Source: Paragemmobacter straminiformis
GTDB lineage: Bacteria > Pseudomonadota > Alphaproteobacteria > Rhodobacterales > Rhodobacteraceae
Length of the DNA stretch: 64,000 nt
NCBI RefSeq assembly: GCF_014243445.1
Contig: NZ_JACLQD010000001.1
Coordinates: 434,001 to 498,000 of the forward strand
Direction: 5' to 3'
Below, one piece after another: positions 1 through 64,000 of the stretch; position 1 is the stretch's first letter, and every line of letters starts with the position of its first letter. Made by a program: the position numbers and the translations under genes. The notes under the pieces are model-generated. The model ran no database searches. It was not told where the DNA came from and saw only the letters and a program-made list of their open reading frames with translations.

Positions 1-111
1 TTCCGCCTCGGCGCTTGATCTTCCGCCCCCCCGCCTGTATCCCGCCCGCTTGTATCCCGCGACGGCCCGTCTAGAATGGGGTCTTGTCGCATGAAACCAC
101 GGGGAATGCCG

Positions 112-735
112 ATGTCCTGGACCGACGAGCGCGTCGAGACGCTCAAGCGCATGTGGGCCGAAGGCCAAAGCGCCAGCCAGATCGCCAAAGAACTTGGCGG
201 CGTGACCCGCAACGCGGTGATCGGCAAGGTGCATCGCCTTGGCCTGTCCAACCGCGTCGCCGGCGGCAAGGACGAGGACGAGGTGGAAATCCCCGCCGCC
301 CCCGCCGCTGCCGCACGGCCCGACCCGCGCCCCGAACCCGCGCCCCGCGCCGAAGCGCCCGCGCCCCGCGCGGCCCCCGAACGCCCCGCCGCCGCTGCCC
401 CCAGCGCCGCGCCCGCCGCCTCGGCCCCCGGCAATGTCACGCCGCTGCCGCTGCGCAAGGCCATCGTGCCCGCAGGCCAACCCCTGCCGCCGCAGCCCTC
501 GGCCAACGAGATCAGCCCCGAAGCGCTGGCCTCGGTGCGCGAGGTCGAAAAGCGCGCCCGCAAGCTCACGCTCATGGAACTCACCGAACGCACCTGCAAA
601 TGGCCGATCGGCGACCCCGCGACCGATGACTTCTGGTTCTGCGGCCTGCCCTCGCTGCCCGGCAAACCCTATTGCGAGGCCCATGTCGGCGTCGCCTTCC
701 AGCCGATGAGCGCGCGGCGCGACCGCCGCCGCTAG
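112..735 (+). CDS. gcrA: GcrA family cell cycle regulator
   Basis: GcrA is an alphaproteobacterial transcription factor that works with sigma70 RNA polymerase and responds to GANTC methylation to time cell-cycle genes. The N-terminus (MSWTDERVETLKRMWAEG) and the helix-turn-helix part ending in NAVIGKVHRLGLSNR are diagnostic. A long Ala/Pro-rich, probably disordered linker follows at about residues 60-125. The conserved C-terminal block contains TCKWPIGDP, FWFCG and PYCEAHVGVAFQP. The ATG at 112 is preferred to ATGs at 76, 91 and 106 because family members begin MSW and a GGGGAA ribosome site precedes it. It is 207 aa long. Family assignment is secure. Confidence 0.96.
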   Translation: MSWTDERVETLKRMWAEGQSASQIAKELGGVTRNAVIGKVHRLGLSNRVAGGKDEDEVEIPAAPAAAARPDPRPEPAPRAEAPAPRAAPERPAAAAPSAAPAASAPGNVTPLPLRKAIVPAGQPLPPQPSANEISPEALASVREVEKRARKLTLMELTERTCKWPIGDPATDDFWFCGLPSLPGKPYCEAHVGVAFQPMSARRDRRR

Positions 736-978
736 GGCCGGATCGCATCAGGCCAAAACGATGCCCCCTGCCGGATCGGCAGGGGCACCCTGCACGGGCG
801 GGGCGCCACGATCCGACCGCGCACCCCCCGAACCGGCACGCCCACCGCAGGCCCCCTTGCCAGCGCCAGCAACAGCGCGCGCGCGGCGTCGGCTTTGCCG
901 ATCCTCAGGCCACGCCAGCCCCCCTTGACCGCCTCCCGTTCCCGCAGTCACGATGGGGCGAAAGGAAGGGGCCCGCCC
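736..978. other. gcrA downstream region with a hairpin
   Basis: This gap holds an 8-bp hairpin at 765-785 (CCCCTGCC / GGCAGGGG), which may end gcrA transcription although no T-run follows. The minus strand carries an open frame that ends at 732-734, convergent with gcrA, and extends up to about 950. It has no usable ATG or GTG start and I do not recognise its product. It is either a gene remnant or chance. Confidence 0.35.
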
Positions 979-1410
979 ATGCACCAGATGATCTTCGTCA
1001 ACCTGCCCGTATCCGACCTGCCGCGGTCCATCCGCTTTTACGAATCCCTCGGTTTCACCCTCGAGCCGCGCTTCACCGACGATCAGGCCGCCTGCATCGT
1101 GATCTCTGACGCGATCTTCCTGATGCTGCTGACCCACGCGCGTTTCGACTATTTCTCGGCCCTGCCCCGCTCGGATCCGGCAAAATCCTCGGCCGCCCTG
1201 CTCGCCCTGTCGCGCGACAGCCGCGCCGCCGTCGATACCATCACCGAAGCCGCCCTTGCCCACGGCGGAACCGAACCCAAAGCCGCCATCGACTACGGCT
1301 TCATGTACAGCCGCACCTTCCTCGACCCCGATGGCAACGTGTTCGAACCGATGTGGATGGACATGGAACAGGCCGAAAAGGCCGCCACCGCCGTCGACTA
1401 TCCGGAATGA
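979..1410 (+). CDS. VOC family protein (glyoxalase/bleomycin-resistance fold)
   Basis: This 143-aa protein belongs to the vicinal oxygen chelate superfamily. The first half contains IFVNLPVSDLPRSIRFYESL, the usual beta-strand/helix module, and the C-terminal half ends FLDPDGNVFEPMWMD, where the Glu is a typical metal ligand. The open frame extends upstream to 895, but homologous sequence begins at MHQMIFVNLPV, so the ATG at 979 is used; GGAAGG lies upstream. Members include lactoylglutathione lyases, dioxygenases and resistance proteins. The substrate cannot be read from sequence. It stands alone between gcrA and a tRNA. Confidence 0.9.
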   Translation: MHQMIFVNLPVSDLPRSIRFYESLGFTLEPRFTDDQAACIVISDAIFLMLLTHARFDYFSALPRSDPAKSSAALLALSRDSRAAVDTITEAALAHGGTEPKAAIDYGFMYSRTFLDPDGNVFEPMWMDMEQAEKAATAVDYPE

Positions 1411-1426
1411 TCGGGAAGGGTTTCGG

Positions 1427-1500
1427 TGGAGCGGGCGGCGGGAATCGAACCCGCGTCTCTTGCTTGGAAGGCAAGGGTCTTACCATTACACAACGCCCGC
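1427..1500 (-). tRNA. tRNA-Gly(TCC)
   Basis: On the minus strand the acceptor arm is GCGGGCG (1500-1494) paired with CGCCCGC (1437-1431). The T arm contains GGTTCGAATCC. The anticodon stem CTTGC/GCAAG encloses the loop CTTCCAA, giving anticodon TCC. The discriminator is T, and CCA is encoded at 1429-1427. All arms fold cleanly. It lies between the VOC gene and the SRAP gene. Confidence 0.96.
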
Positions 1501-1543
1501 GCTGACGCCTATCTAGCCAGCGATAAGACCGAGTGCAAGACAC

Positions 1544-2194
1544 TCAGGCCAAAATCGGCGCGATCAGCTGCGCACCTTCCGCGCGGTTGGAATTGACCGC
1601 CACATCCACCCGATGGCAGCGCAACACGCCCTCGGCGCTCGGCTTCATCAGGACCGCCGCCCCGTGCCCTGCCTCGCCCAGCCACAACGGCCAGTCGCGC
1701 GCTTCCAGCACCACGGCCTCGCGGTGGTGCAGCCCCGCCATCCCCGGCCCCGCATCGGTCGAGACGATGGCCACGGTGTCGATCTCGCCCCAGCGCTGCC
1801 ACAGCCCCGCAAAGGCCAGCGGCGCACCGTCGCTGCGGGTGAAATACCACGGCAGCTTGGCCTTGCCTTCGGTCTGCCATTCGAAGAACCCGCTTGCAGG
1901 CACGATACAGCGCCGCGCGCGCACCGCCTCGCGGAAGGCGGGCTTCACCGCCACGGTATCGGACCGCGCGTTGATGATGAGCGGCCCGTCCGCAGGCGTC
2001 TTGTACCAACCCGGAATGAACCCCCAGCGCATCGCCCGCAGCCGCCGCGCCCCGCCCTCGCTCGTCACCACGGCGACGGGCGTCGTGGGACAGACGTTGT
2101 AGCGCGGCACCGGCGGCAGGTCGTTTCCGGGCAGCGCGTCGAACAACGCCGCAAGCGCCTCGTTCGGATGGGTGATGGTGAAACGTCCGCACAT
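1544..2194 (-). CDS. SOS response-associated peptidase (SRAP/YedK/HMCES family)
   Basis: SRAP proteins form a thiazolidine crosslink with abasic sites in single-stranded DNA through the N-terminal Cys exposed after Met removal. The sequence begins MCGRFTITHP, so Cys2 is in place. The other conserved parts are IINARSDT (Asn that aligns the abasic sugar), PASGFFEWQ (catalytic Glu) and GLHHREAVVL (His region). At 216 aa it is a normal length for the family. It is a DNA-damage shielding protein acting at stalled forks. It is monocistronic and convergent with the upstream tRNA region. Confidence 0.95.
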   Translation of the reverse strand: MCGRFTITHPNEALAALFDALPGNDLPPVPRYNVCPTTPVAVVTSEGGARRLRAMRWGFIPGWYKTPADGPLIINARSDTVAVKPAFREAVRARRCIVPASGFFEWQTEGKAKLPWYFTRSDGAPLAFAGLWQRWGEIDTVAIVSTDAGPGMAGLHHREAVVLEARDWPLWLGEAGHGAAVLMKPSAEGVLRCHRVDVAVNSNRAEGAQLIAPILA

Positions 2195-2284
2195 CGCGCG
2201 AACATAGGCGCGTCAGGCCCCTGCGCCAAGCCGTCCCCCTCGCAGCCCATTGACCGACCGCGCGGCGCGGTGCATGAACCGCCC

Positions 2285-2623
2285 ATGCTGATCTACAAGA
2301 TCTTCCGTCGCCCCGAATGGGATGCCTTCCGCGCCGCAGGTGAAACCGCAGGCGCGCCGGTCGATCTGGCCGATGGCTTCATCCATTTCTCGACCTCGGC
2401 ACAGGTCGCGGAAACGGCGGCCAAATGGTTCGCCACCGAAAGCGACCTTGTCCTCGTCGCCTTCAACAGCGACACCCTCGGGCCCGCGCTCAAATGGGAA
2501 GCCTCGCGCGGCGGGGCACTGTTCCCGCATCTCTACCGCCCCCTCCGCCTGGCCGAGGTCGTCTGGGACAAATCCCTCCCCCTCGGGGCCACCGGACATA
2601 TCTTCCCCGAGGGCGTATGGTGA
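2285..2623 (+). CDS. DUF952 domain-containing protein
   Basis: This 112-aa cytosolic protein begins [15 protein letters not shown] and has the DUF952 core [19 protein letters not shown], which ends in [15 protein letters not shown]. The family function is not known. Its start at 2285 is chosen because the family begins there; the open frame continues far upstream only because of the GC-rich antisense of the SRAP gene. The stop overlaps the pyrD start (ATGGTGA), so the two are probably translationally coupled. Confidence 0.88.
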
Positions 2624-3681
2624 CCCTCGTCGAACGCGCCGCCCTCGCGGCCCTGCACCGGCTTGATCCCGAAACCGCCCACGGCCTGTCGCTCGCCGCG
2701 CTGCAATCGGGCCTTGCCCCGCTGTCCGGCCCCGTCACCTCGCCCCGCCTTGCTGCCACGCTCGCGGGAATGGCGCTGCAAAACCCCGTGGGCCTCGCCG
2801 CGGGCTACGACAAGAACGCGACCGCCGTGGCACCGCTGTCGCGCGCGGGCTTCGGCTTCATCGAGGTCGGCGCCGCCACCCCCCGCCCGCAGGCAGGCAA
2901 CCCCAAACCCCGCCTGTTCCGCCTGACGGAAGACCGCGCCGCGATCAACCGCTTCGGCTTCAACAACGACGGGATGGAGGCGATCGCCGCCCGCCTTGCC
3001 GCCCGCACGCGCGGCGCGGTTCCAGTGGGCCTCAACCTCGGGGCCAACAAGGACAGCACCGACCGCGCCGCCGATTTCTCCCGCGTCCTCGCCCTCTGCG
3101 GCCCGCATGTCGATTTCGCCACCGTCAACGTCTCCTCGCCCAACACCGAGAAACTGCGCGACCTTCAGGGCCGCGCCGCCCTTGGCGCCCTGCTCGCGGG
3201 CGTGATGGACACGCGCGCCGCCCTCGCACGGCCGATCCCCGTCTTTCTCAAGATCGCCCCCGACCTGACCGACCAGGACCTCGTCGATGTGGCCGAAGTC
3301 GCCCTCGCCTCGGGCATCGCGGGCATCATCGCCACCAACACCACCCTCGCGCGCGACGGGCTGAAAAGCCGCCACCGGACCGAGGCGGGCGGCCTCTCCG
3401 GCGCGCCCCTGTTCGAGAAATCCACCCGCACCCTCGCCCGCCTCTCGCACCTGACCGAAGGCAGGGTCCCCCTCGTCGGCGTGGGCGGCATCGGCTCGGC
3501 GGAACAGGCCTATGCCAAGATCCGCGCAGGCGCCACGGCCGTGCAATTCTACACCGCGATGGTCTATCAGGGCCTCTCCCTCGCCGCCGAAATCGCCCGC
3601 GGCCTCGACAGCCTCCTTGCCCGCGACGGCTTCACGACCGTGGCCGAAGCCACAGGCACGGACCGCGCCCGCTGGCTCTGA
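2617..3681 (+). CDS. pyrD: Quinone-dependent (class 2) dihydroorotate dehydrogenase
   Basis: PyrD oxidises dihydroorotate to orotate in pyrimidine synthesis, passing electrons to membrane quinones. The amphipathic N-terminal extension of class 2 enzymes is present ([16 protein letters not shown]). FMN-binding motifs include [30 protein letters not shown] and VNVSSPNT (class 2 catalytic Ser), GGLSGAPL, and the phosphate-binding VGVGGI. At 354 aa it is normal length. The ATG at 2617 overlaps the DUF952 stop by 7 nt. A stem-loop follows the gene at 3735. Confidence 0.97.
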
Positions 3682-3734
3682 CCCGTTCAGCCTTGCGGAA
3701 ATACTCCGCAGGGGGTGACGGGGCAAAGCCCCGA

Positions 3735-3773
3735 GGGGGGCGCGAAGCCCCCCTGATTTTTCGCAGAAAAATC
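3735..3773 (+). terminator. Terminator-like double hairpin after pyrD
   Basis: A 7-bp stem (GGGGGGC, loop GCGAA, GCCCCCC; 3735-3753) is followed at once by TGATTTTTC, the left arm of a second perfect 8-bp hairpin (GATTTTTC-GCA-GAAAAATC, 3755-3773). Read on the plus strand this resembles an intrinsic terminator for pyrD. The second hairpin also lies just past the stop of the minus-strand gene ending at 3789, so it may serve both genes. The string from 3751 to 3774 recurs identically before cobQ. Confidence 0.6.
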
Positions 3774-3788
3774 GTCCCGAACGTGGCG

Positions 3789-4025
3789 TCAGAACGCCTT
3801 GAAGGTCATCGTCGTCAGGGTGCGCACGATGTCCGGAATGTCGAACAGCCGACCCGAGAGGTAATGCCCCACATCCTCCTCGTCGGGGATATAGACCTTG
3901 GCGATCAGGTCATATTCCCCGCTGGTCGAGAACAGCTCGCTCACCACCTCGCGGTCATAGATGGCATCGGCAACCTCGTAGGTCTTGCCGGGGGTGCAGC
4001 GGAACTGGACGAAAACGCAGCGCAT
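3789..4025 (-). CDS. Stand-alone Lrp/AsnC ligand-binding (RAM) domain protein
   Basis: This 78-aa protein (MRCVFVQFRCTPGKTYEVAD ...) matches the effector-binding domain of Lrp/AsnC regulators but lacks the DNA-binding helix-turn-helix. The motif SGEYDLIAKVYIP and the end DIPDIVRTLTTMTFKAF are typical. Such proteins bind amino acids and may mix with full-length Lrp regulators; that role is inference. AGGAGG lies directly before the ATG at 4025, so the longer frame is not used. Confidence 0.9.
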   Translation of the reverse strand: MRCVFVQFRCTPGKTYEVADAIYDREVVSELFSTSGEYDLIAKVYIPDEEDVGHYLSGRLFDIPDIVRTLTTMTFKAF

Positions 4026-4073
4026 GGAAGCCTCCTGATCTTGGCCAGACCCTAGCGAAACCCCGGCCCCGCC

Positions 4074-4119
4074 GCAATTTTCTTTGAAGAAAATTGCAAA
4101 ATCCCTGCAAGGATTTTGC
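4074..4119 (-). terminator. Two abutting perfect hairpins after the helicase gene
   Basis: Directly after the stop of the minus-strand helicase gene lie two hairpins. One is GCAAAATCC / GGATTTTGC (4096-4119, 9-bp stem, 6-nt loop). The other is GCAATTTTCTT / AAGAAAATTGC (4074-4097, 11-bp stem); they share 2 nt. A-T rich stems in this very GC-rich genome are unusual. They probably act as a 3-prime end for the helicase mRNA and belong with the hairpin family described at 18255. Confidence 0.55.
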
Positions 4120-5643
4120 TCACTCCTCGCCCGACAGCGCCAGCGCCACCGGCCCCTTGCGCAGGTCGTCGACCCCCAGCGCCTCTTTCGGGCGGCCCAA
4201 GCGGTAGCGCGTGACCCAAAGCAGCCGCTTCTCGGCCCGCGTGATGGCGACATAGGCCAGACGCTTCCACAGCGGCACCCCCGCCTCCGAGCGCCCCGCC
4301 TGTGCCGCGGCATAGATGTCGGGGGCAAAGACCTGCACATCCTCCCACTGCGAGCCTTGCGCCTTGTGGATCGTCACCGCCGCCCCGTGCAGAAAGGCCG
4401 CCCCCATCTTCGCCGCCGAAGGGATGAAGGGCTCCACCTCGTCGGGCTTCTCGATCTTGATGATGCTGGCGGCCGAGACTTGCGGATCTTCCGCCCCGAC
4501 CACATGCAGCCGCGCGAAACCGTCCTTGCTGCCGGGTCCAAGGTAGATGACCTGCGCCCCCTTGATCAGCCCCCGCGCCTCGAGGTCGATGCGCTTCTTG
4601 CGATGCTTCAGCGGCAATTCGATACCGTCGCAGATCAGCGGCTCGCCCGGCAGCAGCGCATCCTCGGGCGCGCCGTATGCCCCCCGAAAGGCCGAGATCA
4701 GCCGGATGCGCGTGGCATTGCGCCAGACCAGCACGGGGCTGCGCGCCATCAGGTCCGCGTCCACCCGCTCGGCCAGCACCACCCGCCCGTCGGACGCCGC
4801 CGCCTGTTCCACCATCCGCTCGAAGCGGTCGAAACTCAGCGCCTCGTCCCCCAGCGCATGGGCCAGATCGAGGATTGGGTTGTCCTGCGTCTGGCGGTGT
4901 ATCCGGCTCAGCACCAGCTTGCGCGACCCGCCCAGCCGGTCAAAGACCATCTCGCCCGAAAGGCCCACGGGGGCCAGCTGCGCGGGGTCTCCGAACAGCA
5001 CGAGCGTCGGGAATATCTCGCGCAGATCCTCGAGCGCCTTCTCGTCCAGCATCGAGCTTTCGTCGATGAATCCCACATCCAGCGGCTCTTCGCGCCGCTT
5101 CCAGCCCTTGATGAAATCCGACCCCTTCAGCCCCGCCGCCGCCAGCGCACCGGGGATCGAGGCGACCTGCTGGTAAAAGCCCAGCGCGCGGTCGAGCGCC
5201 AGATCGGTCAAACCCTCGACCACCGGCCGCTCGCCGTTTCCGGCCAGCCATTCCGCGATGCGCTCGTATTCCGGATCGTAAAGCGGGGTGTAAAGGATGC
5301 GGTGGATCGTCGTCGCCGGAACCCCGCGCAAGCGCAGCACCGAGGCCGCCTTGTTAGTCGGCGCCAGCACCGCCAGCGTGCGCCGGTCCTTGCGGCGCTT
5401 GCCCTCGTAATCGCCCGAAACCACGTCGACACCGGCCGCGACCAGCGCCTTGGTCAGGCTGGCCAAAAGCATGGTCTTGCCCGACCCCGCCTTGCCCACC
5501 ACCGCCAGCACCGAAGGCTTGCCCTCGGCCCGCGGCGTCAGCTCGCCCGAGGCAAGGTCGATCCCGTTGAGGTAAAGCTCGGCCGCCACGCGGTCCCAGG
5601 CTTCGGCCTGATCGTCGGAAAAGGTAAGGGCGGGCACGTTCAT
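4120..5643 (-). CDS. RecD/UvrD-like ATP-dependent DNA helicase
   Basis: This is a superfamily 1 helicase of about 507 aa. Walker A is VVGKAGSGKTMLL and Walker B is FIDESSML. A motif III-like region reads LFGDPAQLAPVG. The C-terminal UvrD_C_2 part has TIHKAQGSQW and AYVAITRAEKRLLWVTRY. It resembles RecD2-type 5-prime to 3-prime helicases, without RecB or RecC beside it. The ATG at 5643 (MNVPALTF) is used; an in-frame ATG at 5655 is possible. Two hairpins follow its stop. Confidence 0.9.
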   Translation of the reverse strand: MNVPALTFSDDQAEAWDRVAAELYLNGIDLASGELTPRAEGKPSVLAVVGKAGSGKTMLLASLTKALVAAGVDVVSGDYEGKRRKDRRTLAVLAPTNKAASVLRLRGVPATTIHRILYTPLYDPEYERIAEWLAGNGERPVVEGLTDLALDRALGFYQQVASIPGALAAAGLKGSDFIKGWKRREEPLDVGFIDESSMLDEKALEDLREIFPTLVLFGDPAQLAPVGLSGEMVFDRLGGSRKLVLSRIHRQTQDNPILDLAHALGDEALSFDRFERMVEQAAASDGRVVLAERVDADLMARSPVLVWRNATRIRLISAFRGAYGAPEDALLPGEPLICDGIELPLKHRKKRIDLEARGLIKGAQVIYLGPGSKDGFARLHVVGAEDPQVSAASIIKIEKPDEVEPFIPSAAKMGAAFLHGAAVTIHKAQGSQWEDVQVFAPDIYAAAQAGRSEAGVPLWKRLAYVAITRAEKRLLWVTRYRLGRPKEALGVDDLRKGPVALALSGEE

Positions 5644-5728
5644 GCCGGCCAGCATAAAGGCCCGCGCGGCAAGATGACAGGGGCTGCGGCCCGATGCCCG
5701 CCCCAAGGGGGGCCGCCTGCCCCCCTTG

Positions 5729-5756
5729 ACCCCCCCGGGAGTATTTTCACAAGGCT
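5729..5756. repeat. Extragenic Rhodobacteraceae-type repeat (GGAGTATTT class)
   Basis: The string GGGAGTATTTTCACAAGGCTG follows a C-rich run in the gap between two genes, in pieces CCCCCCGGGAGTATTT and CACAAGGCTGAA. Its reverse complement, with two or three changes, lies at 3687-3712 after pyrD (GGAGTATTTCCGCAAGGCTG). Related GGATATTTGGG copies lie at 9413 and 52094. It is extragenic each time and its role is unknown. Confidence 0.5.
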
Positions 5757-5769
5757 GAAACGGCGCGGG

Positions 5770-5943
5770 TCAGTTCATCCGCCCCGACGGCGTATCCCCG
5801 TCTCCGGCAGGCGCGTGGCCGGCGATCTCGTCGCGGGCGACCGCGATCAGCTCTTCGGTCTTGCGGGCGATGTCGGGAAGGTCGTTCTGCTCGGCATAGG
5901 CCCGCAGGTCGGCGAGCACGTCGAATATCCACTCGTGACCCAT
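5770..5943 (-). CDS. Small conserved protein of unknown function (57 aa)
   Basis: The protein begins MGHEWIFDVLADLRAYAEQN and continues with a helical segment DIARKTEELIAVARDEIAG, ending in a polar tail. I recognise this as a small protein seen often in Rhodobacterales, but no function is known. An in-frame TTG at 6000 would add 19 residues that lack conservation-like character, so the ATG at 5943 is preferred. It is cytosolic, with no signal peptide. Confidence 0.65.
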   Translation of the reverse strand: MGHEWIFDVLADLRAYAEQNDLPDIARKTEELIAVARDEIAGHAPAGDGDTPSGRMN

Positions 5944-6055
5944 GACCTGACCCGCAAAAACCACAACCAACCGTACCGGATCAGCATAACACTCCACCAA
6001 GGGGTGAGAGTATCACCCCGAAACGCGACAATCGGTTTCCGGAACGGAAACGAAA

Positions 6056-6078
6056 ACGCCGCCCGAAGCGGGCGGCGT
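6056..6078 (-). terminator. Intrinsic terminator of ccr
   Basis: On the minus strand a perfect 10-bp stem (ACGCCGCCCG / CGGGCGGCGT, 3-nt loop) is followed by TTTTCG. It lies 22 bp after the ccr stop codon. Confidence 0.85.
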
Positions 6079-6099
6079 CTTGCGGGGTTGCGGTCAGGC

Positions 6100-7380
6100 T
6101 CAGGCCGGGCGGCTGGCTTCCAGCGTATCCTCGAACGTGCGCAGCCCGGGGCGCGGGGCCTGCACAAGAACGGCCATATTGCCCGGTTTGTGCTGGTTTT
6201 TCAGCATCTTCATATGGGCCTGCGGAATTTCGGCCCAGGGAAAGACCTCGGACATGCAGGGGTCAAGCCGGCGCTCGATCATCAGACGGTTCGCCGCACT
6301 TGCCTGTTTCAGATGGGCGAAATGGCTGCCTTGCAGGCGCTTCTGGTGCATCCACATGTAGCGCACGTCGAAGGTGCAGTTGAAGCCCGTGGTGCCCGCG
6401 CAGATCACCACCATGCCCCCTTTCTTGCACACGAGGGACGAGACGGGAAAGGTCGCCTCGCCCGGATGTTCGAAGACCATGTCGACGTTCACGCCCTTTC
6501 CGGTGATGTCCCAGATCGCCTTGCCGAACTTGCGCGCTTCCTTCAGCCAGTCGTTGTATTCGGGCGTGTTGACCTTGGGCAATTGCCCCCAGCATTTGAA
6601 ATCGTTGCGGTTGATGACCCCCTTGGCGCCAAGGCCCATGACGAAATCGCGCTTGGATTCGTCCGAGATCACGCCGATCGCATTGGCCCCCGCCGTGTTG
6701 ATAAGCTGGATCGCGTAGACGCCAAGCCCGCCCGATGCGCCCCAGACCAGCACGTTCTGGCCCGGCTTCAGGTCATGCGGCTCGTGTCCGAAAAGCATCC
6801 GGTAGGCTGTGGCCAGCGTCAGCGTGTAGCAGGCCGATTCCTCCCATGTCAGGTGCTTGGGCCGCGGCATCAGCTGCTGGGCCTGAACCCGCGTGAACTG
6901 GGCAAAGGATCCGTCCGGCGTCTCGTATCCCCAGATCCGCTGGCTGGGCGAGAACATCGGATCGCCGCCGTTGCATTCCTCGTCGTCGCCATCGTCCTGG
7001 TTGCAGTGGATCACGACCTCGTCGCCCACCTTCCAGCGCGTGACCTTGTCGCCCACCGCCCAGACGATGCCCGCCGCATCCGACCCTGCGATGTGATAGG
7101 GCTGCTTGTGGCCGTCAAAGGGGCTGATCGGCTGTCCCAGACCGGCCCAGACGCCGTTGTAATTGACCCCCGCCGCCATCACCATGACCAGCACCTCGTG
7201 GCTGTCGATGGCCCATGTGTCGACCACTTCCACCTGAAAGGCCTGCGTCGGCTCGCCATGCCGCTCGCGCCGGATCGCCCAGGAATACATCTGCTTCGGC
7301 ACATGGCCCAAGGGCGGCATCTCGCCCAGTTCGTACAGGTCCTTCACCTCGGCGTCATAACGGTGCGTGTCCAATGCCAT
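6100..7380 (-). CDS. ccr: Crotonyl-CoA carboxylase/reductase
   Basis: Ccr reductively carboxylates crotonyl-CoA with NADPH and CO2 to (2S)-ethylmalonyl-CoA, the defining step of the ethylmalonyl-CoA pathway for acetate assimilation. It is an MDR-family protein of 426 aa. Diagnostic stretches include YDAEVKDLYELGEMPPLGHV, VNYNGVWAGLG, HCNQDDGDDEECNGGDPMF, the nucleotide-binding VWGASGGLGVYAIQL and FEHPGEATFPVSS. Start: the ATG at 7380 (MALDTHRYD) has GGAGG in front; an ATG at 7392 is upstream. A terminator follows. Two palindromes lie upstream (see 7448 and 7492). Its pathway partners ecm, mch, mcl2, pcc and mcm are all in this window. Confidence 0.98.
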   Translation of the reverse strand: MALDTHRYDAEVKDLYELGEMPPLGHVPKQMYSWAIRRERHGEPTQAFQVEVVDTWAIDSHEVLVMVMAAGVNYNGVWAGLGQPISPFDGHKQPYHIAGSDAAGIVWAVGDKVTRWKVGDEVVIHCNQDDGDDEECNGGDPMFSPSQRIWGYETPDGSFAQFTRVQAQQLMPRPKHLTWEESACYTLTLATAYRMLFGHEPHDLKPGQNVLVWGASGGLGVYAIQLINTAGANAIGVISDESKRDFVMGLGAKGVINRNDFKCWGQLPKVNTPEYNDWLKEARKFGKAIWDITGKGVNVDMVFEHPGEATFPVSSLVCKKGGMVVICAGTTGFNCTFDVRYMWMHQKRLQGSHFAHLKQASAANRLMIERRLDPCMSEVFPWAEIPQAHMKMLKNQHKPGNMAVLVQAPRPGLRTFEDTLEASRPA

Positions 7381-7447
7381 CGGGGCCTCCATGCCATGCC
7401 GCGCCGCAGAATCGGGGCGGGTCGAGACAGAGATAAAGGATGAAAGC

Positions 7448-7506
7448 GCAATATTGCAATAGATGAAGCGCCGTTTTTGTAATTTTATGTCTGCCGCGTT
7501 GCGGCA
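7448..7506. promoter_or_regulatory. ccr upstream region: two palindromes
   Basis: The first palindrome is GCAATATTGC (7448-7457), inside TTGCAATATTGCGC on the minus strand. It overlaps a possible -35 element TTGCAA placed 17 bp before TTATCT. The second is TGCCGCGTTGCGGCA (7492-7506), which overlaps the last codons of the acyltransferase gene and lies about 112 bp before the ccr ATG. The latter recurs upstream of ecm and sdhC. Binding by a short-chain acyl-CoA or PHB-type regulator is inference. Confidence 0.5.
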
Positions 7507-8876
7507 TCCGCCCGCTCCAGCCGCTGCAGGACTGGGGCTGCGTAAAAGGCCACCAGCCCCTCCTTGCCCGCCCGCACCTGCAAATCCGGCCCGATCATGC
7601 CGCGCCGCTGCAAATGGCGCAGCGCCCTGCGCAGGGTTTCGTCCAGACCGCCCGGATGCAACCGCAAGGACGCGCCGTCAGCCTCGAGCCGTCGGACCAG
7701 ATCGGCCACCCGCGCGGCCAAAGCCCCCGCATCCCCCGCGCCCAGCGCCGCGGCGACCAGAGGCACGGGCAGCACCGGCACCGACCGCACGATGCGCGCC
7801 ATCATCTCGGCCCCCAGCGCCGCGACCGGATCACCCCCGGCATCGCCCCCGGCACCGGCACCGGATTCGGCCATGAAGGCGCGCAAGGACACCGGCGCGC
7901 CGAATCCCGCAGCCGTGGCCCCGAAACCGGGAAAATTGCCCCGCAGCATCCGCCACAGCATCCGCGCCGAAAATGCAGCCGCCCCCACCACCGTGGGCCG
8001 GAAACGCCGCTGCCCCGTATCGGCCGCCTCGACTAGCACGCGGTCCTCGAGCACGCGGTCATAGGCCAGCCCGACCGGCACGAACAGCACGTCGCGCCCC
8101 GCCGGATCGAAGCCCGCGACGAAATAGGACAAAAGCCCCAGCCGCGCCGCGCCCACCTTTCCGTCAAGGCTCAGCCCGCCCTCGGGAAAGATCGCCTGCG
8201 CCACCCCTTCCGAGGCCGCCATCTGCACATAGCGCGCCAGAACCCGCCGGTAGAGCGTGTTGCGCGACCCGCGGCGGATGAAATAGGCCCCCATGCCGCG
8301 GATCAGACGGCTCAGCGGCCAGACCCGCGCCCATTCGCCCACGGCATAGGAAATCGCCTGCCGGTCGGCGATCAGCCATGTGACCAGCACGTAATCCATG
8401 TTGCTGCGGTGGTTCATCACGAAGACCACGGTCGCGTCGCGGTCGATCCGGTCGAGCGTTTCCGACACCGATCCGATGCGCACCTCGTAAAAGGCCCGGG
8501 TGATCCAGCGGGCCAATTGCACGGCAAAGCCGAAATACATGGTCGCCGAAAAGGCGGGCACGATCTCGGCGGCATAGTCGCGCGCCTGCTCGGCGGCGAC
8601 ATTGGGGGGAATCCCGGCCTCGGCCGCCTGTTCCGCCACGGCCTGCATCACCTTGGGGTCATAGGCCAGCCGCAAGATCATGTCGTGACGCCGCGCCAGC
8701 TTGAAGGGCGCTATGGGCCGTTCCAGCCGCGCGTTCAGCCGCGCGACCGCCTGCTCCATCCGGCGGCGGAAGAACCAGCGCACCGAAGGCACCAAAATCC
8801 GGTCAAGCGCCGCGATGGCCGACAGGACCACCACAAGGATGACCAGCCAAAGCGGAAGTTCGACCGTCGCATTCAT
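7485..8876 (-). CDS. Membrane-bound glycerol-3-phosphate/lysophospholipid acyltransferase (PlsC/PlsB-like)
   Basis: This 463-aa enzyme starts with a membrane segment (about residues 8-30, LPLWLVILVVVLSAIAALD). It carries the acyltransferase HX4D box NHRSNMDYVL near residue 156 and the glycerol-3-phosphate-binding AIFPEGGLSLDG about 70 residues later. The long C-terminal part resembles the extended PlsB-like acyltransferases of alphaproteobacteria. It probably acylates glycerol-3-phosphate or lysophosphatidate at the inner membrane. It is transcribed toward ccr, separated by about 100 bp containing the ccr promoter. Confidence 0.85.
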   Translation of the reverse strand: MNATVELPLWLVILVVVLSAIAALDRILVPSVRWFFRRRMEQAVARLNARLERPIAPFKLARRHDMILRLAYDPKVMQAVAEQAAEAGIPPNVAAEQARDYAAEIVPAFSATMYFGFAVQLARWITRAFYEVRIGSVSETLDRIDRDATVVFVMNHRSNMDYVLVTWLIADRQAISYAVGEWARVWPLSRLIRGMGAYFIRRGSRNTLYRRVLARYVQMAASEGVAQAIFPEGGLSLDGKVGAARLGLLSYFVAGFDPAGRDVLFVPVGLAYDRVLEDRVLVEAADTGQRRFRPTVVGAAAFSARMLWRMLRGNFPGFGATAAGFGAPVSLRAFMAESGAGAGGDAGGDPVAALGAEMMARIVRSVPVLPVPLVAAALGAGDAGALAARVADLVRRLEADGASLRLHPGGLDETLRRALRHLQRRGMIGPDLQVRAGKEGLVAFYAAPVLQRLERADAATRQT

Positions 8877-8915
8877 GCAGCCACGCTGCCCGCAGCGCGG
8901 TCCGCTGTCAAAGCG

Positions 8916-9233
8916 TCAGTTCAGCGTGACGGATTTCTGCGTGCAGACATCGACATCCTGCACCACCGTCTCGTCGCCATCGTCAAAGACCGCGCGCAGG
9001 TCGAAGACGCAATTGCCCGACCCGTTGTCGAAGTTCACCGACAGGCTTGCCCCCGGCGCCAGCGTCTGGCCGCCCAGAAGATTCTCTTCCCACGACACAT
9101 CACCATCGGCCGAGCCGTAGAAGCCGACGATGCCGAAGCCGGTCGCGTTGACCACATCGAAAACCGCATCCTGCGCCGCCACAGGGGCAGCCATCAGAAC
9201 CGAAACGACACCAAGCGCAAGCGAAACGCGCAT
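8916..9233 (-). CDS. Small secreted protein of unknown function
   Basis: This 105-aa protein has a clear signal peptide (MRVSLALGVVSVLMAAPVAAQ, in pieces MRVSLALG and VLMAAPVAA, cleavage after AAQ or ADA-like site). The mature domain is a beta-rich fold: FDVVNATGFGIVGFYGS, WEENLLGGQTLAPG, NCVFDLRAVFDDG. Two Cys (NCVF and DVCTQ) could form a disulfide. Relatives are common in Rhodobacterales as periplasmic hypothetical proteins. A TGCCGC palindrome lies 38 bp upstream of its start. Confidence 0.8.
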   Translation of the reverse strand: MRVSLALGVVSVLMAAPVAAQDAVFDVVNATGFGIVGFYGSADGDVSWEENLLGGQTLAPGASLSVNFDNGSGNCVFDLRAVFDDGDETVVQDVDVCTQKSVTLN

Positions 9234-9598
9234 CGATCAAAGGCCCTTCGACCCTCGGCCCCCCTTGTTGTGCCGCAGCGCGGCAGGAGCCTTCGCCGTG
9301 AATATAGGTGCGGGATACCGAGTTGTTAAGAGGGTCCTCCCACGATCTGCATCGGCCAAGGCAAGGGGGGCTTTCCGCCCCCCTCGGCCCTGCGGGCCTC
9401 ACCCCCCGAGGATATTTGGGGCAAGAGGAAGGGAAAGCCGCCCTGTCCTTTTCACACAGCGCGCGGCACATCGGCCCGCCGGGGGCCACCGATGCCGCGC
9501 CGCGGAATGCCGCAACGCGGCGAATTGACAAGGAACGATTATGTCCTCTATTACCGTCCTGACGTAAGAAAATTGCCGAGAGCGCGCAGGAGTCCCCC
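9234..9598. other. Divergent intergenic region upstream of ecm
   Basis: These 365 bp separate the secreted-protein gene (minus) from ecm (plus). They hold a TGCCGC palindrome at 9271-9285, an extragenic GAGGATATTTGGGG repeat near 9411-9425 preceded by a C-rich run, a second palindrome at 9508-9522 and the ecm promoter. No coding frame with a ribosome site was seen. Confidence 0.7.
9508..9554 (+). promoter_or_regulatory. ecm promoter with abutting palindrome
   Basis: TTGACA (9525-9530) is followed after 17 bp by CTATTA (9548-9553), or after 18 bp by TATTAC. This is a good sigma70 match about 45 bp before the ecm ATG. The palindrome TGCCGCAACGCGGCG (9508-9522) ends 2 bp before the -35 hexamer, a position suited to an activator or to a repressor that covers the -35. 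The same palindrome lies upstream of ccr and sdhC. Confidence 0.6.
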
Positions 9599-11563
9599 AT
9601 GACCGCCAAGAAAGACAGCCCCTGGCTCTTCCGCACCTATGCCGGCCATTCCACGGCCACCGCCTCGAACGCGCTCTACCGCACCAACCTTGCCAAGGGG
9701 CAGACGGGCCTGTCGGTCGCCTTCGACCTGCCCACCCAGACCGGCTATGACAGCGACCACGAACTCGCGCGGGGCGAGGTGGGCAAGGTCGGCGTGCCCG
9801 TGGCGCATCTGGGCGACATGCGCATGCTGTTCGACGCGATCCCGCTCGAGGCGATGAACACCTCGATGACGATCAACGCCACCGCCCCGTGGCTGCTGTC
9901 CCTTTACATCGCCGTGGCCGAAGAACAGGGGGCCGACATCGCGGCCCTGCAAGGCACCGTGCAGAATGACATCATCAAGGAATATCTCTCGCGCGGGACC
10001 TATATCTGCCCGCCTGCGCCCTCCTTACGCATGATCACCGATGTCGCGGCCTATACGCAGAAACACCTGCCGAAATGGAACCCGATGAACGTCTGCTCCT
10101 ACCATCTGCAAGAGGCGGGGGCGACGCCCGAACAGGAACTTGCCTTTGCCCTCGCCACCGCCTGCGCCGTGCTGGACGACCTGAAAACCAAGGTCCCCGC
10201 CGCAGACTTCCCCGCGATGGTGGGCCGCATCTCGTTCTTCGTGAACGCGGGCATCCGCTTCGTCACCGAACTGTGCAAGATGCGCGCCTTTGTCGACCTA
10301 TGGGACGAGCTTTGCGCCACCCGCTACGGCATCACCGACGAGAAATTCCGCCGCTTCCGTTATGGCGTGCAGGTGAACTCGCTCGGTCTCACCGAACAGC
10401 AGCCCGAAAACAACGTCTACCGCATCCTGATCGAGATGCTCGCCGTGACGCTGTCGAAAAAGGCCCGCGCCCGCGCCGTGCAACTGCCCGCCTGGAACGA
10501 GGCGCTTGGCCTGCCCCGCCCGTGGGACCAGCAATGGTCGCTGCGGATGCAGCAGATCCTCGCCTATGAAACCGACCTTCTGGAATACGACGATCTTTTC
10601 GACGGCAACCCCGCCATCGACCGCAAGGTCGAAGCCCTCAAGCAAGGCGCGCGCGAGGAACTGGCGCAGATCGACGCGATGGGCGGGGCGGTCGCGGCCA
10701 TCGATTACATGAAATCCCGTCTTGTCGAATCGAACTCCGACCGTCTTGCCAAGATCGAGTCGAAAGAAACCACCGTCGTCGGCGTCAACCGCTGGACCGA
10801 GGCCGCGCCCTCTCCCCTTACCGCAGGCGATGGCGCGGTCATGCAGGCCGATCCGCAGGCCGAGGCCGACCAGATCGCCCGCCTGACCGCATGGCGCGAA
10901 GCCCGCAACCCGCAGGCCGTGGAAAAGTCGCTCGCCGCCTTGCGCCAGGCCGCCGCCACGGGGGCCAACATCATGCCCGCCTCCATCGCCGCCGCCAAGG
11001 CGGGGGTGACCACCGGCGAATGGGGCGCCGTGATCCGTCAGGCCTTTGGCGAATACCGCGCCCCCACCGGCGTTTCCTCTGCCCCCTCGAACCGGACCGA
11101 GGGGCTAGAGCCGATCCGCGACGCCGTGGCGACCCTTTCGGCCAAACTCGGCCGCCCGCTCACCTTCCTCATGGGCAAACCCGGCCTTGACGGCCATTCC
11201 AACGGAGCCGAGCAAATCGCCGCCCGCGCCCGCGACTGCGGCATGGCGATCCATTACGACGGCATCCGCCTGACCCCTTCAGAAATCGTGGCCTCTGCCG
11301 CCGAAAAGCGCGCCCATGTCATCGGCCTGTCGATCCTCTCCGGCTCGCACCTGCCGCTGATCACCGAAACCCTCGACCGCCTGCGCGCGGCGGGCCTGTC
11401 GGACATCCCCGTCGTCGTGGGCGGCATCATCCCCGACGAGGATGCCGCCAAACTCCGCGCGATGGGCGTCGCCGCCGTCTACACCCCCAAGGACTTCGAG
11501 CTGAACCGCATCATGCTCGACATCGTCACGCTGGTCGACCGTCAGGCCATCGCCGCCGAGTAA
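9599..11563 (+). CDS. ecm: Ethylmalonyl-CoA mutase, adenosylcobalamin-dependent
   Basis: Ecm converts (2R)-ethylmalonyl-CoA to (2S)-methylsuccinyl-CoA. It is a single-chain acyl-CoA mutase of 654 aa. The N-terminal TIM barrel has WLFRTYAGHSTATASNALYR, SVAFDLPTQTGYDSDH and YHLQEAGATPEQELAFALA. The C-terminal cobalamin domain has the lower-axial-His motif GLDGHSNGAEQ (DxHxxG) and VVGGIIPDEDAAKL. It is distinguished from the methylmalonyl-CoA mutase at 56286 by length and by substrate-loop sequence. AGGAG precedes the ATG. It depends on the cofactor made by the cob genes in the same window. Confidence 0.97.
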   Translation: MTAKKDSPWLFRTYAGHSTATASNALYRTNLAKGQTGLSVAFDLPTQTGYDSDHELARGEVGKVGVPVAHLGDMRMLFDAIPLEAMNTSMTINATAPWLLSLYIAVAEEQGADIAALQGTVQNDIIKEYLSRGTYICPPAPSLRMITDVAAYTQKHLPKWNPMNVCSYHLQEAGATPEQELAFALATACAVLDDLKTKVPAADFPAMVGRISFFVNAGIRFVTELCKMRAFVDLWDELCATRYGITDEKFRRFRYGVQVNSLGLTEQQPENNVYRILIEMLAVTLSKKARARAVQLPAWNEALGLPRPWDQQWSLRMQQILAYETDLLEYDDLFDGNPAIDRKVEALKQGAREELAQIDAMGGAVAAIDYMKSRLVESNSDRLAKIESKETTVVGVNRWTEAAPSPLTAGDGAVMQADPQAEADQIARLTAWREARNPQAVEKSLAALRQAAATGANIMPASIAAAKAGVTTGEWGAVIRQAFGEYRAPTGVSSAPSNRTEGLEPIRDAVATLSAKLGRPLTFLMGKPGLDGHSNGAEQIAARARDCGMAIHYDGIRLTPSEIVASAAEKRAHVIGLSILSGSHLPLITETLDRLRAAGLSDIPVVVGGIIPDEDAAKLRAMGVAAVYTPKDFELNRIMLDIVTLVDRQAIAAE

Positions 11564-11578
11564 AGGCCAGTCGCGCAG

Positions 11579-11619
11579 GCGCACCCGACAGGGCGTAGGG
11601 TGCGCAGGTGCTACGCACC
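11579..11619 (+). repeat. Alternative hairpins after ecm
   Basis: GCGCACCC / GGGTGCGC (11579-11586 with 11598-11605, perfect 8 bp) competes with GGTGCG / CGCACC (11599-11604 with 11614-11619). The GTAGGGTGCGC...CTACGCACC layout resembles extragenic palindromes common in proteobacteria. No T-run follows, so a terminator role is uncertain. Confidence 0.4.
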
Positions 11620-11664
11620 TTCCACCGCCTTCTGACGAAACCTCGTCATTTCCCCGCCTTGCGT

Positions 11665-11678
11665 TTGACCCAAATCAA
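11665..11678 (+). promoter_or_regulatory. FNR/FnrL-type box
   Basis: TTGACCCAAATCAA differs at one position from the FNR consensus TTGAT-N4-ATCAA. It lies 59 bp before the ATG of the DUF6455 gene, well placed for oxygen-responsive control in an organism with FnrL. Binding itself is inferred. Confidence 0.65.
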
Positions 11679-11737
11679 GGCCCGATCCGTGCCACGGGCG
11701 CAGGGTTCCCCCAAGCAACATAGCCAAAGGGACCCCC

Positions 11738-12097
11738 ATGTTCGACCGTATCCGCGCCTTCCTCGACCGCTGGCATGACCTGAAATCCGTCGACGCCCTG
11801 TCCGACCGCGAGCTTGACGATCTTGGCATGTCGCGCGCCCAGATTGCTGAATTCATCGCCATCCCCGCCGATGTGCCCGACCGCATCGCCCGCATGGCCG
11901 CCGTATTCGGCATCCCCGAAGCCGAGCTTCAGGCCAGGCGCGCCGATTACCTCGAACTGCTGTCCACCTGCCACCACTGCCCCGACCGCGCCGCCTGCAC
12001 GCTTGCCCTGCACAAGGGCGACATCCGCAGCCCCGCGGACGCCGCCTTCTGCCCCAACGCCGAAATCTACGCCGGCCGCAGCCCGCTCGCGGCCTGA
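11738..12097 (+). CDS. DUF6455 family protein with DUF1127-like N-terminus
   Basis: This 119-aa cytosolic protein opens with a DUF1127-like helical motif (RWHDLKSVDALSDRELDDLG) and ends with a Cys-containing DUF6455 block (TCHHCPDRAACTLAL and FCPNAEIY). The four Cys could bind a metal or an iron-sulfur cluster; this is inference. The family is largely restricted to Rhodobacterales and is uncharacterised. The FNR-like box 59 bp upstream suggests it is induced or repressed at low oxygen. Confidence 0.8.
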   Translation: MFDRIRAFLDRWHDLKSVDALSDRELDDLGMSRAQIAEFIAIPADVPDRIARMAAVFGIPEAELQARRADYLELLSTCHHCPDRAACTLALHKGDIRSPADAAFCPNAEIYAGRSPLAA

Positions 12098-12208
12098 CCG
12101 GAACGGGAGGGTCCTCCCCTCTCCCGACCCTGCCCCCCCGCACCCGTGATGGAACGGGGCGGGGGGGGTTCGTGTTACTCCTGTGTCTCAACAAGGAGGA
12201 CACGACCG

Positions 12209-12856
12209 ATGCTCCGCTTGCTTACCCTTTCCGCACTGCTTCTCGCCGGTGCCGCCCATGCCCAGGACCAGATGGCGGTCACCGCATGGACCGACCTGAA
12301 CCTGCGCGCAGGCCCCGGCCCGGTCTATCCCATCGTCGCGGTCATCCCCGCACAAACCGCCGTCAGCGTCGGCGGCTGTCTGGCCGAGCAAAGCTGGTGT
12401 CAGGTCACCTTCGACGGCCAGACCGGCTGGGCCTCGGGCGATTATCTGACCGTCGTGGAAAACAACGCCCCCGTGGCGATCTACCCCAACCGCGACCGCT
12501 TCAAGCTCAAGACCACGACCTATGACGGCGACACCGCAGGCAATGCCACAGCAGGCGGCGCAATCGGGGCCGTTGCGGGCGCGCTCATCGCGGGGCCCAT
12601 CGGCGCGGCCGTGGGCGGTGCGGTCGGCGCGGCCAGCGGGGCTGCGTCCACGCCCGAAACGACGGTCACAACCTATGTGCGCGACAACCCCGTCGATCCG
12701 ATCTACCTCGAGGGCGAGGTCGTGACAGGCGCAAGCCTGCCCGAAACCGTGACCTTGCGGCCCGTGCCGGAAACCACCTACTCCTACGCCTATATCAACG
12801 GCGTTCCGGTTCTTGTCGAAAACGGCCAGCGCCGCATCATCTACATCGTGCGCTGA
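12209..12856 (+). CDS. Periplasmic SH3 and DUF1236 domain protein
   Basis: This 215-aa protein has a signal peptide (MLRLLTLSALLLAGAAHAQ). A bacterial SH3 domain follows at about residues 24-85 (LNLRAGPGPVYPIVAVIPA ... WASGDYLTV), of the type that binds peptidoglycan stem peptides. A glycine-zipper segment (GGAIGAVAGALIAGPIGAA) could insert into or associate with a membrane. The C-terminus (TTYSYAYINGVPVLV, RRIIYIVR) is a DUF1236 motif. AAGGAGGA precedes the ATG at 12209, which excludes the longer frame from 12146. Function is unknown, probably envelope related. Confidence 0.88.
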   Translation: MLRLLTLSALLLAGAAHAQDQMAVTAWTDLNLRAGPGPVYPIVAVIPAQTAVSVGGCLAEQSWCQVTFDGQTGWASGDYLTVVENNAPVAIYPNRDRFKLKTTTYDGDTAGNATAGGAIGAVAGALIAGPIGAAVGGAVGAASGAASTPETTVTTYVRDNPVDPIYLEGEVVTGASLPETVTLRPVPETTYSYAYINGVPVLVENGQRRIIYIVR

Positions 12857-12906
12857 CCTGCCCGGACGGGGCGGGCCAACCGCCCGCCCCGAACCGCAAG
12901 GATGCC

Positions 12907-13104
12907 ATGCCCCTCTTGCTGCTTTTTCTGCTCCTCGGCACGCTGGCCTATATGTGGCTCGCGCGCCGCAACGCGACGCTGACCCGGCATTGCCGCTGGC
13001 GGCTTGACCGCACGACAGGCCCCACGGCATGGCGCTGTGCCGCCTGCGGGGCAGAAACCACCGCCCCGCAAGGAAAATCCCCGCGCGACTGCCTGCGCCC
13101 CTAG
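12907..13104 (+). CDS. Small membrane-anchored protein with a CxxC motif
   Basis: This 65-aa protein has one N-terminal membrane segment ([19 protein letters not shown]) followed by a basic, Trp- and Cys-containing soluble part ([23 protein letters not shown]). The CAAC pair with the earlier Cys could bind zinc. I have no characterised relative. Its TAG stop overlaps the convergent deoD stop by 3 nt (CTAG), which supports both reading frames. Confidence 0.65.
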
Positions 13105-13805
13105 GCGAAAGCCGCCGTCAGCGCGATCTCGACCATATCGCCGAAACTCCGCTCGCGCTGGTCGGCGGGCAGGGCCTCGCCCGTCAGGATGTGGTCCGAG
13201 ATCGTCAGCACCGCCAGCGCCCGCCGCCCGTAACGCGCGGCAAGGGTGTAAAGCTCGGCCGCCTCCATCTCGATGGCCAGCGTGCCATGCCGCTGCAACT
13301 GGTCCGACAGGTCCTGCCGCTCGTCATAGAAGGTGTCGCTGGAATAGACCCCGCCCACATGCGTGGTGATCCCCTTTGCCACCGCGGCCCCATGCGCCGC
13401 CGCCAGCAGCCCGAAATCGGCCACGGGCGCAAAGCTCAATTCGCGGAAGATCGACCGCGACGGGCTGCCCAGTGTCGTCGTCGCCTGCGCCAAGACCAGA
13501 TCGCGCACCTTCAGATGCGGCTGCAACGCCCCCGCCGACCCGATGCGGATCAGCGTCTGCGCGCCGAAATCGCGGATCAACTCGTTGGCATAGATCGAAA
13601 TCGACGGCATCCCCATGCCCGACCCGTGGATGGTCACGGGCTTGCCGCGCCATGTGCCGGTATAGCCCAGCATCCCCCGCACCTCGTTCACCAGACGCGG
13701 GTTTTCAAGAAAGGTCTCCGCCGCCCAGCGCGCGCGATAGGGGTCTCCCGGCAGCAGCACCGTCTCGGCAATGTCGCCCGCCCTTGCCCCGATATGAACC
13801 GTCAT
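13101..13805 (-). CDS. deoD: Purine-nucleoside phosphorylase, DeoD type
   Basis: DeoD cleaves purine (deoxy)nucleosides with phosphate to the base and (deoxy)ribose-1-phosphate, in salvage. The 234-aa sequence has the hexameric-PNP motifs [49 protein letters not shown], the ribose/purine-binding [11 protein letters not shown] and the Asp loop [16 protein letters not shown] precedes the ATG at 13805. Confidence 0.96.
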
Positions 13806-13922
13806 CCCCGCCTCCCTGCGTTTCGCGCCAAACTAGGGCCAAGGCGTCACAAGGGAAAGGGGGCCTTGCCGCCGGAAATGCGCCGCGCTTGCCAGACCGG
13901 ACCCAAAGCCCCGCCATGCAAA

Positions 13923-13946
13923 AGGGCCGGAGAAATCCCCGGCCCT
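13923..13946 (-). terminator. Intrinsic terminator of the sdh operon
   Basis: On the minus strand, AGGGCCGG pairs with CCGGCCCT around an 8-nt loop and is followed by TTTTGC. It lies 24 bp past the sdhB stop. Confidence 0.85.
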
Positions 13947-13969
13947 GTTCCGCATCAGCGCAGCCGCCC

Positions 13970-14746
13970 TCAGACCACGCGGTCGACCATCATCCGCTTG
14001 ATCTCGGCAATCGCCTTGGCGGGGTTCAGCCCCTTGGGGCAGGTCTTGGCGCAGTTCATGATCGTGTGGCACCGATACAACTTGAACGGGTCCTCCAGCG
14101 CATCCAGACGCTCGGGCGTGGCCTCGTCGCGGCTGTCGATGATCCAGCGATAGGCATGCAGCAATGCTGCCGGCCCCAGATACTTGTCGCCATTCCACCA
14201 GTACGACGGGCATGACGTGCTGCACGACGCGCACATGACGCATTCATAAAGCCCGTCCAGCTTCTTGCGATCCTCGATCGACTGCCGCCATTCCTTGGCG
14301 GGGCGGTTCGTCTTTGTCTCGAGCCAGGGCATGATGCTCGCATGCTGGGCGTAGAAATGCGTCAGATCGGGGATCAGGTCCTTGATCACCGGCAGGTGCG
14401 GCAAGGGGTAGATCTTCACATCGCCGCGCACCTCGTCGAGGCCATAGATGCAAGCCAGCGTGTTGATCCCGTCGATGTTCATCGCGCAAGACCCGCAAAT
14501 CCCCTCGCGGCAGGACCGGCGGAAGGTCAGCGTCGGGTCGATCTCGTTCTTGATCTTGATCAGCGCGTCCAGAACCATCGGGCCGCAGCTGTCCATATCG
14601 ACGAAATAGGTGTCGACGCGCGGGTTCTCGCCGTCATCGGGGCTCCAGCGATAGATCTGGAACTTGCGCACGTTCTTGCCCGCAGGCTTCGGCCATGTCT
14701 TGCCCGTGCGGATTTTCGAATTCTTCGGCAGCGTGAACTGGACCAT
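13970..14746 (-). CDS. sdhB: Succinate dehydrogenase iron-sulfur subunit
   Basis: SdhB passes electrons from FAD in SdhA to quinone through three clusters. The 2Fe-2S ligands are in [12 protein letters not shown], the 4Fe-4S ligands in [16 protein letters not shown], and the 3Fe-4S ligands in [17 protein letters not shown]. At 258 aa it is normal length for alphaproteobacteria. The ATG at 14746 ([12 protein letters not shown]) is used rather than upstream frames. It is the last gene of sdhC-sdhD-sdhA-two lipoproteins-sdhB and is followed by a terminator. Confidence 0.98.
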
Positions 14747-14750
14747 AGGC

Positions 14751-15053
14751 TTATCCCTTCCATTCCGGGAATGAGTAGAGCGGCCGGCTCGGAGGCTGGC
14801 CTGATTTCTGGTAGACGCAGGCGTCAAAGACCGCCGCAGGGTCGCGCCCGCCAAGGTAGTCCGACGTCACCGTCACATCGACCGAGGCCGACATCCGCCC
14901 GTCCGATCCGACGCCAACCCCGACCTCGCCGCGCGGGCCCGCCGCAAGACGCGCCCGCTCGAAACATTGCCGTTCCGCCTGCTCGACCGTGACCGGCCCG
15001 CACGCGGCCAGTGTCAGCAAAGAAAGGCCAAGCGCCAGCCCCCGCATCATCAT
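14751..15053 (-). CDS. Small lipoprotein inside the sdh operon (proximal to sdhB)
   Basis: This 100-aa protein has a type II signal peptide ([19 protein letters not shown]; lipobox LAAC). The mature part is rich in Val/Asp with repeated [13 protein letters not shown] and ends [10 protein letters not shown] ... SFPEWKG. The start overlaps the upstream gene stop as ATGA, and the stop is 4 bp before sdhB, so it is a true operon member. Function is unknown. Its length equals that of its upstream neighbour and both have a central Cys near the C-terminus, which suggests a related pair. Confidence 0.8.
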
Positions 15054-15352
15054 ATCACCGGCGCGGCGATGCCCGCCGCCCTGAAACAGGCCTGCGTCGG
15101 GGCGCGGCCCGCGATCGTGCGGATCAGCGCCTCGGTCGAAGACCCCGCCACCGTGCCCACATCGCGCACCAGCGTCTGGATTTCCGCCGCATCGGCATTC
15201 TGCACGATGCATCGTGTCGCAGCCCCGTTGCCGACCACGGGCGAGACGACCGTCTCGGCAGTGCGTCGCCCCACCTTGTCGGCCACATCTTCGGGCGAAC
15301 AGGCCGCCAAAAGACCAAGGGCAAGAACGGGCATCAGTTTCAGGCAAGACAT
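15050..15352 (-). CDS. Small lipoprotein inside the sdh operon (distal)
   Basis: This is a 100-aa lipoprotein (MSCLKLMPVLALGLLAACS; lipobox LAAC). The mature sequence has PEDVADKVGRRTAETVV, a Cys in ATRCIVQNADA and another in APTQACFRAAG. It lies about 113 bp after sdhA and is translationally coupled (ATGA) to the next lipoprotein gene. I recognise no domain. Its position suggests co-expression with succinate dehydrogenase, but a role in the complex is only a guess. Confidence 0.8.
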   Translation of the reverse strand: MSCLKLMPVLALGLLAACSPEDVADKVGRRTAETVVSPVVGNGAATRCIVQNADAAEIQTLVRDVGTVAGSSTEALIRTIAGRAPTQACFRAAGIAAPVI

Positions 15353-15465
15353 GGGCAAACCTCCGGTCAGGACCAATCCCGACCAGCCTGCACCGGAACG
15401 GATCGGGGCCGCAGCCCCGCCCCTTCCGCGCCCCGCCGAAGCGGCATCTTCCCGCCGAAGGCCCA

Positions 15466-17268
15466 TCAGAACTTGCGCTCCGCGGGGGCGATCTTCTTCA
15501 GGCTGATCCCGCCTTGGGCTTCGGTCGTCAGCGGGTCCACATGCACCGCGCGATAGCCCAGCGTGACCTTGTCGCCATCGACCCATGCCAGCGAATGCTT
15601 GCGCCAGTTGGCATCGTCGCGCTGCGGGTGGTCCTCATGCGCATGCGCGCCCCGGCTTTCGGTGCGGGCATGCGCGCCATAGATCGTGGCCAGCGCGTTG
15701 GGCATCAGGTTGGTCAGTTCCAGCGTTTCCATAAGATCGCTGTTCCACACAAGGCTGCGGTCCGTGACCTTCAGGTCCGCGACCTTGCCCGCAATCGCGG
15801 TCATCTTCGCCTCGCCCTCGGCCAGCGTCTTTTCGGTGCGGAACACCGCCGCGTCGGCCTGCATCGTGCGCTGCATCTCGAGCCGCAGCTCGGCGGTGGG
15901 CGTGGCGCCCGCCGCATGGCGCAAACCGTCGAACCGGCCCAGCGCCTTGTCCACCTCGGCCCTGTTCACGGGGGCCACGGCTTCCTTGGGGTTCACAATC
16001 TGCCCGGCCCGGATGGCCGCGGCCCGGCCGAACACCACAAGGTCGATCAGGCTGTTCGACCCCAGCCGGTTCGCGCCATGCACCGAGGCACAGCCCGCCT
16101 CGCCCACGGCCATCAGGCCGGGGAACACGGCATCCGGATTGTCGGCGGTCGGGTTCAGCACTTCGCCCCAATAATTCGTCGGAATCCCGCCCATGTTGTA
16201 GTGAACCGTCGGCAGCACCGGGATCGGCTCTTTCGTCAGGTCCACACCCGCGAAAATCCGCGCCGATTCCGAAATGCCGGGCAGCCGCAGGTCCAGCGTT
16301 TCCTTGGGCAAATGGTTAAGGTGCAGGTGGATATGGTCGCCATTGGCCCCCACGCCCCGCCCTTCGCGGATTTCCAGCGTCATGCAGCGGCTGACATAGT
16401 CGCGCGGCGCGAGGTCCTTGTAGTGCGGCGCATAGCGTTCCATGAACCGCTCGCCATTGGCGTTGGTCAGATAGCCCCCCTCGCCCCGCGCCCCTTCGGT
16501 GATAAGGCACCCCGACCCGTAGATGCCGGTCGGGTGGAACTGCACGAATTCCATGTCCTGAAGCGGCAGACCCGCCCGCGCCACCATGCCGCCGCCATCG
16601 CCGGTGCAGGTATGGGCCGAGGTCGCGCTGAAATAGGCGCGGCCATAGCCGCCCGTCGCCAGCACCACCATCTTGGCGTTGAATACATGGATCGTGCCGT
16701 CATCCAGCTTCCACGCCACGACACCCGTGCAACGCCCTTCGGTCATGATCAGGTCAAGCGCGAAATACTCGATGAAGAATTCCGCGTTGTTCTTCAGGCT
16801 TTGCCCGTAAAGCGTATGCAGGATCGCATGCCCCGTGCGGTCGGCCGCGGCACAGGTGCGCTGCACCGGCGGGCCTTCGCCATATTCGGTCGTATGGCCG
16901 CCGAACGGGCGCTGGTAGATCTTGCCCTCTTCGGTGCGCGAGAACGGCACGCCGTAATGCTCCAGCTCGTAGACCGCCTTGGGGGCCTCGCGCGCCAGAT
17001 ATTCCATCGCATCCGTGTCACCCAGCCAGTCCGACCCCTTGACGGTGTCGTACATGTGCCATTGCCACGAATCCGGCCCCATGTTGCCCAGCGAGGCCGC
17101 AATCCCCCCCTGCGCCGCAACCGTGTGGCTGCGCGTCGGGAACACCTTGGTCACGCAGGCCGTGCGCAAGCCCTGCTCGGCCATGCCCAGCGTCGCCCGC
17201 AGCCCTGCGCCACCGGCACCCACCACGACCACATCATAGTCGTGAACCTCATACGGATAAGCCGTCAT
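15466..17268 (-). CDS. sdhA: Succinate dehydrogenase flavoprotein subunit
   Basis: SdhA holds covalently bound FAD and oxidises succinate to fumarate. The dinucleotide fold is [20 protein letters not shown], the FAD-linked His lies in [11 protein letters not shown], and substrate residues are in [13 protein letters not shown]. Near the C-terminus, [15 protein letters not shown] is typical. The length of 600 aa is normal. It starts 10 bp after the sdhD stop. Confidence 0.98.
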
Positions 17269-17278
17269 GTCGAACCCT

Positions 17279-17650
17279 TCAAAGAGCGATCTTGACCAGG
17301 GCGTAAAGCCCCGTGGCCGTGATCACATAGGAAAGCGAATGCGCCAGAATGACCAGGCCGCGCCGCGTGGACCCGTGGCTGTAATCCTCGATCATCATCG
17401 TGGCCCCCTTGGCAAAGTGCCGCATCGAGACGAACAGCACCAAGCCCGTCAGAATGGCCGGAAAAGGCCGCGCAAAGGTGGCAACCACGGCCTCGTGGCT
17501 TTGCCCCAGCGCATGGCCGAAGATGTAAAGCCAAGTCGGCACAAGGAAAGCCAGCGCCACGGCGCTCGCGCTCATATACCAGTGATGCTCGGTCCCGGTA
17601 TGTGCGGCACCCTTGCCCACGGCCCGTTTGCGGTCGGTCAGATAACGCAT
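17279..17650 (-). CDS. sdhD: Succinate dehydrogenase membrane anchor subunit
   Basis: This 123-aa protein has three hydrophobic segments (about residues 28-48, 62-80 and 98-120). It carries the conserved [12 protein letters not shown] entry, a heme/quinone region ALGQSHEAV, and [14 protein letters not shown]. It anchors the SdhAB dimer and helps bind heme b and ubiquinone. It is 7 bp from the sdhC stop. Confidence 0.95.
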
Positions 17651-17657
17651 GATGCCC

Positions 17658-18041
17658 TCAGACGATCAGAACGGTCAGGATGGTCAGCACGACCGATCCG
17701 ATGATGCAGCCCCAGCCCAGTTTTTCCGCCGTGGGAATGTCCAGACCATGCCCCGCGTCAAAATAGAGGTGCCGCAGACCGGCAAGGTAGTGGTACCACA
17801 GCGCCCAGGCCGAAAGCGTGAACACCAGATCCCCGAACCAGCTTGTCGCCACCGCATCGGCCACGGCGAAATACTCGGGCGACACCGCCGCCGCCAAAAG
17901 CCACCACACCGCCAGCATCGTGCCGACGATCAGCCCGTTCCCCGTGATCCGCGTCAGGATCGAGGTGATCGAGGTGAGTTGCGGACGATAAATCTGCAAA
18001 TGTGGGGAAAGCGGTCTCTCGACCCGCTTCGCTTCAGCCAT
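17658..18041 (-). CDS. sdhC: Succinate dehydrogenase cytochrome b556 subunit
   Basis: This 127-aa membrane subunit has the SdhC entry RPLSPHLQIYRPQLTSITSI and three membrane segments. The heme-ligand His is within WYHYLAGLRHLYFDAGHG. It is first in the operon; GGAGGG precedes the ATG. Upstream lie a TGCCGC-type palindrome, a tandem TGTGATCAC element and the hairpin array. Confidence 0.97.
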   Translation of the reverse strand: MAEAKRVERPLSPHLQIYRPQLTSITSILTRITGNGLIVGTMLAVWWLLAAAVSPEYFAVADAVATSWFGDLVFTLSAWALWYHYLAGLRHLYFDAGHGLDIPTAEKLGWGCIIGSVVLTILTVLIV

Positions 18042-18254
18042 TTCGGTTCCCTCCGTCGCTGTCAGCCGGCAAGGCCGGTCCGCGCTTCGATCTCATTGCG
18101 TGAATGAATAGCGCTTTTTCCGGCCGAGTCACGCTTCACAACGCCGCAGCGCGGCGATGTTCGCGCTAAACCCCGAAGTTTTTTCAATTTGTGATCACAG
18201 GTTTCAAAACTGTGATCACTAAACGCCAAACCGTCGGAACCGCGCCAGCCGCCA
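18042..18254. promoter_or_regulatory. sdh promoter region with a palindrome and tandem TGTGATCAC sites
   Basis: On the minus strand TATTCA (18110-18105) is a possible -10 hexamer preceded at 16 bp by GTGACT. The palindrome CGCCGCAGCGCGGCG lies at 18142-18156. Two boxes, TGTGATCACA (18190-18199) and TGTGATCACT (18211-18220), are 21 bp apart start to start, which is two helical turns, so a dimer pair could bind one face. The regulator is not identified. No gene is seen here. Confidence 0.55.
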
Positions 18255-18362
18255 CGGTTTCTGACGCAGAAACCGGCACGGAATTTGGCGCAAATTCCGC
18301 CCGCACCGACCTGCCGCCGATTTTTGCGTCAAAAATCGCACCGGAATTTGCGTCAAATTCCG
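18255..18362. repeat. Array of four perfect 21-nt hairpins
   Basis: Four elements each have a 9-bp perfect stem and a 3-nt loop. They are CGGTTTCTG-ACG-CAGAAACCG (18255-18275), CGGAATTTG-GCG-CAAATTCCG (18279-18299), CGATTTTTG-CGT-CAAAAATCG (18318-18338) and CGGAATTTG-CGT-CAAATTCCG (18342-18362). Start-to-start steps are 24, 39 and 24 nt. They lie directly after the mch stop, so in the mch transcript they form a 3-prime cluster of stem-loops. They may stop transcription or protect the RNA. They also lie upstream of the sdh promoter. Confidence 0.8.
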
Positions 18363-18369
18363 CGCCCCG

Positions 18370-19401
18370 TCACAGCGGAACCAGCGCCCAGTAATCAAGG
18401 TCAAGCAGAACCTCGGGCGCATACTTCCCGTCCGCCCCCTTATGGGCAAAGGGGGCCGCGCCGTCCTTTACCGCCACCAGCCGCAACCGCAATGCGCCCA
18501 CGCCCTTGGCCCCCGTCTCGGCACGGTCAAGCACTTCCGACCACGCCCGCACCGTATCGCCCGCAAAGCACGGGTTCGCATGCGCCCCCGCATTCAGCGC
18601 CACGATCATCTGCGCATTGGCAAGGCCGTTGAAACTCAGCGCCCGCGCAAGGCTGATGACATGCCCGCCATAGATCAGCCGCCGCCCGTCCTCGCGCTGG
18701 GTCACATCGAAATGCACCTTGGACGTATTCTGCCACAGACGCGTGGCAAGCATATGCTCGGCATCCTCGATCGTGACCCCGTCCACATGGTCGATCTTCT
18801 CGCCAACCGCATAGTCGCCCCAGCGATGCCGCTCGCCCGCCAGCGCGAAATCATAGGCCGAAAAATCCAGCCCCTCGGGCACCACCAGCGATGCGGGATC
18901 GACCACCGCCGCCAGTTCCGGCACCACCGCCTCGGGCGCGGGGGCCGAAAGGTCGCGCTTCTTCACCATCACCCAGCGCACATAGTCCAGCACCACCACC
19001 CCGTGCTGGTTGAACCCGCGACTGCGCACATAGACGACGCCGGACTTGCCGTTGGAGTTCTCCTTCAACCCGATCACAACCGATTCCGACCGCAGCGTAT
19101 CCCCCGCCCAGACCGGGGCCAGCCACCGCCCCTCGGCATAGCCAAGGTTCGCCACCGCGTTCAGGCTGATATCCGGCACCGTCTTGCCAAAGACCGTATG
19201 AAAGGCGATCAGGTCATCCATCGGCGCCGCAGGCAGCCCGCAGGTCCGCGCAAAGGCATCGCTGGAATAGACCGCCCCCCGCGCCGGATAAAGCGCATGG
19301 TAAAGCGCCCGCTCTCCGCCCGACAGCGTGCGCGGCACCGCATGGACGATGGTCTCGCCCAGACGGTAATCCTCGAAGAAGCGGCCTGCGTTGGTTTTCA
19401 T
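18370..19401 (-). CDS. mch: Mesaconyl-CoA hydratase (MaoC-like, beta-methylmalyl-CoA dehydratase)
   Basis: Mch hydrates mesaconyl-C1-CoA to (2R,3S)-beta-methylmalyl-CoA in the EMC pathway. It is a 343-aa double hot-dog enzyme. The opening MKTNAGRFFEDYRLGETI and stretches ERALYHALYPARGA, VANLGYAEGRWLAPV, HRWGDYAVGEKIDHVDGVT and ARALSFNGLANAQMIVALNAG closely match the Rhodobacter enzyme. AAGGATT precedes the ATG. It is last in the operon mcl2-nnrU-DUF1737-mch. Confidence 0.95.
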   Translation of the reverse strand: MKTNAGRFFEDYRLGETIVHAVPRTLSGGERALYHALYPARGAVYSSDAFARTCGLPAAPMDDLIAFHTVFGKTVPDISLNAVANLGYAEGRWLAPVWAGDTLRSESVVIGLKENSNGKSGVVYVRSRGFNQHGVVVLDYVRWVMVKKRDLSAPAPEAVVPELAAVVDPASLVVPEGLDFSAYDFALAGERHRWGDYAVGEKIDHVDGVTIEDAEHMLATRLWQNTSKVHFDVTQREDGRRLIYGGHVISLARALSFNGLANAQMIVALNAGAHANPCFAGDTVRAWSEVLDRAETGAKGVGALRLRLVAVKDGAAPFAHKGADGKYAPEVLLDLDYWALVPL

Positions 19402-19472
19402 GATTGCGTGAATCCTTTTCTAACGCGCCCGTGCATGCGTCTGCATCACCTGTGCATTCCGCCCGGCCCCCC

Positions 19473-19500
19473 CGTTCCACCCCCTTCGGGGCGGAACGGT
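19473..19500 (-). other. Intra-operon hairpin between DUF1737 gene and mch
   Basis: CCGTTCC-A-CCCC / GGGG-C-GGAACGG forms a 12-bp stem with one mismatch and a CTTC loop. It lies in the 112-bp gap before mch. It has no T-run on the minus strand, so it could be an attenuator, a processing site or an RNA-stability element. Confidence 0.45.
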
Positions 19501-19513
19501 AAAGGCAGCGCAC

Positions 19514-19717
19514 TTACTGCTCGCCCAGTTTCAGGTCGGGCGAATAGTCCCCCGGAACCTCTTTCACCACGGCCTGTCCGCAGCGCATCACGCCCTTGGC
19601 GGCGTCATAGGCATAGGTGGGGCCGCCATGCAGCTCCCACCCCTTGCTCAGCGCCAACGAGACCTTGTGGCAAAAGGCAGACGTGTCGTCCTCTGACAGA
19701 AAACGATACAGTTTCAT
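19514..19717 (-). CDS. DUF1737 domain-containing protein
   Basis: This 67-aa protein starts MKLYRFLSEDDTSAFCHKV and has SKGWELHGGPTYAYD, the DUF1737 signature. The function is unknown. An upstream in-frame start (19744) would overlap nnrU, so the ATG at 19717 is chosen; its start lies 5 bp after the nnrU stop. It sits in the EMC operon with mcl2 and mch. Confidence 0.85.
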   Translation of the reverse strand: MKLYRFLSEDDTSAFCHKVSLALSKGWELHGGPTYAYDAAKGVMRCGQAVVKEVPGDYSPDLKLGEQ

Positions 19718-19721
19718 AAGG

Positions 19722-20267
19722 TTACCCCCAAGGCTGCACGCCAAGCCAGTTGTGGATCATCATCACGATCCCCACCACGACCAATGCGCCGACCACCGCC
19801 ATCACCTCTTTCGATGCAGGCACCGGCGGGTTCTTCGTCCATTGCGGTTCCGCGCGGTTGATCAGGATCACCGATCCCACCGCCCAGGCCAGCAATCCGC
19901 CGAACAGCAGGACCGAGGCAAGGTCGCCGTTAACCAGCAAATGCGCGACCGCCCAGGTCTTAACGGCTGTCAGTTGCGGATGCCGGATCTTCCGCGTGAT
20001 CGCGGTTTTCAGTCCAGACGCGGCGTAAAGATAAAACGCCAGCAACATCAGCGTGTTGTTGATGTGGATCATAAAGGCCGGCGGATACCACAGGTCCACC
20101 TGATCGACCCCGCGATAGCCGAGAATCATGCAAACGACCCCGACAATCGTTACCGCCCCCAGAACCGCCTTGCCGCCGTTCCCCATCCGCGCCCGCGCCT
20201 CGGGCGCCAGACGTTTCAGAAAATGGGCGCCCGTCCACAGCACCAAACCCAGTATGATCAACAGCAC
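19722..20267 (-). CDS. NnrU family membrane protein
   Basis: This 181-aa integral membrane protein has about five hydrophobic segments, starting LLIILGLVLWTGAHFLKRLAP. It contains the NnrU features YPPAFMIHINNTLMLLAFYL and HLLVNGDLASVLLFGG. NnrU was named for nitrite/NO-reduction gene clusters, but no denitrification gene is nearby. The start is GTG at 20267 with AGGGAG upstream. It is co-transcribed with mcl2. Confidence 0.88.
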   Translation of the reverse strand: MLLIILGLVLWTGAHFLKRLAPEARARMGNGGKAVLGAVTIVGVVCMILGYRGVDQVDLWYPPAFMIHINNTLMLLAFYLYAASGLKTAITRKIRHPQLTAVKTWAVAHLLVNGDLASVLLFGGLLAWAVGSVILINRAEPQWTKNPPVPASKEVMAVVGALVVVGIVMMIHNWLGVQPWG

Positions 20268-20310
20268 GGCAATACTCCCTTGAACCCGTCAGTTGCCGCG
20301 CACCCTGCCC

Positions 20311-21156
20311 CTATTCGGCCAAGGCCGCAATCGCCTCGGCCTTTGCCAGCACCGCTTCGGCCCCGGCAACGTGCAGATTTTCAACGATCTTGCCGTCAAG
20401 AACCGCCACGCCCTGCCCTGCGGCCCGCGCTTCGGCATAGGCTGCGATCTGGCGCCGCGCCAAGGTTACCTCATCCGGCGAAGGGGCGAAAATCTCATTG
20501 GCGACAGGCAGTTGCAACGGATGGACCAGCGTCTTGCCGTCAAACCCCATATCCCGCCCCTGCTCGCATTCCGCCCGCAGCCCCGCCTCGTCCTTGAAGG
20601 CATTGTAGACCCCGTCCACGATCACCCGCCCCTCGGCTTTTGCCGCCAACAGGCATAGGCCCAAGGCCGGCTGCAACGGCATCCGGTCGGCGCGGAAACG
20701 GCTTCCCAACTCTTTTGCAAGATCATTGGTCCCCATGACCATCCCCTCAAGCCGCCCATGCCCTGCAATCGCACCCGCGTTCAGCATCCCCTTCGCCGTC
20801 TCGAGCATCGCCCAAAGCGGTTTGCCGGTCAGCGCGGCCACGGCATCCAGATCGGCGGGTCCGTCAACCTTCGGCACGAGAATCGCGTCCACCCCGGCAA
20901 GCGCGCCGAAATGCAGGGCATCCCCGCGCCCCCACTCGGTGTCGAATCCGTTGATCCGCACGATCCGCAGGCGCGGCCCGTAATCGACCTCGGCCAGAAA
21001 CCGCGACAGCGTGGCCCGTGCGGCAACCTTCTCGTCCGGCGCCACCGCATCCTCGAGATCGAAGATGATCGCATCCGCCGCCAACTCCCGCGCCTTTTCC
21101 AAGGCACGCTCTTTCGAGGCCGGAATATACAGAACAGACCGGAACGGGCGTGACAT
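20311..21156 (-). CDS. mcl2: (3S)-malyl-CoA thioesterase, HpcH/HpaI family
   Basis: Mcl2 hydrolyses (3S)-malyl-CoA to malate and CoA, completing acetyl-CoA assimilation after the malyl-CoA lyase step. It is a 281-aa citrate-lyase-beta-type TIM barrel. Landmarks are PFRSVLYIPASKERALEKA, IIFDLEDAVAPDEK, VRINGFDTEWGRGD, MVMGTNDLAKELGSR and DGKTLVHPLQL. It resembles the Rhodobacter Mcl2 thioesterase rather than the longer Mcl1 lyase, which is not in this window. GGAGG precedes the ATG at 21156. A TGCCGC-type palindrome lies 67 bp upstream. Confidence 0.9.
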   Translation of the reverse strand: MSRPFRSVLYIPASKERALEKARELAADAIIFDLEDAVAPDEKVAARATLSRFLAEVDYGPRLRIVRINGFDTEWGRGDALHFGALAGVDAILVPKVDGPADLDAVAALTGKPLWAMLETAKGMLNAGAIAGHGRLEGMVMGTNDLAKELGSRFRADRMPLQPALGLCLLAAKAEGRVIVDGVYNAFKDEAGLRAECEQGRDMGFDGKTLVHPLQLPVANEIFAPSPDEVTLARRQIAAYAEARAAGQGVAVLDGKIVENLHVAGAEAVLAKAEAIAALAE

Positions 21157-21222
21157 GTCGGACTCCTCCAAGCAATATTCTTTCGCCTGAAGACACCATT
21201 TCGTCACTTTCGGCAAGCCCAA

Positions 21223-21243
21223 TTTTGCCGCAGCGCAGCAAAA
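21223..21243. promoter_or_regulatory. Palindrome upstream of mcl2
   Basis: TTTTGCCGCAG and CGCAGCAAAA form near-perfect arms (TTTTGC / GCAAAA flanking CGCAGCGCA). The core TGCCGCAGCGCAGCA (21226-21240) differs by one base from the TGCCGC-N3-GCGGCA palindrome upstream of ecm, ccr and sdhC. It abuts the stop codon of the upstream permease gene. Confidence 0.45.
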
Positions 21244-21244
21244 C

Positions 21245-22003
21245 CTAGCCGATCAAGCCAATTCCCCGGCTCGCATCCCAGATCAGCTTGAGAGAGATCG
21301 CCAGCAGCGCCCATGTCACCAGCCGGAAAAAGAACACCTCGGGCAAGACCTTGACCAGCCGCACCCCGGCAAGAACCGCCAAACCCGCGACCGGCATCAG
21401 CAAGACCGCTACATGCAGGTTCTCGGCGGAGAATTGCCCCAACATATAGTAGGGGATCAGCTTTATTGCATTCACATAGGCGAACAGGATGGTCGACGTG
21501 CCCGCGAAGACCATTTTCCGCAGCCCCAAAGGAAGCGTATAGACCTGATAGGGCGGCCCCCCCGAATGGCTGACGAAGCTGACGAAGCCGGTGATGATTC
21601 CCCAGAACATCCCCGGCCCGACCTGCGCGGGTCGCGGCTCCGAGTCGAGCTTCGGCCGCAGGATCATGTTCAGCGCAAAGACGAAACCGATCAGGCCGAC
21701 CAGCATCGTCACCCATTCCTCCGACACGATCCGCGCCGTCAGATACCCCGCGACCACCCCGATCGTCGTAGCCGGCACCAGGATCGCCAGCACCCGCTTG
21801 TCAAACTCGCGCCGATAGGCCCAAAGTCCGACCATGTCCGAGACGACATAGACCGGCAAAAGCAGTCCCGCCGCCGTCACCGGCGAAATCACCAGCGCCA
21901 GAACCGGCACGCCAAGCATGCTGACGATGGGCAATCCACCCTTGGACAGGCCGACAAGAATCGCGGCCAGTCCCGCCACCGCCCAGAACACCAGCCCTTC
22001 CAT
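21245..22003 (-). CDS. TauE/SafE family sulfite/organic-anion exporter
   Basis: This 252-aa membrane protein has about eight hydrophobic segments. The family-typical GLSKGGLPIVSMLGVPVLAL lies in the first half and GFVSFVSHSGGPPYQVYTLP in the second repeat. Proteins of this family export sulfite, sulfoacetate or related anions. The substrate cannot be deduced because no sulfonate genes are near. GGAGGCG precedes the ATG. Confidence 0.88.
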   Translation of the reverse strand: MEGLVFWAVAGLAAILVGLSKGGLPIVSMLGVPVLALVISPVTAAGLLLPVYVVSDMVGLWAYRREFDKRVLAILVPATTIGVVAGYLTARIVSEEWVTMLVGLIGFVFALNMILRPKLDSEPRPAQVGPGMFWGIITGFVSFVSHSGGPPYQVYTLPLGLRKMVFAGTSTILFAYVNAIKLIPYYMLGQFSAENLHVAVLLMPVAGLAVLAGVRLVKVLPEVFFFRLVTWALLAISLKLIWDASRGIGLIG

Positions 22004-22118
22004 CGACGCCTCCGAAACCCTGCCCCGCGGCCTTTAGCGCAAACAAGTGCGGCATACCACCTTTTGCCGCATGCAATGGCATACCGAGACGCTTGCCAGA
22101 CGGCTTTTGCAAGCGTAG

Positions 22119-23117
<999 letters not shown>

Positions 23118-23136
23118 AGACACCGGCCCATCGACC

Positions 23137-23163
23137 AAAAGGCGCGCTCCGGCGCGCCTTTTT
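23137..23163 (+). terminator. Intrinsic terminator of mdh
   Basis: AAAAGGCGCGC pairs with GCGCGCCTTTT (11 bp, 4-nt loop) and ends in five T residues, 19 bp after the mdh stop. Confidence 0.92.
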
Positions 23164-23191
23164 CTTTGCCCGACGCTGCGCCGCAAATGAA

Positions 23192-23217
23192 AAAGGGCGC
23201 CCCGCAGGACGCCCTTT
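23192..23217 (-). terminator. Intrinsic terminator of ilvD
   Basis: AAAGGGCG / CGCCCTTT frames a 10-nt loop. On the minus strand it is followed by TTTTT, 19 bp past the ilvD stop. Confidence 0.8.
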
Positions 23218-23235
23218 CCCCGAATTCAAAACGCC

Positions 23236-25077
23236 TCACGCCTCGTCAGGCAAGACCCGCACCGCGCCCTTGTCGGCGCTTGAAGCGAACAGCGCATAGG
23301 CTTTCAACGCCTGCGACACCTTGCGCGACCGCGGCTTGGCGGGCTTCCATCCCAAGCGGTCCTGCTCGGCCCGGCGCGCGGTCATCTCGGCTTCGGAAAT
23401 CCGCAGGTTGATCGTGCGGTTCGGGATGTCGATGTCGATCACGTCCCCCTCGCGCACAAGGCCGATCGCCCCGCCCGATGCCGCTTCCGGCGAGGCATGG
23501 CCGATCGACAGGCCCGATGTTCCGCCCGAGAAGCGGCCATCGGTCAGCAGGGCGCAGACCTTTCCAAGACCTTTCGATTTCAGGTAGCTGGTCGGATAGA
23601 GCATCTCCTGCATCCCCGGTCCGCCCTTGGGCCCTTCGTAGCGGATCACCACGACATCGCCCGCCTTGACCTCGTTGTTCAAAATCCCTGCAACGGCGGC
23701 GTTCTGGGATTCATAAACCTTGGCCGGACCCGAAAAGACAAAGATCGACTCGTCCACGCCCGCCGTTTTCACGATGCAGCCGTCCAGCGCGATATTGCCC
23801 TTCAGCACCGCCAGACCGCCCTCTTTGGTAAAGGCGTGTTCGACCGAACGGATCACGCCATGCTCGCGGTCGAGGTCGAGTTCCTTGTAACGCTTGTCCT
23901 GGCTGAAGGCCGTGGCCGAGCGCACATTGCCCGGAGCCGCCTTGAAGAAATGGCGCACGTTTTCATGGTTGGTGCGGCTGATGTCCCAATGGTCAAGCGC
24001 CGCACCCATCGTGGGCGAATGCACCGTGACGCAATCGCGGTTCAAAAGGCCCCCTGCATCCAGCTGGCCAAGGATCGACATGATCCCGCCTGCGCGGTGG
24101 ACATCTTCCATATGCACGTCCTGCTTTGCGGGCGCGACCTTGCACAGGCAGGGCACCTTGCGCGACAGCGCGTCGATGTCGTCCTGGTCAAAGTCTATCC
24201 CGCCCTCATGGGCTGCGGCCAGAATGTGCAGGATGGTGTTGGTCGACCCGCCCATCGCGATATCCAGCGCCATCGCGTTCTCGAACGCCTTCTTGTTCGC
24301 CACGTTGCGCGGCAGGATGCTGTCGTCATTCTGCTCGTAATAGCGCTTGGCAAGATCGACGATCAGGTGACCCGCTTCGACGAACAGGCGCTTGCGGTCC
24401 GCGTGGGTGGCAAGGGTCGAGCCGTTGCCCGGCAAAGACAGGCCCAAGGCCTCGGTCAGGCAGTTCATCGAATTGGCGGTGAACATGCCCGAGCAAGATC
24501 CGCAGGTCGGGCAGGCCGCCTTTTCGATCTCTTCCACTTCGGCGTCGGAATAGCTTTCGTCGGCGGCAACGACCATCGCATCGACGAGGTCGAGCGCGAT
24601 TTCCTTGCCCTTGATCACGGCCTTTCCCGCTTCCATCGGCCCGCCCGAGACGAAGACGACCGGAATGTTCAGCCGCATGGCGGCCATCAGCATGCCGGGG
24701 GTGATCTTGTCGCAGTTGGAAATGCAGACCATCGCATCGGCGCAATGGGCGTTGACCATGTATTCCACGCTGTCGGCGATGATCTCGCGCGAGGGCAGCG
24801 AATAGAGCATGCCGTCATGGCCCATGGCGATACCGTCGTCGACCGCGATGGTGTTGAACTCTTTCGCAACGCCCCCCGCGGCCTCGACCTCGCGCGCGAC
24901 CATCTGGCCGAGGTCCTTGAGGTGAACATGGCCCGGAACGAATTGGGTGAAGCTGTTGACGATGGCGATGATCGGTTTGCCGAAATCGCCGTCTTTCATC
25001 CCCGTGGCCCGCCAGAGGCCGCGTGCCCCCGCCATGTTGCGGCCGTGGGTGGTGGTTCTGGAACGATAGACGGGCAT
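23236..25077 (-). CDS. ilvD: Dihydroxy-acid dehydratase
   Basis: IlvD dehydrates 2,3-dihydroxy-isovalerate and its homolog in branched-chain amino-acid synthesis, using an iron-sulfur cluster. The 613-aa sequence has [15 protein letters not shown] and [19 protein letters not shown], which hold cluster ligands, [20 protein letters not shown] and [20 protein letters not shown]. Length and ends match IlvD rather than sugar-acid dehydratases of the same superfamily. GGAGGAAA precedes the ATG. Confidence 0.96.
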
Positions 25078-25157
25078 CGGGGTTTCCTCCGGTCAAAGGG
25101 TCGCCGCAGCGGCAATCCGCATGTGGCATTGCGCATCGCAAGGGTCAAGGGACAGGG

Positions 25158-26297
25158 CTAGAGAAGCCCGCGCGCCGAAAGGTTTTTCATCAGGGCGCCT
25201 GCACCGAAACGCCATTCCGGCGCCTCGGTTGAAAGCCGCACGGTGTTGACCAGCCGTCCCAGTTCAGGGGCGGCGATGGTCACCACGTCGCCAAGGTGGT
25301 GGGTGAAGCCCTGCCCCGGCCCGTCACGGTCCTGCACAGGGGCGAACATCGTGCCGCAATACAGCACGAAACCATCGGGATATTGATGGTGCCGCCCCCG
25401 CGCCTGCGCCACAAGGTCCGCAGGATCGCGGCTGATTTCGGCCATCGACGACCGCCCCGACAGCGTGAACCCGTCTTCGCCGGCAACCGTGAGCGTGAGT
25501 TCCAGTTTACGCGCCGTGTCCAGCGTGAAGTCACCGTCGAAAATGCGGATGAACGGGCCGACGCTGGCTGCCGCGTTGTTGTCCTTGGCCTTGCCAAGGA
25601 GCAGCGCCGAGCGGCCTTCGACATCGCGCAGGTTCACGTCATTGCCCAGCGTCACCCCGACGATGCGCCCCGTGCTGTCGACCACCATGACCACTTCGGG
25701 TTCGGGGTTGTTCCATTTGCTGATCGGATGCAGCCCCACGCTGGCGCCATAGCCGACTGCCGCCATCGGCTGGGCCTTGGTGAAAACTTCGGCATCCGGA
25801 CCGATCCCCACCTCGAGGTATTGCGACCAGAGCCCCTCGGCCTGCAACAGGCGCTTTACCTCGGCTGCCTGTTCCGACCCCGGAACAAGATTGCGCAACG
25901 AGTCGCCGATCGCTCCGGCCACCTTTGCCCGAATGGCATCGGCGCGGCTTGCGTCGCCTGCGGCGCGTTCCTCGATCACGCGTTCGATCATCGAGCGGGC
26001 AAAGGTGACGCCGCAGGCTTTGACCGCTTGCAGGTCGTTGGGCGACAGAAGGTGCGTCACCTCGGCCACGGGTTCGACGGAAGCGGCGGCGATGTCGTCG
26101 AGCGCGCCGATATCCTCGCCCGCGATTGCGGCAACAAATCCTGCGATATCAGGCTGTTCCAGCAGGTCGCGCATCGTGGGGGCCGCCTTGGTGGTGATGT
26201 CGACCACCCGCCCGGCCCGCAGCGTCACGACCGAAGGGCCGATGCCAGCGCGCCAGACGCGCCCGAGAAACAGCCCTTTTTCCGGCAATCCTACCAT
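25158..26297 (-). CDS. Fumarylacetoacetate hydrolase family enzyme
   Basis: This 379-aa protein has the FAH fold in its C-terminal half: YGASVGLHPISKWNNPEPEV with the metal-binding Glu pair, GNDVNLRDVEG, and the oxyanion/Lys region. The N-terminal part holds a helical extension. FAH relatives cleave or dehydrate 2-oxo acids (for example 2-keto-3-deoxy sugar acids). The substrate is not evident here. It lies 61 bp downstream of the dipeptide ABC ATPase gene on the same strand and could be transcribed with it. Confidence 0.8.
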   Translation of the reverse strand: MVGLPEKGLFLGRVWRAGIGPSVVTLRAGRVVDITTKAAPTMRDLLEQPDIAGFVAAIAGEDIGALDDIAAASVEPVAEVTHLLSPNDLQAVKACGVTFARSMIERVIEERAAGDASRADAIRAKVAGAIGDSLRNLVPGSEQAAEVKRLLQAEGLWSQYLEVGIGPDAEVFTKAQPMAAVGYGASVGLHPISKWNNPEPEVVMVVDSTGRIVGVTLGNDVNLRDVEGRSALLLGKAKDNNAAASVGPFIRIFDGDFTLDTARKLELTLTVAGEDGFTLSGRSSMAEISRDPADLVAQARGRHHQYPDGFVLYCGTMFAPVQDRDGPGQGFTHHLGDVVTIAAPELGRLVNTVRLSTEAPEWRFGAGALMKNLSARGLL

Positions 26298-26358
26298 ATC
26301 CGCCCCCCCGAAAATCCCTGTGGCGCAACTTGGCGGGCGGCGCGGGCGAGGGCAAGCC

Positions 26359-28134
26359 CTAGACCTGCTTCTGCACCAGATGGCCGCCGCCGATATCGAC
26401 CAGTTCCACGCGTTCCGGCCCGTGACCGATGGCGTGGACAGGGCTTGGCACCTCGCCCGCCAGACGCAGGCTTGCGGCCCGCTGGTGGGTGGGGTCGGGC
26501 ACGGGCACCGCGTCGATCAGGCGGCGGGTGTAGGAATGTTGTGGATTTCCAAAAACTTGCGCCCGCGTTCCCAGTTCGACGATCTGGCCCAGATACATCA
26601 CCGCCACGCGGTCCGAGATGTTTTCGACAACCGCCATATCGTGACTGATGAACAGGAAGGCGATACCGAATTCCTGTTGCAGGGCGCGCAAGAGATCAAG
26701 CACCCGCGCCTGCACCGAGACGTCGAGCGCCGAGACGCTTTCATCGGCGATGATCAGTGCGGGGTTCAGCGCCAATGCACGGGCGATGCAGACGCGTTGG
26801 CGCTGTCCGCCCGAAAACTCGTGCGGGTAACGGTCAAGCCCGTCCGCCGACAGACCGACCCGCGCCATCAGGTCCGCCGCCCGCGCCCGCTGTTCCGCCG
26901 CCGTGCCGACGCCGTGGATCACCAGCGGTTCCGCGATCAGCGCGCCCACGGTCATGCGCGGGTCGAGAGCGGCCATCGGGTCCTGAAACACCATCTGCAC
27001 GCGGCGGCGCAGCGCCTTTTGGCCCGCGGCATCCAGCCCCTCCAACGCCTGTCCGCCCACCTCGATCCGGCCCGCATGGGGCACGAGGCCGACGATGGCC
27101 TTGGCGATGGTCGATTTGCCACATCCGGATTCTCCGACAAGGGCGAAGGTCTCGCCCCGCCGGATGTCGAAGCTGACATGTTCCACGGCGTGGACGTTCT
27201 GGGTGACCCGCCCCAGCAATCCACCGCGCAGCGGGAAACGCACGACCACATCGCGCAGGCTGGCGATGGTGTCGCCCGTCACTTCGGCGCGCGCGGCGCC
27301 TGCGCCCATGCGCGGCACGGCAGCGAGAAGGTCGCGCGTGTATTGCGCGGCGGGGCGGGCGAAAAGGTCGGCGGTTGTCGCCTCTTCGACCATCGCGCCG
27401 TCTTTCATGACGATCACGCGGTCGGCCATTTCGGCGACCACGCCCATGTCATGGGTGATAAGGATGATGGCCGTGCCCATGTCGCGCTGAAGGTCGCGCA
27501 ACAGGTCCAGAACCTCGCGCTGCACGGTGACGTCGAGCGCGGTCGTGGGTTCGTCCGCGATCAGCACCTCGGGGCGCAGGGCAAGGGCCATCGCGATCAT
27601 CACGCGCTGGCGCATCCCGCCGGAAAGTTCGTGCGGATACTGGGTCATGCGCCGTTCGGGCTGCGACAGGCGCACGGCTTGCAGCGCCTGCACGGCACGG
27701 GCGCGCGCCTCGGAGCGCCCCACGGGTTCATGGGCGCGGATGGCTTCGACCAGTTGCGCCCCGACCGTAAGCACGGGGTTAAGGCTGGTCATCGGTTCCT
27801 GAAAGATCATCGCGATCCGGTCGCCACGCAGGGCGCGCATCCTGCTTTCGGGCAGGCTGGTCAGTTCGGTCGCGCCCAAGCGAACGCTACCGCCCGTCAC
27901 CCGCACCGCAGGGGGCGGCAAAAGGCCCATGATCGCAAGCGAGGTGATCGACTTGCCGGACCCGCTTTCGCCCGCAATCGCCAGCATCTCGCCGCGCCGC
28001 AGGGTAAAGGAAAGATCCCGCACAAGCGGCTTCAGCCCGTTTTCGGTGCGAACCGAGACACAGAGGCCATCGACCGCCAGCACGGGGGCATCCGGGGCCG
28101 CGACAGCCCCGGATATGTCTTGCATCGCGGTCAT
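26359..28134 (-). CDS. Dipeptide/oligopeptide-type ABC transporter, fused ATP-binding subunits (DppD-DppF)
   Basis: A 591-aa tandem ATPase energises the transporter encoded upstream. The first domain has Walker A GESGSGKS at about residues 55-62, [11 protein letters not shown] and [10 protein letters not shown]. The second has [19 protein letters not shown] and [10 protein letters not shown], followed by the oligopeptide C-terminal region [16 protein letters not shown]. The ATG at 28134 overlaps the amidase stop (ATGA). The open frame extends further upstream only as a shadow of the amidase gene. Confidence 0.93.
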
Positions 28135-29090
28135 TCGAACACGCAGCGCGGGAAGTAGAAGCTGACCACCCAGTTCGGCATATCGACGATTTCCGAAATC
28201 CGCAGGTCGCCGCAGGTCGACACCAGCATATAGGCATCGACCGCCGCCATGCCGCGCGTGGCGCAAAGGAAGTCGACCATATTGGCCACCGCATCTCGGC
28301 TTGCCGCCATAAGATCGGGGCCGATGCCCGTCGTCACCTCGTAGCCCTTGGCATCCAGATGGCGGGTGACGGGGCCAGAGGTGGTAAAGCGCGGTGTCTT
28401 GAGGTTCGCGCCTTTCACGAGGTCGAGTGTCAGGACCACATCCATCGGGGATTCGATGGCGGTGCCGCACACCTCGCCATCGCCTTGGGCGGCATGGGTG
28501 TCGCCCACGCTGAACAGGGCGCCCGCGACTTCGACGGGCAGGTAAAGCACCGTGCCCGCATTCAGATCGCGGATGTCGAGGTTGCCGCCCACGCGGCGCG
28601 GCGGGACGACCGAATGCAGCCCCTTTTCCGCCAGCGCGTTGCCGATGGTTCCGGCAAAGGGTTTCAGCGGCACGCGGGCCACATCGGACCACAGAGCCGG
28701 GGCCATGCTGGCGGGGTCGTATTTCCACACTTTCAGCGCGGGTTCGGTGAACTGGTCGGCAAGCAGGCCGAAGCCGGGGATATTGGCCGTCCAGCCGAAA
28801 CCCGCGCCGTCGAATGCACGGGGGGCGAAGCTTTCGATCGTCACCTTGACCGCATCACCGGGTTGCGCACCCTCGATGTAGATCGGACCCGAGACGGGGT
28901 TGATCTTGCCGAAGTCGAGGCTGACCACATCGGCCACGGTCGACGACGGGCCAAGCTGGCCCGCCGAAGAATCGTTGCAGTGAAACAGGATCGTCGATCC
29001 GGGTTCGGCGCGCACGACGGGGGCAAAGGAATTGTCCCAGCCGAAATGGTGCTGCGCGCCGTGGATCGTGTAGTTGCAGTCCTTGCACAT
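28131..29090 (-). CDS. Acetamidase/formamidase family protein
   Basis: This 319-aa enzyme hydrolyses short amides to acid and ammonia. The FmdA/AmdA family core is seen in HHFGWDNSFAPVVRAEPGS, FGKINPVSGPIYIEGAQPGD, VGGNLDIRDLNAGTVLYLPV and FSVGDTHAAQGDGEV (metal and active-site residues), then DAYMLVSTCGDLRISEIVD. It starts 1 bp after the solute-binding protein stop. The AmiC/AmiR pair upstream suggests that the substrate is a small amide taken up by the linked ABC transporter. Confidence 0.92.
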   Translation of the reverse strand: MCKDCNYTIHGAQHHFGWDNSFAPVVRAEPGSTILFHCNDSSAGQLGPSSTVADVVSLDFGKINPVSGPIYIEGAQPGDAVKVTIESFAPRAFDGAGFGWTANIPGFGLLADQFTEPALKVWKYDPASMAPALWSDVARVPLKPFAGTIGNALAEKGLHSVVPPRRVGGNLDIRDLNAGTVLYLPVEVAGALFSVGDTHAAQGDGEVCGTAIESPMDVVLTLDLVKGANLKTPRFTTSGPVTRHLDAKGYEVTTGIGPDLMAASRDAVANMVDFLCATRGMAAVDAYMLVSTCGDLRISEIVDMPNWVVSFYFPRCVFE

Positions 29091-30704
29091 TTACTGCTTC
29101 ACCCAGACGTAGTCGTAGTTGACCGGAATCGAGACCGGGTCGACGTAAAGCGCGTCCTCGCCGCCCATGCGGTCGGATTTCATGGTGTAGCGTTCTTCGT
29201 TGAACACCGGCACCCAAGGCGCCTGTTCCATCACGCCCATGTAGACATCGGACCAGAGTTTCAGGCGGTCTTCGGCCTTGGCGGGGTCGGCCATGCTGTC
29301 GGCTTCGGTCGCTTTGGCGTCAAGCGCCTCGTCGCAGAATTTGGACCAGTTCCAGCCACCGTCACCGGCACCGGCGCAACCAAGGATCGGGCCGTAGAAG
29401 TTCGACGGATCGGGGAAGTCCGCGATCCACGCCATGCCGCCCGACCAGACCATCGGCGCGGTGCCTGCGCCGCCGGCCTCGATCACGTTGGCCTGTGCCA
29501 GCGACTGGATGTTGGCCTTGATCCCGATGGCCGCAAGATCCTGCTGGATGGCCTGGGCGATACGGGGGTTCGGGTCGGTGTTCATGACGTAAAGCTCGGT
29601 TTCGAACCCGTCCGCCAGACCGGCATCGGCCAGCAGTTTCTTGGCCGCTTCCACGTCATAGGCGTAGCCTGCGTAATCCTTGGTGTAGCCCGGCATCGAG
29701 GGCGGCAAGGGCTGCGTGGCAGGCACGGCGCGGCCGTTGATGATCTGGACGATGCGGTCCTTGTTGATCGCCATGTTCACGGCCTTGCGCACCTCGACCT
29801 TGTCGAAGGGCGGGGTCTTGACGTTCAGCGTGATGTAGCCCGTCTGCAACTGGCCGCCGATGACGACATGCGCGGCCTGGGCGGGGTCGCCCATCACCTC
29901 TTGGAATTTCGCGGGGGGGATGCCGTCGCCGGGGACGTCGACTTCGCCGTTCTGCAGGCGCAGCAGGGCGACGACGGGTTCCTGACCGACCTCGAACACG
30001 ACCGAGTCGAGGAAGGGCACGCCCGGACGCCAGTAGTCGGCGTTCTTCTCGAAGACCAGCCGTTGGCCAAGCGTCCATTCTGCCAGTTTGTAAGCGCCCG
30101 TGCCGACCGGCTGCTTGCCGAAATCGGCCCCTGCGGCATCGACGGCCTCTTTCGGCACGACCGAGGCGAAGTTCAGCGCCATGACATGCAGGAAGGTGGC
30201 GTCGGGGCGCGACAGGGTGATCTTGACGGTCAGCGGATCGACCACTTCCACGCCCGACAGCCCGTCGGGTCCGGCCTTGTCGAAGCCTGCGATCGAGCCG
30301 AAGAAGCCCGCACCCGGCGATTGGGTGGCGGGGTCGGTCACGCGGCCGAGCGAGTATTTCACGTCTTCCGCCGTCATCTCGCGGCCGTTGTGGAATTTGA
30401 CGCCAGCGCGGAGTTTGAAGGTGTAGGTCAGGCCGTCTTCCGAGATTTCGTAGCTTTCGGCCAGACCGGGGCGCAGCTGGGTGGTGCCGGGGACATAGTC
30501 CATCAGCCCGTCGAAGAGCGATTTGATCATCGACCAGTTCTGCCAGTCATAGCCGATGGCAGGGTCGAGGGTTGCCACGTCGTCCTTGTAGGTCACGGTG
30601 ATCGAGCCGCCGGCCTTGGCTGCCGGATCGGGGGTGTAGTCCTGTGCGGCGACGGGCAAGGCCAAGGTCAGGGCCAGGGCGGTCGAGGTGAGCCATTTCT
30701 TCAT
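29091..30704 (-). CDS. ABC transporter solute-binding protein, family 5
   Basis: This 537-aa periplasmic protein has a signal peptide (MKKWLTSTALALTLALPVAA, cut after AQ). The SBP_bac_5 core includes DPAIGYDWQNWSMIKSLFDG, RPGLAESYEISEDGLTYTFK and KFHNGREMTAEDVKYSLGRV. Family 5 proteins bind peptides, opines, nickel or other compounds. The linked amidase and AmiC sensor point to an amide or amide-containing peptide; this is inference. GGAGAG precedes the ATG. Confidence 0.93.
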   Translation of the reverse strand: MKKWLTSTALALTLALPVAAQDYTPDPAAKAGGSITVTYKDDVATLDPAIGYDWQNWSMIKSLFDGLMDYVPGTTQLRPGLAESYEISEDGLTYTFKLRAGVKFHNGREMTAEDVKYSLGRVTDPATQSPGAGFFGSIAGFDKAGPDGLSGVEVVDPLTVKITLSRPDATFLHVMALNFASVVPKEAVDAAGADFGKQPVGTGAYKLAEWTLGQRLVFEKNADYWRPGVPFLDSVVFEVGQEPVVALLRLQNGEVDVPGDGIPPAKFQEVMGDPAQAAHVVIGGQLQTGYITLNVKTPPFDKVEVRKAVNMAINKDRIVQIINGRAVPATQPLPPSMPGYTKDYAGYAYDVEAAKKLLADAGLADGFETELYVMNTDPNPRIAQAIQQDLAAIGIKANIQSLAQANVIEAGGAGTAPMVWSGGMAWIADFPDPSNFYGPILGCAGAGDGGWNWSKFCDEALDAKATEADSMADPAKAEDRLKLWSDVYMGVMEQAPWVPVFNEERYTMKSDRMGGEDALYVDPVSIPVNYDYVWVKQ

Positions 30705-30745
30705 GTTTTTCTCTCTCCTGTTGGTGGGCCAGAAACGGGGATGCG

Positions 30746-31666
30746 CTACCGGAGCCGGATGCGCGGATCGACGAAGGGGGCCAGAACATCGGCCAAAAGG
30801 TTACCCAGAACGATGGCGCAGGCCGAAACCAGCGTGACACCCATGATGATCGGGATGTCGACGCGCTGGATCGCCTGCCACGCAAGCTGGCCGATGCCGG
30901 GCCAGCCGAAGACGGATTCCACGACGACGATGCCGCCCATGAAGATGCCGATATCGATGCCGATCATGGCGATGATGGGCAGAACGGCATTGGGCAGGGC
31001 GTGGCGGAAGATGACGCGGCTGCGGGTCAGCCCCTTGGCGCGGGCGGTGCGGATGAAGTCGGCGCGCAGGACGTCGATCATGCTTGACCGCATCATGCGG
31101 CTGTACCAGCCGGAGCCGAGGATGCCCAAGGTCACCGCAGGCAGCACCAGATGCCGCCATGTGCCGTAGCCGCCGATGGGGAACCAGCCGAGTTTGACGG
31201 CAAAGACGTAAAGAAGCAGCAGGCTGACCACGAATTGCGGGGCCGAGACGGTCACGAACGAGGCCATCATCAGCGCCTGATCGGCAAGCCGGCCGCGCAA
31301 CAGGGCGGCGGCGATGCCCATGCCGAGGCCAAGCGCCAGCTCGCAGGCGATGCCCGCCAGCATCAGTTGCAGCGTGGCCGGAAGGCGCGAGGCGATGAGT
31401 TCGGCGACTTCGGTCTTTTGCAGGTAGCTGCGTCCCAGATCACCCTGCGCCAGACCGGCGAGATAGCGCCCGTATTGCACGACGAAGGGCTGGTCGAGGC
31501 CCAGTTGCCGGCGGATGTTTTCAACCGTTTCCGCAGTGGCCGAACGGCCCGCGATCTGGCGCACCGGATCGGCGGGCAGGACGTAGAGCAGGAAAAAGGT
31601 GATGAAGCTGACACCCAGCAGGATCAGGACCGCCTGCACGATGCGCCGGACAAGATAGGCTGCCAT
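30746..31666 (-). CDS. ABC transporter permease, DppB type
   Basis: This 306-aa inner-membrane permease begins MAAYLVRRIVQAVLILLGVS. It has the long first periplasmic loop typical of DppB (LPADPVRQIAGRSA ... YLAGLAQGDLG), about six membrane segments and the EAA coupling loop FIRTARAKGLTRSRVIFRHA. Its ATG overlaps the dppC stop (TGATG). Confidence 0.94.
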   Translation of the reverse strand: MAAYLVRRIVQAVLILLGVSFITFFLLYVLPADPVRQIAGRSATAETVENIRRQLGLDQPFVVQYGRYLAGLAQGDLGRSYLQKTEVAELIASRLPATLQLMLAGIACELALGLGMGIAAALLRGRLADQALMMASFVTVSAPQFVVSLLLLYVFAVKLGWFPIGGYGTWRHLVLPAVTLGILGSGWYSRMMRSSMIDVLRADFIRTARAKGLTRSRVIFRHALPNAVLPIIAMIGIDIGIFMGGIVVVESVFGWPGIGQLAWQAIQRVDIPIIMGVTLVSACAIVLGNLLADVLAPFVDPRIRLR

Positions 31667-32547
31667 CAGTCGCGCCCCCGTTGCGTCGGGTCGAGCACAT
31701 CGCGCAGCGCATCGCCCACAAGGTTGAAGGCAAGCGCGAGCAGGATGATCGCGGCCCCGGGAATGAACACAAGCCAAGGGGCGGCCTGAAAATAGGTCTG
31801 GTTCTCGAAGATGATGTTGCCCCAGCTTGGTGTCGGGGGCTGCACGCCAACGCCCAGAAAGGACAGGGTCGCTTCAAGAAGAACCGTCGTCGAGATGCCG
31901 AGCGTGCCCCAGACGATGATCGTGGGCACCAGATGCGGCAGGATGTGGCGGAAGAGGATGCGCCCCGTGCCCGCGCCCAGCGTCCGCTCGGCTGCGATGA
32001 AGTCGCGTGTCGCAAGCGAGGTCGTTTCGGTATAGATCACCCGCGCCGTCTGCACCCAGTTCACCAGCGCGATCACAAGGGCCACGATCCAGAGCGAGGG
32101 CTGGAAGATCGCGGCAAGGCATATCGCCAGCAAAAGCGCGGGAAAGGCCATCATCAGGTCGGTGAACCGCATCAGGGCCGATCCGACCCAGCCGCGGAAA
32201 TAGCCCGCGACGATACCGACCGCCGTGCCGATCAGCAGCGCCATCCCGTTCGCCACCACGCCGATGACAAGCGAGGTCTGCGCGCCGTAAAGGATGCGGG
32301 TGAAAAGATCGCGGCCCAGCAGATCGGTGCCGAAGATGAAGGTGGCATTCGGTGGCAGGGGAGCGCCCTCGATGGTCAGACCGTCGAAAAGCTGTTCGTC
32401 GGGCTGGAACGGCGCGATCCACGGCGCGAGAATGGCCCCCGCCACGACCAGCACGATCAGCGCAAGGCCAAGCAGCGCCATCTTGCGCTGCATCAGCCGT
32501 GCCATCGGCCCCGCCGGGCGCAGGTCAGCCACGGTTCTGTCGCTCAT
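31666..32547 (-). CDS. ABC transporter permease, DppC type
   Basis: This 293-aa permease has an N-terminal membrane segment (LLGLALIVLVVAGAILAPW), HIFGTD-like FIFGTDLLGRDLFTRILYGA, and the EAA loop FIAAERTLGAGTGRILFRHI. The chosen start at 32547 has GGAGGG in front. It overlaps the amiR 3-prime end by 23 bp, tying sensor and transporter into one operon. Confidence 0.94.
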   Translation of the reverse strand: MSDRTVADLRPAGPMARLMQRKMALLGLALIVLVVAGAILAPWIAPFQPDEQLFDGLTIEGAPLPPNATFIFGTDLLGRDLFTRILYGAQTSLVIGVVANGMALLIGTAVGIVAGYFRGWVGSALMRFTDLMMAFPALLLAICLAAIFQPSLWIVALVIALVNWVQTARVIYTETTSLATRDFIAAERTLGAGTGRILFRHILPHLVPTIIVWGTLGISTTVLLEATLSFLGVGVQPPTPSWGNIIFENQTYFQAAPWLVFIPGAAIILLALAFNLVGDALRDVLDPTQRGRD

Positions 32548-33127
32548 CCGGCCCTCCGTCCAAACCGGCCACGACGCGGGCGGCGGCATCCTCGAAAGTC
32601 ACGCGCCAAGCCATCGCCATCTGGCGCAACTGGGCATAGGCCTCGGCTTCGGTCTTGCCCTTGGCGGCAAGGGCTGCGACCGCCCGCACCACGGTTTGCC
32701 GCTCGTCCAGCCGCCGGCGCAGGCCTGCAATCTCGACCGAAAGCGCGCGCTGCGCGTCAAAGGCATCGCGGGCGATGAGCAGCGCGGAATATCCCCCGTT
32801 GTCACCGACGGGCTTCAAAAGCTGCGCATGTGCGCCCGCACGCAAGGCCCATTCGATGCGCCCCGGAGCCTCGGACCCGATCAGCGCGATCATCGGCATG
32901 GGGGATTCGCCGGGCGACCACGGGAATTGTTCGTCATGGCCCATGTCGGCGTCGAAAAAGACGAAATCCGCGCCCAGCGCCTCGGCCCCCAGTTCGGGCC
33001 AGACCTGCGCCACGCGCAGGCCGATGGCGGCAAGCTGGCGTGTCAACGCCTGCACAGTGGGGTGCGGGCGATGCAGGATCACCGCCTGCGCGCCACCAAG
33101 GTTCTGGATGCGGATCGGCCGTCTCAT
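32525..33127 (-). CDS. amiR: AmiR-like ANTAR RNA-binding antitermination regulator
   Basis: This 200-aa protein has a degenerate receiver-like N-terminus (VILHRPHPTVQALTRQLAAI) and a C-terminal ANTAR domain at about residues 135-190 (LRRRLDERQTVVRAVAALAAKG ... AMAWRVTFEDAA). In Pseudomonas, AmiR prevents termination in the amidase operon leader when AmiC binds an amide. Here amiC overlaps amiR (ATGA), and the leader of the operon has a long hairpin (34231). The domain call is solid; antitermination here is by analogy. Confidence 0.85.
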   Translation of the reverse strand: MRRPIRIQNLGGAQAVILHRPHPTVQALTRQLAAIGLRVAQVWPELGAEALGADFVFFDADMGHDEQFPWSPGESPMPMIALIGSEAPGRIEWALRAGAHAQLLKPVGDNGGYSALLIARDAFDAQRALSVEIAGLRRRLDERQTVVRAVAALAAKGKTEAEAYAQLRQMAMAWRVTFEDAAARVVAGLDGGPDERQNRG

Positions 33128-34200
33128 GACACCACCCGCAACGAGGGGGCGGGGGCGACGCGCCCGCGGGTCAGGTAGGGGTCGCCCGCCACCGCGGATT
33201 GCGCGCGGACCACCTGAAACGCGCCGCCGCGCACCTGCGCGATCAGCACCGGCAGGCGGGTATGATGCGTCTTTTCATCGACCACCGAGGCCGCACCGGA
33301 CAAAAGCGAGGGAAGGCCCGCGTTCTCGATCCCTTCGCGGCCGTGCAACAGCCGCGCGAGTTCGCGCACCGCCGCAAAGGCCGCCGCTTCGTGCGACGAG
33401 CCGAAATTGCCGCCCGGCCAATCCTGCGCCCCGCGAAAGTAGGGGCCTGCGGCAACCAGCCCTTCGGCGGCCTGCCCAAGGGCGGGAAATTCGCATTCGG
33501 TCAGGTTGCAGGACAGGACCGGACAGTTCTGCGCGGTGAAATGCGCATCTTCGCGGCCAAGCGCGCGATAGGCGGCAAGAAATTCGTAGGACGAGGGGCC
33601 GATCAGCGAATTCACGATGAAATCGGGGCGGGCGAAGCGGATTTCGTCAATCATGCGGCCCACTTCGCGCGAGCCGATGGGAAGGTAGCGTTCGCCAAGA
33701 ACCTCGCCACCCGCTTGCGTCACCACCTCGCGGGCAAGGCGGTTCATCTCCCAGCCCCAGATATAGTTCGAGCCGGTCAGATAGGTGCGGCGCCCGTGGG
33801 CAGGCATCACCCAGTCAAGCAGCGGTAGAAGATGCTGGTTCGGGCAGGCGTGGGTATAGACGACGTGATCCGAGGCCTCGAACCCTTCGTAGGGGACCGT
33901 ATACCACAGCGTCCCGCCCAGCTTTTCCAGAACGGGGATCACCTCTTTGCGGCTCCAGCTTGTCACGCAGCCGATGACATGGCGGGCAGAGGTGTCGCGC
34001 AGGATTTCTTCGCACAGGGGGCCGTAAAGATCGACGTTCCCGCCGGGATCACGTTCGACCGGGACGAAGGAGATGTCGAGCGCGGGGTCGGCGTTGACCT
34101 GCGCGATGGCGGAAAGGGCACCCGAACGGCAGGCCTCGGCGATCAGCGTATAGCTGCCCGACCGCGAATAGAGCAGGCCCAGTTCGATCCGCCGTTTCAT
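33124..34200 (-). CDS. amiC: AmiC-like amide/urea-binding sensor protein
   Basis: This 358-aa periplasmic-binding-fold protein lacks a signal peptide, as expected for a cytosolic sensor. It starts MKRRIELGLLYSRSGSYTLI and has RHVIGCVTSWSRKEVIPVLEK, GTLWYTVPYEGFEASDHVVY and YLTGSNYIWGWEMNRLAREV, close to AmiC and urea-binding UrtA-like proteins. It sequesters AmiR until a ligand binds. GGGGGCGGA precedes the ATG at 34200. It is first in the operon. Confidence 0.88.
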   Translation of the reverse strand: MKRRIELGLLYSRSGSYTLIAEACRSGALSAIAQVNADPALDISFVPVERDPGGNVDLYGPLCEEILRDTSARHVIGCVTSWSRKEVIPVLEKLGGTLWYTVPYEGFEASDHVVYTHACPNQHLLPLLDWVMPAHGRRTYLTGSNYIWGWEMNRLAREVVTQAGGEVLGERYLPIGSREVGRMIDEIRFARPDFIVNSLIGPSSYEFLAAYRALGREDAHFTAQNCPVLSCNLTECEFPALGQAAEGLVAAGPYFRGAQDWPGGNFGSSHEAAAFAAVRELARLLHGREGIENAGLPSLLSGAASVVDEKTHHTRLPVLIAQVRGGAFQVVRAQSAVAGDPYLTRGRVAPAPSLRVVS

Positions 34201-34230
34201 TCCGCCCCCGTTTGCCACCCCCGAAAAGCA

Positions 34231-34339
34231 ACGGGCCCCGATGCGGGAAGCGCAAAACTTCCTGCATCATGGGGCCCGTGTGCCGCTCGGCGTCTCGCCA
34301 ATGTCGGACAGACACTAGGCGCAAGTCGTCGCGGGTCAA
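34231..34339 (-). promoter_or_regulatory. Leader of the amide operon: promoter and long hairpin
   Basis: TTGACC (34339-34334) and TAGTGT (34317-34312), 16 bp apart on the minus strand, form a plausible promoter. Between it and amiC lies a long hairpin (34231-34279). The outer arms ACGGGCCCC / GGGGCCCGT are perfect and the inner arms ATGCAGGAAG / CTTCCCGCAT have one mismatch, with a 7-nt loop. TTGCTTTT follows the base of the stem. An attenuator controlled by the ANTAR protein is inferred. I could not find the paired AxxGxx hexaloops typical of ANTAR target RNAs. Confidence 0.5.
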
Positions 34340-34415
34340 GGGGCTGCGCGCGTTCCGGCGCCGTGCCAGATGGCGATGGCGTAAATTTTGGGCAATCGGG
34401 CGGGTGCCGGACCCT

Positions 34416-35633
34416 CTAGCCCCGCACCAGCCGCAGCAGAACCCGCACGGCCGCCGCCATGTCCTGCACCGAGACCCATTCGAGCGGGCCGTGGATTTCC
34501 TGCATTCCGGTGAAGATGTTCGGCGTGGGAACGCCCATCTCGGTCAGCCGCGAGCCGTCGGTGCCGCCACGGATCGGGACGGAAACCGGCTCGATCCCCT
34601 CGGCAAGGCAGGCGGCGCGGGCGCGTTCGACGGGGGTCATGTCCTTTTCCAGCCAATAGCGCATGTTGCGGTATTGCTTCTTGATCTCGACCGTCACCTC
34701 GGCGCGCGGTTCGCCCGCCTGCACGGCGGCGCAGACCTGACGCAAGAGCGCACCTTTGGCTTCCAGCCCGTCGAGTTCGAAATCGCGCAGGATGAAGCGC
34801 AGCTCGGCCCCGGCTGCCGTTCCGGTCATTTCGTAAAGGTGGATAAAGCCCTCGCGGCCTTCGGTCACTTCCGGAACCAGCGTGCCCTGCGGCAGGGTGG
34901 TCACGATCCTCGCCGCCAGATGCAGGGCGTTGACGAGCTTGCCCTTGGCATAGCCCGGATGGGCCGAGACGCCGGTGATCCTGACCACCGCGCCATCGGC
35001 CGAGAAGCTTTCGTATTCGATCTCGCCCACCATGCCGCCGTCGAGCGTATAGGCGAAGTCGGCGGCCAGATCGGCGGGCAGGCGTTTGTCGACGCCGCGC
35101 CCGATCTCTTCGTCAGGGGTAAAGGCAAGGCGGAGGGTGGGGTGGGGGATGTCGGGGTTGGCCAGCAGGTGGCGGGCCAGCGTCATGATGATCGCGACGC
35201 CTGCCTTGTCATCGGCCCCGAGCAGCGTGGTTCCGCTGGCGGTGATGATGTCATGGCCCAGCTTGTCGGCCAGATGCCGGGAATTGGCGGGCGAAAGCAG
35301 CAGGCCCGGCGCATCGGCAAAGGTGATGTCGCCGCCGTTGTAGCCGCGATGGACGACGGGTTTGACGCCCGTCGCGTTGAATTGCGGGGCGGTGTCGACA
35401 TGGGCGAGCAGGCCGATGGTCGGCCCGGCGGCGGTGGCCGGAACGGTCGCAAGCACCGCGCCGTAGTCGGTCACGCGCACATCGGATGCGCCGATGCCTT
35501 CCAGTTCCGCCGCCAGAAGGCGCGACAGGTTCAGCTGGATCGCCGTGCTGGGTGCTGCGGTCGAGCGTTCGTCGCTTTGCGTGTCGATGGCGGCGTAGCG
35601 CACCAGACGGTCTTCAAGTTCCCGGTCGAACAT
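34416..35633 (-). CDS. pepT: Peptidase T (tripeptide aminopeptidase)
   Basis: PepT is an M20B zinc peptidase that removes N-terminal residues from tripeptides. The 405-aa sequence has metal ligands in LLAHVDTAPQFNA, TLLGADDKAGVA, FTPDEEIGRGVD and TLDGGMVGEIEYESF, and the C-terminal His in FTGMQEIHGPLEWV. It starts 3 bp after the cobF stop, so it is co-transcribed with cobF behind a cobalamin riboswitch. This is an odd link for a peptidase. Confidence 0.95.
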   Translation of the reverse strand: MFDRELEDRLVRYAAIDTQSDERSTAAPSTAIQLNLSRLLAAELEGIGASDVRVTDYGAVLATVPATAAGPTIGLLAHVDTAPQFNATGVKPVVHRGYNGGDITFADAPGLLLSPANSRHLADKLGHDIITASGTTLLGADDKAGVAIIMTLARHLLANPDIPHPTLRLAFTPDEEIGRGVDKRLPADLAADFAYTLDGGMVGEIEYESFSADGAVVRITGVSAHPGYAKGKLVNALHLAARIVTTLPQGTLVPEVTEGREGFIHLYEMTGTAAGAELRFILRDFELDGLEAKGALLRQVCAAVQAGEPRAEVTVEIKKQYRNMRYWLEKDMTPVERARAACLAEGIEPVSVPIRGGTDGSRLTEMGVPTPNIFTGMQEIHGPLEWVSVQDMAAAVRVLLRLVRG

Positions 35634-35636
35634 CGC

Positions 35637-36395
35637 CTATCCTTTCCGGCGCAGCACATAGATATCCATGATCCAACCATGCTCTGCCCGCAGCCGCTCG
35701 CGCAAGGGCGGGATGGTGGCGGCCATTTCGGCAAGCGGGCCTTGGGCAAGAACCTCTTCGGCCATGCCGACATAGGCACCCCACCAGATATGCACACCCG
35801 CAGGCGGAAGGGTCAGGAAAGAGCATTCGCCGTCGAGCATGACGACCAGCGTCCCGATGCCCTCGGGCCAGCCGTGGTCGCGCAGCTGGCGGCCCGTGGT
35901 GACGGTGAAGGGGGCGCCCACCTCGTTGACGGGGATGGCGTGGCCTGCGGTGAGAACCTGAACCGAGGTCACGGCGGGAATGACCGTGACCTTTGGCTGC
36001 GGGGCAAGCCGCGCCGCGATGCGCAGCGTGCTGTCGTAAAGCGAGGGATCCCCCCAGACGAGCAGGGCGACACGACGGATTTTCTGCGAAAATTCCCGCC
36101 CCGCGCCCGCCCGTGCGATGGCCGCCACCCATTCGGTGGCGATGGCATCGTGCCACGCCTCGACCCCCGCAAGGTAGCCTGTGGAGACATCGCGCTTGGG
36201 CATGTCGAATTCCGCCACGGCCACGCGGGGCGCATGTTCGGCCAGCATGGCGTGGCGCAAACCGGCAAGGTCGGATTTGTCCGGCCCCTTTTTCGGGATC
36301 AGGATCAGGTCGGCCTGCCGCATCGCCTTGATCGCCTGCAGCGTCAGATGGTCGGGGTTTCCCGTGCCGATGCCGATCAGGAACAGCTCTTCCAT
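35637..36395 (-). CDS. cobF: Precorrin-6A synthase (deacetylating)
   Basis: CobF methylates C-1 of precorrin-5 and releases acetate, a step found only in the aerobic B12 pathway. The 252-aa SAM methyltransferase has MEELFLIGIGTGNPDHLTLQ, the FSQK region, LLVWGDPSLYDSTLRIA and IPAVTSVQVLTAGHAIPVNE. AAAGGAG precedes the ATG at 36395. It is separated by 61 bp from cbtA, with a GC hairpin (36415-36435) in the gap. Confidence 0.95.
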   Translation of the reverse strand: MEELFLIGIGTGNPDHLTLQAIKAMRQADLILIPKKGPDKSDLAGLRHAMLAEHAPRVAVAEFDMPKRDVSTGYLAGVEAWHDAIATEWVAAIARAGAGREFSQKIRRVALLVWGDPSLYDSTLRIAARLAPQPKVTVIPAVTSVQVLTAGHAIPVNEVGAPFTVTTGRQLRDHGWPEGIGTLVVMLDGECSFLTLPPAGVHIWWGAYVGMAEEVLAQGPLAEMAATIPPLRERLRAEHGWIMDIYVLRRKG

Positions 36396-36456
36396 CCGTC
36401 TCTCCTTTGCGGAACGGGGGCCAGACCGGCCCCCGCCCCTTTTGCGACATGCCGTC

Positions 36457-37260
36457 TTATACGCCGTCGCCGCGCGACCAGAAATGACCCGCGATCCAGC
36501 CAAGCGCCGCCCATGCGAGCAGACCGACGCCCAGCACCCGCGCCGCGAAGGCCGCGGCGAGTTCGGGCGGGGCCACGCCGAAGTAATCCCCGAGCGTGGG
36601 CGCGCCGATCACATGCGGCAGGGCAAGCGCCGCCCCGGCAAGGACGAAAGCCCAGGGCTTGCGGCCATAGCCGAGCAGCAGGAAGCCCGCCGCCGTCAGC
36701 CCTGCCGTGGCCCACCACCAGACCTGTCGCGCGCCAAGATCGGCCGCGACGCTGCCCGGAAGTTCCGGCGGCAGGCCCAGAGCGGGGGCAAGCTGGAAGG
36801 CGGCGTATCCGCCAAGCCCCCAAAGCAGGCCCTGCAACGGACCGACGCGCTGCCCCATCGCCGTCGCCGCTCCGAAGCCTGCAACAAGGATGAAGGCGTA
36901 GGCCACGTAGATCAGAACGGTGAAGGCGACGGTCAGCAGGTCACGCTTTATATCCGGCCCCGTGCCATGACCGGCTGTGCCATGTTCATGGGCGGAATGG
37001 TCGTGCCCCGCTTCTGCCTCTGCGTCCGGCGCAGCCTGTGCCACAGCGGCCCCGTCTGCTGCCCCTTCTGCGGCCGCGTCTGCTGCCGTGCCGTGGTCGT
37101 GGGCATGTCCTGCGGGGGCGGCGAAATGGACCCTTTCGCCCGACTCGAACTGTTCGCCCGCGAGAATCAGGGGTTGCACAAACCAAAAGTGCAACAGGGC
37201 GGCAATCAGCCCTGCTGCACATCCGGCGAACACCGCGCCGGAGACCATGCGTTGAAACAT
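36457..37260 (-). CDS. cbtA: CbtA family cobalt transporter subunit
   Basis: CbtA is a membrane protein predicted to import cobalt together with CbtB. The 267-aa sequence has about five to six membrane segments. Between the first and second lies a His-rich loop (GHAHDHGTAADAA and GHDHSAHEHGTAGHG) suited to metal capture. The ends FQRMVSGAVFAGCAAGLIAAL and LPHVIGAP are family features. It follows cbtB by 20 bp and lies under the cobalamin riboswitch at 37505. Confidence 0.92.
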   Translation of the reverse strand: MFQRMVSGAVFAGCAAGLIAALLHFWFVQPLILAGEQFESGERVHFAAPAGHAHDHGTAADAAAEGAADGAAVAQAAPDAEAEAGHDHSAHEHGTAGHGTGPDIKRDLLTVAFTVLIYVAYAFILVAGFGAATAMGQRVGPLQGLLWGLGGYAAFQLAPALGLPPELPGSVAADLGARQVWWWATAGLTAAGFLLLGYGRKPWAFVLAGAALALPHVIGAPTLGDYFGVAPPELAAAFAARVLGVGLLAWAALGWIAGHFWSRGDGV

Positions 37261-37280
37261 GGTTCTATCTGGTCAGAAGC

Positions 37281-37460
37281 TCAGTGGCAGGGGAAGCCGG
37301 TCGCATGACGCATGTCATGCGCGGCGTCGTGCAGCGTGGCCGACTGGGCATGGCCTGCCACGAACATCAGGGTCACGCCGATCGCCATCACGGCCATGAT
37401 CGAACCGGCAGCCTGTGCCAGCGAACCCGAAAGCGTCTTTACCGAGGTCATCGTCTTCAT
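37281..37460 (-). CDS. cbtB: CbtB family cobalt transporter small subunit
   Basis: This 59-aa single-pass membrane protein begins MKTMTSVKTLSGSLAQAAG, has one hydrophobic segment (IMAVMAIGVTLMFVAGH) and ends with the diagnostic His motif LHDAAHDMRHATGFPCH. CbtB works with CbtA in B12-regulated cobalt uptake. It is short and easily missed. GGGAG precedes the ATG at 37460, and the riboswitch is immediately upstream. Confidence 0.93.
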   Translation of the reverse strand: MKTMTSVKTLSGSLAQAAGSIMAVMAIGVTLMFVAGHAQSATLHDAAHDMRHATGFPCH

Positions 37461-37504
37461 CTCATCATCTCCCGACCGTCACACCCGACGGCGTATGTTT
37501 CACT

Positions 37505-37712
37505 CGCACAAGGTCGGTCTCCTGGCTCGCGGGTCGCGGCAGCCTTCGCCTTCCCATCCGTTGCCGGCTATGCCGGTTCCAGACAGTGGCATCCGAAGGC
37601 CGCTCGCCGCTTACAGTCGCGGGGGCGGCTGGGGCTGGGGGCGCCTCGGTTGGTCCGCCCTTCCCCATTCCCGTTTCAGTCCCGGTGCTTTGCACCATGC
37701 GGGACACCTTGT
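37505..37712 (-). ncRNA. Cobalamin riboswitch controlling cbtB-cbtA-cobF-pepT
   Basis: Read on the minus strand, the conserved blocks appear in order: AAGGTGTCCC, GAAACGGGAA, CCCCCGCGACTGTAAGCGG, the B12-box-like GCCACTGTC, GGGAAGGCGAAGG and GAGCCAGGAGACCGACC. Spacing fits the cobalamin riboswitch. The 3-prime edge lies 45 nt before the cbtB ATG, so it may mask its ribosome site. Possible promoter elements TTGACC (37748-37743) and ACAGAT (37724-37719) lie upstream. Confidence 0.93.
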
Positions 37713-37782
37713 CGTTACATCTGTCACAGCAATGGGCGGAACGGTCAAGATGCTTTGCGCCACATCAGGGCGCGTCCGCGAC

Positions 37783-38091
37783 CTAGGCGGGGATCCGCGC
37801 CACAGCCTTTGTGCGCAGCGCACCCAAGGGGCGGGCGTCGGCAAAGTTCCCGTCGGGCGAGGCGGCATAGAGCCGGGCAAAGGTGACCAGATCCGGCAGG
37901 TCGGATTCGGCCACGTCTCCGAACAGGTAAGCGGTCTTGCCAGTGTCGCGGAAAGACACCGTGGACGGGCGCGTGCAGCCCGACATGCATTCGACCAGGC
38001 CGACCGTGGCTGCGCTGCCGAGTGCGGCCTGAAGCGTTTCGGCAAAGCCGGACCGGCCCAAGGCGCAGGTCGAGCAGAGCGTGACCTTCAT
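37783..38091 (-). CDS. DUF1636 family small Cys protein (copy 1)
   Basis: This 102-aa protein begins MKVTLCSTCALGRSGFAETL and has a C-x2-C pair near the N-terminus and ECMSGCTRPSTVSF (C-x3-C) in the middle. The layout resembles thioredoxin-like 2Fe-2S ferredoxins. DUF1636 members often lie in cobalamin clusters; a role in iron-sulfur or metal supply is inferred. It overlaps cobA (ATGA) and is last in the cobL-to-DUF1636 run. Copy 2 is at 50697. Confidence 0.88.
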   Translation of the reverse strand: MKVTLCSTCALGRSGFAETLQAALGSAATVGLVECMSGCTRPSTVSFRDTGKTAYLFGDVAESDLPDLVTFARLYAASPDGNFADARPLGALRTKAVARIPA

Positions 38092-38813
38092 GCGTCCTCT
38101 CCGGCCAAGGGACCGTAGAGGATCAGGCCCGGAAGAAGCCCCGGCCCCTGTGCCAGATGCGATGCCAGCCCCTCGATCGTCGTGCGGGTCAGTTTCTGGT
38201 CGGGGTGACCCACGGCTTCGGCCAGCAGGGCGGGCGTATCGGCGGGCAAGCCATGCGCCATCAGTTGCGCGCACATGGCCCCGAAGGTGCGTTTGCCCAT
38301 GAAGACCACGGTCGTTGCCATCGGGTCGGCCAAGGCCGCCCAGTTGAGGTCGGCGGGCAAACCGCCCGTCACATCGGCCCCTGTCAGGAACTGCACCCGC
38401 CGCGCCGTCAGACGCCGCGTCAGCGGAATGCCCGCAGCGGCAGCGGCGGCACTGGCCGAGGTCACGCCGGGGATGATCTCGTAGGGGATGCCCGCCGCGT
38501 CGAGCGCGGTGGTTTCCTCTTCCAGCCGCCCGAACAGCCCGCAATCGCCCGATTTCAGCCGCACGACGCGCGCGCCCGTCGCCGCATAGTCGACCAGAAG
38601 GCGGCTGACATGGTCTTGCTTGGGCGAGGCACGGCCCGCCCGCTTGCCCACGCCGACCAGATCGGCACCCGCCCGCGCATGCGACAGGACCGGACCCGAC
38701 GACAGGTCGTCGAACAGCACCGCATCGGCGGCCTGCAACCGCGCCACGGCTTTCAGCGTAAGCAATTCGGGGTCGCCCGGACCCGAGGAGACAAAGGAAA
38801 CGAAGCCCGTCAT
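38088..38813 (-). CDS. cobA: Uroporphyrinogen-III C-methyltransferase
   Basis: CobA adds methyl groups at C-2 and C-7 of uroporphyrinogen III to give precorrin-2, the branch point to B12 and siroheme. The 241-aa enzyme has FVSSGPGDPELLTLKAV, VLFDDLSSG, VRLKSGDCGLFGRLEEE and IPGVTSASAAAAAAGIPLT. GDCGLFGR is a variant of the usual GDPFxFGR. There is no fused CysG or HemD domain. It is coupled to cobB by ATGA. Confidence 0.94.
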   Translation of the reverse strand: MTGFVSFVSSGPGDPELLTLKAVARLQAADAVLFDDLSSGPVLSHARAGADLVGVGKRAGRASPKQDHVSRLLVDYAATGARVVRLKSGDCGLFGRLEEETTALDAAGIPYEIIPGVTSASAAAAAAGIPLTRRLTARRVQFLTGADVTGGLPADLNWAALADPMATTVVFMGKRTFGAMCAQLMAHGLPADTPALLAEAVGHPDQKLTRTTIEGLASHLAQGPGLLPGLILYGPLAGEDA

Positions 38814-40132
38814 GTGGCCTCCGCAATCAGATGGAAAAAGGTGCCGGTGGCCCGGCCGCCGCCCGGAAAACCGCGCCACGACCCGGTTTCCGCGACATCT
38901 GCCCCCGTGGCATCGACCACGCGGGCAAGCGGCGCATTGGGTTGCGACAGGATCGTGGCGTAGTGGAATTCATGCCCGCGCAGACGTGCGCCCGCCGCAT
39001 GGGCGGGCATGGGAACAAGCGTTTCGGCAAGGCGATAGCCCAGATGCATCCGCCGCTTCTCGAAGCTGGTTTCAAGCCCCAGAAGCCCCGCCATTTCGTG
39101 GCGCGTGCCATCTGCGGCAACGATCCCCTGCCCCATCGCCATGTAGCCCCCGCATTCGCCATGCACGGGGCGGGTTTCGGCAAAACCGGTCAGGCCCTTG
39201 CGGAACCGGCCTGCGGCTGCAAGCCGTCCGGCGTGGAGTTCGGGGTAGCCCCCCGGCAGCCAGCACGCGCCTGCGCTGTCGTCCGGCGCCTCGTCGGCCA
39301 GCGGCGAGAAGGGCAGGATGGTTGTCCCCGCCCTGCGCCAGCCTTCGAGCAGATGCGGATAGACGAAGGAGAAGGCCGCGTCGCGTGCCAAGGCGATGCG
39401 TTCGGCGGGCGGCGGCACGGAAAGGGCGGCACCTGCGGCCCGCGTCGGGGCAGATGCCGATTGCAACGCGTCAAGGTCGATGTGTGTGGCGACGAATTCG
39501 CCGGCCTCGGCCATGATGGCGGCCAGTCTTGGCAATTCCTCGGCCTGGACCAGACCGAGGTGGCGTTCGGGCAGGGTGATCGAGGATTTGCGCGGCAAGG
39601 CCCCGAAGACGCGGATGCCCGCGCGGTCCATCCCGTCGCGCACCAGCGCCTCGTGGCGGGGCGAGGCGACCTTGTTCAGCACCACGCCCGCGATCCGCAC
39701 ATCGGCCCGCATCGCGGCAAAGCCCAGCGCCACGGCGGCGGCCGATTGCGCCTGCCCGCCCACATCGAGCACCAGAACCACGGGCCAGCCCATCAGCGCC
39801 GCGATGTCGGCCGAAGCGCCCGTTCCCGCCTCGCCCGGCTTGGCGACACCGTCGAAAAGGCCCATCGAGCCCTCGGCGATCACCAGATCGGCCCCTTTGG
39901 CCACCTGCGCCAGCCCTGCCAGACGGTCGGCCCCCATCGCCCATGCGTCGAGGTTCACCGAAACCCGCCCCGCCGCCGCCGTATGGAAAGCGGGGTCGAT
40001 GTAGTCAGGCCCGCTTTTGAACGGTTGCACCACGACCCCGCGCGCGCGGAAGGCGGCAAGCAGGCCCAGCGTCAGCGTGGTCTTGCCGGTTCCCGAGGCG
40101 GGGGCCGAGATGAGCAGGCCGCGAGGCAGCAT
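38810..40132 (-). CDS. cobB: Hydrogenobyrinic acid a,c-diamide synthase
   Basis: CobB amidates the a and c side chains using glutamine and ATP before cobalt insertion. The 440-aa sequence has an N-terminal P-loop-like dethiobiotin-synthetase fold (LLISAPASGTGKTTLTLGLL, PFKSGPDYIDPAFH) and a C-terminal class I glutamine amidotransferase domain with the catalytic Cys in VHGECGGYMAMGQG and His in GHEFHYA. Its start overlaps the cobM stop (TGATG). Confidence 0.95.
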   Translation of the reverse strand: MLPRGLLISAPASGTGKTTLTLGLLAAFRARGVVVQPFKSGPDYIDPAFHTAAAGRVSVNLDAWAMGADRLAGLAQVAKGADLVIAEGSMGLFDGVAKPGEAGTGASADIAALMGWPVVLVLDVGGQAQSAAAVALGFAAMRADVRIAGVVLNKVASPRHEALVRDGMDRAGIRVFGALPRKSSITLPERHLGLVQAEELPRLAAIMAEAGEFVATHIDLDALQSASAPTRAAGAALSVPPPAERIALARDAAFSFVYPHLLEGWRRAGTTILPFSPLADEAPDDSAGACWLPGGYPELHAGRLAAAGRFRKGLTGFAETRPVHGECGGYMAMGQGIVAADGTRHEMAGLLGLETSFEKRRMHLGYRLAETLVPMPAHAAGARLRGHEFHYATILSQPNAPLARVVDATGADVAETGSWRGFPGGGRATGTFFHLIAEAT

Positions 40133-40914
40133 CAGACACTGTCCGGAAAGCGCGGGTGCGTGCCGACGGGACGGTAGCGGCGGTCGTAATCGCCCGCATA
40201 GAGGCGGCTTTCGGCAAAATCCTCGGCCCCGATGGCGCGGCCGACCATGATGAGGGCCGTGCGCTCCATTTCCCCCGCAATCGCGGTTTCCAGCGTTTCG
40301 AGGGTGGCGCGCACGATCCTTTGGTCGGGCCATGTCGCCCGCCAGACCACCGCGACAGGGCAATCGGCGCCGTAATGCGGGGTCAGTTCGGCGATCACCT
40401 TGTCGAGGATGTGGATCGACAGGTGGATGCAGAGCGTCGCACCCGTGGCGGCAAAGGCCCCGAGGTTCTCGCTTTCCGCCATGGCGGTTGCCCGGCCCGA
40501 GGTGCGGGTCAGGACGACGGATTGCGCCACTCCGGGCAGGGTCAGTTCCGCGCCCAGGGCCGCTGCGGCGGCTGCAAAGGACGGAACCCCCGGCGTCACG
40601 TCATAGGCAATGCCCATGTCACGCAGGCGGCGCAACTGTTCGCCCATCGCGGACCAGACCGAAAGGTCGCCCGAATGCAGCCGCGCCACATCCTGCCCCG
40701 CTTTGTCGGCCGCCGCGATTTCGGCCATGATCTCGTCAAGCGACAGCGAGGCCGTGTTCACGATCCGCGCGCCTGCGGGGCAATGCTGCAACAAAGCCTC
40801 GGGGACCAGAGAGCCTGCGTAAAGGCAGACGGGCGAGGCGGCGATGAGATCGCGGCCGCGAATGGTGATAAGGTCGGCAGCCCCCGGCCCCGCCCCGATG
40901 AAATGAACCGTCAT
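40132..40914 (-). CDS. cobM: Precorrin-4 C11-methyltransferase
   Basis: This 260-aa SAM methyltransferase makes precorrin-5. Motifs are [57 protein letters not shown] and [20 protein letters not shown]. The ATG at 40914 overlaps the cobE stop (ATGA). Confidence 0.95.
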
Positions 40915-41261
40915 GCCCCGTCTCCTTCCGCTATCGCCGCCGTTGCCATGCCGTTGGGTGTCACCACCCGCGCCACGACAAGCCGCGCTTTCGCCCCCGC
41001 TGCCCGCAAGGCCGCCGCTTCCGCGACCGACCCCGTGCCGAAGGCTTCCTTCACACGCGCCGACCGGGTCGGCGTTTCCGTTCCCGACACATCCACGGCC
41101 CGCACCGCCAATCCTGTCCGCGCGGCCAGCGCCGCCATCACCGCAGCGTCCGCCTTGCGTATATCGGTCGCCAGCACATCCGCTTTCCCCGCAAGCGCAA
41201 GTGCCGCCATCAGGTCCTCGACCGTGGCGGCTGCGCGAAAGCCCAAGCCTGCCACCCTCAT
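40911..41261 (-). CDS. cobE: Cobalamin biosynthesis protein CobE (CbiG C-terminal type)
   Basis: This 116-aa protein corresponds to the C-terminal domain of CbiG ([50 protein letters not shown]). In the aerobic pathway CobE is required but its precise activity is unclear. It overlaps both cobL and cobM by ATGA, so it is embedded in the operon. Confidence 0.9.
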
Positions 41262-42436
41262 CGCACGACGCTCCACTGCACCACGGGGCGCGCGGCCTGC
41301 CAGTCGCGCATACGCCCAAGGGTGCCTGCCTGCGCGATATCATAGCGGGCAAGGCTGCCGCCATGCGCGGCGTGCAGGCCGTAAAGCAAGGACTCGCTTT
41401 CCAGCGTCACGGCATTCATCACCACCCGGACGCCGGCGGGCAAGGCCGACCAGAGCCGAGCCATCAGGTCCGCATCGGCACCGCCCCCGACAAAGACGGC
41501 ATCGGGCCGGGGAAGCGAGGCAAGCGCATCGCCCCATGCAGCCTGATGCACCGTCAGGCGGTGGTCGATGCCGAACCAGCCGGCATTCGCCACGATATTG
41601 GCCGCACGTTCGGGCCGCGCCTCGACCGCATGGGCAAACCCGCCGGCAAGGCACCATTCGACCGAGATCGACCCCGACCCCGCGCCAAGATCCCACAGCG
41701 TCTCGCCCCGTCGCGGGGCCAGAGCCGAAAGCGTCAGCGCACGGACGGGGCGCTTGGTGATCTGGCCGTCACTTTGGAACATATCGTCCGGCAAGCCGCC
41801 CGAACGCGGCAGGCCGTTGCCCTTTGCCACGATGGCGACGGCCACGGGGGCCGTGATACCGGTCACGTCAAATCCTGCGGCGGTGGTCGTGGCAATGCGC
41901 GCGCGCGGGCCGCCCAGAGCCTGCAACACGGTCAGATCCGAAGCCCCGAACCCCGCGCCGACCAGCCATTCGGCCAGTTCGGCAGGGGCCTTGCCGTCGC
42001 GCAGCAGGCAGATCGCCCGCGACCCTTCGGCCAGCACCCCGCGCAGGCGCGCATAGGGGGCCGCGTGCAGGCCCAGACAATCCACCGACTCGATCCGCCA
42101 GCCAAGGCGCGCGGCGGCGAGCGCAAAGGTCGATGGCGCCGGATGCGCCACCCATTCGCCCGCCACCAGATGCGCGGAAAGACTGCCCCCCGCGCCGAAC
42201 CAGAACGGGTCGCCCGAGGCCAGAACCACCACGCGCCGCCCCCGCAGGGCAAGCACGGGTGCCACATCGAAGGGCACGGGCCATGCGCGGCCACGGTCTG
42301 CGGCGTTCACCAGTGCAAGATGGCGCGGCCCGCCGAAGATCACCTCGGCCGCGTCGATTGCGGCGCGGCTTGCATCGGCCAGCCCTGCCAGTCCATCTTC
42401 GCCCAGACCGATGATCGAAAGCCAGACCTCAGCCAT
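41258..42436 (-). CDS. cobL: Precorrin-6Y C5,15-methyltransferase (decarboxylating)
   Basis: CobL is a two-domain enzyme of 392 aa. The N-terminal CbiE-like part methylates ([47 protein letters not shown]). The C-terminal CbiT-like part decarboxylates and methylates ([34 protein letters not shown]). The ATG at 42436 has AAGGA 8 nt upstream. It shares the CATG string with the start of cobK on the other strand. Confidence 0.95.
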
Positions 42437-43187
42437 GACGCGCATCCTTCTTCTCGGCGGCACGACCGAGGCTTCCGCCCTTGCCGCCGAACTGGCGCGT
42501 TGCGGGGTGGATGCCGTCTTTTCCTATGCGGGCCGCACCGCGGCACCCGTGGCGCAGCCGCTGCCCACGCGCACCGGCGGGTTCGGCGGGGCCGACGGGC
42601 TTGCAGCCTATCTTGGCGCCGAAGGCATAAGCCATGTGATCGACGCCACCCATCCCTTTGCCGCCGGAATGAGCCGGAACGCCATAGCCGCATGCAGGGA
42701 TACACACACCCCGCTTCTGGCGTTCGAACGTCCGGTCTGGATGGCCGGTCAGGGCGACCGCTGGAGCCATGTTGCCGACACCGAGGCCGCTGTCGCCGCC
42801 CTGCCCGACAGCCCTGCCCGCGTGTTTCTTGCCATCGGGAAGCAGACGCTGCATGCCTTTGCCGCCAAGCCGCAGCATCATTACCTGCTGCGTCTTGTGG
42901 ATCCGCCCGAAGCGCCGCTGCCGCTGCCGCTGGCCAGCGTGATCCTTGCCAAGGGCCCCTTCAGCGCAGAAGGCGACGAAGCCTTGCTGCGGGCCCATGC
43001 CATCACCCATGTCGTCGCCAAGAACGCCGGCGGCAGCGGAGCCGAGGCGAAGCTGCACGCCGCCCGCGCCCTTGGCCTGCCCGTGATCCTGATCGACCGA
43101 CCGCACCTTCCCCCCCGCGCAAGGGCGGAAAGCGTGGCCGAGGTGATGGCGTGGATTGCCGGTCATCCCGCCCGCCTTGGCGTATAG
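42435..43187 (+). CDS. cobK: Precorrin-6A reductase
   Basis: CobK reduces precorrin-6A to precorrin-6B with NADPH. The 250-aa protein begins [20 protein letters not shown], with SYAGRTAAP, GGFGGADGLAAYLG and VIDATHPFAAGMSRNAIAAC. It is the only plus-strand gene between 34 and 51 kb. Its ATG overlaps the cobL ATG by 2 nt and its 3-prime end overlaps cobJ by 25 bp. It therefore has no free intergenic promoter on either side. Confidence 0.95.
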   Translation: MTRILLLGGTTEASALAAELARCGVDAVFSYAGRTAAPVAQPLPTRTGGFGGADGLAAYLGAEGISHVIDATHPFAAGMSRNAIAACRDTHTPLLAFERPVWMAGQGDRWSHVADTEAAVAALPDSPARVFLAIGKQTLHAFAAKPQHHYLLRLVDPPEAPLPLPLASVILAKGPFSAEGDEALLRAHAITHVVAKNAGGSGAEAKLHAARALGLPVILIDRPHLPPRARAESVAEVMAWIAGHPARLGV

Positions 43188-43909
43188 ACCCAGCTGCCCA
43201 CCCGGCGCGTGGCGGAATTGCCGACGATCACGACGGTCCGCATATCGGCCATTTCGGGCGTGGCCTCGCCCAGTGTCACGGTCACGATCCGCTCGTCCGG
43301 CGTGGTCACGGCGCGGGCAAAGGTGATGAGGCGATCGGGGCCGCACACCTCGCGCAGCACATCGAGCGCGCGGGCGAACTGGTGCGGGCGCGAGGCGGAG
43401 CGGGGGTTGTAGAAGGCCATCGCGAAATCGGCCTCACCTGCCAGACGCAGGCGCTTTTCGACCAGCTCCCACGGCTTCATGTTGTCCGACAGGTTGATGG
43501 CGCAGAAATCATGGCCCAAGGGCGCGCCCGCATGGGCCGCCGCCGCCAGCATCGCCGTGATGCCCGGAAGGATACGGATTTCGGGCAGGTCGCCCGCGAA
43601 TGCCTCTGCCGCCTCGAACACCGCGCTTGCCATCGCGAACACGCCCGGATCGCCCGAGGAGACGACGACCACACGCTTGCCATCGGCGGCCATCCGGAGG
43701 GCCAGCGCGGCGCGGTCCATCTCGACACGGTTGTCCGAAGGGTGCAGCGTCAGCCCCGGGCGCGGGGCGACCCGTGCGACATAGGGAATATAGCCCACGA
43801 CATCGGTCGCCTGCGCCAAGGCCTCGCGCACCTCGGCCGTGACCATCCCCTCGTCGCCGGGACCAAGTCCGGCGACCGCGACCCAGCCCTTCGTTCCCAA
43901 GCCCTTCAT
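43163..43909 (-). CDS. cobJ: Precorrin-3B C17-methyltransferase
   Basis: CobJ contracts the ring and methylates C-17. The 248-aa sequence has WVAVAGLGPGDEGMVTAEVR, DVVGYIPYVARV, VVVSSGDPGVFAMASAVFEA, LPGITAMLAAAAHAGAPLGH and FAMAFYNPRSASRP, all typical. The ATG at 43909 overlaps the cobI stop. Confidence 0.96.
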   Translation of the reverse strand: MKGLGTKGWVAVAGLGPGDEGMVTAEVREALAQATDVVGYIPYVARVAPRPGLTLHPSDNRVEMDRAALALRMAADGKRVVVVSSGDPGVFAMASAVFEAAEAFAGDLPEIRILPGITAMLAAAAHAGAPLGHDFCAINLSDNMKPWELVEKRLRLAGEADFAMAFYNPRSASRPHQFARALDVLREVCGPDRLITFARAVTTPDERIVTVTLGEATPEMADMRTVVIVGNSATRRVGSWVYTPRRAG

Positions 43910-44649
43910 TCGACGGCCTCCAGTTCCGGCCTGCGCCCGTGCCCGTGGACAAGGACGATGGCGAAATAGGGAACGTCCGAGACATCGACATCGACCAGCC
44001 GCGCGATGCGCTGGTCGGGCATGGTTCCGCGTTCGACGAGCCATGCCTGATCGAGCCGCCCTGCCGCATCGAGCGCCGCCCGCACCTTGGGCAGGTTGCG
44101 GCCCGTCTTCATCACCACAAGCGCGTCGGCGGCCTGCATGTGATGCACAAGATCGGCCTCGGGCAGCGTGCCCATCAGCACGGTCAGCACATCGTCGCCC
44201 CAAGTGATCGGCGTGCCCGTGGCGGTCCAACAGCCGGTCATCCCCGTGATGCCGGGGATGACCTCGACCACGGCGCGGCCTTGCAGGCGGGTGTAGAGGT
44301 GCATGAAGGAGCCGTAGAAGAAGGGGTCTCCCTCGCACAGGACGACGACATCGGCGCTTTGCGCCACTTGTGCCAGACGGTCGGCCCAATCGTCGTAGAA
44401 CCGTGCCAAAGCGTCGCGGTATTCCGGCCCGTCGAAGGGCAGTTCGGTCGTGACGGGGTATTCCATCGCATATTCGGTGACGCCCGCCGCCAGCATTCCC
44501 TGCACGATCCGCCGTGCCTGACCCTGACGCCCCTTTTTGCGGAAATAGGCGACATGGGCCGCGCTGCGGATGGCCCTGTCGGACCGGACCGACATCAGGT
44601 CGGGGTCGCCCGGCCCGAGACCTGTGCAGATGATCTTGCCCATCGTCAT
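43906..44649 (-). CDS. cobI: Precorrin-2 C20-methyltransferase
   Basis: CobI makes precorrin-3A. The 247-aa enzyme has GKIICTGLGPGDPDLMSVRS, AYFRKKGRQGQARRI, VVLCEGDPFFYGSFMHLYTR and VIPGITGMTGCWTATGTPI. The start at 44649 (MTMGKI) is chosen because it overlaps the cobH stop as ATGA; an ATG at 44643 is also in frame. Confidence 0.96.
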   Translation of the reverse strand: MTMGKIICTGLGPGDPDLMSVRSDRAIRSAAHVAYFRKKGRQGQARRIVQGMLAAGVTEYAMEYPVTTELPFDGPEYRDALARFYDDWADRLAQVAQSADVVVLCEGDPFFYGSFMHLYTRLQGRAVVEVIPGITGMTGCWTATGTPITWGDDVLTVLMGTLPEADLVHHMQAADALVVMKTGRNLPKVRAALDAAGRLDQAWLVERGTMPDQRIARLVDVDVSDVPYFAIVLVHGHGRRPELEAVE

Positions 44650-45275
44650 TCCTTCCGGCTGGCGAGCGCGTTGACCGCCGCCACGGTGATGGCCGACCCG
44701 CCAAGCCTGCCGCGCACGATCATCGACGGGACGGGGCGGTCCTGCATCAGCGCGTCCTTGCTTTCCGCCGCCCCGATGAAGCCCACGGGGCAACCGATGA
44801 TCGCGGCAGGGCGCGGGCAGGCGGGGTCTTCGAGCATGTTCAGAAGGTGGAACAGCGCTGTCGGCGCGTTGCCGATGGCGACCACCGCCCCCGCGAGATG
44901 CGGGCGCCACAATTCGAGCGCCGCAGCCGAGCGGGTGTTGCCCATCTCGGCGGCCATCGCGGGAACGCGGGGGTCTTGCAGGGTGCAGATGATCTCGTTC
45001 CTTGCGGGCAGGCGGGGGCGGGTGATTCCTTCGCTGATCATCCGCGCATCGCACAGGACCGGCGCGCCCGCTTCCAGTGCGGCGCGTGCGGCGATGGCCA
45101 TTCCTTCGGTGAATTCGACAAAGGCCTCAAGCCCCACCATGCCGGCGGCATGGATCATCCGCACCACCACCACTTCCTCTTCGGGGGTGAATCGCCCGAG
45201 GTCCGCTTCGGCGCGGATGGTGGCAAAGGAGCGCAGGTAGATTTCCGCGCCATCGGTGATGTAGCTATGGGGCAT
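44646..45275 (-). CDS. cobH: Precorrin-8X methylmutase
   Basis: CobH moves the methyl group from C-11 to C-12, giving hydrogenobyrinate. The 209-aa sequence has YITDGAEIYLRSFATIRAEA, VVRMIHAAGMV with the catalytic His, IGNAPTALFHLLNM and GCPVGFIGAAESKDAL. It overlaps cobG by 11 bp. Confidence 0.97.
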   Translation of the reverse strand: MPHSYITDGAEIYLRSFATIRAEADLGRFTPEEEVVVVRMIHAAGMVGLEAFVEFTEGMAIAARAALEAGAPVLCDARMISEGITRPRLPARNEIICTLQDPRVPAMAAEMGNTRSAAALELWRPHLAGAVVAIGNAPTALFHLLNMLEDPACPRPAAIIGCPVGFIGAAESKDALMQDRPVPSMIVRGRLGGSAITVAAVNALASRKE

Positions 45276-46425
45276 TGGACGTCTCGGTCAAAAGCTCTGG
45301 CTGGGCCAGCAATTCATCGGCCGTCAGCGACCGCGCGGCCACATCCGCCGCCGTGCCGTTCCGGACCAGATCGAAGCCCGCAGCGGTTGCGGTCAGCGTC
45401 AGCGGAGCCGCGGACGGGTGGGCGCAGCCCTTGGCGCAGCCCGAGAGGTGCAAAAGCGCCCCTTCGGGCAGCTTGGGGGCCAGGGCCCGCGCCAGATCAC
45501 GCACGGGCGCAAGCGCCTGCAGACATGCGGGCGCACCCGTGCAGGCCACCACGCGCAGCAACGGATCGTCGGCGTGGGTGACAAGCCCGGCAAGGGCAGG
45601 CATCGCGCGCGCGCCCTCGACCAGCAGCATCCGCCACGGCGTCACGCGCATGTCGCCAAAGCCTGCAAGGGCCGCAAGGGTTTCGGCGCGCATCTGGCCG
45701 AATTCGAACCCGACCAAGGCACCCTGAGCAACCAGTCGCGGCCGCTGCAAGATGTCAGGTGCCACGGACATCGGCGCGGCCATGAACCGCGCGGGCGGCA
45801 GGGCGCCGCGCGCCACAAGCGCCGCCATCCGGCCCCGCCCGCCCGTCACCCCGCCCGCATCGACGAACCAGCGCGCCAGATCGAGTGCTGCGTCCACCGC
45901 CGTGCCGACAGTGACCGCAGCACCCGTTCGCATGCCTTCGGCGCGCACGATCAGACCGCCCGCCCCCTGCTCGACACGGATATCCGCCGCCGCCCCGCGC
46001 AGAACGGGCGTGGCACCCGTATCGACCGCATAGCCGAATTTGCCGGGGAGGACGGGGAAGTCACGAAGCCGCGCGACAAGTTCGGCCGCGATGTCCTGCG
46101 CCCCGTCGCCTGCGTTCCAGAAGGGCGTGACCTGAATGTTGCGCATCGCTTCGGTCTGGCTGTCGGCGTCGATCAGCCCCAAATCCGCAAGGCCCGCGAT
46201 CAGCGCCGGATGCCCCGCTTCGGTCACGCCGCGCAGCTGCACGTTGCCCCGTGCCGACAGGTCGATGAGACCATTGCCGAAGTCCTGCGAGAGCGCGGCG
46301 ATCCGCAGGGCCATCGCCGCCGGCAAGCGCCCGCCGTGCAGGCGCACCCGCACGACCAGCCCGTCGCCCGACAGCATCGGGCGCAGCGCCCCCGGACACC
46401 AACCCTGCACGACGGGTCCGCTCAT
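45265..46425 (-). CDS. cobG: Precorrin-3B synthase
   Basis: CobG is an iron-sulfur mono-oxygenase that hydroxylates precorrin-3A with O2. It marks the aerobic route. The 386-aa protein resembles a sulfite/nitrite reductase fold (VRVRLHGGRLPAAMALRIA, GNGLIDLSARGNVQLRGV). The cluster ligands are C-x5-C in CTGAPAC and C-x3-C in SGCAKGCAHP. The ATG at 46425 overlaps the cobN stop as ATGA. Confidence 0.93.
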   Translation of the reverse strand: MSGPVVQGWCPGALRPMLSGDGLVVRVRLHGGRLPAAMALRIAALSQDFGNGLIDLSARGNVQLRGVTEAGHPALIAGLADLGLIDADSQTEAMRNIQVTPFWNAGDGAQDIAAELVARLRDFPVLPGKFGYAVDTGATPVLRGAAADIRVEQGAGGLIVRAEGMRTGAAVTVGTAVDAALDLARWFVDAGGVTGGRGRMAALVARGALPPARFMAAPMSVAPDILQRPRLVAQGALVGFEFGQMRAETLAALAGFGDMRVTPWRMLLVEGARAMPALAGLVTHADDPLLRVVACTGAPACLQALAPVRDLARALAPKLPEGALLHLSGCAKGCAHPSAAPLTLTATAAGFDLVRNGTAADVAARSLTADELLAQPELLTETSNAP

Positions 46426-49400
46426 CCCCGCTCCTCCAGTGCCGCAGCAATCGAATTCCGCCGTGTCACCCAAAGACCCGCCTCGCGCAAGGCGGCAAAA
46501 CGCGCACGCAGGGCCGCCAGCGCCTGCGGGTTCTCGCGCTCCATGAAGTCGACCAGATCGTCACGACCCAAGGTCGCCTCGTGATAGAGATCGAAGAGAT
46601 GCGCCGGAACCGCCCGCGTGAGATGGGCATAGGCGGCAAGGTTGTCCAAGGTGGCCGTCACCTCGGCCGCGCCCCTGAAGCCGTGGCGCATCATGCCCGT
46701 GGCCCAATCGGGGTTCGCCGCCCGCGCCCGCACCACGCGGCCGATCTCTTCCGAGACGGTCCGCGCCCGTGGCGCATCGGTGGTGGCATCCATGTGATAA
46801 AGCGCAGGGGCAGCGCCGCCCAAGGCCACCTTTGCCGCCGCAACACCGCCTTCGTGTGCGGCATAATCGGGGGCCATCAGCACATCGGTTTCCACCATGT
46901 CCTGCACATGGGCAAAGGCATCGGCCCGCAGGACGCGGGCTTCAAGGGCGGCGCGCGCCTCATGCGCCTCGCCCTTGGCATCGACGGCCCAGCTCGAGGC
47001 CGAAAGCCATGCCTCGCCCGCCGCCGCGCGCCCCGTGTCCGAGTAATCCTCGAGCGCGCCGGCCATGCCCATGCCGTAAAGGCCGGGTTTCGGGCCGAAC
47101 ACCCGATGGCCGCGCGTGACATAGGGGTTGTCCTCGGGCGCTTCGTCGCGTGCGGCCAAAGCCTCGGCCCCTGCTTCGAACAGCTGCGCGAGGCCGGGGA
47201 AAACATCGCGGAACAGGCCCGATACGCGCAGCGTCACGTCGATACGGGGGCGGCCCAGCAGCGCCAGCGGGACCACCTCGAAGCCCGACACGCGTTCGGA
47301 GCCTTCGTCCCAACGCGGTGACAGGCCCGCAAGATGCAGCGCCATCGCCACCTCTTCGCCCGCCGTCCGCATCGTGGCCGACCCCCAAAGGTCGAGGATC
47401 AGCCCCTTGGGCCAATCGCCCTTGTCCTGCAAATGCCGCCGCAGCAGTTCTTCGGCCAGTTTGACCCCTTGGGCATGGGCCGCGCGGGACGGCACGGCGC
47501 GGGGGTCGACGGAATAGAGGTTCCGTCCGGTCGGCAGCACGTCGACCCGTCCGCGCCACGGCGACCCTGCGGGACCGGAATCGACCCGGCGCCCTGCAAG
47601 CGCGTCGCTCAGGCCCGCGCTTTCTCCGGCCGCCGTGCCGTAGATGTGCAGCCCGTCGCCATACTGGCTTTCCTTGATGTCGCAGACGAAACGGTCGATC
47701 CGCGTGATCGCCTCGGCCGCGCTTGCCGCCGCGTCGAGGCCAAGGTCGTCTTCCACGCCCGAGGCCCTTGCCTCGTCGCGGATGGCGGCGATCAGGCGGT
47801 CGCGGCGCGACGGGTCAAGCCCGTCGGCGGTGGAATATTCATCAAGCAGCCGTTCCAGCCGCAACAAGCCTTCGGGCACCCTGGACAGCGCAAGGGGGGG
47901 CGGCAGATGGCCCAAGGTCACCGCGCCGATCCTGCGTTTGGCCTGCGCGGCCTCGCCGGGGTCGTTGACGATGAAGGGGTAGATCACGGGCAAGGCACCG
48001 ATCAGCGCCTCGGGCCAGCAGGCGTCGGACAGGGCGACCGACTTGCCCGGCAACCATTCGAGCGTGCCATGCGCACCGACATGCACAAGCGCGTGCAGGC
48101 CCTGCGCCCTGAGCCAGAGGTAGAAGGCGACATAGCCGTGGCGCGGTGTGCGGCTGAGGTCGTGGTATTCGCCCTCACGTCCCCGCACCTCGCCCCGTTC
48201 GGGCTGCAAGGCCACGAGGGCCGAGCCTGCCCGCAGCGCGGCGAAGCGGAACACCCCGCCAAGGCAGGCCGGATCGTCCTGCGGCGCGCCCCAGGCGGCA
48301 GCCAGATCATCGCGAAGGCTTTGCGGCAGGCCAGCCAGAGCCGCCTGATATTCGGCAAGCGGCCAGTCGATATGCGCGCCCGCCAGCCGATGGCCAAGGT
48401 CGTCCACCGGCGCGACGCGATAGCCCTCGGCCGCCAGCGAGGCGAGCATTCCGTTCACCGAGGCCAACGCGTCGAGGCCGACGGCATGGGCAATCTGGTC
48501 CGGCCGACCCGGATAGGTCGACAGCACAAAGGCGAGGCACCGCCCGGACGCCTGCGCTGTCGCAAGCCTGTGCCATGCGGCCACGCGGTCGGCCACCAGA
48601 GCCACGCGCCCCGCATCGGCCCGATGCGCGAAACGCGAGAATTGCAGATCGGGGTCGCGCTTGAGCGGGGATTTGAACGATACGACGCCTGCGAAAAGCC
48701 GGCCGTCCACCTCGGGCAGCACGACATGCATCGCGAGGTCGGCCGGAGACAGGCCCCGCGCCGATCCGGCCCAGTCGCGCCGCCGCGCCGTGGACAGGGC
48801 GACCTGGAACACAGGCCCCCCCGCCGCATCGAGCGGCGACGTCCCGTCCGGCCCGCGCCCCGAAAAGGCCGTGGCATTGACCACGGCGACGGGCTTCAGC
48901 GCCGCGAAAGCCCCGGCCAGAAACGCCGCAGCCCCCCCGGCCTTGAGCGAGGGGACAAACAGGCCCGAAACCGCAAAGCCCCGCGCGCGCAGGGCCGAAA
49001 AGAGGGCGTCCACGGGGGCGGTGTCGGCACTGGTCAGGTAGCTGCGGTAAAAGACGACCGCCACCGCAGGGGCTTGCGCAGCCTCGGGCCCTTTTACCAC
49101 GCCCGCATCGGGCAGGTACCAGCCGCAATCGGGCACGGTCTTGTCACCCGGCACCGGCCCCGCATAAAGCCCCGCCGCCAGCGCAAGTTGCGCCAGCGCC
49201 GCCTGCGCCGCCACGGCCCCCCCCGCATCGCAAAGCGCCATCAGCCTGCGCAGGGTCGAAACCGGCAGGGTCGAGGCGGCGTCAAGTGCCGCATCCTCGC
49301 GCCCGTCCGCAGGCAGCACGGCAAGCGCGATCCCTTTTCTGCGGCACAGGTCCTGAACCGAGGCGATGCCATAGGGCCAGTAGCTTTCGCCCCCGATCAA

Positions 49401-49655
49401 CCGGATCAGGATGCCCTTGGCCCCCGAGAGCGTCCTTTCGACATAGGTGTCGACCGACAGCGGGTGGCGCAGCGCCACGAGGTTGACCAGACGCACGCTC
49501 GGCAATCCGGCCTTGCCCCGATGCCATCCTGCCGCGAAAGCGCCAAGGTCACTGTCGGAAAAGGACATCACCACCAGATCGGCAGGGTCTTGCCCTACGT
49601 CGAACGGGGTGTCCGTCTCCTCGAGCCCGTGGCTTTCGCGAAAGACGACATGCAT
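46422..49655 (-). CDS. cobN: Cobaltochelatase subunit CobN
   Basis: CobN is the large subunit of the ATP-dependent CobNST complex that inserts Co2+ into hydrogenobyrinic acid a,c-diamide. The 1077-aa sequence has family stretches RLIGGESYWPYGI, FVLSTYPGRPDQIAHAVGLD, HVGAHGTLEWLPGKSVALS, PVIYPFIVNDPGEAAQAKRR, FVCDIKESQYGDGLHIYG and LWGSATMRTAGEEVAMALHL. CobS and CobT are not in the window. It starts 6 bp after the cobW stop. Confidence 0.97.
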   Translation of the reverse strand: MHVVFRESHGLEETDTPFDVGQDPADLVVMSFSDSDLGAFAAGWHRGKAGLPSVRLVNLVALRHPLSVDTYVERTLSGAKGILIRLIGGESYWPYGIASVQDLCRRKGIALAVLPADGREDAALDAASTLPVSTLRRLMALCDAGGAVAAQAALAQLALAAGLYAGPVPGDKTVPDCGWYLPDAGVVKGPEAAQAPAVAVVFYRSYLTSADTAPVDALFSALRARGFAVSGLFVPSLKAGGAAAFLAGAFAALKPVAVVNATAFSGRGPDGTSPLDAAGGPVFQVALSTARRRDWAGSARGLSPADLAMHVVLPEVDGRLFAGVVSFKSPLKRDPDLQFSRFAHRADAGRVALVADRVAAWHRLATAQASGRCLAFVLSTYPGRPDQIAHAVGLDALASVNGMLASLAAEGYRVAPVDDLGHRLAGAHIDWPLAEYQAALAGLPQSLRDDLAAAWGAPQDDPACLGGVFRFAALRAGSALVALQPERGEVRGREGEYHDLSRTPRHGYVAFYLWLRAQGLHALVHVGAHGTLEWLPGKSVALSDACWPEALIGALPVIYPFIVNDPGEAAQAKRRIGAVTLGHLPPPLALSRVPEGLLRLERLLDEYSTADGLDPSRRDRLIAAIRDEARASGVEDDLGLDAAASAAEAITRIDRFVCDIKESQYGDGLHIYGTAAGESAGLSDALAGRRVDSGPAGSPWRGRVDVLPTGRNLYSVDPRAVPSRAAHAQGVKLAEELLRRHLQDKGDWPKGLILDLWGSATMRTAGEEVAMALHLAGLSPRWDEGSERVSGFEVVPLALLGRPRIDVTLRVSGLFRDVFPGLAQLFEAGAEALAARDEAPEDNPYVTRGHRVFGPKPGLYGMGMAGALEDYSDTGRAAAGEAWLSASSWAVDAKGEAHEARAALEARVLRADAFAHVQDMVETDVLMAPDYAAHEGGVAAAKVALGGAAPALYHMDATTDAPRARTVSEEIGRVVRARAANPDWATGMMRHGFRGAAEVTATLDNLAAYAHLTRAVPAHLFDLYHEATLGRDDLVDFMERENPQALAALRARFAALREAGLWVTRRNSIAAALEERG

Positions 49656-49661
49656 CGCAGA

Positions 49662-50696
49662 TCAGGCCCCCAGAACGGCGGCGATGGCGGCGGCGTCGAT
49701 ATCGTCATGCTCGGCGATCACGACAAGCTGCCCCTTGCGCGGGTTTGCACCCCAAGGGCGGTCATACTGATAGCGCACCCGTTCCCCCACGGCCTGCACC
49801 AGCATCCGCATCGGTTTTCCGCTGACGGCGACGTAGCCCTTCACGCGCAGGATGTTCTGTTCGCGCGCAAGGCGCTGGATGGCGGCGACCAGCACCTCGG
49901 GGTCGGACACTTCCGGCAGATCGATCACGACGCTGTCGAAATCCTCGTGCTCGTGGTCGTCGGCGCCGTCATGGTGGCTGGGACGCGCGGCCAGATCATC
50001 CTCGGCCCTGGCGTTCAGGCCAAGGATCACCCGCGGGTCGATGATGCCATCGGTCATCGCGATGATCGGCAGGCGGCGCGGGGATTCGGCCTCGATCACC
50101 AACCGCGCGGCGGCCAGACCGGCCTCGCCCGCAAGATCCGCCTTGGAAAGCAGCACGATGTCGGCGCAGGAAATCTGGTCCTCGAACACCTCGGACAGGG
50201 GCGTCTCGTGGTCGATGCTGTCATCGGCCTCGCGCTGGGCCTGCACGGCGGCTTCGTCCGGCGCGAAACGGCCTGCCGCGACGGCTTCGGCATCGGCCAA
50301 GGTCACCACGCCATCGACGGTGATGCGCGAGCGGATCGCGGGCCAGTCGAAGGCCTTGAGCAAGGGCTTGGGCAGGGCCAATCCCGAGGTTTCGATCAGG
50401 ATGTGGTCGGGCCGGACCGGCAGCGCCATCAATGCCTCGATCGTGGGGATGAAATCGTCGGCCACGGTGCAGCAGATGCAGCCATTGGCAAGTTCGACGA
50501 TGTTCTCGACGGGGCAATTGTCATCGGCGCAGGATTTAAGGATATCGCCATCCACCCCGACAGTGCCGAATTCGTTGACAAGGATCGCCAGACGCTTGCC
50601 CTGGGGGTTCATCATCAGATGCCGGATCAGCGTGGTCTTGCCTGCACCCAGAAAGCCGGTGATCACGGTAACGGGGATTTTTGACAGATCGGACAT
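49662..50696 (-). CDS. cobW: CobW family GTP-dependent metallochaperone
   Basis: CobW is a G3E-family GTPase thought to deliver Co2+ for CobN. The 344-aa sequence has a P-loop (VTVITGFLGAGKTTLIRHL), the metal-binding CxCC motif NGCICCTV at about residues 72-78, and a His-rich run HHDGADDHEHED in its C-terminal half. Its ATG follows the DUF1636 stop with no gap. Its place before cobN fits cobalt supply to the chelatase. Confidence 0.95.
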   Translation of the reverse strand: MSDLSKIPVTVITGFLGAGKTTLIRHLMMNPQGKRLAILVNEFGTVGVDGDILKSCADDNCPVENIVELANGCICCTVADDFIPTIEALMALPVRPDHILIETSGLALPKPLLKAFDWPAIRSRITVDGVVTLADAEAVAAGRFAPDEAAVQAQREADDSIDHETPLSEVFEDQISCADIVLLSKADLAGEAGLAAARLVIEAESPRRLPIIAMTDGIIDPRVILGLNARAEDDLAARPSHHDGADDHEHEDFDSVVIDLPEVSDPEVLVAAIQRLAREQNILRVKGYVAVSGKPMRMLVQAVGERVRYQYDRPWGANPRKGQLVVIAEHDDIDAAAIAAVLGA

Positions 50697-51053
50697 TCAG
50701 CTCTCCATTGGCGGAATTCGGGCAAGGCTTTGCTTGCGGAAGATGACGGGCCGCTCGCGCCAGGGCACGATGCCATCGGCGGTGGCGGCATAGGCACCGG
50801 CACCGGCAAGGATATCGGCGGCATCGGCCTCGGTCAGGCGGCCATAGACGTAAGACCACTTCCCCGCGGCAGACAAGGCGACCGAGCAGCCCTGATTGCA
50901 GGCGGAAAGGCATTCGACCGGAACGATCCGCACGCCTGCGGGCGCGCCCGCACCCGTCAGGGCGGCGTGGAGCCTTGCGCCCGGGGCCACGGCCCCCTCG
51001 GGCAGCGGCTCTCCGGCCTTGCAGGTGATACAGACATGCAGAACAGCGCCCAT
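50697..51053 (-). CDS. DUF1636 family small Cys protein (copy 2)
   Basis: This 118-aa protein has VLHVCITCKAGEPLPEG (C-x2-C) and VPVECLSACNQGCSVALS with further Cys, the same layout as copy 1 at 37783. It looks like a 2Fe-2S ferredoxin-like domain. It is the first gene after the cobalamin riboswitch at 51165 and is directly followed by cobW. It may supply electrons or a cluster for CobG or for cobalt reduction; this is inference. Confidence 0.88.
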   Translation of the reverse strand: MGAVLHVCITCKAGEPLPEGAVAPGARLHAALTGAGAPAGVRIVPVECLSACNQGCSVALSAAGKWSYVYGRLTEADAADILAGAGAYAATADGIVPWRERPVIFRKQSLARIPPMES

Positions 51054-51164
51054 CGGTCGTCCATCGCTTGGCGCGGGCGGGGCGACCTGACGACAGGGCA
51101 GGCCAAGGCGCACCCCTGATCGTCGGCTGCGGCACACCCCGTCCGCCCGGTTCAATCCTCTCGC

Positions 51165-51358
51165 GCTGGCAGGTCTCCCGGCTTGCGGATTCAGGGTCTC
51201 CCCAACGCTCCGTCCGCCTTCCCGCCCCCTTTCGGGAACAGTGGCACGGGACGGACCTTTCCGGTCACGGTCGCGGGGGCGGCTGCGCTTCGGTCCTGCG
51301 CCCCGTTGGGTCGCAAAACCTGTCGCATTCCCTCTTGGCCTGCCGTAGGACAGGCACC
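51165..51358 (-). ncRNA. Cobalamin riboswitch controlling DUF1636-cobW-cobN and downstream cob genes
   Basis: On the minus strand the ordered blocks are GGTGCCTGTCCTACGGCAGG, AGAGGGAATGCGACAGG, CCCCCGCGACCGTGACCGG, GTGCCACTGTTCCCG, GGCGGGAAGGCGGACGG and AGCCGGGAGACCTGCCAGC. The last block pairs with the first in the P1/receptor region as usual. The 3-prime edge is 112 nt before the DUF1636 ATG. TTGACT at 51400-51395 could be a -35 element. It is divergent from cobO. Confidence 0.94.
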
Positions 51359-51417
51359 AACGCATCCCGTCACCTGTGGCAGATGCCAAGCCAGAGTCAA
51401 GGACAAGGACCGTCACC

Positions 51418-52059
51418 ATGAGCGACGACCGCGACATCCCCGAAGCAGGCACCCCCGAGGCCGAGGCCCGCCATGCGATGAAGATGGCCAAGAAGAAGGC
51501 CGCCCGCGACAAGATCATGGCCACCAAATCGGGCGAAAAGGGTCTGGTCATCGTCCACACCGGCGCGGGCAAGGGCAAGTCGTCCTCGGGCTTCGGCATG
51601 ATCCTGCGCTGCATCGCCCACGGCATGCCCTGCGCGGTGGTGCAGTTCATCAAGGGCGCATGGGACACGGGCGAACGCCGCCTGATCGAAGGACATTTCT
51701 CGGACCTCTGCCAGTTCCACGCGATGGGCGAGGGCTTCACCTGGGAAACGCAGGACCGTGCCCGCGATATCGAAATGGCGCGCAAGGGCTGGGAAAAGGC
51801 CAAGGAGCTGATCCTGAAGCCCGACATCCGCCTTGTGCTGCTCGACGAGATCAACATCGCGCTGCGCTATGATTACCTTGACGTGAACGAGGTCGTGGCC
51901 TTCCTGCGCGACGAGAAGCCGCCGCTGACCCATGTCGTCCTGACAGGGCGCAACGCGGGCGAGGCGCTGATCGAAGCCGCCGATCTGGTCACCGAGATGA
52001 CGCTGGTGAAACATCCCTTCCGATCGGGCATCAAGGCCCAGCCGGGCGTGGAGTTCTGA
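51418..52059 (+). CDS. cobO: Cob(I)yrinic acid a,c-diamide adenosyltransferase
   Basis: CobO (CobA/BtuR type) transfers adenosyl from ATP to Co(I). The 213-aa enzyme has the P-loop VIVHTGAGKGKSSSGFGMIL, FIKGAWDTGERRL, GEGFTWETQDRARD, LVLLDEINIALRYDYL and the C-terminal KHPFRSGIKAQPGVEF. AAGGAC precedes the ATG at 51418. It yields the adenosyl cofactor needed by Ecm and Mcm. Confidence 0.97.
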   Translation: MSDDRDIPEAGTPEAEARHAMKMAKKKAARDKIMATKSGEKGLVIVHTGAGKGKSSSGFGMILRCIAHGMPCAVVQFIKGAWDTGERRLIEGHFSDLCQFHAMGEGFTWETQDRARDIEMARKGWEKAKELILKPDIRLVLLDEINIALRYDYLDVNEVVAFLRDEKPPLTHVVLTGRNAGEALIEAADLVTEMTLVKHPFRSGIKAQPGVEF

Positions 52060-52367
52060 GCCGGGGCGGGGGGCCAGCCCCCCGCACCCCCCGGGATATT
52101 TGGGCGAGTATGAAAGGCGCAAGGTAGGAAAGTGTTAAGGTTTACCTGCCAAGGTAACACTGCGGTACAGGGAGGGATCCCGATGACCGCCGAGTGTGAA
52201 AGCACCGCACCTCCCCCGCACATGCGGCCCGAGGTGCGGTGTGACTGCAATTTCATACTCGTCCCAAATATCCTCGCCGAAGGCTCCCGCCCCTTCCGCC
52301 ATGCCGCCCTTTCAGAACCTGCCCCTGATTTTTCGCAGAAAAATCGCCGCTCCGGAAAGGCCGCGAC
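52060..52367. other. cobO-cobQ intergenic block with nested inverted repeats
   Basis: A 22-bp inverted repeat flanks 135 bp. The left arm is GGATATTTGGG-CGAGTATGAAA (52094-52115) and the right arm is TTTCATACTCG-T-CCCAAATATCC (52251-52273). Inside are an 11-bp perfect stem CACCGCACCTC / GAGGTGCGGTG (52203-52241) with a CCGC/GCGG sub-hairpin, a palindrome TTACCT-GCCA-AGGTAA (52142-52157), and AGTGTTA / TAACACT (52131-52161). The hairpin GATTTTTC-GCA-GAAAAATC lies at 52327-52345. The whole looks like a small palindromic element or a structured regulatory RNA. Confidence 0.65.
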
Positions 52368-52380
52368 ATGCCCGCTTTGA
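52183..52380 (+). CDS. Candidate small ORF (65 aa), uncertain
   Basis: An ATG at 52183 follows a strong GGGAGG ribosome site. The frame gives [20 protein letters not shown] and more, running through the right inverted-repeat arm and a hairpin and ending 13 bp inside cobQ. The composition is not clearly protein-like and its 3-prime half is repeat sequence. It could instead be a short leader peptide. I do not recognise it. Confidence 0.2.
52327..52345. repeat. Hairpin identical to that after pyrD
   Basis: GATTTTTC-GCA-GAAAAATC (8-bp perfect stem). The 24-nt string around it, starting CCCTGATTTTTCGC, is identical to 3751-3774. It lies 22 bp before the cobQ ATG. Confidence 0.6.
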
Positions 52381-53810
52381 TGATACAGGGCGCAGGCTCG
52401 AACGTCGGGAAATCGCTTCTCGTCGCGGGTCTTTGCCGGGCGGCGCGGCTGCGCGGGCTGGGGGTCGCGCCGTTCAAGCCGCAGAACATGTCAAACAACG
52501 CCGCCGTGACGGTGGACGGGGGCGAGATCGGGCGGGCGCAGGCCCTGCAAGCGCGGGCCTGCGGGCAGGACCCGCATACGGATATGAACCCCGTGCTGCT
52601 GAAGCCGGAATCCGAGGTGGGCAGCCAGGTCGTCGTGCAGGGGCGCCGCATCGCCACAGTCAGGGCGCGGGATTATGCCGCACTCAAACCCTCGCTCATG
52701 GCCCCCGTTCTCGAGAGTTTCAACCGCCTGTGCGCCGCCCATGATCTGGTGATCGTCGAAGGCGCGGGAAGCCCTGCCGAGGTCAACCTGCGCGGGGGAG
52801 ACATTGCCAATATGGGCTTTGCCCGCGCCGCCGATGTTCCGGTGGTGCTGGTCGGCGATATCGACCGTGGCGGGGTGATCGCCCAGATCGTCGGGACCAA
52901 GGCTGTCCTCGACCCGGACGACGCCGCGATGGTTGCGGGCTTTCTCATCAACAAATTCCGCGGGGATGTCAGCCTGTTCGACGACGGCTACAGGCTTATC
53001 GAAAGCCTCACCCGATGGCGGGGCTTCGGCACGCTGCCCTTCTTTCCCGATGCCTTCCGCCTTCCGGCCGAGGACGCACTCGACATTCCGGCCCGCACGG
53101 GGAACGGCAGTTTCCGCATTGCGGTGCCGGTCTTCTCGCGCATCGCCAATTTCGACGACCTCGACCCGCTGGCGCAAGAACCTTCTGTCTCGATTGCGAT
53201 GGTCCGCGCGGGCGAGGCGATCCCGCCTTGCGATCTGGTCATCCTGCCGGGGTCCAAGTCGACACGCGCCGATCTTGCCTATCTGCGCGCCCAAGGCTGG
53301 GACATCGACATCGCCGCCCATATCCGGCGCGGCGGGCATGTGCTGGGCATCTGCGGCGGCTATCAGATGCTTGGCGCGACCGTCGATGACCCCGAGGGCA
53401 TCGAAGGTCCGGCGGGCGCAACGGCCGGCCTTGGCCATCTGGAGGTTGCCACCACCATGCAAGGCGACAAACGGCTGACGCGCACGGTGGCCACGCATGT
53501 TCCCACGGGGCTGACGCTCGAGGGCTACGAGATCCATATCGGGCGAACCTCGGGGCCGGATTGCAGCCGCCCCTTTGCCATGATCGGCGGCGCGGCTGAC
53601 GGGGCCATTTCGGCCAATGGCCGCATCATGGGCAGCTATCTGCACGGGCTGTTCGCCAGCGACCGGTTCCGCAGCGCCTTTCTTGCCGCACTCGGGGCGG
53701 CGCCTTCGGGGCTAAACTATGGAAAGGGCGTCGAAGACACGCTCGACGCCCTTGCAGCCCATATGGAACGGCATATCGACGTGGCGGGGCTGCTCGCCCT
53801 TGCCCGCTAG
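52368..53810 (+). CDS. cobQ: Cobyric acid synthase
   Basis: CobQ amidates four side chains of adenosylcobyrinate a,c-diamide. The 480-aa sequence has [53 protein letters not shown] and [15 protein letters not shown] in the synthetase part. The glutamine amidotransferase part has [12 protein letters not shown] (Cys) and [17 protein letters not shown] precedes the ATG at 52368. Confidence 0.97.
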
Positions 53811-53812
53811 GG

Positions 53813-54415
53813 TCAGCTTCCGGCGCCGGGAAGGATACCACCCACCATCAGCGCCACCCAGCGCTGCGGATTGCGCGGGTCTTGCATCCGCAGGAAGGTG
53901 TAGCCGGTTTCGTCCCACCGCTTCACCGCCCCGCGCAGGTTGTCGAGCACCAGGTCGGCACCATCGGCATGCAGGACCAGAACCGCATGGGACTTGCCGC
54001 CGCGGTCAAGCACCGAAGCCAGCAGCAGGCGGTCGGGCGAGATGCCCGCCTCGATCAGGGCTTTCTTCTTGAAGAGCGCATAGTCCTCGCAGTCGCCGCC
54101 GCGTGCCGTGGGCAGCGCCCATTTCTCGGCAAGGTGGTACTGCTGCATGTCGCTGACCGGATGGATGCGCGCATTGGCCTTGCGGTTGATCGACACGACC
54201 AGTTCCATCTGCGCCGCGCCGAGAGGAGCCGAGGAGGTTCCCGCAGCGCAGGCCCAGCCGTAGGTGGCGCAGAGGCCCGTCGCACCGCCGGGGGCCGAAA
54301 CCACGGCCCGCATCGGCAGAACCCCGCCCGGCGAGGTCGAGTCGATGGCCTTTGCACCCGAGGTGAAAGCAGCAAGCGACAGTGCGGCGGCGAGGATGAT
54401 CTTGGCGATACGCAT
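53813..54415 (-). CDS. Transglutaminase-like cysteine peptidase (BTLCP family)
   Basis: This 200-aa exported protein has a signal peptide (MRIAKIILAAALSLAAFTSG, cut near AKA). The bacterial transglutaminase-like triad is visible: Cys109 in GGDCEDYALFKK, His143 in GKSHAVLVL and Asp158 in LVLDNL. LapG-type members of this fold cut adhesins under c-di-GMP control, but this shorter form is of unknown substrate. AAAGGAT precedes the ATG. A diguanylate cyclase-like gene lies upstream on the same strand, about 285 bp away. Confidence 0.88.
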   Translation of the reverse strand: MRIAKIILAAALSLAAFTSGAKAIDSTSPGGVLPMRAVVSAPGGATGLCATYGWACAAGTSSAPLGAAQMELVVSINRKANARIHPVSDMQQYHLAEKWALPTARGGDCEDYALFKKKALIEAGISPDRLLLASVLDRGGKSHAVLVLHADGADLVLDNLRGAVKRWDETGYTFLRMQDPRNPQRWVALMVGGILPGAGS

Positions 54416-54700
54416 GGCAATATCCTTTCGGCACAAGAACTTGCGTTCCTGCGGGGTCCGGAGCGCATTCTCCGGTTTCGTCTTTCTGGCGGTCTTGCCG
54501 GGGCTACCGTTGCCAATGGCCTTGCGGCGAGGTCGGTTCGTCCGGGTCGATCAGTCGGGCGGGTCTGTCGTTCCGCCTGAAATTGTTTTTAGACGCGGAG
54601 CCCCGCAAAGTCCTTGTGGCATCCGGCGGATTTCGGACAGCCAAGGTCTGCACCCCGTCACAACGGATGATGCCGCCATACCCATACCCCCATACTTCCG
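54416..54700. other. Intergenic region without recognised genes
   Basis: I see no coding frame with a ribosome site and no strong inverted repeat in this 285-bp gap between the BTLCP gene and the GGDEF gene, both on the minus strand. It presumably holds the BTLCP promoter. Confidence 0.5.
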
Positions 54701-55669
54701 TCATGGAACCGTCGGTCCGGCTGCGTCATTCTGTGCCAGAACCGCCCGTCCGCGCCCCGCGCGCTTGGCCGCGTAAAGCGCCGCATCCGCTGCGGCGAGC
54801 AGGCTTTCGGCGCTTACCCCTGCCTGACGGTCGAAGAGCGCAAGGCCAAGCGATGCCGCGACCCGGCATTGCGCGCCGCCGTAGGCTATGGGTTCCGCCA
54901 TCCGCAGGGCGAGGCGGTCGGCCACGGATTGCAACCGCGCGGCATCGGGAACCGAGGGCAGGACCAGCACGAATTCGTCGCCACCGATCCGCGCCACCGT
55001 ATCGCCCGCCCGCGTTTCCGCCGCCAGAACCTGTGCCGCCTGCGCCAGGACATGGTCGCCTGCGGCATGGCCGAGCGTGTCGTTCACCGCCTTGAAATGG
55101 TCGAGGTCGACATGGATCAAGCCAAAGCGCCGCCCGCCCGCGATCAGCCCGTCAAGTGCGGCCATCAGCGCGCGGCGGTTGCCGATGCCGGTCAGGGCAT
55201 CGCTTTGGGCTTCGGTCTCGGCGCGGAGGCGGGCGCCTTCGATGCGGGCATTCAGGCGGCGCAGCTCGTCGGTGACGGCTGTCTTGGCCTCGACCAGATA
55301 GAGAAGTTCGACCGTCAGTTCCGTGGCGGCAAAGTCGGCATCGGTAAGGGCATAGCGGCGCACGGCTTCGACCACGCCAAGCCCGAAGGACAGGTCAAGC
55401 AGCGCGCCACCCGCTCCATCGGGAATGGCAAGGCCGCGCAGCACCGTGCCATCGGCGGCACGCAACCGCAAACGCCGCGCCGCGAGGATCGAGGCGATAT
55501 CGCGGCCCTCAGGCGGACCTTCGGGCGGGAAAGCCTCGGCAAAGGTTTTTGCCGTGCCGAGGACACGCGCCAAGGTTGGACCCATCGCCGTGATGCGGCC
55601 CTGCGCGTCGAGCCGCAGCAGCATGGGCATCAGGGCGGACAGGGCCGCAAGATCGACCTCAACCCGCAA
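54701..55669 (-). CDS. GGDEF domain diguanylate cyclase with HNOBA-like N-terminus
   Basis: This protein of about 322 aa starts with a PAS/HNOBA-like domain (LSALMPMLLRLDAQGRITAM ... FGLGVVEAVRRYAL), then a helical linker (VEAKTAVTDELRRLNARIEG) and a GGDEF domain (DALTGIGNRRALMAALDG, HVDLDHFKAVNDTLGHAAGD, ARIGGDEFVLVLP). The intact GGDEF signature suggests an active cyclase. The start is uncertain: TTG at 55669 or 55693; no ATG lies before 55630. It overlaps the H-NOX-like gene, implying a sensor-effector pair. Confidence 0.88.
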   Translation of the reverse strand: MRVEVDLAALSALMPMLLRLDAQGRITAMGPTLARVLGTAKTFAEAFPPEGPPEGRDIASILAARRLRLRAADGTVLRGLAIPDGAGGALLDLSFGLGVVEAVRRYALTDADFAATELTVELLYLVEAKTAVTDELRRLNARIEGARLRAETEAQSDALTGIGNRRALMAALDGLIAGGRRFGLIHVDLDHFKAVNDTLGHAAGDHVLAQAAQVLAAETRAGDTVARIGGDEFVLVLPSVPDAARLQSVADRLALRMAEPIAYGGAQCRVAASLGLALFDRQAGVSAESLLAAADAALYAAKRAGRGRAVLAQNDAAGPTVP

Positions 55670-56231
55670 GTGCAAACCCCCGTCCTTCGGCAAAATCCGA
55701 CTCGACCAGCCGCAGGGTGATGGCGTTCGCCTCGCGGGTCAGGACGACAAGGGTGCCGTAATCGTCGGCCATCGCGCGGATCAATCCTGCGATCACCGCC
55801 GCAAAGCCGGACAGGCCCGCGCCGACAGAAAGATGCCAGACGCCGCCCCCGGACCGAACCGTCAGGCGAGGAAGGTCGAGATCGGCAACGGCAAGGCGGA
55901 CACGGTCGGGCAGATCCTCCAAGGCAAGAAGGAATGCGACGAAATCGGCCCCGCCAAAGCGCAAGAGCCGCCGGATCGCCGCCGAGGAAGGGTGCGAGAC
56001 GAGGTAGGTTCCCAGATCCTCGAGCAGGGCCTCCGGCTCGTGCCGCGTGACCTGTGCGGCGGCGGAAAGCAGCGCGTCGGTCAGCGCGTCGTCATAGGGG
56101 CGCAACGCCTCGAACCCGGTTTCGGCCAGACCGCCAGGCAAGCCCGCGCTGCGCGCGATGGCCCGCCATGCCGCATCGCCAAAACTGTCGCGCAGAAAAC
56201 ACTGCAGCGCCCTGTTGCAAAGCCCGTGCAT
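55659..56231 (-). CDS. H-NOX-like (heme NO-binding fold) protein lacking canonical ligands
   Basis: This 190-aa protein opens MHGLCNRALQCFLRDSFGDA, like bacterial H-NOX, and has LLEDLGTYLVSHPSSAAIRR and LLRFGGADFVAFLLALEDL. At the place of the heme-ligating His of H-NOX (LxxLH) it has LEDLPDRVRL, so Pro near residue 108 replaces His. The YxSxR heme-propionate motif is HxSxG (VWHLSVGAGL). It may therefore sense something other than heme-bound NO. It overlaps the GGDEF gene. Confidence 0.75.
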   Translation of the reverse strand: MHGLCNRALQCFLRDSFGDAAWRAIARSAGLPGGLAETGFEALRPYDDALTDALLSAAAQVTRHEPEALLEDLGTYLVSHPSSAAIRRLLRFGGADFVAFLLALEDLPDRVRLAVADLDLPRLTVRSGGGVWHLSVGAGLSGFAAVIAGLIRAMADDYGTLVVLTREANAITLRLVESDFAEGRGFALAG

Positions 56232-56285
56232 CACCCGACCCCATAGTCCCCGGAGTCAGGCTGCGCGATTCGGCTTAACGGCAGG

Positions 56286-58415
<2,130 letters not shown>

Positions 58416-58438
58416 GGTTCCGCATCCTTCACATCTTG

Positions 58439-58455
58439 GCCGGTGTGACACCGGC
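58439..58455. promoter_or_regulatory. Perfect palindrome between scpA and the DUF4174 gene
   Basis: GCCGGTGT-G-ACACCGGC is an 8-bp perfect inverted repeat centred in the 91-bp divergent gap. It is 24 bp from the mutase start and could be an operator for both genes. Confidence 0.5.
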
Positions 58456-58506
58456 GGTCTTGGGTTTCGCGGCGACAGGCTTATATGTTCGCCTATGGCC
58501 CACCGC

Positions 58507-58947
58507 ATGAAACCGCTTTACGTCCTAGTCCTTACGGCACTGCTTCCGCTTTCGTCCGCAGCGCAGGAGGTGGCTGAATTCCGGTCCCTGCCCGCGTCGG
58601 ATGTGGTGGTGGCCGATCTTATGTTCGCCAAACGCGGGGTCGTGGTTTTTGCCGACTCGGCAAATGACCCGAATTTCGTCCGCCAGATGGAGCTGATCGC
58701 GCGCGACCCCAAGGCGCTGGCAGAGCGTGACGTGGTCGTGATCACCGACACCGACCCCGCCGCCAAGACGGCGTTGCGCCAGAAACTGCGCCCGCGCGGG
58801 TTCAGCCTTGTCCTGCTGGACAAGGACTGGCAGCCCGAATTGCGCAAACCGCTGCCTTGGGACGTGCGCGAGATTTCGCACGCCATCGACAAGTTTCCGC
58901 TGCGCCGGCAGGAAATGAACGAGCGGCCCGCAGCGGCAGGCGGATAG
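58507..58947 (+). CDS. DUF4174 domain-containing periplasmic protein
   Basis: This 146-aa protein has a signal peptide ([20 protein letters not shown]). The mature part has a thioredoxin-like pattern without the Cxx[51 protein letters not shown] and [23 protein letters not shown]4174 proteins are of unknown function. An in-frame ATG at 58495 is possible. It lies between scpA and pccA on the opposite strand. Confidence 0.85.
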
Positions 58948-59005
58948 GGCGCAACGCCCATCGCTTTGCGGCAAGGGATAGAGACCGCTTTGGGCAGGGG
59001 CGGGT

Positions 59006-61009
59006 TCACTCGAACTCCATGATGACATCGTCGACCCGCAGGCTTGCGCCTGCCGTGGCGTTGATCTTCTTGACCACGCCCTTGCGTTCGGCCTTGAGGA
59101 TGTTTTCCATCTTCATCGCCTCGACCGTCGCCAGCGCCTGCCCTTCCTGAACCTCGTCGCCCTCTTCGACGGCGATCTTCACGATCAGGCCGGGCATCGG
59201 GCACAGCAGGAAACGCGAGGTGTCGGGGGGCAGTTTTTCCGGCATCATCAGCGCCAGTTCGTGTTGGCGCGGGGTGCGGACGTGGCATTTCAGATCGGCG
59301 CCACGCAGGCGCAGGCGGAAGCCGCCGGGCACCTTGCCGACCTTCATCACCAAGGGTGTGCCATCGACGACGAGCCGCGCCAGCGCCTGACCGGGCGTCC
59401 AGTCCGAGGCCACGCGCAGGGCCGCGCCATCGGCAAAGGTGACGGTCGAGCCGTCGCGGTCGGCGGCGATGGTCAGCGCCATCGACTGGCCTTGCACGGC
59501 GACGACCCAGTCATCGCCCACGCGGCGCTGGTGGTTGTCCATCGTGCCGGTGATCTTGGTGCGGCGGATTTCCGCGACGCGGTTCATCGCCGCCGCCGCC
59601 GCCGCGACACGCCGCAGCGTGGCATCGTCAAGCGTGGCGCCCTGAAAGCCTTCGGGATATTCCTCGGCGATGAAGGCGGTCGTGATGTTGCCCGACACAA
59701 AGCGCGGATGGTCCATCACCGCCCCGACGAAGGGCAGGTTGTGGCCGATCCCCTCGACCTCGAACGTATCCAGCGCAAGGCGCATTTCCTCGATGGCATC
59801 GGCGCGGGTTGCGCCCCATGTGCAGAGCTTGGCGATCATCGGGTCGTAATACATGCTGATCTCGCCGCCCTCGAACACGCCGGTGTCGTTGCGCACGATC
59901 CCGCCGCGCGGGGTGGTGCCTTCGACCGGCGGGCGGTAGCGCGTCAGCCGCCCGATCGAGGGCAGGAAGTTCCGGTACGGGTCTTCGGCATAGAGACGGC
60001 TTTCCATCGCCCAGCCGTTGATCTTCAGGTCGCTCTGCTTGAAGGGCAGCGGCTCGCCATTCGCCACGCGGATCATCTGCTCGACAAGGTCAACGCCGGT
60101 GATCAGTTCGGTCACAGGATGTTCGACCTGAAGCCGGGTGTTCATTTCGAGGAAGTAGAAGTTGCGGTTTCCGTCGACGATGAATTCCACGGTTCCTGCA
60201 CTGGTGTAGCCCACGGCCTTTGCCAGCGCGCAGGCCTGTTCGCCCATCGCCTTGCGCGTCGCCTCGTCAAGGAAGGGCGAGGGCGCCTCTTCGATCACCT
60301 TCTGGTTCCGGCGCTGGATCGAGCATTCCCTTTCATGCAGGTAGACACAGTTGCCGTGTTTGTCGGCCAGCACCTGAATTTCGATATGGCGCGGTTGCGT
60401 CACGAATTTCTCGATGAAGATACGGTCGTCCCCGAATGAGGCCGTCGCCTCGTTCTTCGATGACTGGAAGCCCTCGCGCGCCTCGGCATCGTTCCATGCG
60501 ATGCGCATCCCCTTGCCGCCACCGCCGGCCGAAGCCTTGATCATCACGGGATAGCCGATCTGGCCCGAAATCTTCACCGCCTCGTCAGCATCGGCAATCA
60601 GGCCCATATAGCCCGGAACGGTGGAGACGCCCGCTTCCTGCGCGATCTTCTTCGAGGTGATCTTGTCGCCCATCGCCTCGATGGCCGGGGACGGAGGACC
60701 GACGAACACCACGCCCGCCGCTTCGAGCGCCGCCGCGAAGGCGCGGTTTTCCGACAGGAAGCCATAGCCCGGATGCACCGCCTGCGCGCCGGTCGCCTTG
60801 ACCGCGGCCATGATCTTGTCGATCACGATATAGGACTGCGCGGCAGGGGCGGCACCAATATGCACCGCTTCATCCGCCATCTTGACGTGCAGGGCGTTCC
60901 GGTCGGCATCGGAATAGACCGCCACCGTCTTGATGCCCATCTTGCGGGCCGTCTTGATGACGCGGCAGGCGATTTCGCCGCGGTTGGCGATCAGGATCTT
61001 GTCGAACAT
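59006..61009 (-). CDS. pccA: Propionyl-CoA carboxylase alpha (biotin) subunit
   Basis: PccA carries biotin carboxylase and biotin carrier domains. The 667-aa sequence has FDKILIANRGEIACRVIKTA, the ATP-grasp loop IKASAGGGGKGMRIAW, HIEIQVLADKHGN, LEMNTRLQVEHPVTE, a BT interaction domain and the biotinylation motif VEAMKMENIL near the C-terminus. With PccB it makes methylmalonyl-CoA. GGGGGAGAG precedes the ATG at 61009. Confidence 0.97.
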   Translation of the reverse strand: MFDKILIANRGEIACRVIKTARKMGIKTVAVYSDADRNALHVKMADEAVHIGAAPAAQSYIVIDKIMAAVKATGAQAVHPGYGFLSENRAFAAALEAAGVVFVGPPSPAIEAMGDKITSKKIAQEAGVSTVPGYMGLIADADEAVKISGQIGYPVMIKASAGGGGKGMRIAWNDAEAREGFQSSKNEATASFGDDRIFIEKFVTQPRHIEIQVLADKHGNCVYLHERECSIQRRNQKVIEEAPSPFLDEATRKAMGEQACALAKAVGYTSAGTVEFIVDGNRNFYFLEMNTRLQVEHPVTELITGVDLVEQMIRVANGEPLPFKQSDLKINGWAMESRLYAEDPYRNFLPSIGRLTRYRPPVEGTTPRGGIVRNDTGVFEGGEISMYYDPMIAKLCTWGATRADAIEEMRLALDTFEVEGIGHNLPFVGAVMDHPRFVSGNITTAFIAEEYPEGFQGATLDDATLRRVAAAAAAMNRVAEIRRTKITGTMDNHQRRVGDDWVVAVQGQSMALTIAADRDGSTVTFADGAALRVASDWTPGQALARLVVDGTPLVMKVGKVPGGFRLRLRGADLKCHVRTPRQHELALMMPEKLPPDTSRFLLCPMPGLIVKIAVEEGDEVQEGQALATVEAMKMENILKAERKGVVKKINATAGASLRVDDVIMEFE

Positions 61010-61059
61010 GGCTCTCCCCCAAAACCGTTCCCGGGCCGGGGAACGGCAGAAATGCAAAA

Positions 61060-61088
61060 GGCCACCCGGGGATTGCCCCCGGATGGCC
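61060..61088 (-). terminator. Intrinsic terminator after the glycine-zipper lipoprotein gene
   Basis: GGCCATCCGGGG pairs with CCCCGGGTGGCC (one mismatch, 5-nt loop) and is followed by TTTTGC on the minus strand. It lies between the small lipoprotein gene and pccA, so pccA needs its own promoter or read-through. A second hairpin (CGTTCCC / GGGAACG) follows at 61026-61045. Confidence 0.8.
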
Positions 61089-61129
61089 CTTGAACGATGG
61101 AACGTCCCCGCCCGAAGGCAGGGGTCAGA

Positions 61130-61357
61130 TCAGTAGCAGACGCCCGCGTCGTCGGCCAAAGCACCAGCGCCAGCGCCGATTGCCGCGCCGGTGAGGGCGT
61201 TCTTGTCGAGAATGTCGGCCGCGAGCGCGCCGGTGACGGCACCGATGGCCGCACGGCCACCATCACCCGTGCCGCAGCGGATGCCGGACTGGCCGGGGGC
61301 GCAGGCGGCAAGGCCGAGAGCGGTGACGGAAAGAAGGGCGAAAGGAAGGATGCGCAT
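61130..61357 (-). CDS. Glycine-zipper 2TM lipoprotein
   Basis: This 75-aa lipoprotein has MRILPFALLSVTALGLAACA (lipobox LAAC). A glycine-zipper pair follows (AAIGAVTGALAADILD and LTGAAIGAGAGALADDAG), ending VCY. Such proteins lie in the envelope; function is unknown. The gene is flanked by a terminator and lies between pcc genes. Confidence 0.82.
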   Translation of the reverse strand: MRILPFALLSVTALGLAACAPGQSGIRCGTGDGGRAAIGAVTGALAADILDKNALTGAAIGAGAGALADDAGVCY

Positions 61358-61679
61358 TTAAGACTGCCTCGTGCTTGGGTTATTCTTGCAGCGCAGTCTA
61401 TCGCAAGGCGAGGGCGGGGAAAGCGAAAAGACGCATTCCGCAGGTTCACGGCCCGCCGATCGGCAAAACAACGCCCATCGGCAAAAAGACGCCCGACCCG
61501 CGACGGGTCAGGCGCAAGGCATTGGGAAGGGCAGACATCGGGACCGCCCCGCAAGGGGGCGCATTCCACAATGACATCAGTGTCCATCACTTCCGGCGCC
61601 CGCGCCAAATCACAATTCGCCCGTGCCGCGCCTTGCGCGACGAATTGCCGAAATGCGAATGTTGCGGGCGGGATCATGC
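61358..61679. other. Intergenic region with an 18-bp tandem duplication
   Basis: These 322 bp hold two adjacent 18-mers, ATCGGCAAAACAACGCCC (61459-61476) and ATCGGCAAAAAGACGCCC (61477-61494), 16 of 18 identical. No coding frame with a ribosome site was seen. The promoter of the glycine-zipper gene is presumably here. Confidence 0.5.
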
Positions 61680-62075
61680 CTATTCGTCCTCGTCCCAGTC
61701 TTCGTCAAAGGCCACGGGCGGGGCATCGGGGGCGAAAACCTCGGGGAACGAGGCTTCGGCCCGCTTCACGTCGATGCGCAACAACGCCTCGTAGCTTTCG
61801 GGATCGAAGGGGTCTTCGGCGGGCACGACCTCGCGCCCGAAAAGCCAGCCGAGGCGACCCGCGTCGAGATTGCCGCGTTCGAAGGGTTCGTCGCCGAAAC
61901 AGGCCCAGAGCGCCGCCATGAACCCCTGATCGGCCATGCGGTCGGCGTGCTTGCGGTCCTTGTAGCGTTCGCGCCGGACGATCTTGGTCGGACCGTCCTT
62001 CTTGTTGGCGCGGCGGATGGTGAACTGGAAATCCGTCCCCGGAAGGCGGCCGGGAAAGCCGCGATGCTTCAACAT
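61680..62075 (-). CDS. Conserved hypothetical protein in the pcc region
   Basis: This 131-aa protein begins MLKHRGFPGRLPGTDFQFTI. It has a basic N-terminal half (RRANKKDGPTKIVRRERYKD) and a very acidic tail (FDEDWDEDE). I recognise no characterised domain. It has no signal peptide. Similar proteins are frequent next to pcc genes in Rhodobacterales, which suggests a role tied to propionyl-CoA carboxylase; that is only context. Confidence 0.72.
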   Translation of the reverse strand: MLKHRGFPGRLPGTDFQFTIRRANKKDGPTKIVRRERYKDRKHADRMADQGFMAALWACFGDEPFERGNLDAGRLGWLFGREVVPAEDPFDPESYEALLRIDVKRAEASFPEVFAPDAPPVAFDEDWDEDE

Positions 62076-62154
62076 GTCATGCCCCTTTGGATGCCAAGGG
62101 GCGCGTGATGCAGCATCGGCAGCCCAGCGTCAAACGAAACACCGGACAGAATAA

Positions 62155-62191
62155 GGGCGGGCCGGGGACATGCGCCCCCGTTGGCCCGCCC
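62155..62191 (-). terminator. Intrinsic terminator after the small lipoprotein gene
   Basis: GGGCGGGCC / GGCCCGCCC (9 bp) with an inner GGGG/CCCC pair is followed on the minus strand by TTATTCT. It lies 8 bp past the lipoprotein stop. Confidence 0.8.
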
Positions 62192-62198
62192 CAGTGAC

Positions 62199-62336
62199 TT
62201 ACTTGTACTTGCCGGTGTAGGTCGGTTCGGTCGAGACAGCTGCGTCATCGACGTAAACGACTTCTTCCTTCTTCGCCGCACAACCGGCGACAAAGGCAAC
62301 CATGCACAGTGCAAAAACGATTTTGCTCGTCGACAT
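62199..62336 (-). CDS. Very small lipoprotein (45 aa)
   Basis: The peptide begins MSTSKIVFALCMVAFVAGCA (lipobox VAGC). After the lipidated Cys only about 27 residues follow (AAKKEEVVYVDDAAV ... EPTYTGKYK). AGGAGTAGAGG precedes the ATG at 62336 and a terminator follows, so it is a complete single-gene unit. The TYTGKYK tail is seen in similar small Rhodobacterales lipoproteins. Function is unknown. Confidence 0.8.
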   Translation of the reverse strand: MSTSKIVFALCMVAFVAGCAAKKEEVVYVDDAAVSTEPTYTGKYK

Positions 62337-62550
62337 CCTCTACTCCTATTTTCTTGGAGGGTCATTGCGGATGAAACACCATCCGCCCGCCCCCATTGCG
62401 AGGTATAGGCCGCTTGGGCACGACCCGCAGCCACCTTATCGGAAATCATCCGCAAAGGACACGGAAACTCGCCCAAGTTGTCGGCCTGTGGCACAGCTAC
62501 ATCACGAAGCCCATGAGCGGCAACGGAAAACGAAACGGGACGGGCTGTCA

Positions 62551-62982
62551 TCAGAACATCTCCCATTCGCATTTCCCGCCTTCGACCCGATAGGATTCGA
62601 AGAACTGGACGGCTTCGGGTGCGCTGTCGCCAAAGTCCAGCGCGCGGTCTGAAAGCGAGATCACCACCGCCTCGGGCTGGGGGCCGAATTCGCTGAGGCG
62701 TGGCAGGGCGAAATTCTCGCACAGCCAGATCATGTCGGTTTCGGCGGTATCGAAATCGACCGCTCCGGCGATGTCGGGGGCCAGAAAGCGGAAGCGCGTG
62801 ACCATGCCATCCGGTCCGGCGACGTTCCAGATCACATCCTGCAAGGTCACGGGCTGGCCCGAAGGCACCTTGACCGCCACGCCCCCGCCTGCAACGACCT
62901 GCGGTCCCTCTTGGCCAGCGGCAAGCCCCGCGCAAAGCGCGGCGGGCAGCAGGGACAAGGGAAAGGCAGGGGCGCGGTGCAT
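62551..62982 (-). CDS. DUF6497 family secreted protein
   Basis: This 143-aa protein has a signal peptide (MHRAPAFPLSLLPAALCAGL, cut near AAG). The mature part contains VPSGQPVTLQDVIWNVAGPD, RFRFLAPDIAG, ETDMIWLCENFALPRLSEFG and QFFESYRVEGGKCEWEMF. Two Cys may form a disulfide. It lies 9 bp after the pccB stop and is probably co-transcribed. An in-frame GTG at 62985 is a possible alternate start. Confidence 0.78.
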   Translation of the reverse strand: MHRAPAFPLSLLPAALCAGLAAGQEGPQVVAGGGVAVKVPSGQPVTLQDVIWNVAGPDGMVTRFRFLAPDIAGAVDFDTAETDMIWLCENFALPRLSEFGPQPEAVVISLSDRALDFGDSAPEAVQFFESYRVEGGKCEWEMF

Positions 62983-62991
62983 CACGTCACA

Positions 62992-64000
62992 TCACAGCGG
63001 GATATTGTCGTGCTTCTTCCACGGGTTCGCCAGTTTCTTGGTGCGAAGGCTGGCAAAGGCCCGCGCCACGCGGCGGCGGGTGGAATGGGGCATGATCACT
63101 TCGTCGATGAAGCCTTTTTCCGCCGCAACGAAGGGGTTGGCGAAGCGGTCCTCGTAATCCTTGACCCGTGCCGCGATCTTATCCTTGTCGCCGAGTTCGC
63201 TGCGATAGAGGATCTCGACCGCGCCCTTGGCCCCCATCACGGCGACCTCTGCCGTGGGCCAGGCATAGTTGAAATCGCCGCGCAGATGCTTTGACGACAT
63301 GACGACATAGGCCCCGCCATAGGTCTTGCGCGTCAGCACCGTGACCTTGGGCACGGTCGCCTCGCCATAGGCGAACAGCAGTTTCGCGCCGTGCTTGATG
63401 ACACCGCCGTATTCCTGCGTGGTTCCGGGCAGGAAGCCCGGCACGTCGACCAAAGTCAGAATGGGAATCTCGAAGGCATCGCAGAAACGGACGAAGCGCG
63501 CGGCCTTGCGCGACGCGTCGATGTCGAGGCATCCGGCCAGAACCATCGGCTGGTTCGCCACCACGCCGACGGACTGCCCCTCGAGCCGGATGAAACCGGT
63601 GATGATGTTTGCCGCGAAATCCTTCTGGATCTCGAAGAAGTCGCCCTCGTCGGCGATCTTCAGTATCAGTTCCTTCATGTCATAGGGCTGGTTCGGATTG
63701 TCCGGCACAAGGGTATCGAGCGACATTTCCACGCGCGCCGGATCGTCGAAGAAGGGGCGCACGGGCGCCTTTTCGCGGTTGTTGAGCGGCAGGAAGTCGA
63801 TCAGGCGCCGGGTTTCGGCGAGGGCTTCGACATCGTTCTCGAAGGCACCGTCCGCGACGCTCGACTTCTTGGTGTGGGTCGATGCCCCGCCGAGTTCTTC
63901 GGCGGTGACATGTTCGTTCGTGACGGTCTTGACCACATCCGGCCCCGTCACGAACATGTAGGAACTGTCCTTGACCATGAAGATGAAGTCGGTCATCGCG
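62992..64000 (-). CDS. pccB: Propionyl-CoA carboxylase beta subunit (partial at window edge)
   Basis: PccB is the carboxyltransferase. About 336 C-terminal residues are present; full proteins have about 510, so the N-terminus lies beyond 64000. The sequence has [73 protein letters not shown] and the end [17 protein letters not shown], all typical of propionyl-CoA rather than acetyl-CoA carboxylase. Confidence 0.97.

Follow-up and report, generated by a model that had tools for sequence, protein, structure and literature searches.

Conserved palindromes that match the published box of PhaR, the PHB-binding regulator, lie upstream of ccr, ecm and mcl2 in Paragemmobacter straminiformis, and two genomes that have ccr but no PhaR lack them at these genes. 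Judging from sequence, these palindromes are probably PhaR sites, at which PhaR would repress transcription until PHB draws it off the DNA. There is good reason to name PhaR as the putative regulator of ccr, ecm and mcl2 (and, in relatives, of mcd), and it most likely acts on the ethylmalonyl-CoA pathway as a PHB-released repressor. The arrangement suggests that the carbon store, PHB, may help to switch this acetate-assimilation pathway on and off.

Genes and palindromes in the window

The features below are numbered from the first letter of the window, i.e. the whole 64,000-nucleotide stretch that was analyzed; ranks refer to a scan of 63980 positions with the S. meliloti PhaR matrix.

6100..7392, minus strand: ccr, crotonyl-CoA carboxylase/reductase (TIGR01751, 633 bits)
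7397..7411, minus strand: proximal ccr PhaR-type box, TTCTGCGGCGCGGCA, centred 12 bases upstream of the ccr start codon
7431..7459, minus strand: predicted ccr promoter, TTGCAA (7454-7459), 17-nt spacer, TTATCT (7431-7436)
7492..7506, unstranded: distal ccr box of the first-pass annotation, overlapping the end of a plsB-like gene (PWM 2.5, rank 24 of 63980)
9271..9285, unstranded: upstream ecm copy of that annotation, 38 bases upstream of a small, secreted-protein-like minus-strand gene (PWM 6.1, rank 8)
9493..9507, unstranded: second, weaker box-like sequence, TGCCGCGCCGCGGAA, adjoining the ecm box; it fits TKCYGCRNYGCRGMA (PWM only 1.5)
9508..9522, unstranded: ecm PhaR-type box (PWM 5.0, rank 11 of 63980)
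9525..9554, plus strand: predicted ecm promoter, read from sequence: TTGACA (9525-9530), 18-nt spacer, TATTAC (9549-9554)
9599..11563, plus strand: ecm, ethylmalonyl-CoA mutase, a name given by context (the matching models are for methylmalonyl-CoA mutase)
17658..18041, minus strand: sdhC (TIGR02970)
18142..18156, unstranded: sdhC palindrome of the first-pass annotation (PWM -0.7, rank 67 of 63980)
20311..21156, minus strand: mcl2, CitE/malyl-CoA lyase-like (PF03328; TIGR01588 below its cut-off)
21226..21240, unstranded: mcl2 PhaR-type box; with its arms (21223-21243) it reads TTTTGCCGCAGCGCAGCAAAA (S. meliloti matrix, 21.9 bits)

From its context, we take the mcl2 product to be a 3S-malyl-CoA thioesterase.

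Definition of the shared motif

The five palindromes reported in the first-pass annotation, upstream of ccr, ecm (two copies), sdhC and mcl2, all lie where it placed them, and the ecm copy at 9508-9522 is indeed separated by 2 bp from TTGACA. The consensus that it gave, TGCCGC-N3-GCGGCA, is exact at 7492 and 9271, with one mismatch at 9508 and 21226 and two at the sdhC site, 18142. When up to two mismatches are allowed, the window holds 30 matches vs. 20.46 expected, a number reached in 2 of 100 shuffles, i.e. the consensus as written is only mildly enriched. The whole-genome scan proposed there returned seven exact places, among them L004, L005 and L007, which lack the purine-N-pyrimidine centre, and the motif was redefined as YGCRNYGCR instead of the literal consensus. 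This core, set within TGC...GCA, is the element common to the sites; it is present in all five reported sites as well as in the proximal ccr site, and equals the published PhaR box. The pattern TKCYGCRNYGCRGMA occurs at 15 places in the 4.12 Mb genome, compared with 3 for a reversed-pattern control; five of the 15 fall within the 64-kb window (binomial p ~ 2 × 10−6, a flattering value because the pattern was drawn after the sites were seen), and at least three are inside named genes.

Conservation across relatives

The best conserved ccr copy is the proximal box at 7397-7411, which is absent from the first-pass annotation. Among relatives taken from the best 80 of at least 593 loci, a core centred between −75 and −5 of ccr was found in 75 of 75; five of the 80 loci had been excluded because they gave no match of 45% identity beginning before residue 31 or had fewer than 150 bases. 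The box begins 47-53 nt past TTGCA in 54 of the 55 sequences with both elements identified, its PWM score is 7.9, and its stretch is in the top five of the S. meliloti matrix scan. The predicted promoter is itself recurrent, with TTGCAW-N16-18-TA in 65 of 76 ccr upstreams, the window included. Conservation at the distal box is weak: 11 of 75 relatives have it ahead of the A+T element, and a looser count, which takes any core with its centre between −130 and −100, gives 19 of 75. The sequence GCAATATTGC, considered as a common motif, is exact in only 8 of 75 ccr and none of 80 ecm upstreams and was retained only as a piece of the ccr promoter. A separate, second conserved element (7475-7488 with 7454-7459) was observed in the ccr upstream besides the PhaR-type box.

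At ecm, 79 relatives remain of the best 80 of at least 593 loci once L062, whose ecm "upstream" is a 5112-base slice, is left out; 78 of the 79 have the core, and in 73 it is centred between −150 and −60. The gap from core to TTG is 5 nt in 69 of 80 and 4 nt in 3 of 80, and TTGAC follows the box in 73 of 81 sequences, the window included; both totals contain the invalid L062, counted without a match. The mcl2 box ranks first among the 63980 window positions, and its core recurs in 27 of 29 relatives (28 of 30 loci with this genome, the core lying in the site region in the same number; 30 loci from 44 genomes with a match). The first-pass annotation had proposed looking for enrichment at further pathway genes. 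At mcd, the core is found in 27 of 29 relatives but is absent before this genome's own mcd (27 of 30 loci, from 45 genomes with a match).

These counts compare with shuffle means of 22.8 (ccr, 75/75), 20.1 (ecm, 78/79), 7.2 (mcl2, 28/30) and 8.9 (mcd, 27/30), and 63 other palindromes of the same form reach at most 20/75 at ccr and 23/79 at ecm. In other alphaproteobacterial families, the core was found in 39 of 40 ccr upstreams (32 families; 40 of the 48 genomes with a match), so that a link between PhaR and ccr, if it exists, would predate the family. Other genes that carry the box upstream in relatives are phaP, phaR, ppdK and one for a rhamnulose-phosphate aldolase; neighbouring genes come from mechanical calls, often wrong in GC-rich DNA, of which only named clusters, and phaP and phaR by position, were used. 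Two further genes were not accepted: at mch the core (10/17) is low-scoring, with flanks equally conserved, and is probably coding, and at plsB (49/60) the core is probably seen because the plsB upstream overlaps the plsB-ecm gap.

Sites without conservation

The first-pass annotation had extended the common regulator to succinate genes, and this part of the claim was not borne out: the sdhC palindrome is at its place in 0 of 33 relatives, and a core anywhere within 250 bases upstream of sdhC is seen in 8 of 33 vs. 7.1 by shuffling. A different palindrome of its own, GTGATCAC, is found at sdhC in 32 of 33. On conservation, sdhC was thus ruled out as a member, although the S. meliloti sdhC promoter is weakly bound by PhaR in gel shift (PMC12542648), which counts against the exclusion. 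The 9271 copy was likewise rejected, as none of the 8 relatives with the small gene has the box at that place (a core lies elsewhere within 200 bases in 2 of 8). In our view, the sdhC and 9271 copies are chance palindromes of GC-rich DNA. Such chance, or equal frequency at unrelated genes and in coding regions, was what the annotation had named as speaking against its motif; conservation argues against it at the proximal ccr, ecm and mcl2 sites, but not at sdhC or 9271. The proposal of one regulator for pathway partners is supported at ccr, ecm and mcl2, and at mcd as far as relatives are concerned, but not at sdhC.

PhaR and PhaR-less genomes

The genome has one phaR (TIGR01848, 159.6 bits; both PhaR Pfam domains, PF07879 and PF05233), adjoined by phaP, and both genes have upstream boxes, two at phaP and one at phaR. 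In S. meliloti, the PhaR motif has the core YGCRNYGCR, altering the palindrome abolishes the gel shift, and the ppdK, rhaD and phaP promoters are bound (PMC12542648). A+T-rich arms as in that species are clear at mcl2, weak at ccr and ecm and absent at sdhC.

Only two genomes were found to have lost PhaR and kept ccr: G003 and G033, the latter 74% complete and AT-rich. In both, the core is absent at ccr, ecm and mcl2, and in G003 also at mcd, whereas the same search found it at ccr in 8 of 8 assessable PhaR-bearing genomes. One core is left in G003, located 55 bases upstream of plsB. The ccr box is also missing from G234, an exception in that this genome has a PhaR, though a divergent one. The pattern counts, not scaled to genome size, are 3, 0, 2 and 5 in four PhaR-less genomes vs. 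2-23 (median 14) in 35 with PhaR (Mann-Whitney p = 0.0011).

Proposed mechanism and alternatives

When PHB is scarce, free PhaR would occupy the boxes. At ccr this would place it about 20 bases past the predicted transcription start, at ecm just ahead of the −35 hexamer, and at mcl2 upstream of the gene; expression of these ethylmalonyl-CoA pathway genes would fall together with that of the phasin. On acetate, 3-hydroxybutyryl-CoA would rise and PHB be made; the granules would then pull PhaR from its sites, as happens at phasin genes, and release the pathway that uses the same intermediate. Both the binding of PhaR to the three promoters and the PHB signal are predicted for this organism.

Binding by PhaR might instead activate, at least at ecm and mcl2, which we consider unlikely. 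Both boxes are upstream of the −35 region; at ecm, TTGACA comes immediately after the box in 72 of 80 relatives (best 80 of at least 593), the box centre being near −46, and PhaR-activated genes with boxes are listed for Bradyrhizobium diazoefficiens (PMC6201568). However, the boxes of S. meliloti phaP1 and phaP2 flank the −35 and these genes are repressed, and most motif-bearing genes there belong to the repressed module, with seven in activated ones (PMC12542648). At ccr, the box is downstream of the predicted start, which argues against activation; repression is likelier for ccr than for ecm and mcl2.

A regulator other than PhaR that reads the same half-sites at ccr, ecm and mcl2 is quite improbable. 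M. extorquens has CcrR, a TetR-type ccr activator. RamB and PccR serve neighbouring pathways in Paracoccus and Rhodobacter (PMC10370305). Yet the same box occurs at phaP and phaR, its loss accompanies that of PhaR in G003 and G033, and the second ccr element looks the better candidate for an ScfR protein. Chance in GC-rich DNA, for which the mild excess in the window leaves some room, is refuted by conservation at the proximal ccr, ecm and mcl2 sites and is very improbable for the set. It is scarcely credible that the repeats work in RNA as hairpins or terminators: a stem is possible and the proximal ccr copy lies within the predicted leader, but the ecm copy is upstream of its own predicted promoter and the purine-N-pyrimidine centre is unexpected for a loop.

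Whether repression by PhaR of ccr, ecm, mcd and mcl2 until titration by granules gates the pathway across the Alphaproteobacteria seems to us evenly balanced. Against PHB-released repression by PhaR as such, a change in ccr or ecm is not reported in the available part of the Methylorubrum extorquens phaR mutant transcriptome, which cites an older report of raised phaA and phaB. In P. denitrificans, the pathway is basal on all tested substrates and drops late on acetate, for which PHB titration alone is insufficient as an explanation. If PHB-released repression by PhaR is correct, the polymer store, besides soluble metabolites, would direct acetyl-CoA between storage and growth at the 3-hydroxybutyryl-CoA branch point, with relevance to bioplastic production in these bacteria. 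The on/off switch of the pathway now has a candidate regulator and a located site, and is thereby testable.

Comparison with known systems

In the literature searched, no published report of a link between PhaR and the ethylmalonyl-CoA pathway was found. CcrR of Methylobacterium extorquens governs ccr, as is proposed here for PhaR, but belongs to another protein family than PhaR. RamB, PccR and other ScfR regulators of Paracoccus and Rhodobacter have targets in acetyl-CoA assimilation (PMC10370305); their sites consist of two boxes with an 18-bp spacer, in contrast to the one short palindrome here, and the second ccr element may be such a site. According to the same paper, deleting two ScfR regulators in Paracoccus left ccr expression unchanged, and its authors call the signal that lowers the pathway unknown.

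For B. diazoefficiens, the available part of PMC6201568 contains the term 'ethylmalonyl' 0 times and names no genes of this pathway; it gives the PhaR consensus as TGCRNYGCASMA, which the mcl2 site, CGCAGCGCAGCA, fits apart from one C that replaces the first T, and its listed sites include CGC starts, e.g. CGCATCGCAGCA. The S. meliloti PhaR (AniA) targets likewise do not list ethylmalonyl-CoA genes ('ethylmalonyl', 0 times), and several boxes in our window differ from that regulon in their GC-rich arms. The YGCRNYGCR core is nevertheless the same, the mcl2 site shares the A+T-rich arms, and three S. meliloti targets, phaP, ppdK and rhaD, are found again among the relatives of the window (PMC12542648).

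Conservation of the palindromes upstream of ccr, ecm and mcl2

The window contains ccr, a plsB-like gene, ecm, the sdh genes, mch, mcl2 and mdh. All five palindromes that the first-pass annotation placed before ccr, ecm, sdhC and mcl2, in the form TGCCGC-N3-GCGGCA, are present. In this GC-rich window, the literal palindrome exceeds expectation only slightly (30 matches with at most two mismatches vs. 20.46 expected; 2 of 100 shuffles as high); genome-wide, there are 7 exact places and, with at most one mismatch, 139 places vs. 37 for the reversed control. When aligned, the sites have in common the core YGCRNYGCR, flanked outside by TGC and GCA or near-matches. Three further elements in the window are referred to below.

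Conserved elements (window coordinates)
7397-7411: proximal ccr box, CGATTCTGC-RNY-GCGGCA, strongly conserved
7454-7490: second conserved ccr element, consisting of ATAAAATTACAAAA and TTGCAATATTGC; its two boxes resemble TTRCAA and are in most cases separated by 18 nt
18190-18199 and 18212-18219: the palindrome of sdhC itself, GTGATCAC (TGTGATCACA), two copies here

From one genome scan, the best 80 of at least 593 ecm-bearing loci provided 75 usable ccr and 79 usable ecm upstream regions, with the core present in all 75 of the former and 78 of the 79 latter. Dinucleotide shuffles gave means of 22.8 and 20.1 and at most 31 and 27; of the 63 alternative palindromes of this form, none is found in more than 20 of the 75 and 23 of the 79. 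By position, the proximal ccr site, overlooked in the first-pass annotation, is present in 75/75 and the ecm site region in 73/79 of these upstreams. The ccr site proposed at 7492, which shares bases with the end of the plsB-like gene, has a counterpart in 11 of 75 relatives, or in 19 of 75 under less strict counting. Matches to mcl2 and mcd were present in 44 and 45 genomes, respectively, and 30 loci of each were analyzed, the mcd query being recognised through structure matches 6es9 (listed merely as acyl-CoA dehydrogenase) and 8ciw (methylsuccinyl-CoA dehydrogenase). The core precedes mcl2 in 28 of 30 loci (shuffles, 7.2) and mcd in 27 of 30 (shuffles, 8.9), this genome being counted in both sets; its own mcd, with no core upstream, is one of the misses. 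The feature at ccr, ecm and mcl2 is real, and stronger than first described; going by conservation, sdhC does not share it. Upstream of mdh, TTTTGCCGCATGCAATGG (window 22064-22081) resembles a broken box; among four relatives, one has the core before mdh.

In sdhC upstreams, the core occurs in 8 of 33 (shuffles, 7.1) and at the reported place in 0 of 33. Of the 33 sdhC upstream regions from relatives, 32 carry the GTGATCAC palindrome, and the ccr, ecm, mcd, mcl2 and mch upstream sets contain no copy of it. PhaR, a PHB-sensing regulator, binds sdhC weakly in Sinorhizobium meliloti (PMC12542648). The mch-sdhC gap (window 18260-18370) also holds several A+T-rich palindromes, e.g. GGAATTTGGCGCAAATTCCG and GATTTTTGCGTCAAAAATC.

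Match to PhaR sites

The core shared by the window sites is a match, by sequence, to the published PhaR site, namely WNWD2NYGCRNYGCRNH2WNW in S. meliloti, where the gel shift was lost once the palindrome was removed or changed (PMC12542648); the form published for Bradyrhizobium diazoefficiens is TGCRNYGCASMA (PMC6201568). Compared to phaP-type boxes, the form first described has C instead of T and G instead of A at inner positions. The genome has a single phaR, with both PhaR Pfam domains, adjoined by a phasin-like gene (PF09361, score just under the cut-off); two boxes precede the latter (TGCTGC-GGT-GCAGCA and TTCTGC-ATC-GCAGCA) and a third precedes phaR. Across the 4.12-Mb genome, the pattern TKCYGCRNYGCRGMA, which covers both forms, has 15 matches, compared with 3 for the reversed control; 5 of the 15 are within the 64-kb window and 2 at phaP, and at least three of the remainder lie inside named genes. 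The corresponding probability (P about 2e-6 for 5/15 in the window) is flattering, since the pattern was drawn after the sites were seen; unlike this post hoc count, the relatives are an independent test of more-than-chance occurrence. Two more PhaR-type boxes of this genome (L135:1501-1515 and L134:1501-1515) also lie in gaps; one precedes a small gene without a name, the other an ABC-transporter binding protein, at a distance of about 200 bases.

Among 40 genomes from 32 other families of the class (from 48 with a ccr match), the core was found in 39 ccr upstreams, with no other palindrome of this form exceeding 18. The S. meliloti PhaR position weight matrix scores at least 9 bits in 35 of the 40 (0.33 in mononucleotide shuffles), and some of these sites are textbook PhaR boxes, e.g. 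TTATGCTGCATTGCAAAAAAA.

Boxes in genomes with and without PhaR

PhaR is nearly universal in the family and order samples (59 of 61 genomes, and 388 of 390 at completeness of at least 95%, respectively). Four genomes lack it, of which two, G003 (complete) and G033 (74% complete), keep ccr; in both, the core is absent upstream of ccr, ecm and mcl2, as it is upstream of mcd in G003. The G003 ccr leader retains half a box, GATTCTGCGCCACGGC, and one core is still present 55 bases before plsB of that genome. The mcd match of G003 (L280) is reported with one internal stop. One twelve-genome search included ten PhaR-bearing genomes; with G028 (ccr split) and G058 (no ccr) set aside, all 8 assessable ccr upstreams have the core. 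The exception is G234, in which a divergent PhaR is present and ccr has no core. The four PhaR-less genomes contain 3, 0, 2 and 5 places matching TKCYGCRNYGCRGMA vs. 2-23 (median 14) in 35 PhaR-bearing genomes (p = 0.0011, Mann-Whitney, raw counts unscaled for genome size). Boxes in relatives also precede phaP, phaR, ppdK and a gene for rhamnulose-phosphate aldolase. Clustering placed the ppdK box in three genomes, with the gene named by a scan in two of them, and the aldolase box likewise in three, with the gene named in one. In S. meliloti, PhaR binding is efficient at ppdK and phaP and weak at rhaD (PMC12542648).

Promoter context and possible regulation

The motif TTGCAW-N16-18-TA, found in 65 of 76 ccr sequences, is likely the ccr promoter. 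With this taken as the promoter, the proximal box, which begins 47-53 nt past the conserved TTGCA in 54 of the 55 sequences where both elements were found, would lie near +20 of the predicted start, a position from which a bound protein can block transcription. The second ccr element (A[AG]NTTNCA-N18-TTGCA in 45 of 76 sequences; N19 spacing in 5) recalls the RamB arrangement of two ScfR boxes separated by 18 bp (PMC10370305) and could be a further input at ccr, beyond PHB titration. The ecm box stands 5' of TTGACA, its centre near -46 from the predicted start; at S. meliloti phaP1 and phaP2, both repressed, boxes flank the -35 (PMC12542648). Among 80 relatives (the best 80 of at least 593), 69 have 5 nt and 3 have 4 nt between the ecm core and TTG.

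Acetate or crotonate flux runs via 3-hydroxybutyryl-CoA, the PHB monomer and also a precursor of crotonyl-CoA, the Ccr substrate. As PHB is formed, PhaR would be drawn away, and ccr, ecm and mcl2 would be released. PhaR of B. diazoefficiens comes off DNA with PHB in vitro, which agrees with what is stated for Paracoccus denitrificans (PMC6201568), and S. meliloti PhaR also leaves DNA when PHB is present (PMC12542648). Such titration is consistent with Ccr being induced early when P. denitrificans grows on acetate, but leaves unexplained both the basal expression seen there on all substrates and the later fall (PMC10370305, PMC6747724). The excerpted report of a Methylorubrum extorquens phaR mutant transcriptome mentions no ccr or ecm change ('ccr' has 0 occurrences) and, on phaA and phaB, which are shared with the ethylmalonyl-CoA pathway, contradicts an older report cited there, which had both raised (PMC6520949).

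PhaR and its motif are already known. A search of open-licence papers found no report of PhaR controlling the ethylmalonyl-CoA pathway, here its predicted target.
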